64,000 nucleotides of DNA from Gemmatimonadaceae bacterium. GTDB taxonomy: Bacteria > Gemmatimonadota > Gemmatimonadetes > Gemmatimonadales > Gemmatimonadaceae. This document shows positions 1 through 64,000 of this stretch, piece by piece; the stretch's first letter is position 1, and each line of letters starts with the position of its first letter. Location: the NCBI GenBank assembly GCA_035533015.1, contig DATLUQ010000036.1:1-64000 (forward strand). The letters run 5' to 3'. The notes beneath the pieces are model-generated. The model was not told the origin of the DNA. It did not search any database and worked only from the letters and a program-made list of their open reading frames with translations. The position numbers were made by a program, and so were the translations under genes.

Positions 1-378
1 CGCGAGCAGGAGCACGAAGAACGGAAGCACTCCGGCGCGCGCGAGCGCGAGCGTGCGATGATAGTGGCCCCCGGCCAGGAGTGCGGCGTTGCCCTGCAGC
101 CACACGGTCGCGTTGCCGTGCAGGCGCACACCGGCGAGGGCGGGGCCGAGCGCGATGAATATCCGAGCGAGCGGCGGATGCACCTGGTCGACGTCGGATC
201 GGCCATACTGCCACCAGTTCAATCCCGCCGCCAAGTGCGCCTCTTCGTCGTACGTCTGATTGAAGTGCGATGACGCCCTGACGAGGAGCGCGATCGAGGC
301 GATCGCAATGCCAATGGCCATCGCGCGCATCCAGCGGCGCCCGCTGCGTTCCGCATCGTCCGAACGGTCCGATGCCAT
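1..378 (-). CDS. GT39-like membrane glycosyltransferase, N-terminal part
   Basis: Only the first 126 codons are in the window; the gene runs off the left edge. After a basic N-terminus there is a hydrophobic helix (about residues 17-33), then the motif FNQTYDEEAHLAAGLNWW and DVDQVHPPLARIFIALGP. An acidic pair in the first periplasmic loop (here DEEAH) followed by a conserved HPPL is typical of GT39/ArnT/PMT-type polyprenyl-phosphate-sugar transferases. These multi-membrane-span proteins glycosylate lipids or proteins on the outer face of the inner membrane. The start is the ATG at 378. The substrate cannot be inferred from this fragment. The gene is in the same direction as the lipoprotein and hypF upstream of it, but there is no sign that it belongs to the hydrogenase pathway. 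Confidence 0.7.
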   Translation of the reverse strand, partial: MASDRSDDAERSGRRWMRAMAIGIAIASIALLVRASSHFNQTYDEEAHLAAGLNWWQYGRSDVDQVHPPLARIFIALGPALAGVRLHGNATVWLQGNAALLAGGHYHRTLALARAGVLPFFVLLLA

Positions 379-432
379 CTGGCCTCCCACCCAGCGTGTC
401 CCGAATCCGAAGCAGCTCTGCCCTGCCCGCCC

Positions 433-873
433 TCAGCGCAACGGGGGCGCCGACGTCGAGTCGGTCAATGGATACAGGACGCTTTGACTCAGGTTGCCGT
501 TGGCGTCGGAATAGACGTCCAACTGCGCGTGCTCCCCATCCGACAGCTGAAGCGACGGGCTCACCCACGTGACCAACGTCCCGATCGGATGCAAGCGCAC
601 CTGCAGAACGCCCCCCGGCTGGAGCAAGTTGGGCTGCACCACCAAGCGCGCTACGGAAAATCCCGTCACGGTCGCCAATCTCGCGGCCGACGCGCCGCTC
701 GACGAAAGGGCGTAGACGTCCACGTCGAAGAACCCGCGGTTGTTCACCACGAGCACCACCGGCTGGCGGGCCGGTTCAACACCCTTGCCCTTGCGGAAAC
801 ACGCCGCGGCGGCCACCGCGAACACGGCCGCCACGATCACCGCCCCTCGTCGCCACGCCTGTCGCGCGGTCAT
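433..873 (-). CDS. small predicted lipoprotein, unknown function
   Basis: I do not recognise a family. The protein of about 146 residues starts with a basic stretch (MTARQAWRRG), a hydrophobic segment and a lipobox-like VAAAAC, so it is probably exported and lipid-anchored at Cys25. The rest is predicted beta-rich (VVLVVNNRGFFDVDVYAL, then VLQVRLHPIGTLVTWV) without metal or haem motifs. The internal ATG at 873 is preferred because it gives a normal lipoprotein signal with a GAAGAGG ribosome site upstream; in-frame ATGs at 903 and 897 would add up to ten residues. It follows hypF by about 55 bases on the same strand and may be the last gene of that transcript. Confidence 0.6.
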   Translation of the reverse strand: MTARQAWRRGAVIVAAVFAVAAAACFRKGKGVEPARQPVVLVVNNRGFFDVDVYALSSSGASAARLATVTGFSVARLVVQPNLLQPGGVLQVRLHPIGTLVTWVSPSLQLSDGEHAQLDVYSDANGNLSQSVLYPLTDSTSAPPLR

Positions 874-928
874 GCGTGCGGCCTCTTCACCAGTCATGAA
901 CATGGGGGCAGCGGCGCCCCACGCAAGG

Positions 929-3289
929 TCAAACCCGCGCCAGGCGAGCCGCCGCCACGACGGCCTGGCCGTAGCTCACCCCGCCGTCGTTGGGCGGCAG
1001 AACCTGGGGCGCGAAGACCAGCAGCCCGCCCCGTGCCAGTCGGTGCGAGAGCGACGCGAGCAGGCGTGCATTCTGAAACACCCCTCCCCCGAGCACGACC
1101 CGTTGCACGCCCTCGCGCTCGGCGATCGCCGCCACTGCCCGAGCCGTCCCCTCGGCCACGGTCTCATGGAAGGACGCGGCCAACGGCCCGGGATCCTCGC
1201 CGCGCACCGCCCGCTCGCCCAACTCGGCGAGCAGCGGTACGGGGTCGAATACCAGACGCTCATTTTCGCCTCGCGCCGCCGGGTACGCGAGCACCAAGCC
1301 GCGGTGGCGTCCGGCCCGGGCTTCGAGCAGCATCGCCGCCTCGCCCTCGAAGCGCGACTCGCGGCAAACGCCGAGCACGGCGGCCGCGGCGTCGAACAGC
1401 CGGCCCATCGACGACGCAAGGGGTGAATTCACGCCGTGGGCCACCTGGCGGCGCACGGTCTCGACGGCGCGAGGGTCGACGTCCTCGAACGCCAGCGCGA
1501 AGGCGTCGCTTAGGCCGGGCTCGAGGGACAGATACCCGAGCGCCACACGCCAGGGCGAACGGGCCGCGACGTCGCCCCCCGGCAGCGGCGCATAGCGAAG
1601 TTGCCCCACACGCCGGTAGTTCGTGAGATCGGCGAGCAGGATCTCGGCGCCCCACGTGTGCCCGTCATCGCCGTAGCCCGTGCCGTCGAACGCCACGCCG
1701 ATCACCGGATCGCGTACCCCATGCTCCCCGGCCACGGCGGCGATGTGCGCGTGGTGATGCTGCACGACCTCGATGCGCGCGAGCCCCAGCTCCTCGGCAA
1801 GCCGCGTGGACAGGTACTGAGGGTGAAGATCGCGCACCGCCACGGCCGGCTCCACGCGAAACAGCCGGCGGAAGGAATCGTAGGTGGCGCGCCAGTGATC
1901 GGCGGTCTCCAGCGTCTCGAGATCACCCACGTGCGGACTCACATAGACGTCGCGCCCGGCGGCGATGGCGAAGGTGTTCTTGAGATGCGGCCCCACGGCG
2001 ACGAGCGGCATTGGCGTGGCCACGGGAAGCGCCACCGGAAGGGGGGCGAACCCACGGGCGCGACGCATCAGGATGGTGGCGCCGCCACCGCTCGCCACCG
2101 CGGCGCCGAGTGCGGCATCGGGCGCCACGCGCACGACCGAATCGTCGATCCGCGCGACGATGTCGCGATCGTGCGTGAGGTACGCCTCCGCCACGTCGCC
2201 GAGGTCCCGGCGCGCTTCGTCCAGCGATGCCGCCAGCGGCTGCCCGCTGTGGTTGCCGCTCGTCATGACCAATGGGCGCCGGACGGCATCGAGGAGCAAC
2301 AAGTGGACCGGGGTGTAGGGCAACATCACGCCGATCGTGCTCAGTGCACCGCACACCGACGGGGCCACACCCGCGTCCGCGCGCCGCTCGAGTACCACGA
2401 TGGGACGGCTCGGCCGCTCGAGCCACTGGGCTTCCGCATCGGAGACGACCGCCAGACGCCGGGCCGCCCGCAGCGAACGCACCATCACGGCCAGCGGTTT
2501 GCCGTCGCGGTTCTTACCGCGCCGCAGCCGCTGCACCGCCGTTTCGTCAGTCGCGTCGACCGCCAGATGGAAACCGCCGAGTCCGCGCACTGCCACGATG
2601 CCACCCTCGCTCAGGCAGGCCGCCGCAGCGGCGATCGGATCGACGCCCACCTGCTCGCCGCCCGTGCCGTGAAGGAACGTGAGGCGCGGACCGCATGCCG
2701 GACAACTGTTCGTTTCCGAGTGGTAGCGCCGATCGCCGATGCCAGTGTATTCGCGGTGGCAGGCCGGGCATTGGGGAAAGGGGCGCATCGCGGTGCGCTC
2801 GCGATCGTAGGGCATCTGTTCGATGACCGTATAGCGCGGGCCGCAGTTGGTACAGGTGATGAACGGGTACCGATAGCGCCGGTTCGTGGAATCGAACAGC
2901 TCGGTTTCGCAATCCGGACAGGTGGCGACGTCGGGCGCGACCCACTGCCCCGCCATGCCGTCGACCTCGCTCTCCACGATGCGGAACGAGCCGAAGTCTT
3001 CCCCGTCCGCCGGCTCGCGTTCAAGGCGGTCGATGCGGGCGAGCGGAGGTGCCTCGACGCGCAGGGCGGCGACGAACCGTTCGAGTTCCAGCGATTCACC
3101 CACCACGGCGATCTCGACATCGCCGGTGGTGTTGCGCACCCATCCGCGGAGCGCATGCCGCACCGCCAGCCGGTGGACGAACGGCCGGAACCCGACGCCC
3201 TGCACCACGCCTGCAACGCGGAGGCGGAGCGCGGCCGGATGAGATCCGGACGCCGACTCCGCCTCGAGATTGTCGACCGTCGGGTTCAT
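929..3289 (-). CDS. hypF: hydrogenase maturation carbamoyltransferase HypF
   Basis: HypF converts carbamoyl phosphate to a thiocarbamate on the C-terminal Cys of HypE, the first step of CN ligand synthesis for the [NiFe] site. All expected parts are present in 786 residues. There is an N-terminal acylphosphatase domain (VQGVGFRPFVHRLA), then two zinc-finger clusters built from CPDC, CTNC, CPAC and CPAC pairs (about residues 120-210). A YrdC-like domain follows, and then a Kae1-like domain with the VQHHHAHIA metal site. The length is normal for the family. It follows hypB by 17 bases, so it is the last hyp gene of the minus-strand operon; the partner gene hypE is 14 kb away on the other strand. 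Confidence 0.97.
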   Translation of the reverse strand: MNPTVDNLEAESASGSHPAALRLRVAGVVQGVGFRPFVHRLAVRHALRGWVRNTTGDVEIAVVGESLELERFVAALRVEAPPLARIDRLEREPADGEDFGSFRIVESEVDGMAGQWVAPDVATCPDCETELFDSTNRRYRYPFITCTNCGPRYTVIEQMPYDRERTAMRPFPQCPACHREYTGIGDRRYHSETNSCPACGPRLTFLHGTGGEQVGVDPIAAAAACLSEGGIVAVRGLGGFHLAVDATDETAVQRLRRGKNRDGKPLAVMVRSLRAARRLAVVSDAEAQWLERPSRPIVVLERRADAGVAPSVCGALSTIGVMLPYTPVHLLLLDAVRRPLVMTSGNHSGQPLAASLDEARRDLGDVAEAYLTHDRDIVARIDDSVVRVAPDAALGAAVASGGGATILMRRARGFAPLPVALPVATPMPLVAVGPHLKNTFAIAAGRDVYVSPHVGDLETLETADHWRATYDSFRRLFRVEPAVAVRDLHPQYLSTRLAEELGLARIEVVQHHHAHIAAVAGEHGVRDPVIGVAFDGTGYGDDGHTWGAEILLADLTNYRRVGQLRYAPLPGGDVAARSPWRVALGYLSLEPGLSDAFALAFEDVDPRAVETVRRQVAHGVNSPLASSMGRLFDAAAAVLGVCRESRFEGEAAMLLEARAGRHRGLVLAYPAARGENERLVFDPVPLLAELGERAVRGEDPGPLAASFHETVAEGTARAVAAIAEREGVQRVVLGGGVFQNARLLASLSHRLARGGLLVFAPQVLPPNDGGVSYGQAVVAAARLARV

Positions 3290-3306
3290 GCGTCAGCGCG
3301 CGCCGC

Positions 3307-3996
3307 TCACGGCGCGCTCCGCGCAGGTCGTTCAGCCCGCCGGCCGGCGAGATCCCGAATGAAGTCGAACCACTCGTCCAGACCACTGCCGGTGGTGGAC
3401 GACGTGAAGAAGAACTGGAGGTCGGGGTTCACCTCGCGCGCGAACGACACCGCCCGATCGATATCGAACGGCACGTAGGGGAGCAGATCCATCTTGGTGA
3501 GTACGGCGTAGCGCGCTTCGCGGAACATCTTGGGATACTTGAGCGGTTTGTCCTCGCCTTCGGTGACCGAGAACAGCACGACCTTGGCATCCTCACCCAG
3601 ATACCACGACGCGGGACATACGAGGTTGCCGACGTTCTCGATGAACAGCACGTCGGTGTCGTCGAGGTCCACCGCTTCCAGTCCTCTGTCGATCTGCCTG
3701 GCGTCGAGGTGGCACGCCCCGCCGGTGACCACGGCCTGGACGAGGCGGTTGGTGTGCCGCGCCAGGCGTTCGGCATCGTTCTGCGTCTGCACGTCGCCGG
3801 TGATCACGGCCATGTTGAGGTCGTCGCCGAGCGCGTCGAGCGTGCGCTCGAGCAGGAGCGTCTTGCCGGAGCCGGGCGACGACACGAGGTTGAGCGCGAC
3901 GACGCCGGCCTCGTCGAGACGCTGCCGGACATCTCGGGCGATGCCGTCATTGCGTTCCATGACGCGCTCCCGAACGTCGATCGTTCTAATTGCCAT
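3307..3996 (-). CDS. hypB: hydrogenase nickel incorporation GTPase HypB
   Basis: SIMIBI-class GTPase that hands nickel to the hydrogenase large subunit with HypA. The P-loop is SSPGSGKT (about residues 40-47), and the G-domain metal site is kept: GACHLDA supplies Cys-His and NLVCPASW supplies the second Cys. The 229-residue protein has neither the N-terminal CxxCGC nickel site of E. coli HypB nor a His-rich nickel-storage tract. Its start codon lies inside the end of hypA (11-base overlap), which suggests translational coupling. The intact G-domain site matters because the HypA partner is abnormally short. Confidence 0.97.
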   Translation of the reverse strand: MAIRTIDVRERVMERNDGIARDVRQRLDEAGVVALNLVSSPGSGKTLLLERTLDALGDDLNMAVITGDVQTQNDAERLARHTNRLVQAVVTGGACHLDARQIDRGLEAVDLDDTDVLFIENVGNLVCPASWYLGEDAKVVLFSVTEGEDKPLKYPKMFREARYAVLTKMDLLPYVPFDIDRAVSFAREVNPDLQFFFTSSTTGSGLDEWFDFIRDLAGRRAERPARSAP

Positions 3997-4231
3997 CGTC
4001 CATCTCCAGGTAGGTCACGCGCAGCACGTCGCCCGTGACCCGGTCGAACACCGGTTTGGCGCCGGCGAACGGCGGTTGGGTGAGCAGCGTTTCGAGGCAG
4101 AACTCCAGATTGTCGGGCTCGAGCCCGGCGGTGTCGCCGATCTCGACGCCAACGGAGACGAGTGTCCCTTCGGCCGGCATCTTGTTCTCGACGATGCGGC
4201 AGATCTCCATGGCGACGCTCATCTCATGCAC
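3986..4231 (-). CDS. hypA: HypA-like nickel chaperone lacking the zinc domain
   Basis: A GTG start at 4231 gives an N-terminus MHEMSVAMEICRIVE, which matches HypA and keeps the His2 needed for nickel binding. The GTG overlaps the stop of the protease gene by 8 bases (GTGCATGA). The protein is only 81 residues, against about 113 in the family. The N-terminal nickel domain runs normally to FCLETLLTQPPFAGA, then FDRVTGDVLRVTYLEMDD joins the two strands that usually flank the zinc finger. Both CxxC pairs are absent. It therefore looks like a clean internal loss of the zinc domain and not a truncation. It sits between the protease and hypB and is probably expressed with them. Nickel handling may depend on HypB alone or on a modified HypA-HypB contact. 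Confidence 0.88.
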   Translation of the reverse strand: MHEMSVAMEICRIVENKMPAEGTLVSVGVEIGDTAGLEPDNLEFCLETLLTQPPFAGAKPVFDRVTGDVLRVTYLEMDDGN

Positions 4232-4739
4232 GGAGCGCCTCGACCGGCTGACGCGGCCGGCAGTCGTGCCCCCAGGCACGCAGTTGGTGGACGGCCATGT
4301 GCACCACCTGGTCGAGATTGTCGACGACGGCCGGCGTCATGGGGTCGCCGAGCTCGAAGGTCGCGGGCTCGAGGCCGACCGCCACCATCTCGGGCGGCAG
4401 GGTGCCCCGGAACTCGGCCACGGCCAGGACCTCGCGCAGGTCGATCTGATGCTGGGAAACCTTGAGGGCCGCCTGCCGGGGGATCTCGTCACCGAACAAC
4501 CTGACGGCGGTGCCGGTAGGCCGCCCGGTGCGGATCGCGTCGAGAAACAGCACGCGCTGCGCGGACTCGATGAGGGGCAGCAGGGTCATCCCCCACGTGC
4601 CTCCGTCCACCAGTTCGACAATGGCCGGAATGTCCCATTCTTCGCGCAACCGTTCGAGCGCGGCCAGGCCGATGCCGTCGTCGCCCATGATGGGGTTGCC
4701 CAGCCCGACGACGACATCGCCCTCGCGCGGCTCATTCAT
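4224..4739 (-). CDS. [NiFe] hydrogenase maturation endopeptidase (HybD/HupD family)
   Basis: This protease removes the C-terminal peptide of the large subunit after nickel insertion. The 171-residue protein has the family N-terminus VVVGLGNPIMGDDGIG. It also has LVDGGTWGMTLLPLI around the second nickel-sensing acidic residue, and VSQHQIDL, which carries the third ligand (His). A substrate is present in the same operon: the large subunit ends with a 15-residue tail after DPCNACGVH. The gene overlaps the cytochrome b gene upstream by 8 bases and hypA downstream by 8 bases. Confidence 0.95.
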   Translation of the reverse strand: MNEPREGDVVVGLGNPIMGDDGIGLAALERLREEWDIPAIVELVDGGTWGMTLLPLIESAQRVLFLDAIRTGRPTGTAVRLFGDEIPRQAALKVSQHQIDLREVLAVAEFRGTLPPEMVAVGLEPATFELGDPMTPAVVDNLDQVVHMAVHQLRAWGHDCRPRQPVEALRA

Positions 4740-5508
4740 CGGCGTAGCGCTCGTCCGTGGGAACGAACCGGCCGCCGCTGATGATCGACGAGATGGCCCC
4801 GCTCCGTTCCAGCAGGTCGGCGCGGATGGCCAGGTACACGTGCAGGATGATGAAGAGCGGGAAGTACCAGGCGGCCACGTGGTGAAGCACGCGGACCCAC
4901 TGGAACCCGCCGAAGTACGGCGCGAGGTGGCCGAAGGTGTGCATGAAGATCCCCTGCGGATCCGCCTCGCCGAACATCGTGAAGCCCGTCACGACCAGAA
5001 TGGCCGCCATGAAGTACGTGAACGTATATGACAGCTGCTGCAGCGGATTGTGGCCCAGGTAGCGCGGCCCGCGTTCGGGATGGATGAGCAGGTAGAACTT
5101 GATCATCCGCCACAGATTCACCCAATCGCGCTTGCGCACGGGGAACAGCGCCGGCAGCCGCTCGAAGCGATCGCCGGCGAACAGCCAGTAGACGCGGACG
5201 ATGGCCGTGGCCACGAGCACGCCGGCGGCGATGAAGTGGACGAGTCGCACGTACTGCAATCCGAAGGTCTGGCTCGCGCCGCCGGTGAGGAAGTACGGGC
5301 TCCCGATCCAGAATCCGGTCACGACGAGGACCACGATGCTCACGGCCGCCGCCCAGTGCATGGCGCGGATGGGCCAGTGCCAGAGATAGACCCACTGTTC
5401 CGTACGGCCACCGCGACGGATGACCGGCTCGCGCGTCATGGCGCCTGCCCGTTCGTCGATGGACGGCCAGGGCGAACCGCGCGCGTGTTTGGGATCGACG
5501 GGTGTCAT
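4732..5508 (-). CDS. hydrogenase cytochrome b subunit (HyaC/HupC-like)
   Basis: Membrane di-haem b protein that anchors the periplasmic hydrogenase dimer and passes electrons from H2 to the quinone pool. The 258-residue protein has four or five hydrophobic helices. Candidate haem histidines are in LWHWPIRAMHW, RLVHFIAAG and VLHHVAAWYFPLFIILHVY, the usual pattern for the Ni/Fe-hydrogenase b-type cytochrome family. The start at 5508 forms an ATGA overlap with the large-subunit stop and removes a low-complexity N-terminal extension that longer starts would add. Position directly after the large subunit is the standard uptake-hydrogenase order. Confidence 0.95.
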   Translation of the reverse strand: MTPVDPKHARGSPWPSIDERAGAMTREPVIRRGGRTEQWVYLWHWPIRAMHWAAAVSIVVLVVTGFWIGSPYFLTGGASQTFGLQYVRLVHFIAAGVLVATAIVRVYWLFAGDRFERLPALFPVRKRDWVNLWRMIKFYLLIHPERGPRYLGHNPLQQLSYTFTYFMAAILVVTGFTMFGEADPQGIFMHTFGHLAPYFGGFQWVRVLHHVAAWYFPLFIILHVYLAIRADLLERSGAISSIISGGRFVPTDERYADE

Positions 5509-7220
5509 TGCACGCGCACCTCCGTCACCGTATCGCCGTTGACGTCGAGAACGTGGACGCCACAGGCGTTGCACGGATCGAACGAGTGGACCGTCCGGAG
5601 GATCTCGATCGGCTGGTCCGGCTTGAGCAGCGGATGGTTGTCGGTGAGCGCCGCCTCGTACGGGCCCACGACGCCCTTGTCGTCGCGCGGCGAGGCATTC
5701 CACGTGGTCGGCACCACACACTGATACCGTGAGATCTTGCCGTCCGCGATCTCCACCCAGTGGCCGAGCGCGCCGCGCGGTGCATCGAGGGGACCATAGC
5801 CCCGCGCGGTCTTCGGCCAGGTGGACGGATCCCAGTTCTTGCCGGCGAAGGTCGTGACGTCACCCGCTTTGATGCGCGTCACGAGGTCGTCGTACCACAC
5901 GCTGAGGCGGCGGGCCAGCAACACGGTTTCCATGCCGCGCGCTGCCGTGCGTCCGAGCGTGGAGAAGAGCGCCGCCGGCCCGACGTTGAGCGCCTTGAGC
6001 GTGTCGCCGACGATCGCCTGCACGTCCTTGTGCCCGCCGGCATAGGCAACGAGCATGCGGGCCAACGGGCCGACCTCCATCGGGTGGCCGTTGTAGCGCG
6101 GCGCCTTCATCCACGTGTATTTGGTCTCGTCCTGGAGGAACTGCCAGGGCGGCTGCGGGCCGGTGTAGTGCGGCTTGGTCTCGCCCTTGTACGGATGGAG
6201 CGCGGCCTTCGGCCCCTCGTCATAGTCGTACCAGGCAGCGTAGACCGACTCGGTCACGCCGTTCTGGTCGTACGGGATCACCTTTGTGAGGTCCTTGTTC
6301 ATCACGATGCCGCGCGGCAGATAGAGCGAACTCACGTCGCGGATGTCGGTGTCGGGGAACTCGCCCACCGCCAGGTAGTTGCCCGTGCCGCCGCCGATCG
6401 CCGCCCAATCCTTGTAATAGCCGGCAATGGCCACGAGGTCGGGCCAGTACACTTCTTCCACGAACCGTTGGGCGCGCGTGATCATGTCTTTGATCTCGCT
6501 GAGCTTGGCGGCGTTGATCGTCGCCGTGCCCTCGAGATTGATGGCGCTCGCCATGCCGCCGACGAGGAAGTTCGGGTGCGGGTTCTTGCCGCCGAAGATG
6601 GTGTGCAGGCGAATGACGTCGCGCTGCCAGTCGAGCGCCTCGAGATAGTGTGCCACGGCGAGCAGGTTCACTTCGGGGGGCAGTTTGTACGCCGGGTGGC
6701 CCCAGTACCCATTGGCGAAGATGCCCAGCTGGCCGCTGCCCACGAAGGTCTTGAGACGTTCCTGCACTTCGCGGAAGTGGGTGGCGGAATTGTTGGGCCA
6801 GGGCGAGATGGACGCGGCGATCTTCGACGTCTGGGCCGGATCGGCCTTGAGTGCGCTCACCACGTCTACCCAGTCGAGCGCGTGCAGGTGGTAGAAGTGA
6901 ATGACGTGGTCCTGAACGAACTGCATCCCATGCACGAGATTGCGAATGGTATTCGCATTGGGCGGGATGTGGATGTCGAGCGCGTCCTCCACGGCGCGGC
7001 ACGACGCCACGGCGTGGACCACGGTGCACACGCCGCAGATGCGCTGGGTATACGCCCACGCGTCACGGGGATCCCGCCCCTCCATGATGATCTCGATCCC
7101 GCGGAACTGCGTGGAGCACGCCCACGCGTCGGCGATCTTGCCATTCTCGGCCTGGGCCTCGATACGCAGGTGGCCTTCGATGCGCGTGATCGGATCAACG
7201 ACAACTTTAGTTCTCGCCAT
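5505..7220 (-). CDS. [NiFe] hydrogenase large (catalytic) subunit
   Basis: Carries the Ni-Fe(CN)2CO active site. Both ligand motifs are present: RICGVC at residues 60-65 and DPCNACGVH near 548-556. They are followed by VLDVNGDTVTEVRVQ, a cleavable tail that implies processing by the protease encoded two genes downstream. The start at 7220 gives MARTKVVVDPITRIEGHL, the usual N-terminus, and overlaps the small-subunit gene by 14 bases. At 571 residues the length is typical of group 1 enzymes. It is exported as a passenger of the Tat-targeted small subunit, so H2 oxidation should take place outside the inner membrane. Confidence 0.98.
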   Translation of the reverse strand: MARTKVVVDPITRIEGHLRIEAQAENGKIADAWACSTQFRGIEIIMEGRDPRDAWAYTQRICGVCTVVHAVASCRAVEDALDIHIPPNANTIRNLVHGMQFVQDHVIHFYHLHALDWVDVVSALKADPAQTSKIAASISPWPNNSATHFREVQERLKTFVGSGQLGIFANGYWGHPAYKLPPEVNLLAVAHYLEALDWQRDVIRLHTIFGGKNPHPNFLVGGMASAINLEGTATINAAKLSEIKDMITRAQRFVEEVYWPDLVAIAGYYKDWAAIGGGTGNYLAVGEFPDTDIRDVSSLYLPRGIVMNKDLTKVIPYDQNGVTESVYAAWYDYDEGPKAALHPYKGETKPHYTGPQPPWQFLQDETKYTWMKAPRYNGHPMEVGPLARMLVAYAGGHKDVQAIVGDTLKALNVGPAALFSTLGRTAARGMETVLLARRLSVWYDDLVTRIKAGDVTTFAGKNWDPSTWPKTARGYGPLDAPRGALGHWVEIADGKISRYQCVVPTTWNASPRDDKGVVGPYEAALTDNHPLLKPDQPIEILRTVHSFDPCNACGVHVLDVNGDTVTEVRVQ

Positions 7221-8364
7221 GGCTGTCCTCCCGGCCGGGTTCGCTCGTTGACTGGTCGGCCGCCTCATGAGGATGCCGCGAACGGATCTGATAGATGCCC
7301 GTCGCCGCGGCGTGCGCGGCAACGCCCGCGGCCGCGCCTATGGCAAGGGCAGCGCCGAGGATGTCGGCGGTGTGTTCCACGCCGACTCCGGCGACGTTCG
7401 GCATGCGATTATAGAACGGCGACATCGTGTCCCAGAAGTTCCGCTCCGTGCAGCCGAGGCAGGGATGGCCGGCGCCGATCGGGAAGTCGGTGTGCGAGTT
7501 CCACATGAAGATCGGGCACGGCGAGAAGGTCGCCGGTCCCTTGCACCCCACCTCGTACAAGCACCAGCCCTCGCGCGCGCCGGCGTCGTCGAACGTCCGC
7601 ACGAACTGGCCGGCGTCGTAGTGGGCGCGGCGCGGGCACTGGTCGTGGATCCGATTGCCGTACGCGAACAGCGGACGCCCGTCGGAGTCGGTGGCGGGCA
7701 GCCGCCCGAAGGTGAGGAAGTGCACCACGGTCGCCGTGATGACGTCGGCGATCGGCGGGCACCCGGCGATGTTGAGCACCGGCTTGTCCTTGATGATGTC
7801 CGAGACCCCGACCGCCCCCGTGGGGTTGGGATGCGACGCCTGGACACTGCCCCAGTGGGCGCAGGCGCCGACGGCGATCACCGCCGCCGCATCCTTAGCA
7901 GTCTCCTCGAGCAGCGAACGCGCGGTCTTCCCGCCGATCATCGTGTAGATGCCGTTCTCGTGTGTGGGCACCGACCCGGTGACGATGAGCACGTACTTGC
8001 CGGCGTTCTTCTTGCGGGAATCGTCCAACGCTTTCTCGGCGGCGGTGCCCGAGGCGGCCATGAGCGTATCCATAAAATCGAGCGAGATGACGTCGAGCAC
8101 CAAGTCGCCGATCGTCGGGTCCGACGAGCGAATGACGCTCTCGACGCATCCCGTGCATTCCTGCAGTTGCAGCCAGATGACGGTGGGCCGTTGGAGCGAC
8201 TCCATGGCCTCGGCGATGCGCGGCACCGCCAGGCTGCTCAGTCCGAGGACCGCGGCCATCTGTCCGCAGAACTCGATGAAGTCGCGACGGCTGATGCCGC
8301 GCCGGCCAAGATATCCGCCCAGCGCCTCATCGTCTGACCACGCATGCGTGGTTGGCGTGAGCAT
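7207..8364 (-). CDS. [NiFe] hydrogenase small subunit, Tat-exported, membrane-anchored
   Basis: Electron-transfer subunit with three Fe-S clusters. The start at 8364 follows a strong AGGGGG ribosome site. The Tat signal is SRRDFIEF (Arg26-Arg27). Proximal-cluster cysteines are in ECTGC (70-73) and VGACAHWGS. The distal cluster uses HDQCPRRAH, and the medial cluster GCKGPATFSPC and HPCLGC. A C-terminal hydrophobic helix (AALAIGAAAGVAAHAAA) anchors it next to the cytochrome b. The extra cysteines of oxygen-tolerant group 1d enzymes are missing: ECTGC instead of ECTCC, and Ser instead of Cys in AHWGSVQ. The proximal cluster is therefore expected to be an ordinary [4Fe-4S]. This points to a group 1 uptake enzyme whose subgroup I cannot assign by eye. 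Confidence 0.97.
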   Translation of the reverse strand: MLTPTTHAWSDDEALGGYLGRRGISRRDFIEFCGQMAAVLGLSSLAVPRIAEAMESLQRPTVIWLQLQECTGCVESVIRSSDPTIGDLVLDVISLDFMDTLMAASGTAAEKALDDSRKKNAGKYVLIVTGSVPTHENGIYTMIGGKTARSLLEETAKDAAAVIAVGACAHWGSVQASHPNPTGAVGVSDIIKDKPVLNIAGCPPIADVITATVVHFLTFGRLPATDSDGRPLFAYGNRIHDQCPRRAHYDAGQFVRTFDDAGAREGWCLYEVGCKGPATFSPCPIFMWNSHTDFPIGAGHPCLGCTERNFWDTMSPFYNRMPNVAGVGVEHTADILGAALAIGAAAGVAAHAAATGIYQIRSRHPHEAADQSTSEPGREDSHGEN

Positions 8365-8648
8365 GGCACAACCCCCTAGGTGGGTCTGTGGTCGCGTGGG
8401 CTCGCGACACCCGGCTCCCGGGCACCCGCCCCCGCGTGTATTGCGATCGCGTGCCATGATGATCAGACTTGGGGAAGGCGCCACACAGAAGCGAACCCCT
8501 GAATCCCCCAGGGGGTTGTACTGACACGATGGTCGGGAATCGCCCGACCCGTGTCGGGGAAAAGGTCCGGCTGCGTCTGCGGCGCCCGGTGGGCGATACT
8601 GCGGCGCAACGAGCAGTCACCCAGCACCGCCCACGTACCGAGGCCGTC
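8365..8648. promoter_or_regulatory. divergent promoter region of hydrogenase operon and TPR lipoprotein
   Basis: There is no convincing gene in these 284 bases. The region must hold the promoters of both the hydrogenase operon (leftward) and the lipoprotein gene (rightward). It contains an interrupted palindrome CCCCCAGGGGG near 8505 and the strong hairpin listed separately at 8524-8554. I see no clear -35/-10 pair or sigma-54 site. Confidence 0.5.
8524..8554. repeat. hairpin with GGTCGGG core between divergent genes
   Basis: ACACG, two bases, GGTCGGG, a five-base AATCG loop, CCCGACC, then CGTGT: a 7-bp core stem extended by a further 5-bp stem. There is no T-run on either side, so it is not a textbook intrinsic terminator. 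The GGTCGGGAA core recurs in other intergenic hairpins of this window (12428, 14271 and 19623). Confidence 0.6.
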
Positions 8649-9095
8649 ATGTCCGAGTTTTCCCGTAGCGCCGTCCGCGCTCTCACGATCGTCGCCCTGC
8701 CGGCGCTGCTCGTCGCGGCGTGCAGCAAGCAAGCCGAGCCAGCCAAGCAGCCGCTGGGCCAGATGATGGCCCCGGCGGCCGACAGTCAGGCCAATCCCCA
8801 CACCACGATGTCGCCGGAGGCACGCGCGGCGCTGGACAGCGGCAATGCACAATATCGCGCCGGCAAGTATGCCGATGCCCTGACGAGCTACCGGCAGTCC
8901 GCGAACCTGGCCCCGCTCAACGCCGCACCCTTCTTCGGCATCTACATGGCCGCCGAGAAGTTGGGCAACAAGGCGCTCGCCGACAGCGCCAGCGCCGAGA
9001 TCAAGCGGCGAGAGAACAACACGACCGACATGCTCACGGACAGCGCGCTGCAGAACCTGCACTCCAAGGGGCCAGGGAAGTCCGCCAAGAACTGA
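8649..9095 (+). CDS. small TPR-containing lipoprotein
   Basis: A 148-residue exported lipoprotein: basic start MSEFSRSAVR, a hydrophobic core and lipobox LLVAAC with the modified Cys at residue 20. The mature part holds one clear TPR-like unit (AQYRAGKYADALTSYRQSAN) and a second helical pair to about residue 125. It then ends in a Lys/Ser-rich tail. The start is chosen at 8649 because upstream in-frame starts would bury the signal. It is divergent from the hydrogenase operon and convergent with the 18-haem gene, with a 15-base gap. TPR lipoproteins often act as assembly or scaffold factors in the periplasm; a link to the neighbouring cytochromes is only inferred from position. Confidence 0.75.
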   Translation: MSEFSRSAVRALTIVALPALLVAACSKQAEPAKQPLGQMMAPAADSQANPHTTMSPEARAALDSGNAQYRAGKYADALTSYRQSANLAPLNAAPFFGIYMAAEKLGNKALADSASAEIKRRENNTTDMLTDSALQNLHSKGPGKSAKN

Positions 9096-9110
9096 CCCGC
9101 GTTTGGGGGC

Positions 9111-10775
9111 TCAGCCACCACCCTTGAGCGGGTTGGTCAGATGGCACACCAGGCACATCTGCATGTTCTTCGATCCCATGCTCTCGGCGTTGAAGTTCGG
9201 CCCGTGCGGGTTGACGTGCATGCCGAGGCTCGAGTGGCAGCGCAGACAATCGCTCTGCTGATGGCAACTCGTGCACCCGGTGAGCCCCTGGCGGGCCGCC
9301 TGCCCGTGCTGCAGCAGCCATAGCGGCTGGCCGGTGTGAGCCGTTCCGCGCACCCCTCCGCTGTTGGCGATGCCACTCTTCTGATGGCACGACCGGCAGA
9401 AGGTCTCGACACGGTGGCAGGAGCTGCAGTTCTGCTCCTGCGAGTAGGCCGCAGTGGCGTGGCGCGCCATGAAGTCGGCCGGGTGAAAGTCCTGCCGCGG
9501 GGAGACACCGTCGTGACAGGCCGTGCAGTCACTCGGCTTATGGCACCCTTGGCAGTTGAGCAGCCCGCTGGCGGCGGCGGTCTTGTGGTTGGTCGCGAAT
9601 CCGGCCGGGTGGACATGAGAACTCTGGCGCGTGGGGACCCCGTCGTGACAGGCCGCGCAATCGCTCGGCTTATGGCACCCCTGGCAGTCGAGCTGCCCAG
9701 TGGTCGCCGCGGTCTCATGATTGGTCGCGAATCCGGCGGGGTGGACGTGCACCACGGCGAGGCGCACCGTGTCTCTCGCAGTCGCCAGCAGTGTGGTGGC
9801 CGGTGCATTGGCAGCCGCCGTCACGGTGACCGATTGGCGCGGCGGCGTGCGGGGGGGCGCCACGAGCACGACGCCCGGCGCCTGGCCCGGCTTCGCCTCG
9901 GGAAGTTTGGCGATCACGCTGCTTCCGAGCGCGCCGATGTGACAGGTGCGGCAACTGGTCTGCGTGTGGCAGCTGCCGCAGGTCTGCGGATTGGCGCCCG
10001 CATCCTTGCCGTGCTCATAGGGCCAGCCCGCGGTGCGGTGGGAAGCGGGCGTGAAGTACACCGGCGCCACGTTGCGCACGAGCGAGGCGACGCGGACGTC
10101 GTTGGCCAGTGAGCGGATGGCGGGGAGTTGATCGGCGTTGGCATGGCACCGCGCGCAGCTCTCCCGGGCATGGCAAGTCGCGCACTGCGCCACCTGGGCG
10201 CCGGTGGTCGGCGCGTGCGCGGCCAGGAAGTCGGGGGCGTCGTGCGACGGCGGTTTCGGGAAATTCGCGATCGCCGAGGCGGTGAGCGCCGTGGCCTGCG
10301 TCAGCGGTTCATGGCACGTCGTGCACGTGGCGGTCGATGCCAGATGTGCGGGCGCCTGATGCGTGTGGCAGGCGATGCAGGCGTCGGGATTCGCGCCGGC
10401 CACGTGCATCCACGCCGTGTCGCGGCCCGCCTGCTGGCCGTGGCAGTTGGCGCACGCCGCCGGGTTGCCCGCCTGGGCCGACGTGGCCGCGTGGTCGGTG
10501 TGCGAGAACTTGAGGTTGGTGGCGTGCCAGGACGGGCCGCTCCATGCCACGAGCCGTTGGTCCGTACCGTTGTGGCACTGTGCGCACGCGTCCTTGGTGG
10601 GGAACATGCGCGCCGTATCGCCGTCCAGAATGCCGCTGTGGCACCCTTCGCAGGTGGGGAACAGCTTGGCATGTCGGGAATGCGGGAAGGTGCCGCGCGA
10701 CTGTTGCTGCTGCACGGCCCACCCGGCCGTGGCCACGGCGAGCGCTAGCGGAACGATCAATCGCCGCAGGTTCAT
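9111..10775 (-). CDS. 18-haem periplasmic c-type cytochrome
   Basis: I count 18 CxxCH motifs in 554 residues, starting with CEGCH near residue 42 and ending with CLVCH near the C-terminus. An N-terminal signal peptide (MNLRRLIVPLALAVATAGWA) and no other membrane helix make it a soluble or barrel-inserted periplasmic protein. The central part (about residues 345-450) is a tandem repeat of VHPAGFATNH, CQGCHKPSDC and ACHDGV; two copies are nearly identical and a third is decayed. The start at 10775 overlaps the stop of the barrel gene (ATGA) and follows GAGGAAG. The pairing with a beta-barrel protein suggests it is the periplasmic wire of a porin-cytochrome conduit. I recognise no named family. 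Confidence 0.9.
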   Translation of the reverse strand: MNLRRLIVPLALAVATAGWAVQQQQSRGTFPHSRHAKLFPTCEGCHSGILDGDTARMFPTKDACAQCHNGTDQRLVAWSGPSWHATNLKFSHTDHAATSAQAGNPAACANCHGQQAGRDTAWMHVAGANPDACIACHTHQAPAHLASTATCTTCHEPLTQATALTASAIANFPKPPSHDAPDFLAAHAPTTGAQVAQCATCHARESCARCHANADQLPAIRSLANDVRVASLVRNVAPVYFTPASHRTAGWPYEHGKDAGANPQTCGSCHTQTSCRTCHIGALGSSVIAKLPEAKPGQAPGVVLVAPPRTPPRQSVTVTAAANAPATTLLATARDTVRLAVVHVHPAGFATNHETAATTGQLDCQGCHKPSDCAACHDGVPTRQSSHVHPAGFATNHKTAAASGLLNCQGCHKPSDCTACHDGVSPRQDFHPADFMARHATAAYSQEQNCSSCHRVETFCRSCHQKSGIANSGGVRGTAHTGQPLWLLQHGQAARQGLTGCTSCHQQSDCLRCHSSLGMHVNPHGPNFNAESMGSKNMQMCLVCHLTNPLKGGG

Positions 10776-12304
10776 GGCTTCCTCAGCGGACCGACGGTCC
10801 AACCGCCTGGCTCGCCGCCCACGCGCCACTCCAGGCGGAGGCTGGCGCGCCGCTGGTCCCAGTTGGCGAGGTCGGGTTCGTTGCGGCCGGTGTGTTGGTA
10901 GACGGTGGCATCGGCGATGACCTGCAGATCGGGGCGCAGCCGGTAGCTGCCCTGGAGACCCGTGCCGAGGACCCGCCCCTCGCCGACCGTGAATTCGTAG
11001 ATGTTCTGGAAGGCGGTGCCGTGCACGGAGAGCGAGCCGCGATCGCTGGGGGCCCATCGCAGGGCCACGTCGCCATCGGTGGTCGACGCGCCGAAGTTGA
11101 TATCCATGTCATAGCTGCCCTGCACCGTCCACGCGCGGGCGACGTGCACGGCGCCGGTGGCTCCCACGCGCCATCCGCTCGTGCGCAGCGGGAGGAAGGC
11201 CACGCCGGTATATGTGTCTTCATATGTCCGGCGGCCGCCCGAGAGACCGAAGGCCAGGCGCGCGTTGGCCGAACTCCAGTTCAGGTTGGCCGTGGCCTCG
11301 TCGTACCCGATGGGGGAGAACGCCCCCCAGATGGTCCACAGGTCGAAATACGGCACGTAGTGCCGCACCTCCAGCCGCGAGCTGATGCCGCGCCAGGGGT
11401 TGAAGGCGACGTGCGCCGCCAGGTCATTGAACGTCTGGGTGGCCAGGTCCCGCGTCGCCTCGCCGCCGAACGACGCCCAGGGCGCCTGGAACTCGGCGTC
11501 CGCCGCCATGCGCTCGGAGTACAGGGCGCCCAGGTCGCTGCGCACTTCGCGCTGGTATTGCACGCGTACGGCGGCGAACGGGCTCGGGCGGATCTGCACC
11601 GAACCGCCCACGAGGAACGATCGGTCCACTGGCGGGATGTCTTCCACCGGCGACAGCGCCGCCGCATCGAGGGGACGATCGAGGCCCTGTACCAGGGTGC
11701 CGCCACCGTAGGCGTCGACGCTGACGATGGAAACCGGGTGCACCGTCAACGCCGCGCCGTCGAAGTTGAACATGCCGAGCCCCGTGGCCACCCACTGGCG
11801 CCCGAGCTTGGCCGAGAACGCCGAGCGGTCGAGTTCCAGATAGGCCGCGAGCACGTCGAACGACTGGGTGGCTTGCGGCCACAGGTCGCGGGCATCGCCC
11901 GTCGCGGCGCGGCCGCGCAGTTGCGCGTGCAGGCTGAGGCCCGTCCCGAGACCCCATGCCGTGACGTCCAGGTCCTGCATCATCGCGGTGAGGCTCGCCC
12001 TCGGTGCCGACTTGTAGAAGTAGCAGTACGGATCGCCGGTCGTGCAGGTCGTCACCACCCCGTTTTTCGTCACGCGAAACAGCGACGAGAGCGAGTCGGT
12101 GGCGCTGAACGGCACGCTGTCGGTGACGAGGGGCCGCATATCGAGGAACTGGGCGTAGCTCGATCCCTGGATGACCACGCCCTGGGCGCCGGCACTGGCC
12201 GCGGCCGCGACGGCGAGTGCCCCTGCGGCGACCATCGAACGAATCGTGTGAGCCCGCGTGACCCTCCGGGGCCCGAAGCCCCGCACGACCGCCGGCGTCA
12301 CCAT
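10772..12304 (-). CDS. outer-membrane beta-barrel protein, candidate conduit porin
   Basis: A 510-residue protein with a long n-region, a hydrophobic core (MVAAGALAVAAAASAGA) and a probable cleavage before QGVV near residue 41. The mature part is made of alternating amphipathic strands, for example FAAVRVQYQREV, SSRLEVRHYVPY, GSLSVHGTAFQN and QRRASLRLEWRVG, the last near the C-terminus as in outer-membrane barrels. The length would fit a barrel of roughly 20 or more strands, smaller than MtrB. The start at 12304 follows GGAGG at good spacing. It lies between two surface-type nonahaem lipoproteins and the 18-haem cytochrome, the layout of porin-cytochrome complexes. Homology to MtrB/PioB cannot be judged without a search. 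Confidence 0.8.
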   Translation of the reverse strand: MVTPAVVRGFGPRRVTRAHTIRSMVAAGALAVAAAASAGAQGVVIQGSSYAQFLDMRPLVTDSVPFSATDSLSSLFRVTKNGVVTTCTTGDPYCYFYKSAPRASLTAMMQDLDVTAWGLGTGLSLHAQLRGRAATGDARDLWPQATQSFDVLAAYLELDRSAFSAKLGRQWVATGLGMFNFDGAALTVHPVSIVSVDAYGGGTLVQGLDRPLDAAALSPVEDIPPVDRSFLVGGSVQIRPSPFAAVRVQYQREVRSDLGALYSERMAADAEFQAPWASFGGEATRDLATQTFNDLAAHVAFNPWRGISSRLEVRHYVPYFDLWTIWGAFSPIGYDEATANLNWSSANARLAFGLSGGRRTYEDTYTGVAFLPLRTSGWRVGATGAVHVARAWTVQGSYDMDINFGASTTDGDVALRWAPSDRGSLSVHGTAFQNIYEFTVGEGRVLGTGLQGSYRLRPDLQVIADATVYQHTGRNEPDLANWDQRRASLRLEWRVGGEPGGWTVGPLRKP

Positions 12305-12427
12305 ATGCCCGCCTCCGACTCCCCGCTCGGCGTCGCGCCGTGGTGGCGGTCCGCTGCTGCCATTGCTCTCTCCGCTCGGCCCGACTCGGGCCCGTTGGGG
12401 GCACCGGAGCGGCGCCCCGGTGCTGGT

Positions 12428-12459
12428 GCGGGCCGGGAAGGTGTTCATCCCCGACCCGC
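12428..12459. terminator. hairpin downstream of nonahaem gene 1
   Basis: GCGGGCCGGGAA and ATCCCCGACCCGC can pair around a short loop with mismatches. The hairpin lies 34 bases after the stop of the 12494-13939 gene on its strand. Without a U-tract it may terminate, attenuate or protect the 3' end between the cytochrome gene and the porin gene. It corresponds in position and sequence to the hairpin at 14271-14304 behind the paralogous gene. Confidence 0.5.
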
Positions 12460-12493
12460 GCCGATGCTGCATTTCGAATTCGGCATCACCCGC

Positions 12494-13939
12494 TTACTGG
12501 TCTGACTTGGCCGTTGCGGGCAGGATGTTCGCCAGGTTCACGCTGATCGTAGGCGGAATGCCGTAGGTGAGTTGCACCTGCTTGATGCTCGCCGTGAGCA
12601 GCGCTTCCATGAGGAAAGGATTATGGACCACCGCGCCCGGCTCTTCGGCCAGTTGGAGGTTGAACTTGGCTCCCTTGGCCGTGGTGAGGACGCTGCTCGC
12701 CGCGAATTCGCTGGCCGGAATCTTGACCAGCTGGCTGTTGAGCGCCGAGTCGAGCAGCGCCAGCCGCGACGAAGCCGCCGTCATCGCCGACCGTGCGACC
12801 GATTCGCTGCCGTGGCAGCCGCTGGCCGTGCACGCACCGAACGTGCGCTGCGAGACGTCGCAGCTGGCCGTAGTCGGGAGCCCGTTCGCGTCGAGACACG
12901 GGATGGCGACGAACAGGTGTCCGGTGGCCTGGAACACCAAGCTGCCGGTGGCCGGATTGTTCACGGCGAAGCTGGATACGTGGCAGGTGACGCACAGTTC
13001 CGGGTTCGCAGACGAGCCGTGGGTCGCGACGATCGTATCGGTCAGGTCCGTGCCCGGGGGCCACCACCCGGCGGTGCCGAGCAGCGTTTCGCCTTCGGGC
13101 GAGTGCGGACCGCGCGTGTTGGTCGGATCGGCCGTCGCGTTCCGCTGATGGCACTTCATGCAGAGGTTCTGCGTGACATCTGCAACGTTGATCGGCCACC
13201 GCAACTGGGCCGGGTTGCTGCTGCCGTGCGGGTCATGACACGTGGCGCACACGATCGGCTGCGGGTTGCTGGCGAGTTGGCTCGCTTCGACGTAATTGGT
13301 GTTGACGTTCCACGCCGCGAGCGCGCCCTGCGCCGTGTGGCACGGCTGGCAGGTGGCGTTCCCCTTCGTGGGCGTTTCGACGCTGACGGCGTGCCGCGAC
13401 TGCCGCCATTCATCGACGAACGGCTCGTGAACGCCGGTGTGGCATTCGCCGCAGCCATTGCCGAACGCGGTGCCGGTGTCGACCGCAATCGAGGCCAGCG
13501 GCCGGTTGCTCAGGGCGGGCGCCGAAACGTGCGCCAGCCCAGGCCCATGGCAGTTCTCGCACTGCACATCTTCGTACCGCGCGTCCTTGGTGGCCACATA
13601 GCCGACCAGCGTGTCGGTAACCGCATTGCCGTTCGCGCTGACGGTGTGGCAGGGGACACACGAGGCGCCGGCATGCCCGCTCGCCTGGAGATCCGCCCAG
13701 GCATTCGCGTGCTTGGTGGTCTCCCATTTCGTCTGCTGATCAACGTGACAGTTGCCGCACACCGTCTGTTTGGTGAGCGTGTCCGAGTACCCGACGAAAT
13801 TCGCAGCAGCCGCAGGGGGCGCGGTGAAGCTCGGCTCGCTCCGGTAAACGATCTTTTCGCTGGTACACGACGAGGCGGCGACCGCGCCGATCACCACCGC
13901 GGCAAGCCGCGCCAGAACCGGACCCTTGGAACTTCTCAT
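12494..13939 (-). CDS. nonahaem c-type cytochrome lipoprotein, copy 1
   Basis: The start at 13939 follows GGAGGATAATCGC. Lipobox VAASSC places the lipid on Cys25. In 481 residues I see eight CxxCH motifs (CGNCH, CVPCH, CENCH, CGECH, CQPCH, CATCH, CMKCH and CVTCH) plus one CTASGCH (CX4CH), so nine haems. The C-terminal third, after the last haem motif, has none. Copy 2 at 14337-15785 matches it over the whole length, with shared stretches such as WADLQASGHAGASCVPCHT. As a lipid-anchored multihaem protein next to a barrel and an 18-haem protein, it is a candidate for the outer-face partner of a conduit. It could equally face the periplasm, and no surface-export signal can be proved by eye. Confidence 0.88.
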   Translation of the reverse strand: MRSSKGPVLARLAAVVIGAVAASSCTSEKIVYRSEPSFTAPPAAAANFVGYSDTLTKQTVCGNCHVDQQTKWETTKHANAWADLQASGHAGASCVPCHTVSANGNAVTDTLVGYVATKDARYEDVQCENCHGPGLAHVSAPALSNRPLASIAVDTGTAFGNGCGECHTGVHEPFVDEWRQSRHAVSVETPTKGNATCQPCHTAQGALAAWNVNTNYVEASQLASNPQPIVCATCHDPHGSSNPAQLRWPINVADVTQNLCMKCHQRNATADPTNTRGPHSPEGETLLGTAGWWPPGTDLTDTIVATHGSSANPELCVTCHVSSFAVNNPATGSLVFQATGHLFVAIPCLDANGLPTTASCDVSQRTFGACTASGCHGSESVARSAMTAASSRLALLDSALNSQLVKIPASEFAASSVLTTAKGAKFNLQLAEEPGAVVHNPFLMEALLTASIKQVQLTYGIPPTISVNLANILPATAKSDQ

Positions 13940-14068
13940 GCGATTATCCTCCGCACTCCGTGGGGGGCGTGGGACCTGCACCGATCTCGTGCTGTTTCGC
14001 ATCGTGCGGCTGCCTCCCTCACGGCGGCAACCGCTGCGTGATGCAATGTGCGGGCGGCTAAGTAGCGT

Positions 14069-14110
14069 AACCGTCGGTGGATACCGGAGATTTGTGGGGG
14101 ATACGCCTAC
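14069..14110 (-). promoter_or_regulatory. conserved 42-base upstream block, copy 1
   Basis: It begins AACCGTCGG and ends ACGCCTAC on the plus strand. It matches the block at 15920-15961 at 32 of 42 positions with no gaps. It lies 130 bases upstream of its gene's start codon, against 135 for copy 2. Conservation between duplicated genes at a fixed distance suggests a promoter, operator or structured leader. Confidence 0.5.
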
Positions 14111-14270
14111 ATTAGTGTCATGCGTTTACCGGGGTGAATTCGAGTGCTCAGATCTGTCGGGTATCCCCTGATATCACACAACAGGTCTGGACCCGCAACC
14201 CGGACGACAGGCGGGGCCCCGGACGGCCGGGGGCCTCTGCGCACCGTTCTCCCTGGGCTCGAGACGCTGA

Positions 14271-14304
14271 CGGGGGTCGGGAAGGTATCCATTCCCGACC
14301 CCCG
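14271..14304. terminator. strong 13-bp hairpin downstream of nonahaem gene 2
   Basis: CGGGGGTCGGGAA pairs perfectly with TTCCCGACCCCCG around the 8-base loop GGTATCCA. It starts 33 bases after the stop of the 14337-15785 gene, so it probably terminates or stabilises that transcript before copy 1. No T-run follows. Confidence 0.7.
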
Positions 14305-14336
14305 CCAGCGCCCACGATCCGCTCAGTGGATGCCGA

Positions 14337-15785
14337 TCAGCGGTTGTCCCGCGCCATCTGCGGAAGGATGTTCGCCAGGTTCACGCTGATCTTGGGCGCG
14401 ATCCCATAGTCCAACTGGACCTGCTTGATGCTGCTCGTGAGGAGCGTTTCCATAAGGAACGGGTTGTGCTCGGCGCTCCCGACCTTTTCGGCCAGTTGAA
14501 GATTGAACGTCGCGCCGATGGCGGTATTCATCGTCGTCTTCTTCAATTCGGCGGCTGGGATCTGCACCAGCTGGCTGTTGAGCGCCGAATCAAGCAACGC
14601 GAGGCGGCCCTCCACGGCCACCATCGCCGAGCGCGCCGCCGCCGGACTGCCATGGCAGCCGCTGGTCGCGCAGGCGTCGAACGATCGCTGGGAGACGTCG
14701 CACGTGCCGGTGGTCGGGACGCCCTGGGCATCGAGACAGGGGGCCGCGGCGAACGTGTGGCCCATGTAGCTCGTGACGAACGCTCCGTTGGCGTCGTTCA
14801 CCGTCATCTTGCCCATGTGGCAGGTCACGCAGAGGTTCGCATTGGCAGATGAGCCGTGCGTGCCGACGATGGTGTCGGGACCGGTGTAATTGGGAGGGAA
14901 CCAGCCCGCGAAGCCGAGCAGCACCGGACCTTCCGGCGCCATCGGCGCGTGCGTGCTGGCGGGCGCCACCGGTTTACCGTTGCGCTGGTGGCACCGCATG
15001 CAGAGGTTGCCGGCGGTGTCGGCCACGTTGACGGGGTAGCGCAGCTGTGCGGTGTTCGGACCGCCGTGCGGGTCATGGCAGACCGCGCACGTCACCGTCA
15101 TGGGGTTCGTGGCTTCCTGGGACGCTTCCACATAGTTGGTGTTCACGCCCCACTTGGCCAGCGCGTCCTGCCCGACATGGCAATACGTGCACGACGCGTT
15201 GCCCAACGCATGGGCCTCGACGTGCGCATGGCCGGCGTCGGCCGTCTGCATCCATTCATCGACGAACGGATCGTGCGTGCCGGTGTGGCACTCGCCGCAC
15301 CCGTTGCCAAACGCCGTTCCGGTGTCGACGGCAATCGACGCCAGCGGACGATTGCTGAGCCCTGGAGCCGACACATGCGTGAGACCGGCGCCATGGCAGC
15401 TTTCGCACTGGACGTCCTCATAGCGGGCGCTCTTGGTGGCAACGTAGCCCACCAGGGTGTCGCTCGTCGCGTTCCCGTTCGGGCCGACGGTGTGGCACGG
15501 CACGCAGGACGCGCCGGCGTGCCCGCTCGCCTGCAGATCCGCCCAGGCGTTGGCATGCTTGGTCGTCACCCACTTGGCCTGCTGATCCACGTGACACGTT
15601 CCGCACACCGTCTCCTTGGTGGTGCTGTCCGCGTACCCGACGAAGTTCGCGGCCGCCGCCGGGGGCGCGCTGAACCTCGGCTCACTCCGATACGCGATCT
15701 TCTCGCTGGAACAAGCGGAGGCGACCACCGCGACGATAAACAACGCGGCCAGCCGCCTCGAAACCGGACTATTGAAATTTTTCAT
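14337..15785 (-). CDS. nonahaem c-type cytochrome lipoprotein, copy 2
   Basis: Paralogue of the 12494-13939 protein, 482 residues. The start at 15785 follows GGAG in a leader block nearly identical to that of copy 1. Lipobox VVASAC is at about residue 25. The haem motifs are CGTCH, CVPCH, CESCH, CGECH, CTYCH, CAVCH, CMRCH, CVTCH and CATSGCH, the last with CX4CH spacing as in copy 1. The fifth haem region differs most: copy 2 has TPAH-like sequence DAGHAHVEAHALGNASC where copy 1 has SRHAVSVETPTKGNATC. The copies may therefore have diverged to different redox partners. It is the first gene of the minus-strand cytochrome-porin group. Confidence 0.88.
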   Translation of the reverse strand: MKNFNSPVSRRLAALFIVAVVASACSSEKIAYRSEPRFSAPPAAAANFVGYADSTTKETVCGTCHVDQQAKWVTTKHANAWADLQASGHAGASCVPCHTVGPNGNATSDTLVGYVATKSARYEDVQCESCHGAGLTHVSAPGLSNRPLASIAVDTGTAFGNGCGECHTGTHDPFVDEWMQTADAGHAHVEAHALGNASCTYCHVGQDALAKWGVNTNYVEASQEATNPMTVTCAVCHDPHGGPNTAQLRYPVNVADTAGNLCMRCHQRNGKPVAPASTHAPMAPEGPVLLGFAGWFPPNYTGPDTIVGTHGSSANANLCVTCHMGKMTVNDANGAFVTSYMGHTFAAAPCLDAQGVPTTGTCDVSQRSFDACATSGCHGSPAAARSAMVAVEGRLALLDSALNSQLVQIPAAELKKTTMNTAIGATFNLQLAEKVGSAEHNPFLMETLLTSSIKQVQLDYGIAPKISVNLANILPQMARDNR

Positions 15786-16120
15786 ATGTACGATCTCCGC
15801 ACTCCGTTGGGGGCGTGGTATCCAGGACTGTTGGTAGCTGATTCGTCGCATGGTGCCGATGTTCTGCTCCGTTGATACCCGTTGCTGCAGGGCTGAATGT
15901 GCCGACTCCCAAGGCGCGGAACCGTCGGCACATGCCGGAGTTTTGTAAGGCACGCGCCTACGCATCTGTGGTGTGATTGGCGTAAGGCCGGCGACACCGG
16001 CAGCACATCCGGGTTCCCCTTACATTCTTCACCGGGTCTGCTTACTGACACGCGCACGCGTCATTCCCAGCTTGGCGTAGCGTTCGAGATCCACCCGCTG
16101 CATCGGAGAGGGGAATTCCC
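15786..16120. promoter_or_regulatory. divergent promoter region of cytochrome-porin group and hypCDE
   Basis: This 335-base gap holds no convincing gene. Leftward it contains the leader block CTCCGCACTCCGTTGGGGGC (from 15795, 23 of 24 bases as in copy 1) and the conserved block at 15920-15961. Rightward, GGAGAGGGG lies just before the hypC start. A short GCCGG/CCGGC hairpin is near 16000. Shared control of conduit and hydrogenase maturation genes is possible but unproved. Confidence 0.55.
15920..15961 (-). promoter_or_regulatory. conserved 42-base upstream block, copy 2
   Basis: Counterpart of 14069-14110, with AACCGTCGG at one end and CGCCTAC at the other. Its minus strand starts with GTAGGCGCGTGCC, a 13-mer also found at 50288-50300 in the leader of the sigma-factor gene. 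Confidence 0.5.
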
Positions 16121-16441
16121 ATGTGCCTCGGCGTACCCGGCCGCGTGATCGCGGTCAACGGACAGACGGCTCAGGTCGATTTCTTCGGCGTACGTCGCGA
16201 GACCCGCCTCGACATCATCGACGAGCCGGTCGGGCCGGGCGACTACATCCTGAACCACGTGGGGTTCGCCATCCGACGCATCCCGGCCGACGAGATCCAG
16301 GAGACGCTCGCGCTGTACGAGGTGCTGCTGCGCGAAGCCGAGAATGACATGATGGCCGCCGACGTGCGCGGCGAGATCGACGCCGGCCAACGGCCGGCGA
16401 GTGCCACCTCCAATTCCAGCGCGAGCGCGACGCGTGGCTAG
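16121..16441 (+). CDS. hypC: hydrogenase assembly chaperone HypC
   Basis: Starts MCLGVPGRVIAV, with the essential N-terminal Cys2 that, with HypD, holds the Fe(CN)2CO unit before delivery to the large subunit. The core ends near residue 80; a 25-residue Ser/Thr/Ala-rich tail makes it slightly long (106 residues). GGAGAGGGG upstream supports the start. The next gene, hypD, begins inside its last codons. This hypCDE transcript points away from the structural hydrogenase genes, with the 7 kb cytochrome-porin group in between. Confidence 0.96.
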   Translation: MCLGVPGRVIAVNGQTAQVDFFGVRRETRLDIIDEPVGPGDYILNHVGFAIRRIPADEIQETLALYEVLLREAENDMMAADVRGEIDAGQRPASATSNSSASATRG

Positions 16442-17582
16442 CCCTACCGCCGCCACGGCGGCGCTGCCCAAGGGCGCCGACGAACTGAAGTTCCGCGACC
16501 CGGCGCGCGCCCACGCCCTTGCCGACGCGATCGCCCACATGTGCGAGCAGATCGGCCGTGCGCCAGTGACCGTGATGCACGTCTGTGGCAGCCACGAGCA
16601 GTCCATCGCCAAGTTCGGCCTGCGCGCCACCTTTCCCGACGCGCTCGACGTGATCATGGGTCCCGGGTGCCCGGTGTGCGTGACCGACCTACCCGAAGTG
16701 GACGAGGCGGTAGTGCTCGCCGAGGACGGCGTGCGGGTGGTGACCTACGGCGACATGCTGCGCGTGCCAGGCACGGTGCGGTCGCTGGCCGAGGTCCAAT
16801 CCATGGGCGGCCACGTGGACGTGGTGTACAGCGCCGCCCAAGCGGTGGACATCGCCCGCGAGTCCGACGAACCGGTTGTCTTCTTCGCCAGCGGCTTTGA
16901 AACCACCGCGGTCGCCACGGCAGCGATCGTCGTCAACGATCCCCCGCCGAACTTCTACGTGCTTTCGGCACACAAGTACATCCCGCCGGTCATGGAGATC
17001 GTGGCCGAGATGCCGGACACGCGGATCGAGGGATTCCTGGCGGCGGGGCACGCGGCCACGATCACAGGCTGGGGAATTTTCGAGCGATTCGTCGAGCGGC
17101 ACGGCATTCCCGTGGTGGTCGCCGGGTTCGAGCCGCTGGACATCCTGGCCGGGCTCGCGCAGCTCGTGGAGTTGATCCGCGACCACGACCATCGCGTGGT
17201 GAACGCGTTTCCACGCTGCGTGACGAAGGAAGGCAACACGGTGGCCCAACGCGAACTGTGGCGAGTGTTCCGGACCACGGGCGGCAATTGGCGCGGCATC
17301 GCGCACGTGCCCAACGGCAACCTTCGCCTGCGGGACGAGTACGCGCACCTCGACGCGCGCCGGCAATTCAAGATCGACCTCAAGCGGCTGTGGACGCAGG
17401 CCCCACCGGCCCTCACGCAACTCTGCGTTTGCGGTGACATCATGGCCGGCATCTCCTCGCCGGAGAAGTGTTCGCTGTTCGGCAAGGAGTGCGTGCCCGA
17501 CGCCCCGGTGGGCGCGTGCATGGTGAGCAGTGAGGGCACCTGCCGCATCTGGCACCAGTACGGAGGGCACCCGAAGCTATGA
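16434..17582 (+). CDS. hypD: hydrogenase maturation protein HypD
   Basis: Scaffold on which the Fe(CN)2CO group is built, with a [4Fe-4S] cluster. Signature motifs are VCGSHEQ, GPGCPVCVTD and the C-terminal cluster cysteines in CVCGDIMAGISSPEKC and CVPDAPVGACMVSSEGTC. A GTG start at 16434 overlaps the hypC stop by 8 bases (GTGGCTAG), the same type of junction as protease/hypA. An ATG at 16401 would add eleven residues lying wholly inside hypC and is less likely. At about 382 residues the length is normal. Confidence 0.96.
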   Translation: MASPTAATAALPKGADELKFRDPARAHALADAIAHMCEQIGRAPVTVMHVCGSHEQSIAKFGLRATFPDALDVIMGPGCPVCVTDLPEVDEAVVLAEDGVRVVTYGDMLRVPGTVRSLAEVQSMGGHVDVVYSAAQAVDIARESDEPVVFFASGFETTAVATAAIVVNDPPPNFYVLSAHKYIPPVMEIVAEMPDTRIEGFLAAGHAATITGWGIFERFVERHGIPVVVAGFEPLDILAGLAQLVELIRDHDHRVVNAFPRCVTKEGNTVAQRELWRVFRTTGGNWRGIAHVPNGNLRLRDEYAHLDARRQFKIDLKRLWTQAPPALTQLCVCGDIMAGISSPEKCSLFGKECVPDAPVGACMVSSEGTCRIWHQYGGHPKL

Positions 17583-18652
17583 CGACCGCAACGTCCGCCG
17601 ACGCGGTGCGCGCGCACTCCGGCCGCCGCGATCCGACGATCGTGATGAAGCACGGAGCCGGCGGGCGCGCCATGCGCCGCCTCATCCAGGAAACGCTGAC
17701 GCGCGGATTCGTGGACGTCGAGGTCGACGGCTTCGGCATTGCCGCGATGGACGACGGCGCCGCGCTGCGCGTGGGGGACAGGTGGCTCGTCGTGACCACC
17801 GACTCGCACGTCGTGCAACCGGTGTTCTTTCCGGGCGGCGACATCGGGAGGTTGGCCATTGCCGGCACGGTGAACGATCTGGCGATGATGGGGGCCACCG
17901 AGCCCCTCGGCCTCACCTGCGGGCTGATCGTGGAGGAAGGCTTCACGTTTGCCGACCTCGAGCGCGTGCAGCAGTCGATGTTCGACACCTGCCGCGAAGC
18001 GGGCACCACAGTGGTGACCGGCGATACGAAGGTGATGGGACGCGGCGAACTGGACGGCATGGTGATCAACACCACCGGCGTGGCGATGGCCGACGCCATC
18101 GTCCGCGACTCGGGGTTGCAGGTGGGCGACCGCATCCTCGTCACCGGCAACGTGGGCGATCACGGGATGGCGCTGATGGCGCATCGCCACCATCTCGCCA
18201 TCGACGCCGAGTTGTATTCCGACGTGGCGCCGATCAACGGCATGATCCGCGACGCCCTCGCCATCCGCCCCGGCGCGGTGAGTGCGATGAAGGATCCCAC
18301 CCGCGGCGGGCTATCGAGCGCGCTGCACGAGATGGCCGAGAAGGGCGGCGTCGGCATCCTCGTTCGCGAGGAACTGGTGCCGGTGAACCCGGTGGTGCGC
18401 GCGGTGGCCGAGATGTTGGGCCTCGACCCGATGCACGTGGCCAACGAGGGTAAGGCCGTGCTCGGCGTGCGCGGTGACGACGCGACGGTGCAGGCCGTGC
18501 TCGACGCATTGCGCCGCCACCCGACTGGCGTCAACGCCGCCGTGATCGGTGAATGCGTGGACACGCGCGTGGGCGACGTCGTGCTCGATACCGGGCTCGG
18601 CAAGCGGCTGCTCTCGGAGTACGAGGGCGAACTCCTGCCGCGCATCTGCTGA
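17579..18652 (+). CDS. hypE: hydrogenase maturation protein HypE
   Basis: PurM/AIR-synthase-like ATPase that dehydrates the C-terminal thiocarbamate to thiocyanate. The C-terminus is LLPRIC, with the required terminal Cys. The N-terminal KHGAGGRAM and TVNDLAMMGA are typical of the fold. At 357 residues it is complete. ATGA overlap with hypD. Partner of HypF encoded at 929-3289. Confidence 0.97.
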   Translation: MTTATSADAVRAHSGRRDPTIVMKHGAGGRAMRRLIQETLTRGFVDVEVDGFGIAAMDDGAALRVGDRWLVVTTDSHVVQPVFFPGGDIGRLAIAGTVNDLAMMGATEPLGLTCGLIVEEGFTFADLERVQQSMFDTCREAGTTVVTGDTKVMGRGELDGMVINTTGVAMADAIVRDSGLQVGDRILVTGNVGDHGMALMAHRHHLAIDAELYSDVAPINGMIRDALAIRPGAVSAMKDPTRGGLSSALHEMAEKGGVGILVREELVPVNPVVRAVAEMLGLDPMHVANEGKAVLGVRGDDATVQAVLDALRRHPTGVNAAVIGECVDTRVGDVVLDTGLGKRLLSEYEGELLPRIC

Positions 18653-18665
18653 GGCGACCGGCGTC

Positions 18666-19508
18666 ATGGCCATGGAGCACATCCATATTGAACGCCACGG
18701 GGCGGTGGGCGTGCTGGTCATCGACCGGCCCGAGCGGTTCAACTCCCTGGACGTGGAGACGGCCCGCGACTTCCGGAAGGCCGGCCTGCAGCTGGCGCGC
18801 GACAAGGACGTGCGGTGCGTGATCGTGCGCGGCACCAACGGTATCTTCTGCAGCGGTGCGGACCTCAAGTACATCCGGGCCCAGGGTTCGCAAGAGGACT
18901 TCGGCTACCTGCGCCCCGACGGGACGGCGGCTCCTCCCGGATTCGGTGAGGGGTTCAAGGAGATCCTCGAGTACCTGCATAGCACGATCTCCGAGATCAA
19001 ACGGGCGCCCAAGCCGTTCATCGCGGCCGTCGAAGGCGTGGCCGCGGCCGGCGGATTCGGCATCGCGATGGCGTGCGATCTGGTGTTCGCATCGGACGAC
19101 GCGACCTTCGAGTGGGCGTACCACAAGACCGGACTGACGGGGGCGGAGAGCTCGACCTTCTTTCTACCGCGGCTCGTGGGGCTTCGCATGGCGATGGGTC
19201 TCGTGCTGCTCAACCCGCGGCTCACCGCCGGCCAGGCCAAGGACCTGCATCTGATCAATGACGTATTTCCGCGCGCCTCATTCAGTGACGACGTGATGGC
19301 CGTGGCGCAGCGGATCGCCACCGGGCCGACGCAGGCGTACGCCGTAGCCAAGAGTCTCATCAATCAAGCGGCCGGCGTGGAGCAGCTCGATTACCACCTG
19401 GACGAGGAACTACAGCACCTGGTGCGCTCGGCCGACGGCCGCGACTTCGCGGAGGGGCTCGACGCGTTTTTCGCCAAGCGAACCGCGGGCTTCGAGGGCC
19501 AGGGATGA
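18666..19508 (+). CDS. enoyl-CoA hydratase/isomerase-family protein
   Basis: Crotonase fold, 280 residues, 13 bases after hypE and so probably in the same transcript. The oxyanion-hole regions are recognisable (FCSGADLKYI and GVAAAGGFGIAMACD). The two catalytic glutamates of classical hydratases do not appear to be kept: the first region has GGFGI where GGGCE is usual. In the second, WAYHKTGLTGAESSTFFLPR resembles PaaG-like isomerases more than hydratases. The acyl-CoA substrate is unknown. Nothing links it to hydrogenase assembly except position. An ATG two codons later (18672) is an alternative start. Confidence 0.85.
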   Translation: MAMEHIHIERHGAVGVLVIDRPERFNSLDVETARDFRKAGLQLARDKDVRCVIVRGTNGIFCSGADLKYIRAQGSQEDFGYLRPDGTAAPPGFGEGFKEILEYLHSTISEIKRAPKPFIAAVEGVAAAGGFGIAMACDLVFASDDATFEWAYHKTGLTGAESSTFFLPRLVGLRMAMGLVLLNPRLTAGQAKDLHLINDVFPRASFSDDVMAVAQRIATGPTQAYAVAKSLINQAAGVEQLDYHLDEELQHLVRSADGRDFAEGLDAFFAKRTAGFEGQG

Positions 19509-19785
19509 GTGCGTCGTGCGCGTGGCAAAGAAGTAGCGCGGTCGTGGGGGCGTCGGGCATCAACTGAAGCAGGACCGGGGGGCCACCGACCCGCACGACG
19601 CGGCACGACCCTCGTGACCACCGTCCGGGAATGATCGCTGCCCATATAGCCGGTCCTCCGGGGGTGACTGGTCGGTCATTCCCCGACGCCTGTGCGGCAC
19701 ACACCCTATGTCCTGCCCCATTGTCGCCGCCGTATCTACGAAGCGTGGCTGGGATTCCCCATTCTACGTGGGTACCGAGGCGGAC
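19509..19785. promoter_or_regulatory. V/A-ATPase operon promoter region with inverted repeat
   Basis: These 277 bases have no gene that I can support. GTCCGGGAATGA at 19623-19634 and TCATTCCCCGAC at 19676-19687 form a 12-base inverted repeat with one mismatch and a 41-base loop. The arm is related to the GGTCGGGAA hairpins at 8524, 12428 and 14271. The region must contain the promoter of the ATPase operon. Confidence 0.5.
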
Positions 19786-20148
19786 ATGGCAACTTCCAGA
19801 AAGGACAAACAGAAGGCGGCCGCCGACTCGTCGGCCCTTGACGAACTGCTCCAAGCCGAACGCGCCGTGGCCCTGAGCTTGGCGGAGGCCGAGCGTGACG
19901 CGGAGCGATTGGTGCGCGACGCGCATGATGCCGCGGCCGCCGCTGACGCCGACGCGGAGCGCGAGCTTGCCGAAACGCTGCGGCTGCTGGATGAGCAGGC
20001 CACGGAGCAACGGCGGCGCGACGCCCGATCCATTCAGGATGAGGCCGATCGGCATACACGAATGTTCGCCCATGCCGACGACGCCCGCATCGCCGCGATC
20101 GCCGAGCGGTTGGCCCTGTTCGTGGCGCCGGCGGCCGAGTCTCCGTGA
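19786..20148 (+). CDS. ntpF: V/A-type ATPase peripheral-stalk subunit G/H
   Basis: A 120-residue, almost purely helical and highly charged protein (ALDELLQAERAVALSLAEAE, then ERLVRDAHDAA), typical of the G/H stalk subunit that pairs with subunit E. It opens the nine-gene operon, whose order is that of Enterococcus hirae ntpFIKECGABD. Identification rests on that position and the coiled-coil composition. The start at 19786 is the first ATG that removes an unrelated upstream extension. GTGA overlap with the next gene. Confidence 0.8.
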   Translation: MATSRKDKQKAAADSSALDELLQAERAVALSLAEAERDAERLVRDAHDAAAAADADAERELAETLRLLDEQATEQRRRDARSIQDEADRHTRMFAHADDARIAAIAERLALFVAPAAESP

Positions 20149-22049
20149 TCATCCCGATGGCCAAGGTGCGGGTGCTCGGACCGAAGGACCGGTTCGACGC
20201 CGCTCTGAGCGCCGTCCAGGACTTCGGCCAGTTGCAGTTGGCAGAGGCGCCATCGCGCACGGGGGTGGAACGGGCGCGCCTCTCCCCACCGGAACAGCGC
20301 CGACGCGTACAGTTGACGCGCGTGCTCGCGGAAGTCGAAGAGGCATTGCGGTTGCTCTCCGCGGACGGTGCGCGGGCGGAAGTGCGCCCGGCGACGACCG
20401 CCGACCTCGCCCACTGGGCGCGGCTTGCCGACGCGACGGCGCGGGCGGCGCGGGCGCTCCGCGACCGCGAGACCGGGCTGGAGGAGGAACGCGCGCTGGT
20501 CTCACGATACCGCGATTTCCTCTCGGCAGTGCTCCCGGCCGTGCGGCAGGTGGCCGACACGGCGCGGCTCACGAGCCGCGCCGTGGTCGTGCCTGCATCG
20601 ACTCGGTCCACCGTGGACGCCCTCACCGACGCGCTGCGCGAGCAACTCGGAGGCGAGTTCACGATGAGCACGCATGAGTTGCCCGGCGGCGACCTGGCGA
20701 TCCTGCTCGTGCTGCCCCGCGAGTTCAGCGACAAGCTCGACGCCCGACTGGCCGAGGCCCGCGTGCCCGAGGTACCGCTGCCGCAGGCGTATCGCGACAT
20801 GCCGCTCGAACGCGCCGTGCCCAAGATGCTCGCGCGGTTGGACGAGATCCCATTGGAACTGAGAGCATGCGCCGACGACCGGCGCCTGCTTGCCGCGAGC
20901 CGTGGAGCCGAACTTCGGCAGGCGCGGGCGGCGATCGATGATTGGCTGTCCACCGCCGCGGCACACGAGCGTACCGCGGTGACCGAGCACGCATTCGACC
21001 TCGAAGGGTGGCTTCCCGAGCGGAGCCTGGCCGAGTTCATGCGACGGGTCACCGCCGCGGCCGGGCCCGCGGTGGTGATCGAGTCCGTGGCGCGCGAGGC
21101 TTGGGGCACCGAAGACGCGCCGGTCGTACTCTCAAACCCGCGGCTCTTCCGGCCGTTCGAGCAGATCATCGGATTGCTTCCATTGCCGCGATACGGGAGC
21201 ATCGATCCGACGCCGTTCGTCGCCGTCTTCTTTCCGCTCATCTTCGGCATGATGCTTGGCGATGTGGGCTACGGCGTGCTGCTCGCCATCCTGGCGGTCA
21301 TCATTCATGCCCGGACCGAGCGGGGCAGCTTCCTGCGAACGGCCGCGGAGATTGCCGGTCCGTGCGCGGCGTTCGCGATCATCTTCGGCGTGCTGTACGG
21401 CGAGTACTTCGGGGATCTGGGAATACGGCTGCTGGGCATCCACCCCATCATCTTCGATCGCGAGAAGGCCGTGTTCGCCGCTCTCGCGCTGGCCGTCGGC
21501 CTCGGCGTGGTGCAGGTCGTGCTCGGCCTGGTGCTCGGTGCCATCACCGCGTTCCACAAGGAACCCAAGCACGCGCTGGGCCGCGGCGTGTCGGCCGTGA
21601 TGGTGCTGCTGGTGGTCGGGGCACTGCTGGCGGCGTTCGAGGTGCTTCCCAAAGGGCTGTTCACGCCGGCCGTGATTGCCTTGCTCATCGCGTTCCCCTT
21701 GCTGGTCTTTGCCGAAGGGGTGATCGCGCCCGTCGAATTGTTGGCCACGCTCGGCAACGTGTTGTCGTACGCGCGTATCATGGCCATCGGCACCGCGTCG
21801 GTGATGCTCGCCGTCGTGGCCAACCAGATGGTTGGCGCCTTTGGCGGCACGGTCGTCGGCCTGGTATTCGCGCTGCTGTTCCACCTCGTGAACTTCGCGA
21901 TCGGGCTGTTCAGCCCGGCGATTCACGCGCTCCGGCTCCACTATGTGGAGTTTTTTGGGAAGTTCTATAACCCGGGCGGACGTCCGTTTCAGCCGTTTGG
22001 CCATCGCGCCGGCCCGCTCGTTCCCGAGACGACGAGGAAACTTTCATGA
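20145..22049 (+). CDS. ntpI: V/A-type ATPase subunit I (a subunit)
   Basis: Stator subunit with the ion half-channels. The 634-residue protein has a soluble coiled-coil N-terminal half (to about residue 345). A membrane half with about seven helices then begins at PTPFVAVFFPLIFGMMLGDV, a hallmark of the family. The ion-path region near ELLATLGNVLSYARIMAIG contains the essential Arg (LSYAR). A GTG start at 20145 overlaps the previous stop. Confidence 0.95.
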   Translation: MIIPMAKVRVLGPKDRFDAALSAVQDFGQLQLAEAPSRTGVERARLSPPEQRRRVQLTRVLAEVEEALRLLSADGARAEVRPATTADLAHWARLADATARAARALRDRETGLEEERALVSRYRDFLSAVLPAVRQVADTARLTSRAVVVPASTRSTVDALTDALREQLGGEFTMSTHELPGGDLAILLVLPREFSDKLDARLAEARVPEVPLPQAYRDMPLERAVPKMLARLDEIPLELRACADDRRLLAASRGAELRQARAAIDDWLSTAAAHERTAVTEHAFDLEGWLPERSLAEFMRRVTAAAGPAVVIESVAREAWGTEDAPVVLSNPRLFRPFEQIIGLLPLPRYGSIDPTPFVAVFFPLIFGMMLGDVGYGVLLAILAVIIHARTERGSFLRTAAEIAGPCAAFAIIFGVLYGEYFGDLGIRLLGIHPIIFDREKAVFAALALAVGLGVVQVVLGLVLGAITAFHKEPKHALGRGVSAVMVLLVVGALLAAFEVLPKGLFTPAVIALLIAFPLLVFAEGVIAPVELLATLGNVLSYARIMAIGTASVMLAVVANQMVGAFGGTVVGLVFALLFHLVNFAIGLFSPAIHALRLHYVEFFGKFYNPGGRPFQPFGHRAGPLVPETTRKLS

Positions 22050-22270
22050 ACATGATGTGGATCGTGATCAGTGCCGCCGCCGTGCTCAGCGTGGCCGCGC
22101 TGGCCACCGCGTGGGCACAGTCCAAGATCGGCACGGCCGGCGCCGCAGCACTGGCCGAGAAGCCGGAGTTGGCCGGCACGATCATCGTCCTTCTCGCCAT
22201 TCCGGAGACGATGGTCATCCTCGGCTTCATCGTCGCGGTGCTCATCCTGCTGCGGGCGGGCGGAGGCTAG
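22046..22270 (+). CDS. ntpK: V/A-type ATPase rotor subunit K (c subunit)
   Basis: A 74-residue double-helix hairpin, half the size of the four-helix K subunit of Enterococcus. The ion-carrying Glu is in LLAIPETMVILGF in helix 2. I cannot tell from sequence alone whether H+ or Na+ is carried, because the supporting Na+ ligands are not obvious. ATGA overlap with subunit I. Confidence 0.93.
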   Translation: MNMMWIVISAAAVLSVAALATAWAQSKIGTAGAAALAEKPELAGTIIVLLAIPETMVILGFIVAVLILLRAGGG

Positions 22271-22273
22271 CCC

Positions 22274-22873
22274 GTGCCGGCCGAGGCCGGCCCGCTGCTG
22301 GAGCAGATCGGGCGCGACGCGGCAGCCACCGCGGCGGCGCGCCTCGCCGACGCGCGCGCCGAAGCGGATCGGGTGACGACCGCGGCTGCCACGCGCCGCG
22401 AACGCCAGCGCGTCGACGCAGTCGGCGAACGCGAGCGCGCCCTGGCGCGCCAGCGCGAGTCGGCGCAGGCGGAGGTTGCTCAACAGACCTTGCTCGGCGT
22501 GCTCACGGCGCGCGCGGTATTCCTCGACCGCGTGTTCGCGGCCGCCGAGCGCGAGCTGCAGGCGCTGGAGCGCGCACCGGACCTGGCCCAGCGCCTGGCG
22601 CCGCTGCTGGCCGACGCGCTGCCGTTCGTCGACGCTGCCGCCGTTCACGTGCGGTGCGCCACGGCCGCTCGTGCTGCGGTAGAGGCCGCACTGGCTTCGC
22701 TCGGGCGGCCCGACACGACGATCACGGTGGACGACGCGGTACCTCTCGGAGCCCTGATCGAGAACCGCGCCGCCACGGTGCGCGTGGACGCGACCTTCGG
22801 CGCGCGGCTTCGCCGCCTGCGCCCCACGCTCCAGATCGAAGCCGTGCACCTGCTCGAGGCGCCGGCCCGGTGA
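22274..22873 (+). CDS. ntpE: V/A-type ATPase subunit E
   Basis: A 199-residue peripheral-stalk subunit. The N-terminal half is a long charged helix (ARLADARAEADRVTTAA onwards). The C-terminal globular part ends ALIENRAATVRVDATFGARL, which matches the GGxxx...NTLxxRL-type ending of E subunits. The GTG start at 22274 comes three bases after the subunit K stop. Confidence 0.88.
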   Translation: MPAEAGPLLEQIGRDAAATAAARLADARAEADRVTTAAATRRERQRVDAVGERERALARQRESAQAEVAQQTLLGVLTARAVFLDRVFAAAERELQALERAPDLAQRLAPLLADALPFVDAAAVHVRCATAARAAVEAALASLGRPDTTITVDDAVPLGALIENRAATVRVDATFGARLRRLRPTLQIEAVHLLEAPAR

Positions 22874-23886
22874 ACGCCTGGGGGGCGCTCGTCGCCCGCG
22901 CCCGCGGCCTGTCGGGGCATCTCTTGGCGCCCGGCACCCTGCGCTCGCTGGCCGGATCCGAGGATCGGCGGGATTTCACCGATGCGCTCGTGCGCCTCGG
23001 GTATCTGGCGTTTCCGCCCAATGCACCAGCCCCGGACGAGCACGCGACCGAGGTCGCGATCCGTCGCGTCGCAGCACGCCGGTTCGCCGTGCTCGCGCGC
23101 TGGAGCCGGGACTGTGGGGATGTGCTCCAACCGCTTCTGGAAGACGAGGACCGCCGCTCGCTCCGCGCCATTCTCCGCGGCGCACTGGGGCACGTGCCAC
23201 ACGAGATGCGCACCGCCGGGCTTATCCCGACCGCTGCCCTACCAGCGCGCGCGCTGGACGAGTTGGCCCTGCTCAATGACGTGGGCGCGATCGGCGCGGC
23301 CCTGCTCGCCCTTGGCCATCCGTTCGGCCGCGCCGTAGCCGAGGCGGCACGCCGGGAGCGCCCGGACCTATTCGCGCTCGACCAGGCGATCGGTCGGGCG
23401 TGGGCCGTCCGGGCATGTGAGGCAGGGGTCCGGGCGGATGCCGCGCTGCGGCACTACGTGGAGCGCACGATCGACCTCCAGAACTACTGGGCAGCGCGTC
23501 TGCTCGCCGAACAGCACGCCGACGCGAGCCCCGATGCCGTGTTTCTGCCCGGTGGCAGGCTGGTGGCGGTGGACGACCTTCGATACGCCGTGGACACGAA
23601 GAGCGCCGCGAGGCTCGTGGCGCGACTGGCGCGCCGTGCCGCCGGGACCGCGCTCGCGGCGGCGCTCTCGCCCCGCCCTCATGACCCGGATGACGCGGCA
23701 CTCACGGCGCTGATCGGTGAGTTCCGGACCCGCGGCCTGCACGCTCCTCTCGGGCTGTCCTTCGTCATCTTATATATTCTGCGCGTGCGGGCGGAACAGC
23801 GGGCGCTGCGGCGCACGCTGTGGCAGTTGGCGCTCGGCGTGCCGACGGACCTGCGCGTGCGGGCATACGAGGAGGCGGCCGCATGA
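22870..23886 (+). CDS. ntpC: V/A-type ATPase subunit C (d subunit)
   Basis: A helical 338-residue funnel subunit that couples the central shaft to the K ring. It starts with GTG at 22870 (GTGA overlap), followed by NAWGALVARARGLSGHLL. Typical features are a repeated helical architecture and RTIDLQNYW-like ERTIDLQNYWAARLL. Longer open frames upstream of 22870 overlap subunits K and E and are not coding. Confidence 0.87.
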   Translation: MNAWGALVARARGLSGHLLAPGTLRSLAGSEDRRDFTDALVRLGYLAFPPNAPAPDEHATEVAIRRVAARRFAVLARWSRDCGDVLQPLLEDEDRRSLRAILRGALGHVPHEMRTAGLIPTAALPARALDELALLNDVGAIGAALLALGHPFGRAVAEAARRERPDLFALDQAIGRAWAVRACEAGVRADAALRHYVERTIDLQNYWAARLLAEQHADASPDAVFLPGGRLVAVDDLRYAVDTKSAARLVARLARRAAGTALAAALSPRPHDPDDAALTALIGEFRTRGLHAPLGLSFVILYILRVRAEQRALRRTLWQLALGVPTDLRVRAYEEAAA

Positions 23887-24212
23887 GCTACCGGGTGCGG
23901 GCCGTGGCCACCCCCGCGGTGGCGGCCGGGCTCCGGCTGGCCGGACTGCCGGCCGACGACGCCGCCACGTCGGCCGATGCCGCCGACCGCGTGGCCGAGA
24001 TCGTGGACCAGCCTGAGCTGGGCATTCTGCTGGTCGAGCAGCCGCTGTTCGACGGGTTCCCGGCGTCGTTTCGTCACGACCTCGAGACCCGGGCGCTGCC
24101 GATCGTCGTCCCGATGCCGCGCGCCACGTGGGGCGGGCTTCCAGAACGCGCCGAGACCTATATTCTCGAGCTGCTGCGGCGTGCGATCGGGTACCGCGTG
24201 AGGCTCCAATGA
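23883..24212 (+). CDS. ntpG: V/A-type ATPase subunit F
   Basis: A 109-residue Rossmann-like regulatory shaft subunit (named G in the Enterococcus operon). Motifs include ATPAVAAGLRLAGLPADD and the ELGILLVEQPLFDGF strand-helix unit. The start at 23883 gives an ATGA overlap with subunit C; the stop overlaps subunit A. Confidence 0.88.
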   Translation: MSYRVRAVATPAVAAGLRLAGLPADDAATSADAADRVAEIVDQPELGILLVEQPLFDGFPASFRHDLETRALPIVVPMPRATWGGLPERAETYILELLRRAIGYRVRLQ

Positions 24213-25960
24213 CCGCCGTCATCACGCGCATCGCCGGGGCCCTGGTCGAGGCCCGTCCGTGTGCCCCGGCGCTATATGAACTTGCGTACGTGGGTGCCCA
24301 CCGCCTGCTCGCCGAGGTCGTGCGGGTCGAGCACGACGTGGCCACACTCCAGGTATACGAAGATACGACTGGGCTCCGGCTCGACGCTCCGGTCGAATTC
24401 TCCGGCGTCACCCTCACCGCACAGTTGGGGCCCGGCTTGCTCGGCGCCGTCCTGGATGGAGTTGGCCGCCCCCTGGCCCGCGTGGCCGAAGCCACCGGAG
24501 ATTTCATCGGCCCCGGCGCGGCCGCCGATACGCTGGATCCGGGCGACCTCTGGAGCTTCACGGCCACTGCCGCCGTGGGGAACCAGGTCGGCCCCGGCGA
24601 TCTGTTGGGCACGACGCCCGAGCGACTCGGGTTCACGCACCGGATCCTCGTGCCCCCGAACCTGAGCGGCCGCATCGCGCGCATCGCCAGCGGCTCGTAC
24701 CGCGTGGGCGAGCCGATCGGCGCGCTCGACGACGGCACCCTGCTCCATCTCGCGCACCGGTGGCCGGTGCGGGTGCCGCGACCGCTGGCCGCGCGCCTCG
24801 GCTACGAACGCCCGTTCGTCACCGGCCAGCGGGTGTTCGACCTGTTCTTTCCCGTCGCCGAGGGCGGCAACGCCGTCGTGCCGGGCGGCTTCGGCACCGG
24901 CAAGACGATCATCGAGCAGTCGCTGGCCAAACACGCCGAGGCGGACATCATCGTATACGTGGGATGCGGCGAACGTGGGAACGAGATGACGGACGTCCTC
25001 ACGGAATTCCCCGCCCTCGTCGACCCGCGGACCGGGCACCCGCTCATGGAGCGCGCCGTTCTCGTTGCCAACACGTCCAACATGCCTGTGGCCGCGCGCG
25101 AGGCCAGCATCTACTTCGGCGTCACGATCGCCGAGTACTTCCGCGATCAGGGATGCCGTGTGGCGCTGATGATCGACAGCACGTCGCGCTGGGCCGAAGC
25201 GCTGCGTGAAATGTCGGCCCGCCTCCAGGAGATGCCGGGCGAAGAGGGCTATCCCACGTACCTCGCCAGCCGACTTGGCGAGTTCTTCGAGCGCGCCGGA
25301 CGCGGCCGCGCGCTGGGCGCGCCCGCGCGCGATGGCGCGGTGACGATCATCGGCGCGGTTTCTCCGCCCGGCGGCGACTTCTCCGAGCCCGTCACGCAGG
25401 CATCGCTTCGGGTGGCCGGCGCTATGTGGGCCCTCGACTCCGCCCTCGCCCACCAGCGACACTTCCCGGCCGTGGATTGGGAGACGAGCTACTCCCTGTA
25501 CGGGGACCGCATCGCCGACTGGTTCGCCACGGAGGGCGGCGCCGACTGGGCCGCCGTGCGGGCCGGCCTGATGCGGCTCATCCAGCACGAGCGCGAACTA
25601 CGCGACATCGCCAGTCTCGTTGGCCCCGACGCCCTCGAGGATGCCGACCGCCTGACGTTGGACTGCGCCGCCATGGTGCGCGAGATCCTGCTCAGGCAGA
25701 ATGCCTTTCACCCGCACGACGCCAGTTCCTCGGTGGCCAAGACCTACGCGCTCGCGTCGTGCGCACTCGAAGCGCACACGTCGGGCGCGGCGGCACTCGG
25801 CACCGGTGTCTCATTCGCCAAGCTCGACTTCGGCCCTGTTCGAAGGGCGCTCGCCGCACTGCGTGACGCACCCGAGGAAGAACGGGAGCAACGCACGGCG
25901 GATGCACGGGCCGCCGCACGCGCGCTCGCTCCGAGCACGGCCACGCGAGATACCGCATGA
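24209..25960 (+). CDS. ntpA: V/A-type ATPase catalytic subunit A
   Basis: The 583-residue catalytic subunit. Walker A is GGFGTGKT (about residues 226-233, replacing the common GPFGAGKT). VGCGERGNEMTDVL and MIDSTSRWAEALREMSARL are classic A-subunit signatures. The start at 24209 overlaps subunit F by four bases. Hydrolyses or makes ATP in the A3B3 head. Confidence 0.97.
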   Translation: MTAVITRIAGALVEARPCAPALYELAYVGAHRLLAEVVRVEHDVATLQVYEDTTGLRLDAPVEFSGVTLTAQLGPGLLGAVLDGVGRPLARVAEATGDFIGPGAAADTLDPGDLWSFTATAAVGNQVGPGDLLGTTPERLGFTHRILVPPNLSGRIARIASGSYRVGEPIGALDDGTLLHLAHRWPVRVPRPLAARLGYERPFVTGQRVFDLFFPVAEGGNAVVPGGFGTGKTIIEQSLAKHAEADIIVYVGCGERGNEMTDVLTEFPALVDPRTGHPLMERAVLVANTSNMPVAAREASIYFGVTIAEYFRDQGCRVALMIDSTSRWAEALREMSARLQEMPGEEGYPTYLASRLGEFFERAGRGRALGAPARDGAVTIIGAVSPPGGDFSEPVTQASLRVAGAMWALDSALAHQRHFPAVDWETSYSLYGDRIADWFATEGGADWAAVRAGLMRLIQHERELRDIASLVGPDALEDADRLTLDCAAMVREILLRQNAFHPHDASSSVAKTYALASCALEAHTSGAAALGTGVSFAKLDFGPVRRALAALRDAPEEEREQRTADARAAARALAPSTATRDTA

Positions 25961-27357
25961 GCATCGCCCCCGAACGGACCTATCACGGCGCGGCCTCGGC
26001 CGCTGGCCCCCTGCTGTTCCTGGAGCACACGCGCCGTGTTGCCCTCGGCGAATGGGTGCGGGTGTGCCTGCCAGGCCAACCCGACCGGCGCGGGCAGGTG
26101 ATCGATGCCGGCGAAGGCATCACCAGCATCCAACTCCTCGACAGCACCGTGGGGCTGGCGCCCGATCGCGTCGAGGTCGTGCTGACCGGCGACGTTGCCA
26201 ACACCGTCGTCGGGCGGGAATTGCTCGGCCGCGCCTTTGACGGACACGGCGCACCCGTGGACGGGCTTCCGGCGCCGGTGGGCGACGCCGTGCGACCCAC
26301 CAACGGCGCGCCGATCAATCCGATGCGCCGCGCGCGGCCGAGTGACTTCATCGAAACCGGCGTCAGCGCCATCGACGCCATGAACACGCTGGTCCGCGGA
26401 CAGAAGCTGCCCGTGTTCGGCGGCCCCGGGCTACCGGCGCTCGACCTGGCGGCGCGCATCGTCGAGTGGGCACGAGCACCGCGCGGGGAGCCCTTCGCGG
26501 TGGTGTTCGCCGGTATCGGCATCACGGCGCGCGAGACACACGAGTTTCTCGATCGTGTGCGGACGAGCGGAGCGATGCCGCGTACCGTCCTCTACCTGAA
26601 CGAGGCGGCCCATCCGGCCATCGAGCGTATTCTGGCACCGCGGCTGGCGCTGACGACCGCCGAGTACCTGGCCTTCGATTGCGGCATCCACGTCCTCGTC
26701 GTGATTGCCGACATGACGCACTATTGCGAGGCGCTGCGCGAGATCGCCACGGCGCGCGAGGAGATCCCGGGGCGTCGCGGGTATCCGGGGTATATGTACA
26801 CCGACCTCGCCACGATCTACGAACGAGCCGGGATCATCGCGGGGAAGCCAGGGTCCATCACGCAGATCCCGATCGTGACCATGCCGGACGACGACATCAC
26901 GCATCCGATTCCCGATCTCACCGGCTACATCACCGAGGGCCAGCTCGTCCTGTCGCGCGATCTTCATCGGGCCGGCATCGCGCCGCCGATCGACGTCCTG
27001 CCATCATTGTCGCGGCTCATGAACGCGGGCGTCGGCGCGGGGCACACGCGGCCAGAGCATCGCGAATGGAGCGACCAGCTGTACGCCACGTACGCGCGCG
27101 GCCGCGAGGCGCGGAGCATGGCGGCCATCGTCGGCGAGTCCGGGCTGCCCGACGCCGACCGGCGCGCCCTCGTCTTTGCCGACCGGTTCGAGCGGGAGTT
27201 CGTGGGGCAGCCCGACGGGAGGCGCACCATCGACCAGACATTCGAACGCGGGTGGGCGCTGCTCGAGACGCTGCCGCGCGACGACCTCATGCGCCTCGGC
27301 GACCGGACCATCGAGGCGCGGCAAGCCGCCGTGGCCCAGCACGAGGAACCATCGTGA
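25957..27357 (+). CDS. ntpB: V/A-type ATPase regulatory subunit B
   Basis: The 466-residue non-catalytic head subunit. The P-loop position reads FGGPGLPALDL, without the Lys of Walker A, as expected for B. LVVIADMTHYCEALREI and YPGYMYTDLATIYERAG are family signatures. ATGA overlap with A and GTGA overlap with D. Confidence 0.97.
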   Translation: MSIAPERTYHGAASAAGPLLFLEHTRRVALGEWVRVCLPGQPDRRGQVIDAGEGITSIQLLDSTVGLAPDRVEVVLTGDVANTVVGRELLGRAFDGHGAPVDGLPAPVGDAVRPTNGAPINPMRRARPSDFIETGVSAIDAMNTLVRGQKLPVFGGPGLPALDLAARIVEWARAPRGEPFAVVFAGIGITARETHEFLDRVRTSGAMPRTVLYLNEAAHPAIERILAPRLALTTAEYLAFDCGIHVLVVIADMTHYCEALREIATAREEIPGRRGYPGYMYTDLATIYERAGIIAGKPGSITQIPIVTMPDDDITHPIPDLTGYITEGQLVLSRDLHRAGIAPPIDVLPSLSRLMNAGVGAGHTRPEHREWSDQLYATYARGREARSMAAIVGESGLPDADRRALVFADRFEREFVGQPDGRRTIDQTFERGWALLETLPRDDLMRLGDRTIEARQAAVAQHEEPS

Positions 27358-27989
27358 GCGCCGGCGGCCGGATCACGTCCACGCGGGCGGGCCTGCTCGG
27401 CGCGCGCCGCCGCCTGGCGCTCGTGGCCAAGGGCGCGTCGCTCACCCGGCGCAAGCGTGAAGCGCTGGTGGCCGAACTGTTCAAGCTCGCCCGCCCCGCG
27501 GCGGACGTGCGTCAGCAGCTGGCCGACAGCGCCAACGCGGCCGCGGAGTCGCTCTCCGCCGCCCTGGCCATCCACGGCATCTCCGGATTGTCGGCCATGT
27601 CGTGGCCGCCGGGCGATCCGCGCGTGGAGGTGCGGCCGGCGCGGGTGTGGGGGCTGGCGGTGAGCGACGTGATCGAACGTCCGGTCCTGCAGCGCACGCT
27701 CGACGCCCGTGGACTGGCGCCGGGGGATGTCGGGGTGGCGGTGGAGGAGGCGGCGCGCCGCTACGAGATCTTCGCCGAACTGCTCATCGACGCCGCCCCG
27801 CGAGAGCAGCGCGTGCGTCGGTTGGGCGACGCCGTGGCGACCACGTCGCGGCGACTTCGCACGCTGGAGCAGCGGGTGGCGCCCACGCTGGAGTCACAGA
27901 TAACCGCCGTGCGCCGCGATCTCGAAGAACGGGAGCGCGAGGAACGACTCAGGCTCCAGCGGTTGCTCGGGAAGCGGCGTCGACGGTAA
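27354..27989 (+). CDS. ntpD: V/A-type ATPase central-shaft subunit D
   Basis: A 211-residue coiled-coil shaft. The N-terminus (ITSTRAGLLGARRRLALVAKG) and the C-terminal helix rich in Arg/Glu are typical. The GTG start overlaps subunit B. Its last 41 bases overlap, tail to tail, the last codons of the minus-strand gene at 27949-29412, so there is no terminator space between the two. Confidence 0.92.
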   Translation: MSAGGRITSTRAGLLGARRRLALVAKGASLTRRKREALVAELFKLARPAADVRQQLADSANAAAESLSAALAIHGISGLSAMSWPPGDPRVEVRPARVWGLAVSDVIERPVLQRTLDARGLAPGDVGVAVEEAARRYEIFAELLIDAAPREQRVRRLGDAVATTSRRLRTLEQRVAPTLESQITAVRRDLEEREREERLRLQRLLGKRRRR

Positions 27990-29412
27990 CTCCGGCCAGG
28001 AGGTAATCCAGCACGTCGCCCGCGCTGTATCGCGTGCGGCCGCGCAGAAAGGGCGCCATGCCCACGAGGTCGTCTCCGCTGGTGAGCAGGGGCAATTCGT
28101 CGTCCCACCGGGGGCGGACCTGCGCGTGGCCGATGTTGGCCAGCAACGCGTTGCACAGGCAGCGCCGGCCGTGGGTCTCGTCGGCGGTGCCGCCCTTGGC
28201 CACGTATGCATCGACCGGTTCGGCGGGACACCGGTAGCCGATGCCGCCGGTGTCCGTGCGGTAGGCGACCCGCAGATACCCGAGGTCGCATACGCGTTCG
28301 CGGTCGGGCGTCTGGTACGTTCCGCCATCCAGTTCCACCAGCTTGAAGGGGTAGCCGGTGGGCGACGCGCGCGGATCGGTGCGCACACGAACGTCGCCGC
28401 GATTCACGCCCGCCAGCACTTCCTCCTTGAGCCCGGGGACGACGCCCGATTCATCTGCGAACGCAAATAACGTTCCCACCTGGATGCCGGCCGCGCCCGC
28501 ATCGAGCGCGGCGCGCAGTCCCTCGGGCGAGCCCGTGCCGCCGGCCAGCCAGAACGGAAGCCCGAGCTCGCGAATCTTGGCGAGATCCACCGCGTCGCGC
28601 TCGCCGTACAGCGGCTCCCCGGACGCCGACAGGCGCATTTCGCCACGGGGCGGCGCGTTGTGCCCACCTGCCGTGGGCCCTTCGATCACGAACCCGTCCA
28701 CCCGCCCATTGGCCTTGCGGGCCAGCGTCGTGGCCAGCGAGTTGGCCGATACGATGGGATAGAACTTGGGTCGTTTGAGCGTCACCCGCATCGCGCCGTG
28801 CTCGCCGGGATCGAAGGTCAGGTACTCGGCATCACCCCCGCCTTCCACGTCCATCCGGATCACGGCCGGCTGATGCAGGGCCATCGCGTCGAGCGCCCCG
28901 GGGATCTCGCGCGGAATACCGGCCCCCATGAGCACCACGTCCACGCCGGCCAGCATCGCGCCGTACAGCGTGGCCAGGTTGGGTAACTGCACCTTGGTGA
29001 GCACGTTGATGCCAACGGGATTCTGGTGCCCTTCCTTGGCCAGCCACACTTCCACGAAACTCGCCAGCACGGTGAGCTGCTGCCTTGCGGCGCTCACCAC
29101 CTGCTTGTACGTGGGGAGCGCCTTGTAGGGTGTGCCGGGTGCGCGTCCCTCGGGGTGGAAGTAGCGCGTGAGCGCGGCTTCGGCCACGGGCGGACAGGGA
29201 AACTGCGCCATGGCGCGGCGGAGGTGCCCGCCGTGGTCGCCATCCTGGAGGCGCCGCACGAAGATGGTATCGATCACGGTGCCCGAGACGACGCCGAGCT
29301 GTCCGCGGAGCGACACCGCGCGAGCGAGCATCCAGTTGGAAACGCCCGCGCCCATGCCGCCCTGAATGATGATCGGGTCTGAGGGCGGGGACGTGAATTC
29401 GGTGATGGTCAT
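27949..29412 (-). CDS. nitronate monooxygenase-family flavoprotein
   Basis: A TIM-barrel FMN enzyme of 487 residues related to 2-nitropropane dioxygenase and PfaD. The N-terminus IIIQGGMGAGVSNWMLARAV is the family signature, EGPTAGGHNAP forms a flavin loop and GIQVGTLFAFADESG the phosphate-binding end. It is longer than the usual 320-380 residues. The C-terminal 120 residues contain several cysteines (CDLGYL, YRCPAEP and RRCLCNALL) that could be structural. The natural substrate is unknown. It is divergent from ccoNO and convergent with the ATPase operon. Confidence 0.88.
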   Translation of the reverse strand: MTITEFTSPPSDPIIIQGGMGAGVSNWMLARAVSLRGQLGVVSGTVIDTIFVRRLQDGDHGGHLRRAMAQFPCPPVAEAALTRYFHPEGRAPGTPYKALPTYKQVVSAARQQLTVLASFVEVWLAKEGHQNPVGINVLTKVQLPNLATLYGAMLAGVDVVLMGAGIPREIPGALDAMALHQPAVIRMDVEGGGDAEYLTFDPGEHGAMRVTLKRPKFYPIVSANSLATTLARKANGRVDGFVIEGPTAGGHNAPPRGEMRLSASGEPLYGERDAVDLAKIRELGLPFWLAGGTGSPEGLRAALDAGAAGIQVGTLFAFADESGVVPGLKEEVLAGVNRGDVRVRTDPRASPTGYPFKLVELDGGTYQTPDRERVCDLGYLRVAYRTDTGGIGYRCPAEPVDAYVAKGGTADETHGRRCLCNALLANIGHAQVRPRWDDELPLLTSGDDLVGMAPFLRGRTRYSAGDVLDYLLAGVTVDAASRATAGA

Positions 29413-29601
29413 ATCTATGGAAGCTATCGCGTCCCGCGCGGAGTAGGGGAAGTCCCGGCAAGTCGCCGGGGTCAGGGAAATCCCGTACGGGATGGGGGAA
29501 ACTGCCGAATGCGGCGATTGGCCTGCACCGACAGGTTGGGCCTAGGTCGCGCCTGCGGTGTGCGATCGCGACATCATAGCCCCTCACCGGACCCCCTCCC
29601 G
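29413..29601. promoter_or_regulatory. divergent promoter region upstream of ccoNO
   Basis: These 189 bases hold two short palindromes, GGGGAAGTCCC (29446-29456) and GGGAAATCCC (29475-29484), followed by the related GGGGGAAACTGCC (29494-29506). Their clustering just upstream of the oxidase operon suggests operators for a dimeric regulator. I find no FNR-type TTGAT-N4-ATCAA site. Confidence 0.45.
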
Positions 29602-31914
29602 ATGATGCTTCCCGAAGGTGCAGCGGACGCCCGCTCCGGCGGCGTCGCGCGCGCGCCGTCCACGACCCGCGGTGCATCCGTCGCTCTGGACTCCTTCTCG
29701 TACGACGACGACATCGTTCGCAAGTTCATGGTCGCCACCTTCGTGTGGGGGCTGGTCGGCATGCTGGTGGGGCTCGTCATCGCCGTCCAGCTCGTCATGC
29801 CGTCGCTGGACGTCGCGCCCTGGTTCTCCTTCGGGCGTCTACGTCCACTGCATACCAACGCCGTCATCTTCGCGTTCGCCGGCAATGCGTTCTTCACGGG
29901 TGCGTACTACTCCACGCAGCGCCTGTGCAAGACGCGGATGTTCTCCGACTTCATGGGGCGCTTCCACTTCTGGGGGTGGCAGGCGATCATCGTCGCGGCC
30001 GCGATCACGCTGCCGATGGGGTTCACGCAGGCCAAGGAGTATGCCGAACTCGAATGGCCCATCGACATCGCGATCGCCGTGGTGTGGGTGGTGTTCGCCG
30101 TCAATTTCTTCGGCACACTCAAGAAGCGCCGCGAGCGGCATCTGTACGTGGCGCTCTGGTTCTACATCGCCAGCATCATCACCGTCGCCATCCTGCACAT
30201 CTTCAACAACCTCTCGGTGCCGGCCGGATGGTTCAAGAGCTACTCGATCTACGCCGGCGTGCAGGACGCATTCATGCAGTGGTGGTACGGCCACAACGCC
30301 GTGGCCTTCTTCCTCACCACGCCATTCCTCGGGCTGATGTACTACTTCCTGCCCAAGGCCGCCGAGCGCCCGATCTACTCATACAAGCTGTCGATTCTTC
30401 ACTTCTGGTCGCTGGTCTTCATCTACATCTGGGCCGGCCCCCACCATCTCCACTACACCGCGCTTCCCGAGTGGGCATCCACGCTCGGCATGGCGTTCTC
30501 GGTCATGCTGTGGATGCCGTCCTGGGGCGGCATGATCAACGGCCTGCTCACGCTGCGCGGCGCATGGAACAAGGTCGTGGAAGATCCGGTGCTCAAGTTC
30601 TTCGTAGTCGCCGTGACGGCGTATGGCATGTCGACGTTCGAAGGGCCGATGCTCTCGGTGAAGAGCGTCAACGCGCTCGCGCATTACAGCGACTGGGTGA
30701 TCGCCCACGTCCACACGGGCACGCTGGGGTGGAACGGTTTCATGACGTTCGGGATGATCTACTGGCTGCTGCCACGGCTGTTCCAGACCAAGCTCTACAG
30801 CAAGAAGCTGGCCGAATGGCACTTCTGGATCGGGAGCTTCGGCATCCTCCTGTACGTCGTGGCGATCTACAGCGCCGGGGTCACCGAAGGCCTGATGTGG
30901 CGGGCGTTCGACCAGACCGGGCGCCTCGCGTATCCGGATTGGATCGAGACCGTCGTCCGGGTCATTCCGATGTGGTGGATGCGTGCCATCGGCGGCGGCT
31001 TCTACATGGTCGGCATGTTCATGTTCGGCTGGAACATCCTCATGACGTGGCGCAACCGGCCCGCCGTGTACGACGTGCCGGTGATCCAGGCAGCGCCGCT
31101 CGCCCCGGAGCGCGTGCGCGAGACGCCGAACGCCGCACCGCAGGGCGCCTGGGCGCGATTCACGCGCCTCGACTGGCACCGCGTGTGGGAGGGCCGCTGG
31201 CTGCTGTTCACCGTGATGGTGATCGTCGCCGTGGCCGTGGCCTCGCTGTTCGAGATCATTCCCACCTTCCTGATCCGCGAGAACGTGCCGACGATCTCGT
31301 CGGTCAAACCGTATACGCCGCTCGAACTGGCGGGCCGCGACCTCTACGTTCGCGAAGGGTGCTTCAACTGCCACTCGCAGATGATCCGGCCCTTCCGCTG
31401 GGAGACCGAACGGTTCGGCGAGTACTCGAAGCCCGGCGAATTCGTGTACGACCATCCGTTCCTGTGGGGATCGCGGCGCATCGGGCCCGACCTGGCGCGC
31501 GAGGGCGGAAAGTATCCCGACCTCTGGCACGTGCGCCACATGCAGGACCCGCGGTCGATCACGCCCAAATCGATCATGCCGCCATACGGATTCCTGCTCA
31601 CCGACGACCTCGACTTCGCGTCGATCCAGCGCAAGGTCGACGCCATGGCCATGCTCGGCGTGCCCTACGGGAGCGCCGTGATCGCGGGGAATGCGCCGAG
31701 GATGGCGAAGGCGCAGGCGGCGCTGATCGCCGATACGATCGCGCAGCAGGGCGGCCCGGCCAACCTGCAAGGCAAGGAGATCGTCGCCCTCGTGGCCTAT
31801 CTGCAGCGGCTGGGCTGGGACGCCACGCACGTCTCGGCGCCACCGGTCGCGACCGCCGTCGAGGCAGCGCCGGCGGCGGCCGTCGGAAAGACGGCCGGGG
31901 GCGGCACTCCATGA
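29602..31914 (+). CDS. ccoN: cbb3 cytochrome oxidase, fused CcoN-CcoO
   Basis: One 770-residue chain joins catalytic subunit I and monohaem subunit II. The CcoN part (to about residue 500) has about twelve helices. Haem and CuB ligands are in RPLHTNAVIF, WYGHNAVAFF, AGPHHLHYTALP and IAHVHTGTLGWN, and the Tyr near SYKLSILHFW is the likely cross-linked one. The linker leads into the CcoO transmembrane helix near residue 525 and the haem c motif CFNCHSQMIRPF near 587. The fusion removes the intergenic junction seen in most operons. High-affinity O2 reduction at the inner membrane. The start at 29602 is the first of two adjacent ATGs; the ribosome site is weak. Confidence 0.96.
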   Translation: MMLPEGAADARSGGVARAPSTTRGASVALDSFSYDDDIVRKFMVATFVWGLVGMLVGLVIAVQLVMPSLDVAPWFSFGRLRPLHTNAVIFAFAGNAFFTGAYYSTQRLCKTRMFSDFMGRFHFWGWQAIIVAAAITLPMGFTQAKEYAELEWPIDIAIAVVWVVFAVNFFGTLKKRRERHLYVALWFYIASIITVAILHIFNNLSVPAGWFKSYSIYAGVQDAFMQWWYGHNAVAFFLTTPFLGLMYYFLPKAAERPIYSYKLSILHFWSLVFIYIWAGPHHLHYTALPEWASTLGMAFSVMLWMPSWGGMINGLLTLRGAWNKVVEDPVLKFFVVAVTAYGMSTFEGPMLSVKSVNALAHYSDWVIAHVHTGTLGWNGFMTFGMIYWLLPRLFQTKLYSKKLAEWHFWIGSFGILLYVVAIYSAGVTEGLMWRAFDQTGRLAYPDWIETVVRVIPMWWMRAIGGGFYMVGMFMFGWNILMTWRNRPAVYDVPVIQAAPLAPERVRETPNAAPQGAWARFTRLDWHRVWEGRWLLFTVMVIVAVAVASLFEIIPTFLIRENVPTISSVKPYTPLELAGRDLYVREGCFNCHSQMIRPFRWETERFGEYSKPGEFVYDHPFLWGSRRIGPDLAREGGKYPDLWHVRHMQDPRSITPKSIMPPYGFLLTDDLDFASIQRKVDAMAMLGVPYGSAVIAGNAPRMAKAQAALIADTIAQQGGPANLQGKEIVALVAYLQRLGWDATHVSAPPVATAVEAAPAAAVGKTAGGGTP

Positions 31915-32132
31915 AGTCGTTGTCCGACGTCGTGGCCGGTGCCGGTCTGCACATCTACGCCGACATCGCCCTCATCATCTTCCTCGCCGTGTTCCTCGCG
32001 ATTCTCGCCCGTGTGCTGTTGGCCAAGCGCTCCACCTGGGAGCACGAGGCCCATCTGCCGCTCGAGGACGGCGTGGCGCGGTTCACCTCCAATACGCCCC
32101 TCGACCGGTCAACCGACCATGCCGACCAGTAA
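31911..32132 (+). CDS. ccoQ: CcoQ-like small cbb3 subunit
   Basis: A 73-residue single-helix protein (LHIYADIALIIFLAVFLAIL) with a polar C-terminal tail containing LPLEDG, like CcoQ/FixQ. It overlaps ccoNO by four bases and ccoP by fourteen. Likely stabilises CcoP in the complex. Confidence 0.85.
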   Translation: MKSLSDVVAGAGLHIYADIALIIFLAVFLAILARVLLAKRSTWEHEAHLPLEDGVARFTSNTPLDRSTDHADQ

Positions 32133-32694
32133 TCGCGATCAGGACCGCCTGCTCGAACACAATTATGACGGCATCCAGGAATACGACAACCCGATGCCGC
32201 GGTGGTGGGTCTGGATCTTCTGGGCCACGATCGTTTTCGCGATCGTGTACGGACTCGATCCGTGGCACGTGCTGCGCGGGCCGGGCCGGATTGCCGACTA
32301 CAACGCGTCGGTGGCCGCAGCGGTCAAGCGCTTCCCGCCGCCCTCGACGGCGGGCGATGCCACCACCCTTGCCGCGCTGGGCAAGAATCCGCAGGCGCTC
32401 ACCGCCGGCAAAGAAGTGTTCGTCACGAATTGCGCCCCGTGCCACCGCCCCGACGGCGGCGGGGTCATCGGCCCGAATCTCACCGACGACTACTGGCTCC
32501 ACGGCGGAACCGTGGTGGACGTCCATCGGACCATCACCAACGGCGTGCTCGACAAGGGCATGCCGAACTGGGGCAAGATCCTCAAGCCGGAGCAGATCAA
32601 CGACGTCGCCGTATACGTGTACTACGCACTCCACGGCACCAACCCACCCAATCCCAAGCCGCCACAAGGCGTGAAGGTCGCTCGCCCGGAATGA
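32119..32694 (+). CDS. ccoP: monohaem CcoP-like subunit of cbb3 oxidase
   Basis: The N-terminus carries EHNYDGIQEYDNPMPRWW, the CcoP signature, then one membrane helix and a single cytochrome c domain (CAPCHRPDGGG). Classical CcoP has two haem c domains in about 300 residues; this one has 191 residues and one haem. MPNWGKIL supplies the axial Met. Electron entry into the fused CcoNO is probably through this haem. Confidence 0.93.
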   Translation: MPTSNRDQDRLLEHNYDGIQEYDNPMPRWWVWIFWATIVFAIVYGLDPWHVLRGPGRIADYNASVAAAVKRFPPPSTAGDATTLAALGKNPQALTAGKEVFVTNCAPCHRPDGGGVIGPNLTDDYWLHGGTVVDVHRTITNGVLDKGMPNWGKILKPEQINDVAVYVYYALHGTNPPNPKPPQGVKVARPE

Positions 32695-34130
32695 CCGCCC
32701 CGCCTGCCGCCACCGACCGCGTCCTTCCGACGCTCAACGTCGACGGATCTCGCCGCTGGATCCGACCCAGGCCCTCGCCCGGCAAGTTCTGGCGCCGGCG
32801 GCGCGCGGTGGCGTACGGGCTCATGTTCGTGTTCTTCATCCTCCCGTATCTGCGGATGAGCGGGAAGCCCGTCGTGCTGCTCGACCTTCCCGACCGGCAA
32901 TTCACCTTGTTCGGCACGACCTTCCTGCCCACCGACACGCTGCTCCTCATGCTGCTGATGGCCAGCATCCTCATCGGGATCTTTCTGATGACTGCGCTGG
33001 CTGGCCGGGTCTGGTGCGGGTGGAGCTGCCCGCAGACGGTGTACATGGAGTTCCTGTTCCGTCCCATCGAGCGGCTGTTCGAGGGAGGCCGCAGCGGGGC
33101 CCTGCAGCTCGATCGCCAGGGCGTGCGCGGCCAGCTGCGCGCCCGGCGGATGGCCAAGCACGGCGTCTACCTGCTGCTGTCGCTATTTCTCGCCCACACG
33201 TTCCTGGCCTACTTCGTGGGGATCGATCGCCTCGTGATGTGGGTGCAGCGCTCGCCCGTCGATCACCCGACCTCGTTTGCCATCATGGCGCTCACGACGT
33301 TCGGCATCATGACCGACTTCAGCTGGTTTCGCGAGCAGACCTGCCTCGTCGCCTGCCCCTACGGCCGGTTCCAGTCGGTGCTCCTCGACCGGCAATCGCT
33401 GATCGTGGCCTACGACCGCAAGCGCGGCGAGCCGCGGGCCCGCGGCAAGGACCGCACTGGCGCCGGCGACTGCATCGATTGCGGCGCTTGCGTGCTCACC
33501 TGCCCCACGGGCATCGACATCCGTGACGGGCTGCAGATGGAGTGCATCCACTGCACCCAGTGCGCGGACGCGTGCGACGACATCATGGCCCGCGTCGGCA
33601 AACCGCTCGGTCTCATTCGCTATTCGTCCCAAGCCGCCCTCGAGGGCGCCGAGGTGCGCAAGCTGCGCCCGCGCGTCGTGCTCTACCCGATGGCGCTCGC
33701 CGTCACCTTTGGAGGATTCCTGTTCGCCCTGGGAACCAAATCCTCCGCCGACGTAACCGTGCTGCGCGGCATGGGCGAGCCCTTCGTGATCGAAGCCGAC
33801 GGACGCGTGGCCAACCAACTGCGCGTCAAGATCACCAATCGCTCGAACCAGGATCACGTGTACCAGGTGAACATCGCAGGCGTGAACGACGGATCGGTGA
33901 TCGCGCCGGACGATCCCATGGCCGTGGCTGCCGGTGAGACCGACGAGATGGCGCTGTTCGTGCTGCTCCCGGCCACGGCGTTTCACGACGGGCGGCGCAA
34001 CATATCCGTCCACGTCACCGACGGCGCGGGATTCAGTGGCGACGTGCCGTACCGTCTCGTGGGTCCCGAGCACGGCGACCACGATGACCACGGCGACGCC
34101 GAGCGCGGCGCGGGAGGGGATAGCAGATGA
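32691..34130 (+). CDS. ccoG: cbb3 assembly ferredoxin-like protein CcoG
   Basis: A polytopic membrane protein of 479 residues implicated in Cu(II) reduction for oxidase assembly. It has CGWSCPQTVYMEF in the membrane part, two [4Fe-4S] motifs (CIDCGACVLTCPTGID and CIHCTQCADAC) and a C-terminal periplasmic Ig-like domain. The far C-terminus is His/Asp-rich (HGDHDDHGD), which may bind metal. The start at 32691 overlaps ccoP (ATGA). Confidence 0.95.
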   Translation: MTAPPAATDRVLPTLNVDGSRRWIRPRPSPGKFWRRRRAVAYGLMFVFFILPYLRMSGKPVVLLDLPDRQFTLFGTTFLPTDTLLLMLLMASILIGIFLMTALAGRVWCGWSCPQTVYMEFLFRPIERLFEGGRSGALQLDRQGVRGQLRARRMAKHGVYLLLSLFLAHTFLAYFVGIDRLVMWVQRSPVDHPTSFAIMALTTFGIMTDFSWFREQTCLVACPYGRFQSVLLDRQSLIVAYDRKRGEPRARGKDRTGAGDCIDCGACVLTCPTGIDIRDGLQMECIHCTQCADACDDIMARVGKPLGLIRYSSQAALEGAEVRKLRPRVVLYPMALAVTFGGFLFALGTKSSADVTVLRGMGEPFVIEADGRVANQLRVKITNRSNQDHVYQVNIAGVNDGSVIAPDDPMAVAAGETDEMALFVLLPATAFHDGRRNISVHVTDGAGFSGDVPYRLVGPEHGDHDDHGDAERGAGGDSR

Positions 34131-34615
34131 AGCGCGGAGCTGGGTGGCCCATTGCCGTGGCCGCGATCCTCGCCGCCACGGTAGGCCTCAACGGGTGGAT
34201 GTACCGCGTGGCCAACGACGATCCCTCGTTCGCCATCGAGCCCAACTACTATCAGAAGGCGGTGGACTGGGACAGCACGATGGCGCAGGAGCGCCAGAAT
34301 CTCGCGCTCGGCTGGCACCTGTCGCCCGAACTCGCCGCCTACACCCCGCGCGGCGGGGCATTGCTCCAGATCACGCTGCGCGACGCGTCGGGCGTCGAGA
34401 TCCGCGACGCGACGGTGAAGGTCGCGGCGTTCTTCAACGCGCGCGCCAACGACGTCATCGACACCACGCTGACGCGGGATTTCGCCGGCTACAACGTGCG
34501 TCTCCCCGTCACGCATGGCGGGGTGTGGGAGTTGCAGTTCGACGTGACGCGGGGCAGCCAGCGATTCACCGCGACGTCGCGCGTCGAGGCCGTGGCGGCG
34601 GGAAACGGGACGTGA
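34127..34615 (+). CDS. ccoH: FixH/CcoH-family cbb3 assembly protein
   Basis: 162 residues: one N-terminal membrane helix (WPIAVAAILAATVGLNGW), the family motif IEPNYYQKAVDWD and a periplasmic beta-sandwich. Needed for maturation of the oxidase in other bacteria, probably through interaction with CcoI or CcoP. ATGA overlap with ccoG and GTGA overlap with the next gene. Confidence 0.92.
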   Translation: MKRGAGWPIAVAAILAATVGLNGWMYRVANDDPSFAIEPNYYQKAVDWDSTMAQERQNLALGWHLSPELAAYTPRGGALLQITLRDASGVEIRDATVKVAAFFNARANDVIDTTLTRDFAGYNVRLPVTHGGVWELQFDVTRGSQRFTATSRVEAVAAGNGT

Positions 34616-35367
34616 CCCTGCTCTTGGGCGTCCTCGTCGCCAGCCTGGTGGGCAGCATCCACTGCGCGGCGATGTGCGGTGGTTTCGTGTGCGTGTACGC
34701 CGGCGCCTCGACACCACGCGGGCTTGCCAATCTTCCCGCCCACGTCGCGTACAACGGCGGCCGCCTCGTGTCGTACGTAGTGCTGGGAATCGTGGCCGGT
34801 GCGATCGGCGCTCGCGTCGACGACCTGGGCCGGTTCGCCGGGATGAGCCGAGGGGCCGCCATCCTGGCGGGCACGCTGATGGTGGCTTGGGCACTAGGCA
34901 TCATGGCCGCGTCGCTTGGCATGCGGGTGCCGGGCACGCTGGCGCCGGAGTGGGCGAAGCGCCGGCTTGGCGCCGCACTCGTCGCCATGCGCGACCGTCC
35001 ACCGGTAGCCCGCGCCGCCGTCACCGGGCTATTGACGACGCTCCTGCCCTGCGGCTGGCTGTACACGTTCGTCGTCACCGCCGGCGGAACCGGCAGTGGG
35101 CTTGGCGGCGCCGGCGTGATGCTCGCGTTCTGGCTGGGCACCGTGCCGGTGCTGCTCGGGCTCGGGCTGGGGGCTCAGCGGCTGCTAGGGCCCGTGGCTC
35201 GGCGGCTCCCGCTGGCGAGTGCGGCGTTGGTGTTGGTGCTTGGGCTTCTCTCGATTGCCGGACGCGTCCATCCGCCCGCCATGAACATGCGCATGCACGC
35301 CGGCGCTCCGACCGCCGCGGCTGCGCCCCAAGCGACGGCGATGGACTCGAGCCATGCAGGCCACTGA
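34612..35367 (+). CDS. SafE/UreH-like membrane protein of the cco cluster
   Basis: A 251-residue protein with six or so helices, of the sulfite-exporter/heavy-metal-transport-like family that commonly accompanies ccoGHIS. Cysteines are in IHCAAMCGGFVCVY (helix 1) and TTLLPCGWLY (helix 4), the usual pair of conserved Cys/Pro motifs. The C-terminal tail is His/Met-rich (PPAMNMRMHAG, ending SSHAGH), consistent with copper handling. GTG start at 34612. Confidence 0.85.
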   Translation: MTLLLGVLVASLVGSIHCAAMCGGFVCVYAGASTPRGLANLPAHVAYNGGRLVSYVVLGIVAGAIGARVDDLGRFAGMSRGAAILAGTLMVAWALGIMAASLGMRVPGTLAPEWAKRRLGAALVAMRDRPPVARAAVTGLLTTLLPCGWLYTFVVTAGGTGSGLGGAGVMLAFWLGTVPVLLGLGLGAQRLLGPVARRLPLASAALVLVLGLLSIAGRVHPPAMNMRMHAGAPTAAAAPQATAMDSSHAGH

Positions 35368-37813
35368 ACGCGCCGCGCTGGCGCCCCCGGCGGGCGCCCG
35401 CGCCGAAGCGCCGTCGGAGGTGACCTGCACGCACTGCGGGCTCCCGGTACCGAGCGGGCTCGTCGAGCCCGGAGCGCCGCACCAGTTCTGCTGCACGGGC
35501 TGCCAAGCGGCGTACGAGATCCTCCACGAGCACGGGCTGGATCAGTACTACCGGCTGGGCGCGCCGCGGGGCGCGTCGGTCAGCCCCACGGGCCGCGCCT
35601 ACGAGGAGTTCGACCACGAGGCATTCCAGAAATTATATATCCGGCCGCTGCCGGGCGGGCGGGCCCAGGTCGACCTCTACCTGGAGGGCGTACACTGCGC
35701 GTCGTGCGTGTGGCTCGTGGAGCGCGTCCCGCTCCTCCTGCCGGGCGTGGCCCGCGCCGAGCTGGAGATCCGGCGCTCGCTGGCCCGCGTGGAGTGGGAC
35801 CCCGCCACCGTACCCCTCTCGCGGGTGGCCCGTATGCTCGACTCGCTGGGGTACCCGCCCCACCCGTTCCGCGGCGTGCAGCGCGAGGCCATACGGCGGC
35901 GCGAGGACCGCGCCATGCTCGTGCGCATCGGGGTTGCGGGCGCCATCGCCGGCAACATCATGCTCGCTGCCTTTGCGCTCTACGCGGGTTGGGGCGGGAG
36001 GATGGAGCACCAATGGCAGCTGTTCTTCCGCTGGTTGAGTCTGCTGCTCGTCACGCCAGCCCTGTTCTGGCCCGGCCGGATCTTCTTTTCCGGCGCGTGG
36101 TCGGCGCTCCGCACGCGCACGCTCCACATGGACGTACCCGTGGCCCTTGGCCTTGCCGTGGGCTATACGCAAGGCGCGATCAACACGATCCGCGACAGCG
36201 GACCGATCTACTTTGACGGCTTGGCGCTGCTGATCTTCCTGCTCCTCGTGGGCCGCTATCTGCAGCAGCGCGGCCAGCGGGCGGCGGCCGACGGCGCCGA
36301 ACTCCTCTACTCGCTCACCCCCTCCTCCGCGCGCGTCATCGAGCCCGGCGGCGCGACGCGCATGGTGCCGGCCGAGGCGCTGTTGCCGGACATGGAATTC
36401 GAAGTGCGGCCCGGCGAGACGCTGGCCGCCGACGGCGTGATCACCGCTGGCCGGTCGCAGCTGGACACGGCGCTGCTCACCGGCGAGTCGCGCCCCGTGT
36501 CGGCGGGAGTGGGGGCCGGCGTGTTCGCCGGGACCGTGAATCTGTCGTCGCCCATCCTCGTGCGCGTGGAGCGGGCCGGTGAATCGAGCCGCGTCGCCCG
36601 ACTGCTGCAGCAGGTGGAGGAGAGCGGCCGCCGCCGCGCACCGGTAGTGCAGACGGCGAATCGCATGGCGGCCTGGTTCGTGGCCGTCGTGCTCGCGCTC
36701 GCTGCCATCACATTCGTGATCTGGGAACTGCGCGATCCGTCGCGGGCCGTGGACAACGCCATTGCCCTGCTCATCGTGACCTGCCCGTGCGCGTTGGCGC
36801 TGTCCACGCCGCTGGCGGTGTCGGTCGCGATTGGCCGTGCGGCGCGGGCCGGAATCTTCATCAAAGGGGGAGACGCGCTGGAGACGCTGGCGCGTCCCGG
36901 ACGGCTGCTGCTCGACAAGACGGGCACGGTGACGGCGGGTCAGACGGCGCTCGTGCATTGGGAGGGGCCCGACTGGGTGAAGCCGCTGGTGCTGGCGCTC
37001 GAGGCCGAGTCCACGCACCCGATCGCCGCGGGGTTCCGCACCGCTTGGCCGGGCGTGGCGGCCCCGCCCGCAGGCAGAACGGTCCACGCCCTGGGGGGCG
37101 GCATTTCGGGGTGGGTTCAGGGCCGGAGCGTCGTGGTGGGCGCGCCGGCGTTCGTGCGTGCTCGGGCCGACGGCGAATCTCCGGCGGTCACTCTGCCCTC
37201 CGATCTCACGCCGGTGCTCGTCGCCGTGGACGGGACGATCGTCGCCGCCGCGGGTCTGGGCGACCCGGTGCGCCCCGACGCCGCGAGGTCCATTGCCGCG
37301 CTCAGGTCGCGTGGATGGGACGTGGCGCTCCTGTCGGGCGACGCACCGATGGTGGTGGCGTCGGTGGGTCGCGCCCTGGGGCTCGCGGATGAGGCGTGCA
37401 CCGGCGGCGCGGCGCCGGAGGACAAGTTGCGTGTCGTCGAGGCGGCGCGGCGCGACACTCGGCGGGCCGTGGTGATGGTGGGCGACGGGGTGAACGATGC
37501 GGGCGCGATCGCCGCCGCATCGGTGGGGGTGGGCGTGCACGGCGGCGCGGAGGCGTGCCTCGCGACCGCCGACGTCTATCTGACACGGCCGGGGCTGGCG
37601 CCGCTGGTCGAACTGGTGCGAGGAGCCGAGCGGACGATGCGGGTGATTCGCCGCAATCTGGCGTTCTCCCTACTGTACAACATCGTGGGTGCGGGGCTCG
37701 CCATGGCCGGCGTGCTCGATCCGCTGATCGCGGCGCTGATGATGCCGGCCAGTTCGCTGACCGTGGTGATGAGCTCGTGGCGCGCCCGCACGTTTGAAGG
37801 AGGCGGAGCGTGA
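35354..37813 (+). CDS. ccoI: copper-exporting P-type ATPase CcoI (CopA2-like)
   Basis: An 819-residue P1B ATPase that moves Cu(I) outward for cbb3 assembly. It has an N-terminal Cys cluster (CTHCGLPVP and CCTGCQAAYE), a metal-binding domain (GVHCASCVW), the TGES actuator, CPCALALSTP in the membrane, the phosphorylated DKTGTV, the STHPIA nucleotide-binding motif and GDGVND. All catalytic residues are present. It overlaps the SafE-like gene by 14 bases and ccoS by 4. Confidence 0.97.
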   Translation: MQATERAALAPPAGARAEAPSEVTCTHCGLPVPSGLVEPGAPHQFCCTGCQAAYEILHEHGLDQYYRLGAPRGASVSPTGRAYEEFDHEAFQKLYIRPLPGGRAQVDLYLEGVHCASCVWLVERVPLLLPGVARAELEIRRSLARVEWDPATVPLSRVARMLDSLGYPPHPFRGVQREAIRRREDRAMLVRIGVAGAIAGNIMLAAFALYAGWGGRMEHQWQLFFRWLSLLLVTPALFWPGRIFFSGAWSALRTRTLHMDVPVALGLAVGYTQGAINTIRDSGPIYFDGLALLIFLLLVGRYLQQRGQRAAADGAELLYSLTPSSARVIEPGGATRMVPAEALLPDMEFEVRPGETLAADGVITAGRSQLDTALLTGESRPVSAGVGAGVFAGTVNLSSPILVRVERAGESSRVARLLQQVEESGRRRAPVVQTANRMAAWFVAVVLALAAITFVIWELRDPSRAVDNAIALLIVTCPCALALSTPLAVSVAIGRAARAGIFIKGGDALETLARPGRLLLDKTGTVTAGQTALVHWEGPDWVKPLVLALEAESTHPIAAGFRTAWPGVAAPPAGRTVHALGGGISGWVQGRSVVVGAPAFVRARADGESPAVTLPSDLTPVLVAVDGTIVAAAGLGDPVRPDAARSIAALRSRGWDVALLSGDAPMVVASVGRALGLADEACTGGAAPEDKLRVVEAARRDTRRAVVMVGDGVNDAGAIAAASVGVGVHGGAEACLATADVYLTRPGLAPLVELVRGAERTMRVIRRNLAFSLLYNIVGAGLAMAGVLDPLIAALMMPASSLTVVMSSWRARTFEGGGA

Positions 37814-37974
37814 GCGTCATCTATATCGTGGTGCCATTGGCGCTGCTCGTCGTCGGCGCGGCCGTTGCGGCATTCGTGTGGGCCACCAATCGCGGGCAGT
37901 TCGACGATCTCGATACGCCCGCAGTGCGCATGCTCCATGATGACGAACAGCGTCGCCCCCCAACCGGCCCCTGA
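37810..37974 (+). CDS. ccoS: cbb3 maturation protein CcoS
   Basis: A 54-residue protein too small to be conspicuous but clear by position and sequence. It has a single helix (SVIYIVVPLALLVVGAA) followed by FVWATNRGQFDDLDTPAVRM, which matches the CcoS signature. The GTG start overlaps the ccoI stop. In other bacteria it is required for cofactor insertion into CcoN. Its 3' end overlaps the acyltransferase start by 38 bases. Confidence 0.93.
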   Translation: MSVIYIVVPLALLVVGAAVAAFVWATNRGQFDDLDTPAVRMLHDDEQRRPPTGP

Positions 37975-39151
37975 AGGCGGCGTCCCCCCACGGGGCGGCG
38001 CCGCGGCTCCCGAACCGCGTCTGATCTACGTGGACGCGCTGCGTGTGGCGGCGCTGGCCGGCGTGTTTGTCGTGCATGTGTGCGAGGTGTTCAATCCGGC
38101 CGACGAGTGGCACATCACGAATGCGGTGCGCGCGCCGTGGGCGGGCGCCCTGGCGGCGCTCATGGCGCCCTGGATCATGCCGCTGTTCTTCGTGCTGTCC
38201 GGCGCCGCCACCTGGTACTCGCTGCGCACGCGGGGGAGCGGCGTATTCATCAGGGAACGCGTCAACCGGCTGCTCCTGCCGCTCGTGGTCGGCACGCTGC
38301 TCTTCGTGCCCCCCCAGGTGTACCTGGAGCGGCGACTGCGCGGCCAGTTCAGTGGGTCGTTCGTGCAGTTCATTCCGCACTTCTTCCAGGGCATCTACCC
38401 GCAGGGCAACCTGTCGTGGCACCACCTGTGGTTCCTGGCACATCTGTTCGCATACTCCGTGATCGCGCTTCCGCTCTTCCGGTACTGGCAGACCGCCGCG
38501 GGTGAACTCAAGATGCAGCGACTCGCGCGCCTGAGCGGCAGCAGCATCGGACTGCTGGCGCTCGCCCTGCCACTGGTCCTCGAGCGCGAACTGCTCTGGG
38601 GCTTGTTCCCGGAGCGCCACATGCTGAGCACGGATTGGGCCAACCACGCGCTGCTGCTGGTGGCGTTCGTGTACGGCTTCGTGCTCGCCGGCGCGCCGAC
38701 GCTGGGCGCGGCCATCGACCGGTACTGGAAGGGTCTCGCGGCCGCGGGGGCCGCGCTCTCGTGTCTGCTCGCCGCCCTCGTCTGGGCGGGGGCCCTGCCC
38801 TCACGACTGCCGCCCCCGTATTCGCCGAGCTATCTCGTGTTCTGGACGCTGTACGCCGTCGACGCGTGGGCCTGCATGGTGGCCGTGCTGGGGGCGGGCC
38901 GCCGGTGGCTGCGCGTGGAGAATCGGGCGATCGCCGTGGGGCGCGCAAACGGGTTCGCCTGGTACGTGGTGCACCAGCCGGTGATCGTCGCGCTGGCGTA
39001 CGTGATCGTGCAGTGGCCCGCACGGGTCGGAGTGGGAGTGAAGTTCACGGTCCTGTTCGCGAGCTCGCTGGCCGGAACGCTGGCTTTGGCGCAGCTCCTT
39101 CGCCACGTGCCCGGCCTGGCGCGGATACTGGGCTACCGCGCCCGCGCGTGA
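37937..39151 (+). CDS. acyltransferase-3 family membrane protein
   Basis: About 404 residues with ten predicted helices. It opens YVDALRVAALAGVFVVHVCEVF (helix 1 with the conserved His) and contains MPLFFVLSGAATWY and HHLWFLAHLFAYS, signatures of the family that acetylates or succinylates surface glycans (OpgC, WecH and others). The substrate is unknown. The start at 37937 or 37940 lies inside ccoS in another frame, so it is probably coexpressed with the cco genes without sharing their function. Confidence 0.85.
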   Translation: MMTNSVAPQPAPEGGVPPRGGAAAPEPRLIYVDALRVAALAGVFVVHVCEVFNPADEWHITNAVRAPWAGALAALMAPWIMPLFFVLSGAATWYSLRTRGSGVFIRERVNRLLLPLVVGTLLFVPPQVYLERRLRGQFSGSFVQFIPHFFQGIYPQGNLSWHHLWFLAHLFAYSVIALPLFRYWQTAAGELKMQRLARLSGSSIGLLALALPLVLERELLWGLFPERHMLSTDWANHALLLVAFVYGFVLAGAPTLGAAIDRYWKGLAAAGAALSCLLAALVWAGALPSRLPPPYSPSYLVFWTLYAVDAWACMVAVLGAGRRWLRVENRAIAVGRANGFAWYVVHQPVIVALAYVIVQWPARVGVGVKFTVLFASSLAGTLALAQLLRHVPGLARILGYRARA

Positions 39152-39437
39152 ACGGTCGGCGGAGGAACTCGAGCATCGCGATGCGCGGCAACAGTGGCGC
39201 CGGACGCCCGGATGGCGTCGGGCGGATTCCCCGCGGCGCCTAGAGCCGGCCCGACAGAGAGTCAGGATTTACCCGACAGACCTCTACCGGGTGGGGGGTA
39301 GGTTGAGGCGCGGGTCCCCTGGGAGCCGTCGAGCCAGGAGCGAGCACGGCCCCGACGGCGCGTGGGACGCCGAGGAGCTTGGCGCTTACGACTTCATTCC
39401 GGATCGCATCGATGAGATCTCGCATGGGAGGAGCGGT
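39152..39437. promoter_or_regulatory. upstream region of the Rieske-like/cytochrome b operon
   Basis: I see no gene in these 286 bases. CCCGACAGA occurs twice as a direct repeat (39250-39258 and 39272-39280), 22 bases apart, about two helical turns. This is the pattern of a response-regulator operator. A GGGAGGAG ribosome site at 39426-39433 serves the GTG start at 39438. Confidence 0.5.
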
Positions 39438-39911
39438 GTGACCGTGACGTCCCCGACGACGGAGCCCGAAGCCGGCGATGCGCCCTGGGAGCCGGGCTTC
39501 AGCGAATATCTATTGGGCGGCATTGTCGTGCTGATGGTGGTCGGGCTCGCCCTGGCCGCATTCCTCTATCTCCTGCCACCAGAACGTCTTCAGCTTGCGG
39601 AGTTGCAGCCCGCGTTCGTCGTGGCGCCCGAGGCGCAGCTCCCGGTCGGCGCCAGCCGCGTCGTGGACTGGGGGCAGCAGGTCATCCTGGTCGTGCGGAC
39701 CGGGGAAAAGACCTACGCGGGGCTGCAGGGCACGTCGCCCACCGACGGCTGCATCCTGGACTGGGACCCGACCTCGCTGCGGGTCCTCTCTCCATGCACC
39801 TACATCGTGTACGATCTGCAGGGCAACGTGGTGCGGGGCCTGACCACGGTGCCGCTCCAGCGGTATCCCGTGTTCGTCCGCGACGGCATCGTCTACGTGG
39901 GGAGGCCATAG
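39438..39911 (+). CDS. Rieske-like protein without [2Fe-2S] histidine ligands
   Basis: A 157-residue protein. It has an N-terminal membrane helix (LLGGIVVLMVVGLALAAFLYLL, residues 25-46) and then a beta-rich domain laid out like a bc-complex Rieske protein. Where a Rieske protein has CxH and CxxH, this one has Cys105-Ile-Leu107 and Cys120-Thr-Tyr-Ile123. Both cysteines are kept and both histidines are lost, so no Rieske cluster can form in the usual way; a disulfide is possible. The cytochrome b gene follows after one base, which supports descent from a bc-complex subunit. The GTG start at 39438 follows GGGAGGAG. Family assignment is by eye and by context. Confidence 0.75.
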   Translation: MTVTSPTTEPEAGDAPWEPGFSEYLLGGIVVLMVVGLALAAFLYLLPPERLQLAELQPAFVVAPEAQLPVGASRVVDWGQQVILVVRTGEKTYAGLQGTSPTDGCILDWDPTSLRVLSPCTYIVYDLQGNVVRGLTTVPLQRYPVFVRDGIVYVGRP

Positions 39912-39912
39912 G

Positions 39913-41202
39913 ATGCTGGGGCGTGCATGGGAGGCAACCGTGGCGTGGGGGAAACGCTTCTGGGACGATCTGAAGGCAAGCACGGACGCCAGCCTGCTCG
40001 CCATCCTGCGGTTCGTGGGCCTGCTGTACGGGCGCATCGATACGCGTCTGCCCATCGACCAGGCGTTCCGCAAGTCGCTGCGCCACCGGTTGTCGCGCCA
40101 CGCCGGATGGAGGCACGCCTTCGGCGGCATCACGTACCTGCTGTTCATGGTGCTGGTCGTGACCGGCGTGCTGCTCTCCTTCTACTACCGGCCGTCGGCG
40201 GAGGAAGCGTACCAGAGCATCCAAAACATCGTATCGGGCGTCACGCTGGGCTGGCTCATGCGGGATGTGCACGTCTGGGCCGCCAACCTGATCGTGCTCG
40301 CGGCGCTGGTCCACATGGGCCGCGTATTCTTCGGTGCGGCCTACAAGCCGCCGCGGGAGACGAACTGGCTCGTCGGACTGCTCCTGTTGTTCGTCATCTT
40401 CGCGTTCGGCGCCACCGGCTACCTGCTTCCGTGGGATCAGTGGGCCTACTGGACGGTGACGCAGGGTCTGGCCATCCTCGGCCACGTGCCGCTGTTCGGC
40501 GGTGCCCTCGTCGAGATCCTTCGGGGCGACCCGCTCGTCTCGGGCGCTACGCTGAGCCGGTTCTTCGCGATTCACGTCATCGTGTTGCCGTGGCTCGCGC
40601 TCGCGCTGCTGATGCTGCATTTCACTCTGGTGCGAAAGCACGGCGTCGCGCCGCCGGCCGAGGCGGCGACCGAGGACCTCGGCCCAAGCGATGAATCCGG
40701 CGTCCCGTTCTTCCCGAACCATTTTCTGCGTTCGCTGATCGTGGGTGTGCTGGTCCTGTCGCTCGTGATCACGGCGGCGGCCCTGTACCCGCGCGATGTG
40801 GCGGCGCCGGCGAACCCGGCACAGCCGCCGGCGTCGCTGCGCTCGACCTGGATCGTGGCCGACGTGTCCCGCGCGCTGATCTACTACCTGGGCGGGTGGG
40901 GCTTCGCGGCGTACCTGCTCCTCGGCGCCGTGATGGTGCTGCTGCCGCTGTTCGACCGATCGCCGGAGCGCCGTCTGAGACAACGCCCGATCGTGGCCAG
41001 CCTGGGGGTGGTCTTCTTTCTCGCGTTCGCCGTGGCCTGGGCCGCCGGATGGCACCTGCGGTCCGTGCCGGTCCTGGCATCCGGCGAGTTGACGCCGATC
41101 GAGCAGCCCCTGGCGATGCCGGGGCCCGCGCTGCCACGCGTCGCGCCCGTGCAGCCGGCCGCGCAACCCACGGGCACTTCGAGCCCCAGAGGTCCGCAAT
41201 GA
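39913..41202 (+). CDS. bc-type cytochrome b lacking the PEWY motif
   Basis: 429 residues, fused b6/IV-like. Haem ligands are His120/His134 (H-x13-H) and His221/His236 (H-x14-H, as in b6 proteins). GATGYLLPWDQWAYW (166-180) is the conserved quinone-site helix. In the C-terminal part the Qo motif PEWY is replaced by RSTW (310-313) within a recognisable ADPA-like context (APANPAQPPASLRSTW). Together with the ligand-less Rieske-like partner, this suggests that electron bifurcation at Qo has been lost. Electrons would then pass between quinone, the b haems and the multihaem subunits encoded next. ATGA overlap with the 9-haem gene. Confidence 0.88.
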   Translation: MLGRAWEATVAWGKRFWDDLKASTDASLLAILRFVGLLYGRIDTRLPIDQAFRKSLRHRLSRHAGWRHAFGGITYLLFMVLVVTGVLLSFYYRPSAEEAYQSIQNIVSGVTLGWLMRDVHVWAANLIVLAALVHMGRVFFGAAYKPPRETNWLVGLLLLFVIFAFGATGYLLPWDQWAYWTVTQGLAILGHVPLFGGALVEILRGDPLVSGATLSRFFAIHVIVLPWLALALLMLHFTLVRKHGVAPPAEAATEDLGPSDESGVPFFPNHFLRSLIVGVLVLSLVITAAALYPRDVAAPANPAQPPASLRSTWIVADVSRALIYYLGGWGFAAYLLLGAVMVLLPLFDRSPERRLRQRPIVASLGVVFFLAFAVAWAAGWHLRSVPVLASGELTPIEQPLAMPGPALPRVAPVQPAAQPTGTSSPRGPQ

Positions 41203-42458
41203 GAGGCGCCGCATTCAGGAGCCTGATGGGAGTCGCCGTCCTCGCCACCCTGCTCCTGGGCCCGCGAGCGTCGCAGGCGCAGGGGACCGTGGTGAGCGCG
41301 GACACGGCCAACGGCTGTCTCGCCTGCCACGCAGGACAGCGCGAGGCCGCGACGATGGGCGTTCACTCCCAGCACGGGGTTCGTTGCGTCGACTGCCACG
41401 GTGGAAACGCCGACGCGCGCACGCTGCCGGGCGGCCACCAGGGTCACTTCATCGGCTCGCCGAACAAGGTGCAGACCGCCGAGCTGTGCGGCTCGTGCCA
41501 TTCGGACCCCAATCGGATGAGGGAGTACGGTCTGCCCACGGGACAGCTCGCGCAGTTCCGGACGAGCCGCCACGGCCAGCTGTTGTTCGGCCAGAACAAC
41601 GCGGATGCACCCACGTGCACGGATTGCCACGGGACCCACATCATCTACCCGCCGTACGACGCCCGCAGCCAGGTGTACCCGACCAACATTCCGGGCACCT
41701 GCGCGCACTGCCATTCGGACGAGAAGCTCATGGCGAAGTACCACCTGCGCACGGACCAGTTCGAACAGTTTCGCAGCAGTGCGCACGGGGTGGCCCTGTT
41801 CCAGCACCAGAACTTCGCAGCTCCGACGTGCATCTCCTGCCATGGCGCGCACTCCGCCCTTCCGCCGACGGGAACGCAGGTGGCGAGCGTCTGTGGGCAG
41901 TGTCACGCGCTGGTGGACCAGGCGTTCGAGCAGAGCCCACACGGCGCGGCGTCCCGGGTCGGCAAGCTGCGCGGCTGCCTGGCGTGCCACACGAACCACG
42001 GCACGGAGGGCGTGCCCATCGACAAGATCGGCGCGACGTGCGACAAGTGCCACGCATCGGACGCGCGGCTCCATCAGATGGGCGTGGACCTCCAGCACAG
42101 CGTGGTCCAGGCGAGTCTGGACATGGAGTCCGCGCGGCAGGCGGTCGATGCGCTGTCTCTCGCAGGCCGTCAGGTTGGCTATTACCGGTTCCGGTATCAG
42201 TCGGCCTTGACGTATTACCTGCAGATCGCGCAGGCCCAGCACAGTCTCGATTTCGCGAAGGTCGACGATCTCGCCCGGCGGGTGCGCTCGGTGTCCGTGG
42301 ACCTGAACAACGCCGCGAATACGAGCCGTGAGCAGCGCTGGGAGCACAAGCTCCTGTTGCTTCCGGTGTGGTTCCTGTCGCTCTCGGCCGTGGTGCTGGC
42401 GTGGCTGGCGCTGAGGGCTCTGCGCAGAACCGGCGACGACGACCACCGGCAAGGCTAG
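41199..42458 (+). CDS. membrane-anchored 9-haem c-type cytochrome
   Basis: 419 residues: signal peptide (MGVAVLATLLLGPRASQA), nine CxxCH motifs up to residue about 290, a helical spacer, and a C-terminal membrane helix (LLLLPVWFLSLSAVVLAWLAL) with a short cytoplasmic tail. The haem part has an internal repeat with SRHGQLLFGQNNADAPTC and SAHGVALFQHQNFAAPTC. It resembles the 11-haem protein at 48605-49981 in layout and in motifs such as CTDCHGTH and CSDCHGAH. Likely first electron acceptor from the cytochrome b. It is followed after four bases by the 22-haem gene. Confidence 0.9.
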   Translation: MRGAAFRSLMGVAVLATLLLGPRASQAQGTVVSADTANGCLACHAGQREAATMGVHSQHGVRCVDCHGGNADARTLPGGHQGHFIGSPNKVQTAELCGSCHSDPNRMREYGLPTGQLAQFRTSRHGQLLFGQNNADAPTCTDCHGTHIIYPPYDARSQVYPTNIPGTCAHCHSDEKLMAKYHLRTDQFEQFRSSAHGVALFQHQNFAAPTCISCHGAHSALPPTGTQVASVCGQCHALVDQAFEQSPHGAASRVGKLRGCLACHTNHGTEGVPIDKIGATCDKCHASDARLHQMGVDLQHSVVQASLDMESARQAVDALSLAGRQVGYYRFRYQSALTYYLQIAQAQHSLDFAKVDDLARRVRSVSVDLNNAANTSREQRWEHKLLLLPVWFLSLSAVVLAWLALRALRRTGDDDHRQG

Positions 42459-42462
42459 GGGC

Positions 42463-44487
42463 ATGTCACCTGCGGTACGCCGGCGCATCTCGCGGATAGG
42501 CCGGATCCTCATTCCGGTCGGGATCCTCACGATCATCCTGATCACCGTGGGGACCGTGACCTTCGTCCAGGTCTCCAGCCAGCCCTGGTTCTGTGGCAGT
42601 TGCCACATCATGCAGCCGTATTACAAGTCGTGGACCACCTCGACGCATCGCAACGTTCCCTGCATCAAGTGCCACATCGCGCCGGGGATCAAGGCCGAGG
42701 CGATGACCAAGATCCAGGCTGCGAACATGGTGGTGAAGGACTTCACCGGCGCCACCACCACGCGGCCGTGGGCGGAGATCGAGGACGCGTCGTGCCTGCG
42801 CTCGGGCTGCCACTCCGACCGGCTGATCCAGGGCCGCGTCGACTTCAAGGGGGTGCGTTTCGACCATACCACGCACCTGGGCGAAGTGCGGAATGGCATG
42901 CAGCTGCACTGCACGAGTTGCCATTCCCAGATCGTGCAGGGTACGCACATCGCGGTCACGGAAGGCACGTGCTTCCTCTGTCACTTCAAGGATCGTCCGG
43001 CAGGCAAGCCGCTGGGCGGCTGCATCGGATGTCATCCGTCGCCGCCCACGGTCACGTCGCCCGAAGGCTACGTGATCGACCACGCGCAGTACGTCAAGGA
43101 CAGGATCGACTGTCTGTCCTGCCACAACCAGGTGACGCACGGTACGGGCGCCGCGGATGAGGCGCGGTGCGTCAGCTGCCACAACGAGCCCGCGCTGCTT
43201 GCGCAGTTCAACAACCCCACCATGTTGCATCAGGTGCACGTCTCGCAGCACAACATTGCGTGCATCCAGTGTCACACCTCGCTCGACCACAAAGTCATGG
43301 CCCTCACCACCAACGTGGAGCTCGACTGCAAGAGCTGCCACGCCGGGGTCCACAAGGCCGAGCAACGTCTCTACGCCGGCATCGGCGGCCACGGGGTGCA
43401 GCCGACTCCGAGCGCCATGTACACGGCGCGAGTGGCCTGCGTGGCCTGCCACAACGCCGCGTCGAAGCTGCCGGGCCATGACACGGTCAACGTCGCCAAC
43501 CAGGCCGCGTGCCTCTCGTGTCACGGCATCAAGTACGCCAACGTGCTGCCCGCCTGGCAGACGCAGATGGAGCGGAAGGTGCAGCTGGTCGGGCCGATCG
43601 TGGACGCCGCGCAGACGGCCGCCTCTGCCATGCCGCTGCGCCGCCGCGCGCTGGCCGACAGCCTGCTGGGCATGGCCAGCGAGAACGTGGAGTTCGTGCG
43701 CGCCGGCAAGGGCGCCCACAACATCGTCTACGCCGACCAGCTGCTGCGGGCATCCTTGAGTCTGGTGCGGCAGGCCGTGAAGGATGGCGGCCTGCCGTAC
43801 CGCGTGCCGAGCCTGGACCTGGGCCCGCCGGTGAGCGAGAACCAATGCCTGCAGTGCCACCTGGGAGTCGAACAGCAGAAGGGCAGCTTCCAGGGAAGAA
43901 GCTTCGACCATACGGGCCACGTACTGCGCGCCGGGCTCCAGTGCAGCGCGTGCCACACGCCGTTCTCGGCGCACGGCGGAATCACCTTGACTTCCACCGC
44001 CAGCTGCGACGCGTGCCACCATTCCCAGGTGCAGCCGGTCGCCAACTGCGCGCGCTGCCACGCGGGACCGGGAGGCGTGCCGCCGGACACATTCAAGCTG
44101 GCGGCCGGCGACTTCTCCCATGGCGCGCACCTCGCCGCCAACCTGGAGTGCAAGGCGTGCCACACGGCGCCGGGCATGGACGCGCGTGCCCTGCAGTGCG
44201 ACAACTGCCACGAACAGCACCACCAGCCGCAGGTGGCGTGTCTGAGCTGCCATCGCGGCGGCGCGCTGGCCAAGCACAAGGTGGCCGACCACGTGGTGTG
44301 CAGTCAGTGCCACAAGACCGTGCCGCAGATCAACCGATGGAGCCGCCCGGTCTGCACGGCGTGCCACGCGTCGTACACCAACCACCACCCGGGCAAGGCG
44401 TGCGAGACCTGCCACCGGGTGCCGGCGATGGGGACCGCGCATACGGCGGTGCCGAAACCGGCCCCTGCCGCGGGAAAGGGACGCTGA
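42463..44487 (+). CDS. NapC-like 22-haem c-type cytochrome
   Basis: 674 residues. An uncleaved N-terminal helix (ILIPVGILTIILITVGTVTF) is followed at once by FCGSCHIMQPYYKSW, the NapC/NirT signature, so it is tethered to the outer face of the inner membrane. I count 21 CxxCH motifs and one CLRSGCH (CX4CH), 22 haems in all. The C-terminal half has the same plan as the 14-haem protein at 46355-47755. Shared features are a haem pair, a haem-free helical spacer containing KGAHNIVYADQLLRASLSLV, and then a run of haems. A long reverse-strand open frame over it is a codon-bias artefact. Confidence 0.9.
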   Translation: MSPAVRRRISRIGRILIPVGILTIILITVGTVTFVQVSSQPWFCGSCHIMQPYYKSWTTSTHRNVPCIKCHIAPGIKAEAMTKIQAANMVVKDFTGATTTRPWAEIEDASCLRSGCHSDRLIQGRVDFKGVRFDHTTHLGEVRNGMQLHCTSCHSQIVQGTHIAVTEGTCFLCHFKDRPAGKPLGGCIGCHPSPPTVTSPEGYVIDHAQYVKDRIDCLSCHNQVTHGTGAADEARCVSCHNEPALLAQFNNPTMLHQVHVSQHNIACIQCHTSLDHKVMALTTNVELDCKSCHAGVHKAEQRLYAGIGGHGVQPTPSAMYTARVACVACHNAASKLPGHDTVNVANQAACLSCHGIKYANVLPAWQTQMERKVQLVGPIVDAAQTAASAMPLRRRALADSLLGMASENVEFVRAGKGAHNIVYADQLLRASLSLVRQAVKDGGLPYRVPSLDLGPPVSENQCLQCHLGVEQQKGSFQGRSFDHTGHVLRAGLQCSACHTPFSAHGGITLTSTASCDACHHSQVQPVANCARCHAGPGGVPPDTFKLAAGDFSHGAHLAANLECKACHTAPGMDARALQCDNCHEQHHQPQVACLSCHRGGALAKHKVADHVVCSQCHKTVPQINRWSRPVCTACHASYTNHHPGKACETCHRVPAMGTAHTAVPKPAPAAGKGR

Positions 44488-44516
44488 CCTCCCCCGCCAT
44501 TTGACGCGACTCGATG

Positions 44517-44544
44517 GGCTGCCCCAGTATGCCCTGGGGCAGCC
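44517..44544. terminator. 11-bp hairpin after the 22-haem gene
   Basis: GGCTGCCCCAG and CTGGGGCAGCC pair perfectly around a six-base loop (TATGCC), 29 bases after the stop of the 22-haem gene and 49 bases before the radical SAM gene. There is no T-run, so termination may be partial and let the downstream gene be read at lower level. Confidence 0.6.
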
Positions 44545-44592
44545 TCGCCGCACCTCGGGGACCGCGCGACCGCGGGCAGGAGACCTTGCGCA

Positions 44593-46350
44593 TTGAGCCA
44601 ACCGGACGTCGTGCTCATCCACCCGCCGAGCATCTACGACTTTCGCGAGCGGACCATCTTCTACGGTCCGATCAGCGACGTCATCCCATCGTCGCCGATT
44701 TTCGAGATGTATCCGATCGGCTTCGTGACGCTCGCCGCGTACCTCCGGCGTCACGGCTATCGGACCCGCATCGTGAATCTGGCGCTGCGCATGATGCGCA
44801 GCCGGCGGTTCCGGCCCGAGCGGTTCCTGCGCCGACTTCGCCCCAGACTCTTCGGCATCGACCTGCACTGGCTGCCTCATGCGCACGGCGGGCCGGAAGT
44901 CGCAGCGCTGCTCAAGCGGCTGCACCCGGACATTCCGATCGTATTCGGCGGGATCTCGTCCAGCTATTTCCACGAGGAGCTGATCCAGGACCCGGCCGTG
45001 GACTTCGTGCTGCGCGGCAGCGTGACGGAGCCATGCCTGCTGGCGCTGGTGCGAGAACTCGAAGGCGAGCGCCGGTTCGACCGCGTGCCCAACCTGACGT
45101 GGAAGCAGGACGGCGCGGTGCGCGTCAACCCCGCGTCGTTCGCGCCGCCGTCGCTCGATGAGTTCGATCTGGATCTCGGGATGATGGTGGCGTCCGTCGT
45201 CAGCCACCTGGACTTCTGGACGAGTATCCCGTTCCAGGCGTGGTGGCGCCATCCGATCACGGCCGTGTTGACCGTACGAGGCTGCGCCCGAGGGTGCGTG
45301 ACGTGCGGTGCGTCGGACGCGGCCTTCAAGCGCTTCATGGCGGGGCGGCACCCGCTGTTCCGCGGCCCCGACGCCATCGCCGCGCAGGTACGGGGCCTGG
45401 CGTCGTTCACGCGGGCGCCGATCTTCCTGGTCGGCGATATCAACGATGGCGGCCCGGCATACGCGCGAGCAGTGGTCGAGGCGCTCGGGCGTGCGCCCGT
45501 TGCCAATCGCATCGTATTCGAATTCTTCGAACCGCCGCCGGTAGACCTGCTGCAGCGCATCGATGCGATGGTCCCACGCTGGGGCGCGGAGCTTTCCCCC
45601 GAGAGCCACGACGAAGCGATCCGCACCCGCCTTGGCAAGGCCCGCTACACGAACGAGCAGTTGGAGGCGGGCATCGCGTCCATGCTCGCGCTCCGCTGCG
45701 AGAACCTGGACATGTTCTTCATGATCGGCCTGCCGGGCCAGAGCTATGGCAACGTCCTCGAGATGGTGGACGCCATCGAACGCCTCTTTTCCCGCTTCGA
45801 CCGTCGGCTCTCGGCCTTCATCACACCCATGGGTCCCTTCATCGACCCGGGCAGCGACGGCTTCGAGCAGGCCGAAGCACAAGGCTACCGGATTCGCGCC
45901 CACACGCTGGCGGAACACCGCGCGCTACTCGACCAGCAGCGGGACTGGGAGTCGTTCCTGAACTACTCGACGGATTCCATGACCCGGGCCGAGATCGTGG
46001 ACGCGACGTACGACGGCGCCGAGCGCCTCAACGCGCTCAAGGCAAAGCACCGGAGAATCGAGCCGGAGCAGGCCGCGGCGGTGGCGCGTCGCATGGCCTC
46101 GGCCCGCGCGCTGCGGCGCAGCCTCGCCGAAGCCGGCGGGGGTGAGCTGGATCCGGCCGTCCACAGCGCGTTGCTGGGGGAGATCCGCGCCTTCTCCGAA
46201 GCGACCGTCAACGACAAGGCGGAGCTGTTCCCGCCGGGCGCGTTCCTGCGCAACTTCCGCGTTGGCGGGATCCTGCGGTTGCTGGCACGCGAGCTGCTGC
46301 TGAACCTCCGGCGCCGGCCGCGCGTGCAAGAAGCCAGGCCGGATCGTTGA
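44593..46350 (+). CDS. B12-binding-type radical SAM protein
   Basis: 585 residues from a TTG start. The N-terminal region (VVLIHPPSIYDFRERTIFYG, then FEMYPIGFVTLAAYLRRHGY) is like a cobalamin-binding Rossmann domain of the B12-radical SAM class. The DxHxxG cobalamin His is not obvious (IDLHWLPHAHGG is nearest). The radical SAM cluster is CARGCVTC near residue 232. A helical C-terminal domain follows. It resembles the TIGR04190-type group, but the reaction is unknown. Its place behind four electron-transfer genes suggests that it modifies a quinone, a haem or a protein of that module. It is convergent with the 14-haem gene, with a 4-base gap. Confidence 0.82.
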   Translation: MSQPDVVLIHPPSIYDFRERTIFYGPISDVIPSSPIFEMYPIGFVTLAAYLRRHGYRTRIVNLALRMMRSRRFRPERFLRRLRPRLFGIDLHWLPHAHGGPEVAALLKRLHPDIPIVFGGISSSYFHEELIQDPAVDFVLRGSVTEPCLLALVRELEGERRFDRVPNLTWKQDGAVRVNPASFAPPSLDEFDLDLGMMVASVVSHLDFWTSIPFQAWWRHPITAVLTVRGCARGCVTCGASDAAFKRFMAGRHPLFRGPDAIAAQVRGLASFTRAPIFLVGDINDGGPAYARAVVEALGRAPVANRIVFEFFEPPPVDLLQRIDAMVPRWGAELSPESHDEAIRTRLGKARYTNEQLEAGIASMLALRCENLDMFFMIGLPGQSYGNVLEMVDAIERLFSRFDRRLSAFITPMGPFIDPGSDGFEQAEAQGYRIRAHTLAEHRALLDQQRDWESFLNYSTDSMTRAEIVDATYDGAERLNALKAKHRRIEPEQAAAVARRMASARALRRSLAEAGGGELDPAVHSALLGEIRAFSEATVNDKAELFPPGAFLRNFRVGGILRLLARELLLNLRRRPRVQEARPDR

Positions 46351-46354
46351 CCCG

Positions 46355-47755
46355 TCAGGGCCGACGACCCAGGATCCTTGCCTGGACTTCGTTTGGCGAC
46401 ATCTGCATGTGGCAGGGCGCGCATTCCCGCGCCGGCTGGTGCGCGCGCTGGTCCACGTGACAACTCAGGCAGAACGTGCGGTCGCCGGTGAGCAGCTCGA
46501 GGGTCGTGCGCGCATGGCACTGGGCGCAGGCCAGGTGGTCGGCGGCCACGTGAGACGTGAGCAGCTTGGTTCCGTGGCAGCCCGCGCAGTCGGCAGCCTC
46601 GCGATGGTGCGCCTCGTGGCAGGTCGTGCAGGCCACGACCGTCGCGATCGCCGCCGGCGACGTGTGGCAGCGCGCGCACTGCACCGTGGCGTGGGCACCG
46701 TGCCGGAACGCGACCTCGCGCGAGGTCGGTGCGCCGTTGGGTCGCAAATGGAGTGGCAGGATCACCGAGTCGGCACGGCTCGTCAGATCCCGACCGCTGT
46801 GGCACGTGGCACACGTCAACGCCGACGTGACGTGGTGACACTCGCTGCACGCCGCCGCCGTCACCTTCGGCTTGCCGTGTGCGGGATCGAACTGGCGGCC
46901 GCCAGCGGCGAAGGGGCCCGCGGAAGAGTGGCACTTGCTGCACGCGACGTCCGCACGAACCACATGATCGGCGTGGCTGAACGCCTGGCCGAAGATCGTG
47001 GCGCCCAAGGCCTCGATGCCGTAATGACACTCGGCGCAGGGGACGACGGCCGGATTGGGCCCCAACGCGGGCGGCGGCGGCACCGGCAGACCTGCGTCCC
47101 GATACGCGGACCCCACCTTCCGGACCGCCGAACGCAGGAGCGCGTCGGCACCCGGCACGTTGTGCAGGCCGACGCCATCGACCACCAGCGTCATGTCCGC
47201 GCGCGCGGACTGCAGTTCGGCCCTTGCGTCAGCGCGCTCGGCGAGGCGGCGCTGGGCGTTGGCTTCCGAGACGTATGAGGCCACGACCTGGGTGCGCCAG
47301 CCGAGGGCCTCGTCCCAGCGGGGCAGCATGTCCCGGTAGCTGGGGCCGTGGCAGCTCGTGCACGCCTGGACGATCGCCGCCATCCGCGGCCCCGAGGCCG
47401 TTGCAGCGAGGACCCGATCCGTGTGGCAGGAGCGGCAGCCGACCCGGGCCAGGTACATCTGATCCGGCCGGAGCGTCGAGTCCGGGCCCTGCCCCGTGAA
47501 CAGCGCTTGGATGGCCTCGTGCGCCCGGGCGTGGCAGGTGGTGCAGCGCGCCGACGCCTCCGGACCCGTGTCCGACATCGTGGCGTGGACCCCGGGGTGG
47601 CAGCTCGTGCAGTCGAGCGGGACGGGGGTGGACGACGCCACCACCGGCTGGCTTTCCCGCTGCGGTAGCTGACGTCCCGGTGTCCAGGCGACGATGGTCG
47701 CGGTGGCCAAACCGGCCACGAGACCACCGACGATCCGGCGCCGAACGGCGGTCAT
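46355..47755 (-). CDS. 14-haem c-type cytochrome
   Basis: 466 residues with an N-terminal hydrophobic segment (IVGGLVAGLATATIVAW) that may be a signal peptide or anchor. I count 14 CxxCH motifs. A haem-free helical spacer (about residues 155-225, with VDGVGLHNVPGADALLRSAV) lies between the fourth and fifth haem. This arrangement and several motifs match the C-terminal half of the 22-haem protein on the opposite strand, so the two are paralogous. It starts four bases after the cytochrome b stop and is the last gene of the minus-strand module. Confidence 0.88.
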   Translation of the reverse strand: MTAVRRRIVGGLVAGLATATIVAWTPGRQLPQRESQPVVASSTPVPLDCTSCHPGVHATMSDTGPEASARCTTCHARAHEAIQALFTGQGPDSTLRPDQMYLARVGCRSCHTDRVLAATASGPRMAAIVQACTSCHGPSYRDMLPRWDEALGWRTQVVASYVSEANAQRRLAERADARAELQSARADMTLVVDGVGLHNVPGADALLRSAVRKVGSAYRDAGLPVPPPPALGPNPAVVPCAECHYGIEALGATIFGQAFSHADHVVRADVACSKCHSSAGPFAAGGRQFDPAHGKPKVTAAACSECHHVTSALTCATCHSGRDLTSRADSVILPLHLRPNGAPTSREVAFRHGAHATVQCARCHTSPAAIATVVACTTCHEAHHREAADCAGCHGTKLLTSHVAADHLACAQCHARTTLELLTGDRTFCLSCHVDQRAHQPARECAPCHMQMSPNEVQARILGRRP

Positions 47756-47759
47756 TATC

Positions 47760-48608
47760 TCAACTCACAAGAGCGTAGATCACCAGAAGGACCAGGAAGA
47801 TCCCCACCGCCAGCGCCGCGAAGCCGAGGCCCATGGACCAGAGGTAGGTCGCGCGGGACGGCGCAACGGTCTGCAGCTCCTGCAGGCGGCCCTCGCGCTG
47901 GTTCCGCTCGTATTCGAGCGGATGCTCATCCTCGAAGTACTCCGCTTTGGCCCGGCCCGTGAAGATCACGAGGTCGATGGGGAACTTCTCCGGACGCAGG
48001 TGCACGTTGAAGAAGTGGATCGTGAAGATGAAGCCCAGCGCGAGCAACGCCTCATCGCCGTGCACGATGGTGGCGACGTTGAACAGCCAGCCCGGCAAGA
48101 ACCGGGCGAAGAACGTGGGGAACCAGAGCAACAAGCCGGAGCCGCCGATGATGGCCACGCCCCAGAACACCGCCCAGTAGTCGAACTTCTCCATGTAGCT
48201 GTAGCGGTCGAACCTCGGGTGGGGTCCCCGACCGAGGAACCACTTGAACATGTCCACGACGTCCCGGATGTCCTTCGGCTGGGGGACCATGCTCCGCGGG
48301 CCCCAGAAGATGGACATCTTGTCCTCGGCCCTGATCAGGTTGCGGGTCACGGCGGCCAGGTGGATGAAGAAGTAGCCGAACGTGATGGCGGCGCACACCC
48401 GGTGGATGAACCCGGCCGAGCCGGGACCACCGAGGAACCGCATGAACGGCGCGGCCCAGGGCGCATAGGCGAAGCGGAGCGGAATGCCCGTGGCCACGAG
48501 GCCCAGGAACGAGATGATGACCAGTGCGTGGATCGTGCGCTCGACGGTCCCGAAGCGCCGGATGTAGGGTCCCTGCCCCTGATCCGAGACGGCCATGGGC
48601 TTCTTCAT
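47760..48608 (-). CDS. cytochrome b, formate-dehydrogenase-gamma/b561-like
   Basis: A 282-residue membrane protein with four haem-bearing helices plus a C-terminal helix (ATYLWSMGLGFAALAVGIFL). Candidate ligands are in ERTIHALVIISF, GFIHRVCAAITFGYFFIHL and TIVHGDEALLALGFIFTIHFFNVH. It belongs to the di-haem b membrane-subunit family and is unrelated to the bc-type cytochrome b at 39913. With the anchored 11-haem protein it probably forms a quinol dehydrogenase. ATGA overlap with the 11-haem gene. Confidence 0.88.
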   Translation of the reverse strand: MKKPMAVSDQGQGPYIRRFGTVERTIHALVIISFLGLVATGIPLRFAYAPWAAPFMRFLGGPGSAGFIHRVCAAITFGYFFIHLAAVTRNLIRAEDKMSIFWGPRSMVPQPKDIRDVVDMFKWFLGRGPHPRFDRYSYMEKFDYWAVFWGVAIIGGSGLLLWFPTFFARFLPGWLFNVATIVHGDEALLALGFIFTIHFFNVHLRPEKFPIDLVIFTGRAKAEYFEDEHPLEYERNQREGRLQELQTVAPSRATYLWSMGLGFAALAVGIFLVLLVIYALVS

Positions 48609-49981
48609 GGTTGTTCCCCCTTGTCCCGGGGCGTGACGGGCGGCTCAGCGCCATGCGTGGGCCTGCCGCGCAGCCGATCCACGGTGATCCGGCCCAGCCA
48701 CATCAGGGTGTGCAACCCGAAGAAGAGGAAGACGCTCACGAGCAGTGCGGTCATGAAGAGCCAGGTCCAGAACAGCCGTGGATACGCCTGCCGGTTCCGC
48801 GGGTCTCCGTGCGGCTGGTACTGGACGAAGTTTGCGTTGGCGGTCGGGTGACACTGGCTGCACGTCTTCACCAGGTTGGCCGGGTTGACCGACGACTTGG
48901 GATCCGTGGACGGCAGCATGTCGTGCGGCGTGTGGCAGTCGCTGCACTTGGCGGTGATCCCGAACCCGAGCTCCGTGACCTGGCCGTGGTAGGTCTCGAA
49001 GTACGTCTTGTATTCTTGTTCGTGGCACGAGCCGCATTCCTTGACCACGCCGCGGAACCAGACCGGATCCGAGGCCGCCACGATCTGGTGCGACGAGTGA
49101 CAGTCGGTGCACACCGGTGCCGAGTGCCCCGTGGGCGTCTTGGCCCCCGTGCGCAGGGCCTGTCCGTGCGACGACTGATTGAAGGTCTCGAGGATTCCCG
49201 CGTGGCACTTGCCGCAGGTCCCGGCAATGTTCGCGCGGTTGATCGTGGATTGCGACGAATCGGGCGGCAGAATCAGGTGCGCGCCATGGCAGTCGCTGCA
49301 CGTGGCCGAAACGACCAGCCCCGCCTTGGTCATGGCGGTGCCGTGGACCGTCTTGTAGTACGAGCTCACCGCCGTCCGAGCCTGCGCTTGATCGGCCGCG
49401 CCGAAGTACGTGCCGATGATTCTGGGATCGGCGTGGCAGCGGCCGCACAGCGAGGCCACGTTCAACGGGTAGGTCGGAGAGCGGGGATCGTCGGCCCCCA
49501 ACACGTGGTGCGCTCCGTGGCAACTGACGCACGTCGGCGCATTCCCCCTCGTGACCGCATCGGGCGCATGAATCGAACGGGCCCAGTCATCGCCTTCCTT
49601 CTGATGGCAGCTCTGACACGGAACGGCAATGCCCGTGGTGACGCGGTGCGGGTAGCCGTTCGCGAAGTCCGGATGGCAGCGTGCGCACGTCAGCCCCGCG
49701 TGCTTCGAGTCATGCAGCAGCGTATCGGGGACGAACAACGACGAATCGGCTTTGAGGGTCGCTGCCTTCCCGACCAGGAAGTCCCGGTTGGAATGGCAGT
49801 TTCGACACTCGACGACGCCCTTTTGCTGCTGGCCAGAAGCGGGCGCCGCCAGACCCAGGACGAGGGTCGCAGCGCCGAAGAACGACACGATGACCGCGAT
49901 CACGTGGCGCCACGGAGTGCGACGGGCGCCGAACTCACTCCATCCCGAACCAGCCTGCGTGCTCAGTCGTATCAAGGCCAC
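48605..49981 (-). CDS. membrane-anchored 11-haem c-type cytochrome
   Basis: About 458 residues. A signal-like segment (HVIAVIVSFFGAATLVLGLAAPASG) precedes eleven CxxCH motifs, and a C-terminal helix (LFWTWLFMTALLVSVFLFFGL) anchors it. The GTG at 49981 gives the full frame, but no good ribosome site is visible and a start nearer the signal peptide is possible. Motifs such as CSDCHGAHLILPP recall the 9-haem protein of the opposite module. It is the first gene of the minus-strand operon, divergent from the sigma factor. Confidence 0.87.
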   Translation of the reverse strand: MALIRLSTQAGSGWSEFGARRTPWRHVIAVIVSFFGAATLVLGLAAPASGQQQKGVVECRNCHSNRDFLVGKAATLKADSSLFVPDTLLHDSKHAGLTCARCHPDFANGYPHRVTTGIAVPCQSCHQKEGDDWARSIHAPDAVTRGNAPTCVSCHGAHHVLGADDPRSPTYPLNVASLCGRCHADPRIIGTYFGAADQAQARTAVSSYYKTVHGTAMTKAGLVVSATCSDCHGAHLILPPDSSQSTINRANIAGTCGKCHAGILETFNQSSHGQALRTGAKTPTGHSAPVCTDCHSSHQIVAASDPVWFRGVVKECGSCHEQEYKTYFETYHGQVTELGFGITAKCSDCHTPHDMLPSTDPKSSVNPANLVKTCSQCHPTANANFVQYQPHGDPRNRQAYPRLFWTWLFMTALLVSVFLFFGLHTLMWLGRITVDRLRGRPTHGAEPPVTPRDKGEQP

Positions 49982-50436
49982 CTGCCCGTTCTGCGTTCGC
50001 GTATGACATCGAATCGGATCCCGGCCTTCTGGTCCGGTCCTCGCGGACCGGCGTCGTTCCAGCGTGTCAAATAAACGCCCGGCGCGAGGTACCCACCAAT
50101 CGGAGATGCCCTGAGGCGTCGTAAGGGTTTCTGCTCCTCGGCTTCCCCCACGATCGTCGCGTCTCCGTCATCCCGTGGTCGACCCCTTCGCCCAGAGCAT
50201 CGGGCCCCATCGCCTGCTGCTGATTCGGCCCCGAACCATCGGGTGAACTCGTCGCGCCGCCACCCGCCACGTTGCCTCCACGCACCGGTAGGCGCGTGCC
50301 GCCCTGCGCTGCGGACGGAGCCGCGCCTACCGGGCCGCAGGGCAAAGCCCCCACGCAGAATCAGGCATCCTCCGATGCGGGGCGAGATGCGCGGATGAAC
50401 ATTGTCGAATACCCCCATCGGCACAGAGGCGTCGTC
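49982..50436. promoter_or_regulatory. divergent region between 11-haem operon and sigma gene
   Basis: No gene can be supported in these 455 bases. On the minus strand TTGACA occurs at 50065-50070, a possible -35 for the cytochrome operon, without a clear -10. Small hairpin GGTCCG/CGGACC near 50035. A perfect 12-bp inverted repeat at 50285-50333 is listed separately. Confidence 0.5.
50285..50333. repeat. 12-bp perfect inverted repeat in the sigma-gene leader
   Basis: CCGGTAGGCGCG (50285-50296) and CGCGCCTACCGG (50322-50333) flank a 25-base loop. It lies about 100 bases before the sigma start, so it could be a leader hairpin or an operator. It includes the 13-mer GTAGGCGCGTGCC shared with the upstream block of the nonahaem gene. 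Confidence 0.6.
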
Positions 50437-51324
50437 ATGAAGCGAGCCACCCGCAGCCGCGCGCTCGGCCGTCCGAGCCCCATCATTGCGCATACCCCGC
50501 AGCACGACATCCTCGACCAGTACCTGTTCGAGGTGAACCGGTTCCCACTGCTCACCTCGCCCGACGAAATTGCGCTCGCGCGCCGCATTCAGGCGGGCGA
50601 CCGCCTGGCCCTGGATGAACTGGTACAGCGCAATCTACGTTTCGTAATATCCGTGGCCAAGAAGTATCGCAATCGGGGGCTCTCGCTCCTCGATCTGATC
50701 GAGGAAGGCAACCTGGGGCTCATGACCGCCGCGCAGCGGTTCGATCCGGACCGGGGCGTGAAGTTCATCTCGTACGCCGTGTGGTGGGTGCGCCAGGCCA
50801 TTCTGGCCGCCCTGGCCCGGCAGGGCCGCACCGTACGCCTGCCGCTCAACCGCACCGGCGACATGTCGCGCATGGTGAAGGCTGCCGCCGCCCTGCGTCA
50901 GGAACTTGACCGCGAACCGACAGAAGAAGAGTTGAGCAACGCGACCGGCCTCTCGCCGCGCGTCGTGCGCTCGCTCCACGGCGTGCAGACCAACGAACTG
51001 CGGCTCGACGCGCCCATTTCCGGCGCCGGCGACCGCGCCCTCATGGAGCAGTTCGCGCAGGCCCAGGCCCCCGACGTCGAAGAAGAAACCATCGGACGCC
51101 TGCTCCACGGCGATCTCGAGCGCGCGCTGCGCACCCTCTCCCCGCGCCACGAGCGAGTGCTCCGGCTCTATTTCGGATTCGACGACGGTCGCGAACGGAC
51201 GCTCGAGGAAATCGGCCTGCTATTCGGCGTCACGCGCGAGCGCATCCGCCAGCTCCGCGACCGCGCGCTCAAGCGACTGCACGAAGGGCGCGTGAGCCGC
51301 ACGCTGGCGACCTATGTAGGGTGA
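50437..51324 (+). CDS. sigma-70-family RNA polymerase sigma factor, RpoD-like
   Basis: A 295-residue factor with regions 1.2 to 4: DQYLFEVNRFPLLTSPDEIALA (1.2), NLRFVISVAKKYRNRGLSLL and GVKFISYAVWWVRQAILAAL (2), a region 3 with EPTEEELSNATGL, and region 4 ending RTLEEIGLLFGVTRERIRQL. The large N-terminal region of housekeeping RpoD is missing. It is therefore either a small primary factor or a group 2 factor. AGAGG before 50437 favours that ATG; an ATG at 50395 would add fourteen residues. Divergent from the 11-haem operon. Confidence 0.93.
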   Translation: MKRATRSRALGRPSPIIAHTPQHDILDQYLFEVNRFPLLTSPDEIALARRIQAGDRLALDELVQRNLRFVISVAKKYRNRGLSLLDLIEEGNLGLMTAAQRFDPDRGVKFISYAVWWVRQAILAALARQGRTVRLPLNRTGDMSRMVKAAAALRQELDREPTEEELSNATGLSPRVVRSLHGVQTNELRLDAPISGAGDRALMEQFAQAQAPDVEEETIGRLLHGDLERALRTLSPRHERVLRLYFGFDDGRERTLEEIGLLFGVTRERIRQLRDRALKRLHEGRVSRTLATYVG

Positions 51325-51538
51325 GATCGCGGCCGATTCGAGAGTAGGACGGTAGGAGAGTAGGACGGATAGGTGCAAACGCCGTTCCCGTCGTTCCCTC
51401 CTACGGTCCTGCAGGCCGTCTTGTCAGGGATTCCCCTTCATCCACGCCGCAAATCCACTGATTGTGGTCCCCCTCCCAGCGGCTAGCGTTCGTGCAGCGC
51501 CGAAGGAAACCACGACCAGCCCATCGCCAGCGCCTATC
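51325..51538. repeat. gap after sigma gene with tandem and inverted repeats
   Basis: GAGAGTAGGACGG occurs twice (51340-51352 and 51356-51368) as part of a 16-base tandem unit. AGGACGGTAGGAG (51346-51358) and CTCCTACGGTCCT (51398-51410) form an inverted repeat with one mismatch, a possible terminator of the sigma transcript. No gene seen. Confidence 0.5.
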
Positions 51539-51832
51539 GTGTTCAGACTGTGGAAGCACCGGAAATCCGAGCAGCCGGCCCCGACTTCGCGCCGCGCGTG
51601 CCCCAGTGACTGTCCGCTCGCCTTCTGCCCCACCGGGTTCTGCGCGCTGGTCGTGGGATTTTCCTGTCCGGCACACGAGGCCCGGCGGCTGCGCACGCTC
51701 GGCGTGTTCGAGGGCGCCCGGGTGAACATCGTGGATACGCGGAGCGGGATCCTGCTCGACGTCCGCGGCTCGCGGCTCGCGCTGGATGTCGCGGTCGCGC
51801 GGACGATCACGGTGCGAGCGTTCGCCGCATGA
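51539..51832 (+). CDS. feoA: FeoA-domain protein with Cys-rich N-terminus
   Basis: The C-terminal 60 residues form an SH3-like FeoA domain (ARRLRTLGVFEGARVNIV and GSRLALDVAVARTITV), the small partner of FeoB in Fe(II) uptake. The N-terminal part has five closely spaced cysteines in ACPSDCPLAFCPTGFC and FSCP, not usual for FeoA. A GTG at 51539 is taken as the start (97 residues); a GTG at 51464 would lengthen it by 25 residues of low-complexity sequence. ATGA-type overlap with feoB. Confidence 0.8.
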   Translation: MFRLWKHRKSEQPAPTSRRACPSDCPLAFCPTGFCALVVGFSCPAHEARRLRTLGVFEGARVNIVDTRSGILLDVRGSRLALDVAVARTITVRAFAA

Positions 51833-53814
51833 GCGCCGCGGCCGGGCTCGCGCCCGTCCTGCAGAACCCGAAACAGCGGCCGCTGCGCGTCGGCCTGGTG
51901 GGCAATCCGAACTGCGGCAAGAGCACGTTGTTCAACGCGCTCACCGGCCGCCGCCAGCGCGTGGCGAACTTTCCGGGCGTCACCGTGGACCGCGCCGAAG
52001 GCGAATACCGGTACGACGGCCAGGCGGTGTCGGTGATCGACCTTCCCGGCATGTACAGCATCTCCCCGGAATCGCCCGACGAGACGATCGCCGTCGACGT
52101 GCTGCTCGGTTCCGCCCGCGGCGTGGACGCGCTCGACGTCATCGTGCTCGTGCTGGACGCGGAGCATCTCGAGCGCAATCTGTATCTGGCCACCGAGGTC
52201 CTGGAATTGGGGCGCCCCACGGTCATCGCGCTCAACCGCGTGGACCGTTCGGAGCGCGCCGGCCTCCGGATCGATGTCGTGGAACTGATCCACGAGTTGG
52301 GCGTGGTGGTGGTGCCGGTGGTGGCGACGCGGGGCGAAGGGGTGGATCGCCTGCGCCATGCCGTGGCGCGCGCCGGCTCGCTCCCTCACTCGAACTTGAC
52401 CTTGATGCCCGACGCCGACGGCACCCGCGGCGGGGATCCCGAGTCGCGGGAGGCGAACCGCCGGTACCGCTGGATCTCGGCCGTGTGCGATCGCACGGTG
52501 ACGCGCACACGGCCGCATACGCGATCGCTGAGCGACCGCGTCGATGCCGTGGTCCTGCACCGGATCTGGGGGCCGATCATCTTTCTCGGTCTCATGCTCC
52601 TGGTCTTCCAGGCGATGTTCAGCTGGGCGCGGCCGCTGGCCGGCGGCATCCAGGCCCTCGTGACCCTGGCGGGTGCCGGCGTGCGAGTGGCGGTACCTCC
52701 GGGCGAGCTTCGCAACCTGCTGGTGGACGGCGCGCTCGCCGGCGTGGGGAGCGTGCTCGTGTTCCTGCCCCAGATCGCGATTCTCTTCCTGTTCATCGGG
52801 CTGCTCGAGGACTCGGGCTACATGGCGCGCGCGGCGTTCGTGATGGACCGCTACATGCGCCCGCTCGGTCTGCACGGCAAGAGTTTCATTCCCCTGATCT
52901 CCGGATACGCGTGCGCCGTGCCGGCGATCATGGCCACCCGCACCATCCAGCACCCCAAGGAGCGCCTGGCCACGATCATGGTGGTGCCGCTCATGAGCTG
53001 CTCGGCGCGGCTGCCCGTGTATACGCTGCTCGTGGCCGCATTCGTGCCGGCGGTGGCCGTGGCGGGGGTATTCAGCCTCCAGGGCCTCACGATGCTGGGC
53101 ATGTACTTGCTGGGCACGGTGGCGGCCCTGGCCGCGGCCGCCGTGTTCCGCCGCACCCTGCTCCGGTCGGAGACCCGGGCGCTGATCATCGAGTTGCCGC
53201 CGTATTCGCTGCCCAGTGGACGCGTGCTCGCCAATTCGGTATGGCAGCGCGTGCGCCTGTTCCTGCGCCGTGCCGGCACGGTGATCTTCGCCATCTCGAT
53301 CCTGCTCTGGGGAATGGCCACCTATCCACGGGCGACGGCGGCGCCGGGGCAGACGATCACGCAGGAGCAGCGGCTCTCGCAGTCGGCGCTGGGCCGGCTG
53401 GGCCACGCCATCGAGCCGGCCGTACGCCCGCTCGGCTACGACTGGAAGATCGGCGTATCCATGATGGCGTCGTTCGCAGCACGCGAGGTGTTCGTATCGA
53501 CCATGGGAACCATCTACGGCGTATCGCGGGACGGCACCGACGCGCACACGCTGGCCCAGCGTCTGCGCGAGGAGCGCAACCCGGCCACCGGGCGCCTGGC
53601 CTACACGCCGCTCATCGCCGTCGGGTTGATGGCGTTCTACGTGTTCGCCCTGATGTGTACCAGCACCGTGACCATGACCCACCGCGAAACGGGCGGAGGG
53701 TGGCGCGGGGCTGGCTGGGCGCTATTGCAATTTACATATATGCTGGTACTGGCCTACGGCGCCGGCTTCGTCATCTATCACGGCGGATTGGCCCTCGGCC
53801 TGGGAGGCGCCTGA
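51829..53814 (+). CDS. feoB: ferrous iron transporter FeoB
   Basis: A 661-residue G-protein-coupled Fe(II) permease. The G motifs are GNPNCGKST (near residue 25), FPGVTVDRAEG, DLPGMYS and NRVD. Two gate-like membrane repeats follow (ILFLFIGLLEDSGYMARAAF with the conserved Gly/Glu, and CAVPAIMATRTI). The family-typical length is about 700, so the helical linker after the G domain is short. Coupled to feoA and to the small Cys-rich gene downstream. Confidence 0.96.
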   Translation: MSAAAGLAPVLQNPKQRPLRVGLVGNPNCGKSTLFNALTGRRQRVANFPGVTVDRAEGEYRYDGQAVSVIDLPGMYSISPESPDETIAVDVLLGSARGVDALDVIVLVLDAEHLERNLYLATEVLELGRPTVIALNRVDRSERAGLRIDVVELIHELGVVVVPVVATRGEGVDRLRHAVARAGSLPHSNLTLMPDADGTRGGDPESREANRRYRWISAVCDRTVTRTRPHTRSLSDRVDAVVLHRIWGPIIFLGLMLLVFQAMFSWARPLAGGIQALVTLAGAGVRVAVPPGELRNLLVDGALAGVGSVLVFLPQIAILFLFIGLLEDSGYMARAAFVMDRYMRPLGLHGKSFIPLISGYACAVPAIMATRTIQHPKERLATIMVVPLMSCSARLPVYTLLVAAFVPAVAVAGVFSLQGLTMLGMYLLGTVAALAAAAVFRRTLLRSETRALIIELPPYSLPSGRVLANSVWQRVRLFLRRAGTVIFAISILLWGMATYPRATAAPGQTITQEQRLSQSALGRLGHAIEPAVRPLGYDWKIGVSMMASFAAREVFVSTMGTIYGVSRDGTDAHTLAQRLREERNPATGRLAYTPLIAVGLMAFYVFALMCTSTVTMTHRETGGGWRGAGWALLQFTYMLVLAYGAGFVIYHGGLALGLGGA

Positions 53815-53975
53815 TGAACAGCGCGTGGATCCAGCCGGCCCTCGTCGCCCTGGCCCTGACCGCGGCGGCCGCCTATCTGCTGCGCCGGGCGTGGACCCGG
53901 TGGCTCCGCGCGCGACAGCCGCAGTCCGGAGCATGCGGTCCGAACTGCGGCTGCGGCGACGATTCGGGCTACTGA
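53814..53975 (+). CDS. FeoB-associated Cys-rich membrane protein
   Basis: 53 residues: one membrane helix (QPALVALALTAAAAYLL), a basic stretch and a C-terminal CGPNCGCGDD cluster. This is the plan of the small FeoB-associated Cys-rich proteins that replace FeoC in some phyla. The start codon shares one base with the feoB stop (TGATG). The 3' end overlaps the convergent stress-protein gene by seven bases. Confidence 0.82.
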   Translation: MNSAWIQPALVALALTAAAAYLLRRAWTRWLRARQPQSGACGPNCGCGDDSGY

Positions 53976-54892
53976 GGCCGCACCACCAACAGCGCCCGCG
54001 GTCCGCCGCGAAGGACCTTGTCGGCCACGCTGCCGACCACCAGCCGAGACATCCCCCGCCCGTGAGTGGCCAGCGCCACGACGTCGCTGGCATTCGCGGC
54101 CGCCGTCTCGATGATGACCTGGGCCGGCGAACGCTCGGTGCGCACCTCGCTCTGCACGTTGACCGTCGGATGCTGGCGGCGCAGCTTGGCGGCCAGGCTC
54201 GACACGTAATCGGCCGCCCGCTCGACCAGCGCGTCCGTGGCCGCCGCCGAGTACTCTTCGGGCGGCGCGTAGGCCACCGCGTACTCCATGGCCGGCATGA
54301 ACGCCGGCGCGAACACCGGCTTCACGACCTCGAGCAGCAGCACCTGGGCGCCCGTCAGTTCGGCGAGGGCCAGGGCTGGCGGCACGACCTGTTCGGCGTA
54401 CCCCGAGCCGTCGAGCGGCACGAGCATGCGATTGAACGCCCCGATCGGCTCAAGCACGCCGCCGGCGGCCTCCTCCGGGCGGAGGAGCAGCACCGGCGAC
54501 GACACGGTACGCACCACGCCGTCGGCCACGCTGCCCAGCCACGCGCGGCTGAAACCCGTGCGCCCATGGGTGGACATCACGAGGAGCGGTGCGTCCTGCG
54601 CTCGCAGGTGGTCACAGATTACCTGCGTCGGCGGGCCGTCGAGCACCACCGTGCGCGCGTCGAGCCCCGTCTCGGCATGGATGCCCACGGCCGTGCGCTC
54701 GAGATACTCCTGCGCCTCCTCGCGCATGGCCTCATCGAGCGCCACCTGATCGCCGAGGTCGTGCAGCATGAGCTGGTGGGCGCGCACCAACTGGATCCCC
54801 GCCTTGGCCCGCTCGGCGAGCATCGTGGCGGTGGCCAGCGCATGCTCGGCCAGGGGTGAACCGTCCAGCGGTACGACGATGGTGCGGAACAT
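53969..54892 (-). CDS. tandem universal stress protein
   Basis: 307 residues with two Usp domains, each starting IVVPLDGSPLAEHAL or MLVPLDGSGYAEQVV and ending in the nucleotide-binding loops STHGRTGFSRAWLGS and ATHGRGMSRLVVGS. Both G-x2-G-x9-G(S)-type motifs are intact, so ATP binding is likely in both halves. GGAGG precedes the start at 54892. Probably coexpressed with the CBS protein upstream. Confidence 0.93.
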   Translation of the reverse strand: MFRTIVVPLDGSPLAEHALATATMLAERAKAGIQLVRAHQLMLHDLGDQVALDEAMREEAQEYLERTAVGIHAETGLDARTVVLDGPPTQVICDHLRAQDAPLLVMSTHGRTGFSRAWLGSVADGVVRTVSSPVLLLRPEEAAGGVLEPIGAFNRMLVPLDGSGYAEQVVPPALALAELTGAQVLLLEVVKPVFAPAFMPAMEYAVAYAPPEEYSAAATDALVERAADYVSSLAAKLRRQHPTVNVQSEVRTERSPAQVIIETAAANASDVVALATHGRGMSRLVVGSVADKVLRGGPRALLVVRPQ

Positions 54893-54924
54893 CGGTGCCT
54901 CCTCCGCCCAAAGGCGGCCGTGCT

Positions 54925-55542
54925 TCAGGACCAGGGCTCGCGGAACTCCCGGTCGCGGTTGAATACGTAGGTCCGTGCCTGCACCTTGCCTTCGGCCACG
55001 GCGCGGGCGATATCCGTGCCGGTGACGATGCCCACGAGCGCCCCTTCGTCCACCACGAGCACGCGGTGAATGCCGGCGCGGCTCATCAACTCGGCCGCCT
55101 GTTCCACCGCATCCCCGGGTTTCAGCGCCCATAGGCGACGGGTCATGACCTCGCGCACCTCGTGCTCCTCGAGCACGTTCCACTCGGGACCTTCCACGCT
55201 CGCCATGCGCTCGGTGACCTCGGCGCCCGCGTCGTCCCACAGATCCGTGAAGAACTCCGCCGACGGCTCGTCTTCCGCGTCGCTGACGTCCGGAACCGGC
55301 AGATCGCTCCAGTCACGCCACTCGGTGTCGCCAGGCTCCTCCTGTTCGGTGGGCACGCCGGGCTGGCTGGCCGCAAAGCCGATCAGGTCGGACGCCGATA
55401 CCACGCCCACCACCTTATCGCCCTGGAGCACGGGAGCCCCGCTCACGTGGCGGCGCGCCAGCAACTCCATGGCGTCGCGAAGCGTTGTAAGCGGAGTGAC
55501 GGACACGACGTCCGTCGTCATGATGTTGCGGAGCTTCAGCAT
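54925..55542 (-). CDS. CBS-pair protein with acidic insertion
   Basis: 205 residues. CBS 1 (LKLRNIMTTDVVSVTPLTTL to about residue 55) and CBS 2 (REVMTRRLWALKPGDAVEQA to about residue 185) form a Bateman module that usually senses adenine nucleotides. An acidic stretch of about 60 residues (SDAEDEPSAEFFTDLWDDAG) lies between them. GGGAGGTG directly before the ATG at 55542. It precedes the stress protein by 32 bases on the same strand; both may respond to energy state. Confidence 0.92.
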   Translation of the reverse strand: MLKLRNIMTTDVVSVTPLTTLRDAMELLARRHVSGAPVLQGDKVVGVVSASDLIGFAASQPGVPTEQEEPGDTEWRDWSDLPVPDVSDAEDEPSAEFFTDLWDDAGAEVTERMASVEGPEWNVLEEHEVREVMTRRLWALKPGDAVEQAAELMSRAGIHRVLVVDEGALVGIVTGTDIARAVAEGKVQARTYVFNRDREFREPWS

Positions 55543-55795
55543 GGGCACCTCCCTCCCCTTCCGGATGGGTGCGGCGGGCAACGGCGCCCGCTCGGTCGCA
55601 TGTAAGTTGCCGCCGCCCCCCGCGACCCACTGTCGGCGGCTACCCGAAAGCATGTAAGGAGAGGGCCGGCAACGCGCGGTTGTCTCCCTACCGTGCGCTG
55701 CCATGGCGGCGCCGAGCCGTCGAGGGCCGGCGATCGCTCCTCGCCTGTCCATCAACTGTCGACTAAGATGCTTGGACCCGCTGCCCCACGGTCTC
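55543..55795. promoter_or_regulatory. divergent gap between CBS gene and cardiolipin synthase
   Basis: These 253 bases have no gene that I can support. GCATGTAAG occurs twice (near 55597 and 55650). No other clear element. Confidence 0.4.
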
Positions 55796-57238
55796 ATGTC
55801 CCCAAGCGCGCTGCAGCTCCTCATCGCGGTTCTTCACGTCGTGCTGGCGGTCGGCGTTTCGGCGCACATCGTCCTCACCAAGGACGACGTCCGCGCCGCG
55901 ATCGGATGGATCGGGCTCGTGTGGCTCACGCCCCTCGTGGGGTCGCTGATGTACCTGTTCCTCGGGGTCAACCGGATCAAGCGCCTGGCCGGTCAGTTGC
56001 GACGCGACCGTGCCATGACCGGAATCACCCACACCGGTTCGCATATCCTGCCGCACCGGGGAGTGGCCGAAGCCGAGATTCCGGAACGGCTACGCCCCCT
56101 CGCGACCCTCACGGGACGGGTGACCGGCGCTCCCCTCGTGGGGGGCAACGCCGTGGATCCACTGGTGGGCGGCGACGCCGGGTATCCCGCCATGCTCGAA
56201 GCCATCGCCGACGCCCGCACGAGCGTGGCGCTCGCCACCTACATCTTCGACCGGGGCACGGCGGCCGACCGGTTCGTGGACGCGTTGGCAGCCGCGGTCG
56301 CGCGCGGCGTCCAGGTGCGCGTTCTGATCGACGGCGTGGGAGCACGGTACAGCCGCCCACCGATCGTCGGGACGCTGCGCCGCCACGGCGTGACGGTGCA
56401 GGAATTCCTGCCGTCGGCGTTCCCCTTCTCGCACCCCTATTTCAATCTTCGTAACCACCGCAAGCTCATGATCGTGGACGGCGCCGTCGGGTTCTGCGGC
56501 GGGCTCAACATCCGGGACGGCTGCATGCTGTCGCTCGATCCGCCCGACCCCACGCAGGACGTCCATTTCCGCTTTCGTGGGCCGGTCGTGCGGCAGTTCA
56601 TGGGAGCGTTCGCCTTCGACTGGCAGTTCGCGGCGCGCGAGGCGCTCGAAGGCGAGTCGTGGTTTCCCATCCTGCCCGCCGACGTCGGGCCCGTGCTGGC
56701 CCGCGGCATCCCCGACGGGCCCGACGAGGACTTCGAGGCGATGTTGTTCACCTTTCTCGGCGCCATCGCACAGGCCCGGCGGCGTATCCGGATCGTCACG
56801 CCGTATTTCCTGCCCGACAAGCCACTGGTCGACGCGCTCAAGGTGGCCTCGCTGCGAGGTGTGGACGTGGAGATCCTGCTGCCGGCGCGTAGCAACCTTC
56901 GCACCGTGCAGTGGGCGCAGGGCGGTCAGCTCGCGCAGGTGCTCCGCGGGGGGTGCCGTGTGTTCTTCACACCGGCGCCCTTCGACCACTCCAAGCTGTT
57001 CACGGTGGACGGTGAGTGGTCGCTGGTCGGATCCACGAACTGGGACCCGCGCAGCCTGCGTTTGAACTTCGAGTATGCCGTGGAATGCTATTGTCCGCAT
57101 TTCGCGGCGCGGCTGGACGCCATGATCGACGCCAAGCGGGACGCCGCGCGCCTCTGGACGATCGTCGACCAGCGGCGCAGGCCACTCCCCGTGAAGTTGC
57201 GCGACGGGCTGATGTGGCTTGCCCAACCGTATCTATGA
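55796..57238 (+). CDS. cls: cardiolipin synthase (PLD family)
   Basis: 480 residues: two N-terminal membrane helices (LQLLIAVLHVVLAVGVSA and WIGLVWLTPLVGSLMYLF) and two phospholipase D motifs, NHRKLMIVD and DHSKLFTVD. Both HxKxxxxD catalytic triads are complete, and SWF/NWDPRS-type sequence follows the second. It condenses two phosphatidylglycerols to cardiolipin at the inner membrane. The start at 55796 places helix 1 at the N-terminus. ATGA overlap with xylulokinase. Confidence 0.93.
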   Translation: MSPSALQLLIAVLHVVLAVGVSAHIVLTKDDVRAAIGWIGLVWLTPLVGSLMYLFLGVNRIKRLAGQLRRDRAMTGITHTGSHILPHRGVAEAEIPERLRPLATLTGRVTGAPLVGGNAVDPLVGGDAGYPAMLEAIADARTSVALATYIFDRGTAADRFVDALAAAVARGVQVRVLIDGVGARYSRPPIVGTLRRHGVTVQEFLPSAFPFSHPYFNLRNHRKLMIVDGAVGFCGGLNIRDGCMLSLDPPDPTQDVHFRFRGPVVRQFMGAFAFDWQFAAREALEGESWFPILPADVGPVLARGIPDGPDEDFEAMLFTFLGAIAQARRRIRIVTPYFLPDKPLVDALKVASLRGVDVEILLPARSNLRTVQWAQGGQLAQVLRGGCRVFFTPAPFDHSKLFTVDGEWSLVGSTNWDPRSLRLNFEYAVECYCPHFAARLDAMIDAKRDAARLWTIVDQRRRPLPVKLRDGLMWLAQPYL

Positions 57239-58812
57239 GCCCTGACATGCCGAGCCAGCACGCAGGCGGAATGGCCGGGCCGGGGCCGGTGTTCCTGGGA
57301 CTCGACGTCGGGACCAGCGGCGTGAAGGCCCTGCTCATGCGCCCCTCCGGCGATGTGGTCGCGACGACCACGGTTCCGCTCAGCCTCATCACGCCCCGCC
57401 CCGGATGGGCCGAGCAGGACCCCGCCGACTGGTGGCGCGCGGCGAGTGGCGCCGTACGCGCGCTGCTGGCCGCGAACCCCCGCGCTTCGGTGGCGGCCGT
57501 CGGCGTCTCCGGCCAGATGCACTCGTCCGTCTTTCTCGACGCGCACGGCGACGTCATCCGCCCGGCGTTGCTCTGGTGCGACGGACGCACGACGACGGAG
57601 TGCCGGGAGATCACCGAACGCGCCGGCGGGGAGGACCGCCTCCGCGAGCTCGTCAGCAATCCGGCCCTCGAAGGATTCACGCTCCCCAAGGTACTCTGGC
57701 TCCGCCGTCACGAACCGTCGGCGTTCGCCCGGCTGTCGAAGGTGCTCCTTGCCAAGGACTACGTGCGATTCTGCCTCACCGGGGCGCTCGCGACCGAACC
57801 GTCCGATGCGTCGGGAACGCTGATGTTCGACACGGCGCGCCGCCGGTGGAGCGGCGCGATGTTCGAGTTGGTCGACCTGCCCGCCTCCCTGGTGCCCGAC
57901 CTCGGGGAGTCGGCCGAGATCCTGGGCCGCGTCACGGAAGCCGCAGCGGCGCTTACCGGACTGGCGGCAGGCACGCCCGTGGTCGGCGGGGGTGGAGACA
58001 ACGCCTGCGGTGCGGCGGGCGTCGGCGCGGTCGCCGCCGGCCACACCGTGGCGAGTTGGGGCACGTCGGGCACGGTGCTCGCCCCGATGGCCGAGCCGCG
58101 CGTAGATCCGCGAATGCGCGCCCACACCTTCTGCCACGTCGTCCCCCACCGCTGGTATCTCATCGGTGTCGTGCTGTCCGCCGGGAGCGCGTTCGCATGG
58201 TTCCGCGATCAGTTCGCCCGCGGGTACGCGAACGCCGACGAGGCGAGCCGGGCGTTGCGCCGCGAGGCGACGACGGTCGCGCCCGGCGCCGATGGCGTCA
58301 CCTTCCTGCCCTATCTGCAAGGGGAGCGAACCCCACATCGCGACGCCTCGCTGCGCGGGGCCCTGCTGGGACTCAGCCTTGCCCATACGCGGGCGCACGT
58401 CACGCGGGCTGTGCTCGAAGGAGTCTGCTTCGCCCTGCGGGACTCGCTGGAGATCCTCGGCGAGCTTGGGCTCCCCGCCAGCGAGGTGGTACTCACCGGA
58501 GGCGGCGCCCGCCACGCCCTGCTGCGCCAGCTGCAGGCCGACGTGTTCGGCCTGCCCGTGGTGACGGTGAATCGCGAGGAAGGATCGGCCTACGGGGCGG
58601 CGCTGCTTGCCGCGGTCGGTGCTGGCGCCTATCGCGACCTCGATGCCGCCGTACGGGTCACCGTCACGCGGAGTCCGCCCACCCCTCCCGACCCACTCGC
58701 CCGGGCGCTCTACACGCCGCTCTACGCACATTTCCGGAAGGCGTACCTGCGGGCAGCACCGGATTCCCGTAGCATTGACGGGGACGAGAACTCCGGGACC
58801 GCTGTCCGATGA
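57235..58812 (+). CDS. xylB: xylulokinase (FGGY family)
   Basis: 525 residues. FLGLDVGTSGVKALLM is the phosphate-binding N-terminus, GVSGQMHSSVFLD and ALLWCDGRTTTEC line the sugar site, WGTSGTVL the second phosphate loop, and LTGGGARHALLRQLQADV the C-terminal FGGY signature. Closest in pattern to XylB. ATP-dependent phosphorylation of xylulose to xylulose 5-phosphate, in line with the GH3 enzyme downstream. An ATG at 57247 is an alternative start. Confidence 0.9.
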   Translation: MSPDMPSQHAGGMAGPGPVFLGLDVGTSGVKALLMRPSGDVVATTTVPLSLITPRPGWAEQDPADWWRAASGAVRALLAANPRASVAAVGVSGQMHSSVFLDAHGDVIRPALLWCDGRTTTECREITERAGGEDRLRELVSNPALEGFTLPKVLWLRRHEPSAFARLSKVLLAKDYVRFCLTGALATEPSDASGTLMFDTARRRWSGAMFELVDLPASLVPDLGESAEILGRVTEAAAALTGLAAGTPVVGGGGDNACGAAGVGAVAAGHTVASWGTSGTVLAPMAEPRVDPRMRAHTFCHVVPHRWYLIGVVLSAGSAFAWFRDQFARGYANADEASRALRREATTVAPGADGVTFLPYLQGERTPHRDASLRGALLGLSLAHTRAHVTRAVLEGVCFALRDSLEILGELGLPASEVVLTGGGARHALLRQLQADVFGLPVVTVNREEGSAYGAALLAAVGAGAYRDLDAAVRVTVTRSPPTPPDPLARALYTPLYAHFRKAYLRAAPDSRSIDGDENSGTAVR

Positions 58813-59255
58813 GCGACATCGTCGAGCCGATGGCCAAGCAGAGCTTGTCCGGCCATCCGCGAAGCGCTCAAGAAGCTGCGGACGATGGGCATCGTCGAGA
58901 TCCACCGATGGGCACCGTCGAGATCCGCCACGGGTCGGGCGTGTGCGTCCGCCTCCATGAGGACGCGCTCCTGCTCGCCGCTCCGGACCATGCGGGCATG
59001 GTGACAAAGAAGCGGCGCCTCGATCTCGTTCGAATTCGCCTGCCCCTCGACGTGCAGTCGGTCACTGACGCGGTTCGCCACGGCACGGCCCATCAGCTCA
59101 TCGAAATGCGACGGCCGGTGGATGTGGCCAGCCACAATTTCGCGATCAGCGGAGTGCTGCACACCTCGAACATGGGGTTCCACCAACAGATCGCGCTCGC
59201 GTGCGGGTCCGGGTCCGGTTGCCGGGGAGATAGCTCGACAAGATCGATATTATGA
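58809..59255 (+). pseudogene. decayed GntR/FadR-type regulator
   Basis: An open frame of 148 codons starts in the xylulokinase stop (ATGA) but does not read as one intact protein. AIREALKKLRTMGIVEI, a GntR winged-helix recognition region, is in another frame (58855-58905). The open frame itself carries VEIRHGSGVCVRLHEDALLL (wing) and FCD-like pieces LDLVRIRLPLDV and NMGFHQQIALA. A 23-base tandem duplication (GATGGGCA.CGTCGAGATCC.CC, 58883-58928) shifts the frame between the two parts, and a small indel near 58850 is also needed. The C-terminal half of the ligand-binding domain is missing. It was probably a regulator of the xylose or xylan genes around it. Confidence 0.7.
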
Positions 59256-59365
59256 ATGCTCATCAGCGCCGAGAATCGGCCTCATGTTCCCGATCGGCAA
59301 CCAGTTGCCCGGCTGCCGCTGCCTGCGACGGTCCCAAGCACCAACCAAAGTTCACGGTGAGTCCG

Positions 59366-62092
59366 ATGCGCCCACGTCATTGCCTGCGCCTTGCCCTGCT
59401 CGTCAGTGCCGCCGTCATCCCGCTGATACCGATCTCGTCTTCTGCCCAGGCACCCAGCGGCGCCTCCACCCCCGCCTATCTCGACTTACGGCGCTCGTTC
59501 CGGGCGCGGGCCGACGACCTCGTGGCGCAGATGACGCTGGAGGAAAGGATCTCGCAGATGCAGGACATGGCCCCCGCCATTCCGCGCCTCGGGGTTCCTG
59601 CGTACGCCTGGTGGAACGAAGCGTTGCACGGCGTGGCGCGTGCCGGCTTGGCGACCTCGTTTCCGCAGGCGATCGGCATGGCCGCCACGTGGGACGACTC
59701 GCTCATCTACCGCGAAGCGACGGTCATCTCCGACGAGGCACGGGCAAAGTACAACGACAACATCAAGAACGACCGCCACCCACGCTTCGGCGGCTTGACC
59801 TTCTGGTCGCCGAACATCAACATCTTCCGCGATCCGCGGTGGGGACGGGGCCAGGAGACCTATGGGGAAGATCCGTTCCTGACCGGGAGCATCGCCGTTC
59901 AATTCATCCGGGGCATTCAGGGGGACAACACCAAGTACCTGAAGGCGGTGTCCACGGTGAAACACTTCGCCGTGCACAGTGGGCCAGAACCCGAGCGCCA
60001 CGTATACAACGCGGTGGTTAGTCAGCGCGACCTGCGCGAGACCTACCTGGCGCAGTTCCAGGAGGGCATCGAACAGGGGGGCGCCTATTCGGTCATGTGC
60101 TCGTACAACGCCTTGTTCGGCGCCGCGGCCTGCGGTAGCCCAATGCTGCTCGATACCATCCTGCGCCACGAATGGGGGTTCAAGGGATACGTCGTCTCCG
60201 ACTGCGATGCGGTGGACGACATCTACCGGACGCACGAGTTCGCGACCAGCGGGGCGGCGGCCAGCGCTCTGGCGGTGAAGGCGGGAACGGACCTCGACTG
60301 CGGCAGCACGTACGCCGACCTGGGGGCGGCGGTCGACTCGGGATTCATCACCGAGGCACAGATCGATACGTCCATCGACCGACTGTTCCTGGCGCGTTTC
60401 AAACTCGGCATGTTCGACCCGCCGGATTCCGTGCCCTGGTCGAATCTCTCATTGAGTGACGTGGACACGCCGGCGCACCGCGCGCTGGCGCTTCAGGTGG
60501 CGCGTGAATCGATGGTCCTGCTCAAGAACCAGGGCAACCTGCTGCCGCTCCGCAAGGACCTGGGCACGGTGGCCGTCATCGGTCCCAACGCCGACCAGAC
60601 CGAGGTGCTGCTCGGCAACTACAACGGAACCCCGGCCGACCCGATTTCGGCGTTACGCGGCATTCGCGCGGCGGTGTCCCAGTCCACGAAGGTACTCTAC
60701 GCGCTCGGCGCCAACCTGGCCGACAGCTTTCCCGTGTACGAGGCGGCGCCGGAGAGCCTGTTCACGACCCCCGACGGGCAGCCGGGCCTGCACGTGGACT
60801 ATTTCGACAACCAGGCGCTGGAAGGCGCTCCCTCATACTCCGGCACTGACCGCACGGTGGACGCCAGATGGGGAGAGGGTGCGCCGCGCAGCGACTTGAA
60901 TCCTGATGACTTCGGGGTTCGCTGGACAGGCACGTTGCGGGTGCCTGAGACGGGCGCGTACCGGCTGCAACTTCGGGGAACGGTCAAGTTCGACATGTGG
61001 ATCGACGACAGCCTGGTCCTCAGTTCCGCGGCGTTCGGTCGGCGCGGCGGCCGTGGTGGTCCGCCGGGCGGCGCACCGGTCGCGGGTGGGGGACGCGGAG
61101 GATCCGATGTGGGCTTGGCGCGCGGCGAGTTCCCGATGCCGTTCCCCATCCGCAGTGGTCCGATCACCCTCGAGGCCGGCAAGAGCTACCAGATTCGCAT
61201 TGACGGGTCGGAATCGACCGGCGATGCCCAACTGCACCTGGACTGGGCGCCCCCCAACTCCCTGCTCGAATCCCAGGCGCTGGCCGTTGCTCAACAGGCC
61301 GACGCCGTGGTGCTCGTCCTCGGGCTCACCTCGCGAATGGAGGGCGAGGAGATGCCGCTGCACATCGACGGGTTCGACGGCGGCGACCGCACCAGACTGG
61401 CGCTCCCCGAGACGCAGGAAGACCTGCTCCAACGCGTCGTCGCGCTCGGCAAGCCGACGGTACTCGTGCTTCTCAACGGCAGCGCCCTGGGCATCAATTG
61501 GGCCAATGACCACGTCCCGGCCATTCTCGAGGCCTGGTACCCCGGCCAGGCGGGCGGCACCGCCGTCGCCGAGACCCTGTTCGGGGACTACGATCCCGGC
61601 GGGCGGCTGCCCATCACGTTCTATCATAGCGTGAAGGACTTGCCGCCGTTCGACAGCTACGCGATGGCGGGACGCACCTATCGGTACTATGACGGCGCGC
61701 CTCTCTATCCATTCGGCTACGGGCTGAGCTACACCACGTTCGCCTATTCCAACCTGCGAACGAGTACCGACACGCTCGGCGCCAATGATACCGTCACGGT
61801 CCGCGTGGACGTGCGGAACACAGGCACGCGGGCCGGCGACGAGGTGGTCCAGCTGTACGTGAGCCACCCGCATTCCATGGTGACCAGAGCACGGGAGGAT
61901 CTCCGCGGATTCCAGCGCGTCACGCTGCAACCAGGACAGGCGCGCACGGTGACGATGCGGGTGCCAGCCTCATCGTTGGCGTACTGGAATCCCAATTCGC
62001 AGCGGTGGGTGGTGGAGCATGAGCCGGTGGAACTCAGGGTCGGCGCCTCGTCGGCCGACATCCGGCTCACGACGACGGTCGAAGTGAGATGA
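59366..62092 (+). CDS. GH3 beta-xylosidase/beta-glucosidase with PA14 domain
   Basis: 908 residues with a signal peptide (CLRLALLVSAAVIPLI, then SSSAQA). The GH3 N-terminal domain has WWNEALHGVARAG and the nucleophile Asp in VVSDCDAVDDI, a form common in beta-xylosidases. A C-terminal GH3 domain follows (VLLKNQGNLLPL), interrupted by a PA14-like domain (about residues 500-650, YFDNQALEG to IRIDGSES). The protein ends with an Fn3-like domain (FGYGLSYTTFAYS). The PA14 part contains a Gly/Arg/Pro-rich loop of about 30 residues. The start at 59366 fits the signal peptide. Probably periplasmic or secreted, acting on xylo- or gluco-oligosaccharides. Confidence 0.9.
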   Translation: MRPRHCLRLALLVSAAVIPLIPISSSAQAPSGASTPAYLDLRRSFRARADDLVAQMTLEERISQMQDMAPAIPRLGVPAYAWWNEALHGVARAGLATSFPQAIGMAATWDDSLIYREATVISDEARAKYNDNIKNDRHPRFGGLTFWSPNINIFRDPRWGRGQETYGEDPFLTGSIAVQFIRGIQGDNTKYLKAVSTVKHFAVHSGPEPERHVYNAVVSQRDLRETYLAQFQEGIEQGGAYSVMCSYNALFGAAACGSPMLLDTILRHEWGFKGYVVSDCDAVDDIYRTHEFATSGAAASALAVKAGTDLDCGSTYADLGAAVDSGFITEAQIDTSIDRLFLARFKLGMFDPPDSVPWSNLSLSDVDTPAHRALALQVARESMVLLKNQGNLLPLRKDLGTVAVIGPNADQTEVLLGNYNGTPADPISALRGIRAAVSQSTKVLYALGANLADSFPVYEAAPESLFTTPDGQPGLHVDYFDNQALEGAPSYSGTDRTVDARWGEGAPRSDLNPDDFGVRWTGTLRVPETGAYRLQLRGTVKFDMWIDDSLVLSSAAFGRRGGRGGPPGGAPVAGGGRGGSDVGLARGEFPMPFPIRSGPITLEAGKSYQIRIDGSESTGDAQLHLDWAPPNSLLESQALAVAQQADAVVLVLGLTSRMEGEEMPLHIDGFDGGDRTRLALPETQEDLLQRVVALGKPTVLVLLNGSALGINWANDHVPAILEAWYPGQAGGTAVAETLFGDYDPGGRLPITFYHSVKDLPPFDSYAMAGRTYRYYDGAPLYPFGYGLSYTTFAYSNLRTSTDTLGANDTVTVRVDVRNTGTRAGDEVVQLYVSHPHSMVTRAREDLRGFQRVTLQPGQARTVTMRVPASSLAYWNPNSQRWVVEHEPVELRVGASSADIRLTTTVEVR

Positions 62093-62215
62093 CGACTGGG
62101 GAGCCGTGAGCGCCAACTCGGATCTGGATTCTTGGGATGGGCGGCGTTCGACGGATGCGCCGACTGGCCGACGCCGGGTCCCGGCCCCATTATCTCTCTA
62201 TCCCATCTCCATTCC
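62093..62215. other. short gap before beta-propeller gene
   Basis: These 123 bases show no gene, hairpin or clear promoter. Confidence 0.4.
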
Positions 62216-64000
62216 ATGAGGGCGGTTTCCGTGCGCACACTCCTGACGCGTTTCACGCTCGCCATCGCGATCCTCGCGGCCCCGGCCGCGACGGCCACCG
62301 CGCAGACTTCCGACTTCTATTCGCCCGCCATGCAGTGGCGCCAGATCGGCCCCACCCGCGCCGGGCGCGCTCGTGCGCTGGACGGCGTGCCCAGCCAGCC
62401 GAACGTCTTCTACATCGGGTTCGACAACGGCGGGGTATGGCGCTCCAGCGACTACGGCTCGACGTGGGAACCACTCTTCGACCACCAGTCCACGGGGTCC
62501 ATCGGCGCGATCGCGGTGGCGCAGTCGGACCCCAACGTGATCTACGTGGGCTCGGGCGCCGGCATCATCCGGCCCGACCTCGCCACCGGCGACGGCATGT
62601 ACAAGTCCACCGACGCCGGCAAGACGTGGACGCACCTCGGCCTTCGCAATTCGCAGATGATCGCGATGGTGGACGTCGATCCGAAGAATCCCGACCGGCT
62701 GTTCGTGGCCGCGCTGGGGCATCCCTACGGCCCCAACGAGGAGCGCGGCATCTTCCGCTCCACCGACGGGGGCCAGTCGTTCCAGAAGGTGCTGTACAAG
62801 GACGAGTACACGAGCGGCGGTGACGTGCGCATCGATCCGGTGGACCCGAACATCGTGTACGCCACGCTCTGGCAGCAGCAGCAGGGCTATTCCGAGAACA
62901 CCTCGTTCGGCGGCGCCGGCGGCGGCATCTACAAGTCCACCGACGGCGGCACCACGTGGAAGCAGCTCACCAACGGGTTGCCGGACATCATCCAGGCGAA
63001 TCTCGCCATCGCGCCGAGCAACCACGACGTGCTGTACGCGACCGTCGCCGGCACGGCACCTCAGGGCGCCGGACGGGGTGGCCGCGGTGGTGGCGGCCCC
63101 ACGGGCGTGGTGGGGCTGTTCAAGTCCGTGGACGGCGGGGAGCACTGGTTCCGCGCCATCGACGGCCCCAACGGCGACGCGCGCGGGAACCGCGTGGAGG
63201 ACCCGCGGCCGCTGGTCCGCATCGGCGGCGGCGACCTGCCCACGCTCGCCGTCGATCCCACCGACGACAACGTCGTGTACAGCTGCTCCACCGTGTTCTG
63301 GCGCTCCGACGACGGCGGCGTCACCTGGACCGCCGTGCGGGGCGCTCCCGGCGGTGACGATTATCAGAAAACGTGGATAAACCCCACCAACCCCAAGATC
63401 ATCCTCCTCGTCTCCGACCAGGGGGGCGTGGTGTCGGCCAACCACGGGCGGTCGTGGAGCAACTGGTACACGCAGCCCACGGCGGCCATGTACCACGTGA
63501 CCACCGACGACGCCTTCCCGTACCGCGTGTGCGGCGGCCAGCAGGACTCGGGCTCGGCGTGCGTGGACAGCCGCTCGATGGACGGTGAGATCACCTTCCA
63601 CGACTGGCATCCGGTGAACATCCAGGAGTACGGGATCGCGGCGCCGGATCCCAGCGATCCCGACATGGTCTACGGCAGCAGCCGCAGCAACGTGTCGCTC
63701 TACAATCGGAGGACCGGGCAGACCACCGACGTCGGCCCCGACATGAGCGCCCGCGGGCCCGGCGGCGATACCTACAACCGCAACGTGCGCACGATGCCCA
63801 TCATCTGGTCGCCGGTGGACCACAAGACGCTCTACTACGTGTCCAACGTCGTCTGGCGCAGCACCGACAAGGCGCACAGCTGGGCGCGCGTGAGCCCCGA
63901 CCTGGCGCGGCAGACGTGGCCGGTGCCCGCCAACATGGGCAAATACGCCAGCGAGATCACCCCGGGCCCGCAGGGTACGATCACCGCCCTCGCGCCTTCG
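62216..64000 (+). CDS. secreted sortilin/BNR-type beta-propeller protein, 5' part
   Basis: 595 codons are present and the frame is open to the right edge. A signal peptide (LLTRFTLAIAILAAPAATATA) is followed by repeated BNR/Asp-box units: SSDYGSTWEP, STDAGKTWTH, STDGGQSFQK, STDGGTTWKQ, SVDGGEHWFR and SDDGGVTWTA. This is the pattern of the VPS10/sortilin-like and glycosyl-hydrolase-like propellers that are abundant in secretomes of soil bacteria. A Gly/Arg-rich loop (GAGRGGRGGGGPTG) is inserted near residue 285. The function is unknown; carbohydrate or protein binding outside the cell is likely. ATG at 62216, with a GTG at 62231 as alternative. Confidence 0.85.
   Translation, partial: MRAVSVRTLLTRFTLAIAILAAPAATATAQTSDFYSPAMQWRQIGPTRAGRARALDGVPSQPNVFYIGFDNGGVWRSSDYGSTWEPLFDHQSTGSIGAIAVAQSDPNVIYVGSGAGIIRPDLATGDGMYKSTDAGKTWTHLGLRNSQMIAMVDVDPKNPDRLFVAALGHPYGPNEERGIFRSTDGGQSFQKVLYKDEYTSGGDVRIDPVDPNIVYATLWQQQQGYSENTSFGGAGGGIYKSTDGGTTWKQLTNGLPDIIQANLAIAPSNHDVLYATVAGTAPQGAGRGGRGGGGPTGVVGLFKSVDGGEHWFRAIDGPNGDARGNRVEDPRPLVRIGGGDLPTLAVDPTDDNVVYSCSTVFWRSDDGGVTWTAVRGAPGGDDYQKTWINPTNPKIILLVSDQGGVVSANHGRSWSNWYTQPTAAMYHVTTDDAFPYRVCGGQQDSGSACVDSRSMDGEITFHDWHPVNIQEYGIAAPDPSDPDMVYGSSRSNVSLYNRRTGQTTDVGPDMSARGPGGDTYNRNVRTMPIIWSPVDHKTLYYVSNVVWRSTDKAHSWARVSPDLARQTWPVPANMGKYASEITPGPQGTITALAPS

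Follow-up and report, generated by a model that had tools for sequence, protein, structure and literature searches.

The window analysed here, 64,000 nucleotides of a Gemmatimonadaceae contig, carries at positions 39291-44487 a tight operon of four forward-strand genes, encoding a Rieske-like protein (RskL), a b6-type cytochrome b, a 9-haem cytochrome and a NapC-headed 22-haem cytochrome. Relatives were gathered from a genome collection with a cytochrome b alignment profile, which yielded 34 related loci, every one of them in Gemmatimonadota. Since the features of the locus are shared across these 34 loci, they are not due to chance. The initial annotation of this DNA had named synteny and the phylogeny of the cytochrome b as checks. 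The operon is indeed shared among the relatives, where it is conserved with MHC8, a b561 module and a conduit of a porin and a 16- or 18-haem cytochrome, and the cytochromes b form a monophyletic clade (SH-aLRT 99). The genes of the complex are under purifying selection (dN/dS 0.19-0.28, with 0.19 for the cytochrome b). In the relative L061 the cytochrome b gene is interrupted by a stop codon.

RskL (39291-39911, forward strand) is a membrane-anchored protein with one transmembrane helix; its start codon is uncertain, the conserved part beginning at about 39462. The alignment spans the whole Rieske domain, with SPTDGC in place of CTHLGC and SPCTYI in place of CxCHxx, so that the four iron ligands are all gone while both disulfide cysteines are kept. 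All 34 distinct RskL sequences read xxxD[GD]C and SPC where canonical proteins have CTHLGC and CxCH. The ligands of the [2Fe-2S] cluster (CxH...CxxH) are thus found in 0/34, as the description of this protein as ligand-less had implied, and both disulfide cysteines in 34/34. An arginine pair precedes the transmembrane segment in only 7 of the 34, compared with 57 of 65 canonical Rieske proteins; the twin-arginine signal is mostly gone. RskL is predicted to have a Rieske fold: the AF2 model has a pLDDT of 89.5, and its best Foldseek match is the Rieske protein of C. tepidum (8hn2, rmsd 1.3 Å), while the Pfam Rieske_2 match falls under the cut-off. NirD, the small subunit of cytoplasmic nitrite reductase and a Rieske_2 protein, also has a Rieske fold without cluster ligands, and NirD-type structures are among the fold matches. 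Unlike RskL, NirD belongs to a sirohaem enzyme of the cytoplasm, is soluble and has neither a membrane anchor nor a cytochrome b. A separate functional Rieske gene would have spoken against the initial reading, and none adjoins a second cytochrome b in this genome. Five Rieske-domain matches occur there, none of them adjoining a cytochrome b; two are adjacent secreted proteins, one is ferredoxin-like, one is an oxygenase and one is a flavoprotein fusion, and we rejected all five as the Rieske protein of the cytochrome b.

The cytochrome b (39913-41202, forward strand; 429 residues) consists of a b6-type N-domain and a C-terminal domain. It matches PF00033 with 158.6 bits, and in PDB profiles it matches cytochrome b6 (E 5e-67); the AF2 model is only fair (pLDDT 69.9). 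The best named family match, NF040969 (cytb_ExtP), scores 216.1 bits, under the curated cut-off of 290, and PF01292, the b561/FdnI-type family, gives 19 bits, under its cut-off of 30.1. The haem ligands are His120, 134, 221 and 236, with spacings of 13 and 14 on helices B and D, and all four are present in 34/34 relatives, as originally proposed. The segment GATGYLLPWDQWAYW accompanies them. Arg137 and Arg241, which pair with Arg103 and Arg207 of b6 on the cytoplasmic side, are invariant in the clade. The protein is devoid of cysteine and so has none for the extra haem cn of b6f.

At the place of the PEWY motif the initial annotation had read RSTW. That PEWY is missing holds; the register does not, because GIKPEWYF pairs without gaps with SLRSTWIV, so that PEWY corresponds to STWI and the arginine to the preceding lysine. 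A displaced PEWY, which would have argued against this picture, was found neither by alignment nor by a search for P[ED][WF][YFH], at the usual place or elsewhere in the window cytochrome b. The glutamate of PEWY is present in 0/34 cytochromes b of the clade, where the usual motif is STW, and PEWY or PDWY is found in all comparators with an alignable C-domain. In PEWY paralogues the core of this motif is the best-conserved stretch (0.99), versus 0.68 in the clade. The latter value lies below the protein mean of 0.71, whereas the cd1 helix keeps a value of 0.81, pointing to relaxed constraint at the Qo site only. With the cd1 helix so strongly kept, quinone could still be bound on the periplasmic side.

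The better start of the 9-haem gene is the ATG at 41199, which overlaps the stop codon of the cytochrome b gene by ATGA. The product (41199-42458, forward strand) has nine CXXCH motifs and a C-terminal transmembrane anchor, as had been claimed, and stands in the place of cytochrome c1/f; nine motifs are found in 28 of 30 relatives. The 22-haem protein (42463-44487, forward strand) has 21 CXXCH and one CX4CH. Its NapC/NrfH-type N-terminus, also part of the initial reading, contains a transmembrane helix and the CxxCHxMxP signature and matches PF03264 with 44.3 bits (cut-off 24.1); the NrfH model TIGR03153 gives 48.1 bits, under its equivalog cut-off of 134. The NapC signature and the CX4CH occur in 28/28 relatives. 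In other phyla, as well as in a different class of Gemmatimonadota, homologues of the 9-haem and NapC-type proteins adjoin intact Rieske proteins and PEWY cytochromes b. The proposal that the multihaem proteins replace the Rieske protein is contradicted by this finding, from which we conclude that they are ancestral substitutes for cytochrome c1/f.

Multihaem Rieske/cytochrome b loci with a homologous 9-haem partner and the same gene order (L070, L071, L114, L117, L120, L123, L124, L144, L153, L053:1561- and L063:12958-) belong to other phyla and to the same genomes, and a NapC-type multihaem partner like that of the window is present at L071, L140 and L153. Unlike the window, such loci keep PEWY and all Rieske ligands wherever both genes are in view. 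Intact canonical PEWY/Rieske paralogues often reside in the carrier's own genome, in tandem arrangement at L087 and L095. We rejected a recent tandem duplication from a local PEWY paralogue as the origin of the clade; the clade is not nested inside the paralogue in the tree, whose deep forks are weak (60).

With b6f and bc1 the window complex shares the fold and haem ligation of cytochrome b, a one-helix Rieske-fold subunit and the order Rieske-cytochrome b-cytochrome c; unlike them, it is without cluster ligands, PEWY, cytochrome c1/f or a cysteine for haem cn. The anammox Rieske/cytochrome b complexes (Kuste4569-4574 and Kustd1480-1485) likewise combine a b6-type cytochrome b with multihaem partners, having hexa- or octahaem proteins for cytochrome f, whereas they have high-potential Rieske clusters and an NAD(P) oxidoreductase subunit (PMC12954380). 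In the Geobacter ext cluster (extHIJKLMNOPQS, GSU2940-2930), ExtO is a Rieske protein, ExtP a cytochrome b6 and ExtI a porin, next to ExtQ and the multihaem ExtKL/M/N/S (PMC5877670, PMC2825233). Like the window complex and its relatives, ext groups a porin and multihaem cytochromes with a Rieske-fold protein and a cytochrome b of the b6 type, and ExtOPQ is a named cousin of the window complex. The annotation of ExtO, however, is that of a Rieske iron-sulfur protein, in contrast to the ligand-less protein, the STWI and the fused C-domain of the window.

A second inner-membrane module lies on the reverse strand, with a b561/FdnI-type cytochrome b (47760-48608; PF01292, 40.6 bits) between an 11-haem cytochrome (48605-49981; 11 CXXCH) and a 14-haem cytochrome (46355-47755; 14 CXXCH). 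In several relatives the b561-type gene shares an operon with the complex, and in L080, L084, L085, L096, L097 and L108 the 11-haem gene is directly 3' of the 22-haem gene. Also on the reverse strand, 28 kb from the complex, is the putative porin-cytochrome conduit. Its outer-membrane beta-barrel (10772-12472) gives no family match and is assumed from sequence character and from its conserved position next to the genes for 8-haem and 16/18-haem cytochromes. Many relatives have a homologue of the 8-haem cytochrome (12494-14002) immediately upstream of RskL, and the 18-haem cytochrome (9111-11057) has a 16-haem homologue in L080. Porin homologues lie about 1-20 kb from RskL in 11 other genomes; in 12 genomes the two share a contig, 1-28 kb apart. 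The conduit porin is present in 25 of 27 carrier genomes versus 91 of 368 (25%) non-carriers (p about 1e-12, phylogeny not corrected for). Rieske/cytochrome b genes cluster with multihaem cytochromes and a porin in L080, L104, L105, L108 and L110.

Genes for a cbb3 oxidase and a hydrogenase are also found near the complex within the window. We dismissed a linkage to the oxidase, as other clade loci are without any cbb3 gene. The hydrogenase was considered as a dedicated partner, being adjacent in a sister genome, but it has its own b-type subunit there, which leaves adjacency only.

The complex is a multihaem cytochrome bc complex whose Q-cycle parts were lost secondarily, as the homologues of its partners in intact complexes and its cousin ExtOPQ indicate. 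Two parts needed for bifurcation would be missing, the Rieske [2Fe-2S] cluster and a PEWY-type Qo site, and the motifs argue strongly that a Q cycle would be impossible. The haem wiring and the multihaem partners are kept, but neither the cluster sites nor the site of quinol splitting is left, so electrons are probably exchanged between the quinone pool of the membrane and the outside of the cell with no Q cycle involved. We consider it reasonably probable, judging from sequence, that the complex acts as a non-bifurcating transmembrane menaquinone:multihaem-cytochrome c oxidoreductase for extracellular electron transfer. Haems bp and bn would wire a cytoplasmic-side quinone site to the membrane-anchored 9-haem cytochrome, the NapC-headed 22-haem protein would distribute electrons into the periplasm, and the conduit would join periplasm and outside. 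Cluster-less RskL would serve as a structural subunit held by its disulfide. In Geobacter the cytochrome b of CbcL is b561-type and ImcH is NapC-type; to our knowledge, none of CbcL, CbcBA and ImcH combines a Rieske-fold subunit with a cytochrome b of the bc1/b6f type. The window complex would probably resemble them in performing the inner-membrane step from menaquinol to multihaem cytochromes (PMC12307469). By analogy with CbcL and CbcBA, which serve low-potential acceptors, outward flow with oxidation of menaquinol is the more likely direction.

Electrons could, as a lesser possibility, run the opposite way, from an outside donor (Fe(II), minerals, partner cells) or a periplasmic one through the multihaem proteins, bp and bn to menaquinone, which would be reduced on the cytoplasmic side. 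Such inward flow would build proton-motive force, as it does in FdnI and HydC. Once the Qo site is absent, the wire would be thermodynamically favourable inward, and the conduit linkage and the nearby cbb3 and hydrogenase genes are consistent with this direction. The adjoining b561 and multihaem module, on the other hand, resembles outward-acting CbcL-type modules of Geobacter (PMC12307469). Another site of quinol oxidation is conceivable, since the NapC-type head could itself be the oxidiser on the periplasmic side, like CymA or ImcH, the latter a NapC-type quinol dehydrogenase (PMC12307469); the cytochrome b and RskL would then be mainly an assembly platform or an independent second branch. 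The universal NapC signature and the PF03264 match favour this arrangement, which we nevertheless regard as unlikely, for constraint is strong on all four ligands of the haems b and on the greater part of the cytochrome b core, and NapC-type partners also adjoin intact Rieske/cytochrome b complexes.

It is more doubtful still that the complex has kept a Q cycle by remodelling the Qo site, where a c-type haem from either the 9-haem or the 22-haem protein would take over from the Rieske cluster. The well-kept cd1 helix and the presumed proximity of haems within one complex agree with such bifurcation, whereas the ef loop has lost its constraint along with the PEWY glutamate and tyrosine, and we know of no precedent for it. 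That two subunits have lost catalytic residues and that L061 has a stop codon might suggest a decaying paralogue without present function. This is extremely improbable and already contradicted by the present data: the operon is conserved under low dN/dS, and the 34 intact loci have invariant haem ligands and disulfide cysteines.

We found no earlier description of such a complex in the open-access papers searched, in keeping with the initial suggestion that it may be undescribed. Electron bifurcation is regarded as the defining property of cytochrome bc complexes. On balance we lean, with some reserve, to the view that this is the first known Rieske/cytochrome b line to have become, in Gemmatimonadota, an electrogenic quinone:multihaem wire that does not bifurcate and serves extracellular electron transfer, its cluster-free Rieske domain being a disulfide-held scaffold. 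In this natural line precisely the parts for bifurcation have disappeared, from both subunits together, and the intact PEWY/Rieske paralogues often found in the same genome provide built-in controls. It thus becomes testable what the remaining bc complex does without a Q cycle, what use a cluster-less Rieske domain has, and in what way an energy converter with a high yield may become an extracellular electron transfer wire with a low one.

Four genes on the forward strand form one unit, with intergenic gaps of no more than a few bases. They encode RskL, the membrane-anchored Rieske-fold protein (39291-39911; start uncertain, Pfam Rieske_2 match below threshold), a cytochrome b (39913-41202; Pfam Cytochrome_B, 158.6 bits), a 9-haem cytochrome (41199-42458; best start the ATG at 41199, which shares an ATGA overlap with the cytochrome b stop codon) and a 22-haem cytochrome (42463-44487). 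The last carries 21 CXXCH motifs and one CX4CH, which is kept in 28/28 relatives. Comparison with a genome of the same genus gave dN/dS values of 0.28, 0.19, 0.25 and 0.25 for the four genes, indicating purifying selection.

As the initial annotation had proposed, RskL lacks the ligands of the [2Fe-2S] cluster: SPTDGC stands in place of CTHLGC and SPCTYI in place of CxCHxx, so that both Cys and both His of the cluster site are gone. The alignment spans the full Rieske domain, and each box retains its second Cys; in canonical Rieske proteins these two Cys form a disulfide. Among 34 distinct RskL proteins, none has the cluster ligands and all have the DxC and SPC cysteines. A twin-arginine pair just ahead of the TM helix is present in 7/34 RskL proteins compared with 57/65 canonical Rieske proteins, a scarcity expected if no folded cofactor domain needs Tat export, the route typically taken by Rieske proteins of bacteria (PMC5449189). 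An AlphaFold2 model built from the RskL alignment (mean pLDDT 89.5) found the Chlorobaculum tepidum Rieske domain (8hn2) as its top Foldseek match, with an rmsd of 1.3 A over 96 columns. Also among the matches were NirD-type structures, which are Rieske folds without a cluster.

All four haem histidines are present in the window cytochrome b, as first noted, and in 34/34 distinct relatives, while the PEWY Glu is found in none of these 34. The motif is indeed replaced, but the RSTW read initially is out of register: the gap-free alignment of GIKPEWYF with SLRSTWIV makes the exact substitution STWI. No displaced PEWY occurs anywhere in the window protein. STW or SSW fills this place in most of the 34 proteins and TTW, PTW, ALG, ALW or ILW in a few, and PEWY or PDWY is present in all comparators with an alignable C-terminal domain or a separate petD gene. 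Measured as mean identity to the commonest residue, conservation of the PEWY core is 0.99 in same-phylum PEWY paralogues, where it is the top-conserved stretch, and 0.68 in the RskL-linked clade, lower than the 0.71 averaged over the whole protein. Known structures show the cd1 helix lining the Qo pocket and docking the Rieske head; in this clade it scores 0.81, and the haem helices are also strongly conserved. R137 and R241 are invariant and align with cytochrome b6 R103 and R207 on the cytoplasmic side. Because the protein has no cysteine, haem cn, the extra haem of b6f, is not expected. Its sequence profile matches b6 (E 5e-67), and the AlphaFold2 model, though only fair (pLDDT 69.9), matches cytochrome b of bc complexes. 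At one related locus (L061, 15919-17178, reverse strand) a TGA lies in frame within the cytochrome b, reflecting a sequencing error or a broken gene.

When 298 genomes of the phylum were searched and the genome collection was scanned, the relatives formed a distinct set, exclusively from Gemmatimonadota. RskL stands apart by score across 395 genomes: 26 of them reach 146-223 bits and one partial gene 69, other Rieske proteins scoring <=57 bits. In a tree of 78 cytochrome b N-domains the 34 PEWY-less proteins form a single long-stemmed clade (SH-aLRT 99), apart from that of the local PEWY proteins; the tree does not resolve the deep branching order. Another cytochrome b is encoded elsewhere in the genome in 17 of the 19 carriers found first, often as a complete PEWY complex in the same cluster. 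At two loci (L087, L095) an intact Rieske/PEWY complex is followed directly, on one strand, by the ligand-less, PEWY-less one. The window's own assembly (3.03 Mb, 66 contigs, 95% complete; phylum Gemmatimonadota) has no other bc-family cytochrome b. It also contains two haem-copper oxidases and, on contigs 13 and 25 (L076, L077), two gene sets in an alternative complex III-like layout (5-haem, large Fe-S, NrfD, small, 1-haem, NrfD-like). The window encodes a cbb3 oxidase whose CcoN and CcoO share a single 801-aa frame as a fusion (COX1 plus FixO; 29509-31914, +) and V/A-type ATP synthase subunits A, B and C (21943-27357, +).

The initial annotation saw the multihaem proteins as Rieske substitutes, a view that does not hold. 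Homologues of the 9-haem protein share 28-34% identity with it, and almost all of them carry 9 haems. These, like homologues of the NapC-headed 22-haem protein, adjoin intact Rieske proteins and PEWY cytochromes b in Acidobacteriota, Myxococcota, Poribacteria, Nitrospinota, Armatimonadota and another Gemmatimonadota class; the multihaem partners therefore predate the cluster loss. The best named cousin of the window cytochrome b is ExtP, the cytochrome b6 of the Geobacter ext cluster, in which Rieske and multihaem genes occur together with a porin (PMC5877670, PMC2825233).

Synteny is conserved, the unit recurring in relatives with an 8-haem gene regularly before it and 11-haem and b561-type cytochrome b genes after it, these last two sharing an operon with the PEWY-less complex. 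In the window the b561-type cytochrome b and its 11-haem and 14-haem partners (46355-49981) lie on the strand opposite to the complex. A B12-binding radical SAM protein (44593-46350, +), kept in the genus and in L080, separates the two cytochrome modules. At L083/L058 the b561 match falls within a 19-haem ORF, a possible fusion. A probable porin-cytochrome conduit is encoded at 9111-15965 (-), where genes for two 8-haem cytochromes and one 18-haem cytochrome accompany that of a likely outer-membrane porin. At several related loci (L080, L104, L105, L108, L110) the unit itself adjoins such a probable porin and a 16/18-haem gene. The porin occurs in 25/27 carriers and 91/368 non-carriers (p about 1e-12, with no correction for shared ancestry), and in 12 genomes it lies on the RskL contig, 1-28 kb away. 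Taken together, synteny and porin co-occurrence point to a role of the complex in extracellular electron transfer. Genes for a [NiFe] hydrogenase large subunit, HypF, HypD and HypE are also in the window (5505-7322, -; 929-3289, -; 16401-18652, +); in the sister genome (L052) the hydrogenase operon, with its own b-type subunit, is directly upstream of RskL. Porin-cytochrome clusters with petB/petC have been noted in other MAGs, the passages describing them making no comment on cluster ligands or PEWY (PMC13264449). Searches of the open-access literature turned up no bc complex missing both, in line with the initial suggestion of an undescribed oxidoreductase, and within the papers searched the combined loss is a previously undescribed variant.

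Since the cluster and the Qo glutamate are both absent, Q-cycle splitting of quinol oxidation would not be possible. The retention of haems bp and bn makes a transmembrane path plausible, in which electrons would pass from menaquinone on the cytoplasmic side to haem bn, haem bp, the 9-haem and 22-haem proteins and on to the periplasm or conduit. The main rival places quinol oxidation at a NapC-type site on the 22-haem protein, whose head matches NapC/NirT above the Pfam cut-off. Along the path through the haems b, inward flow would conserve energy. Outward flow would spend proton-motive force and would fit low-yield respiration of low-potential acceptors, resembling what is proposed for CbcL/CbcBA.
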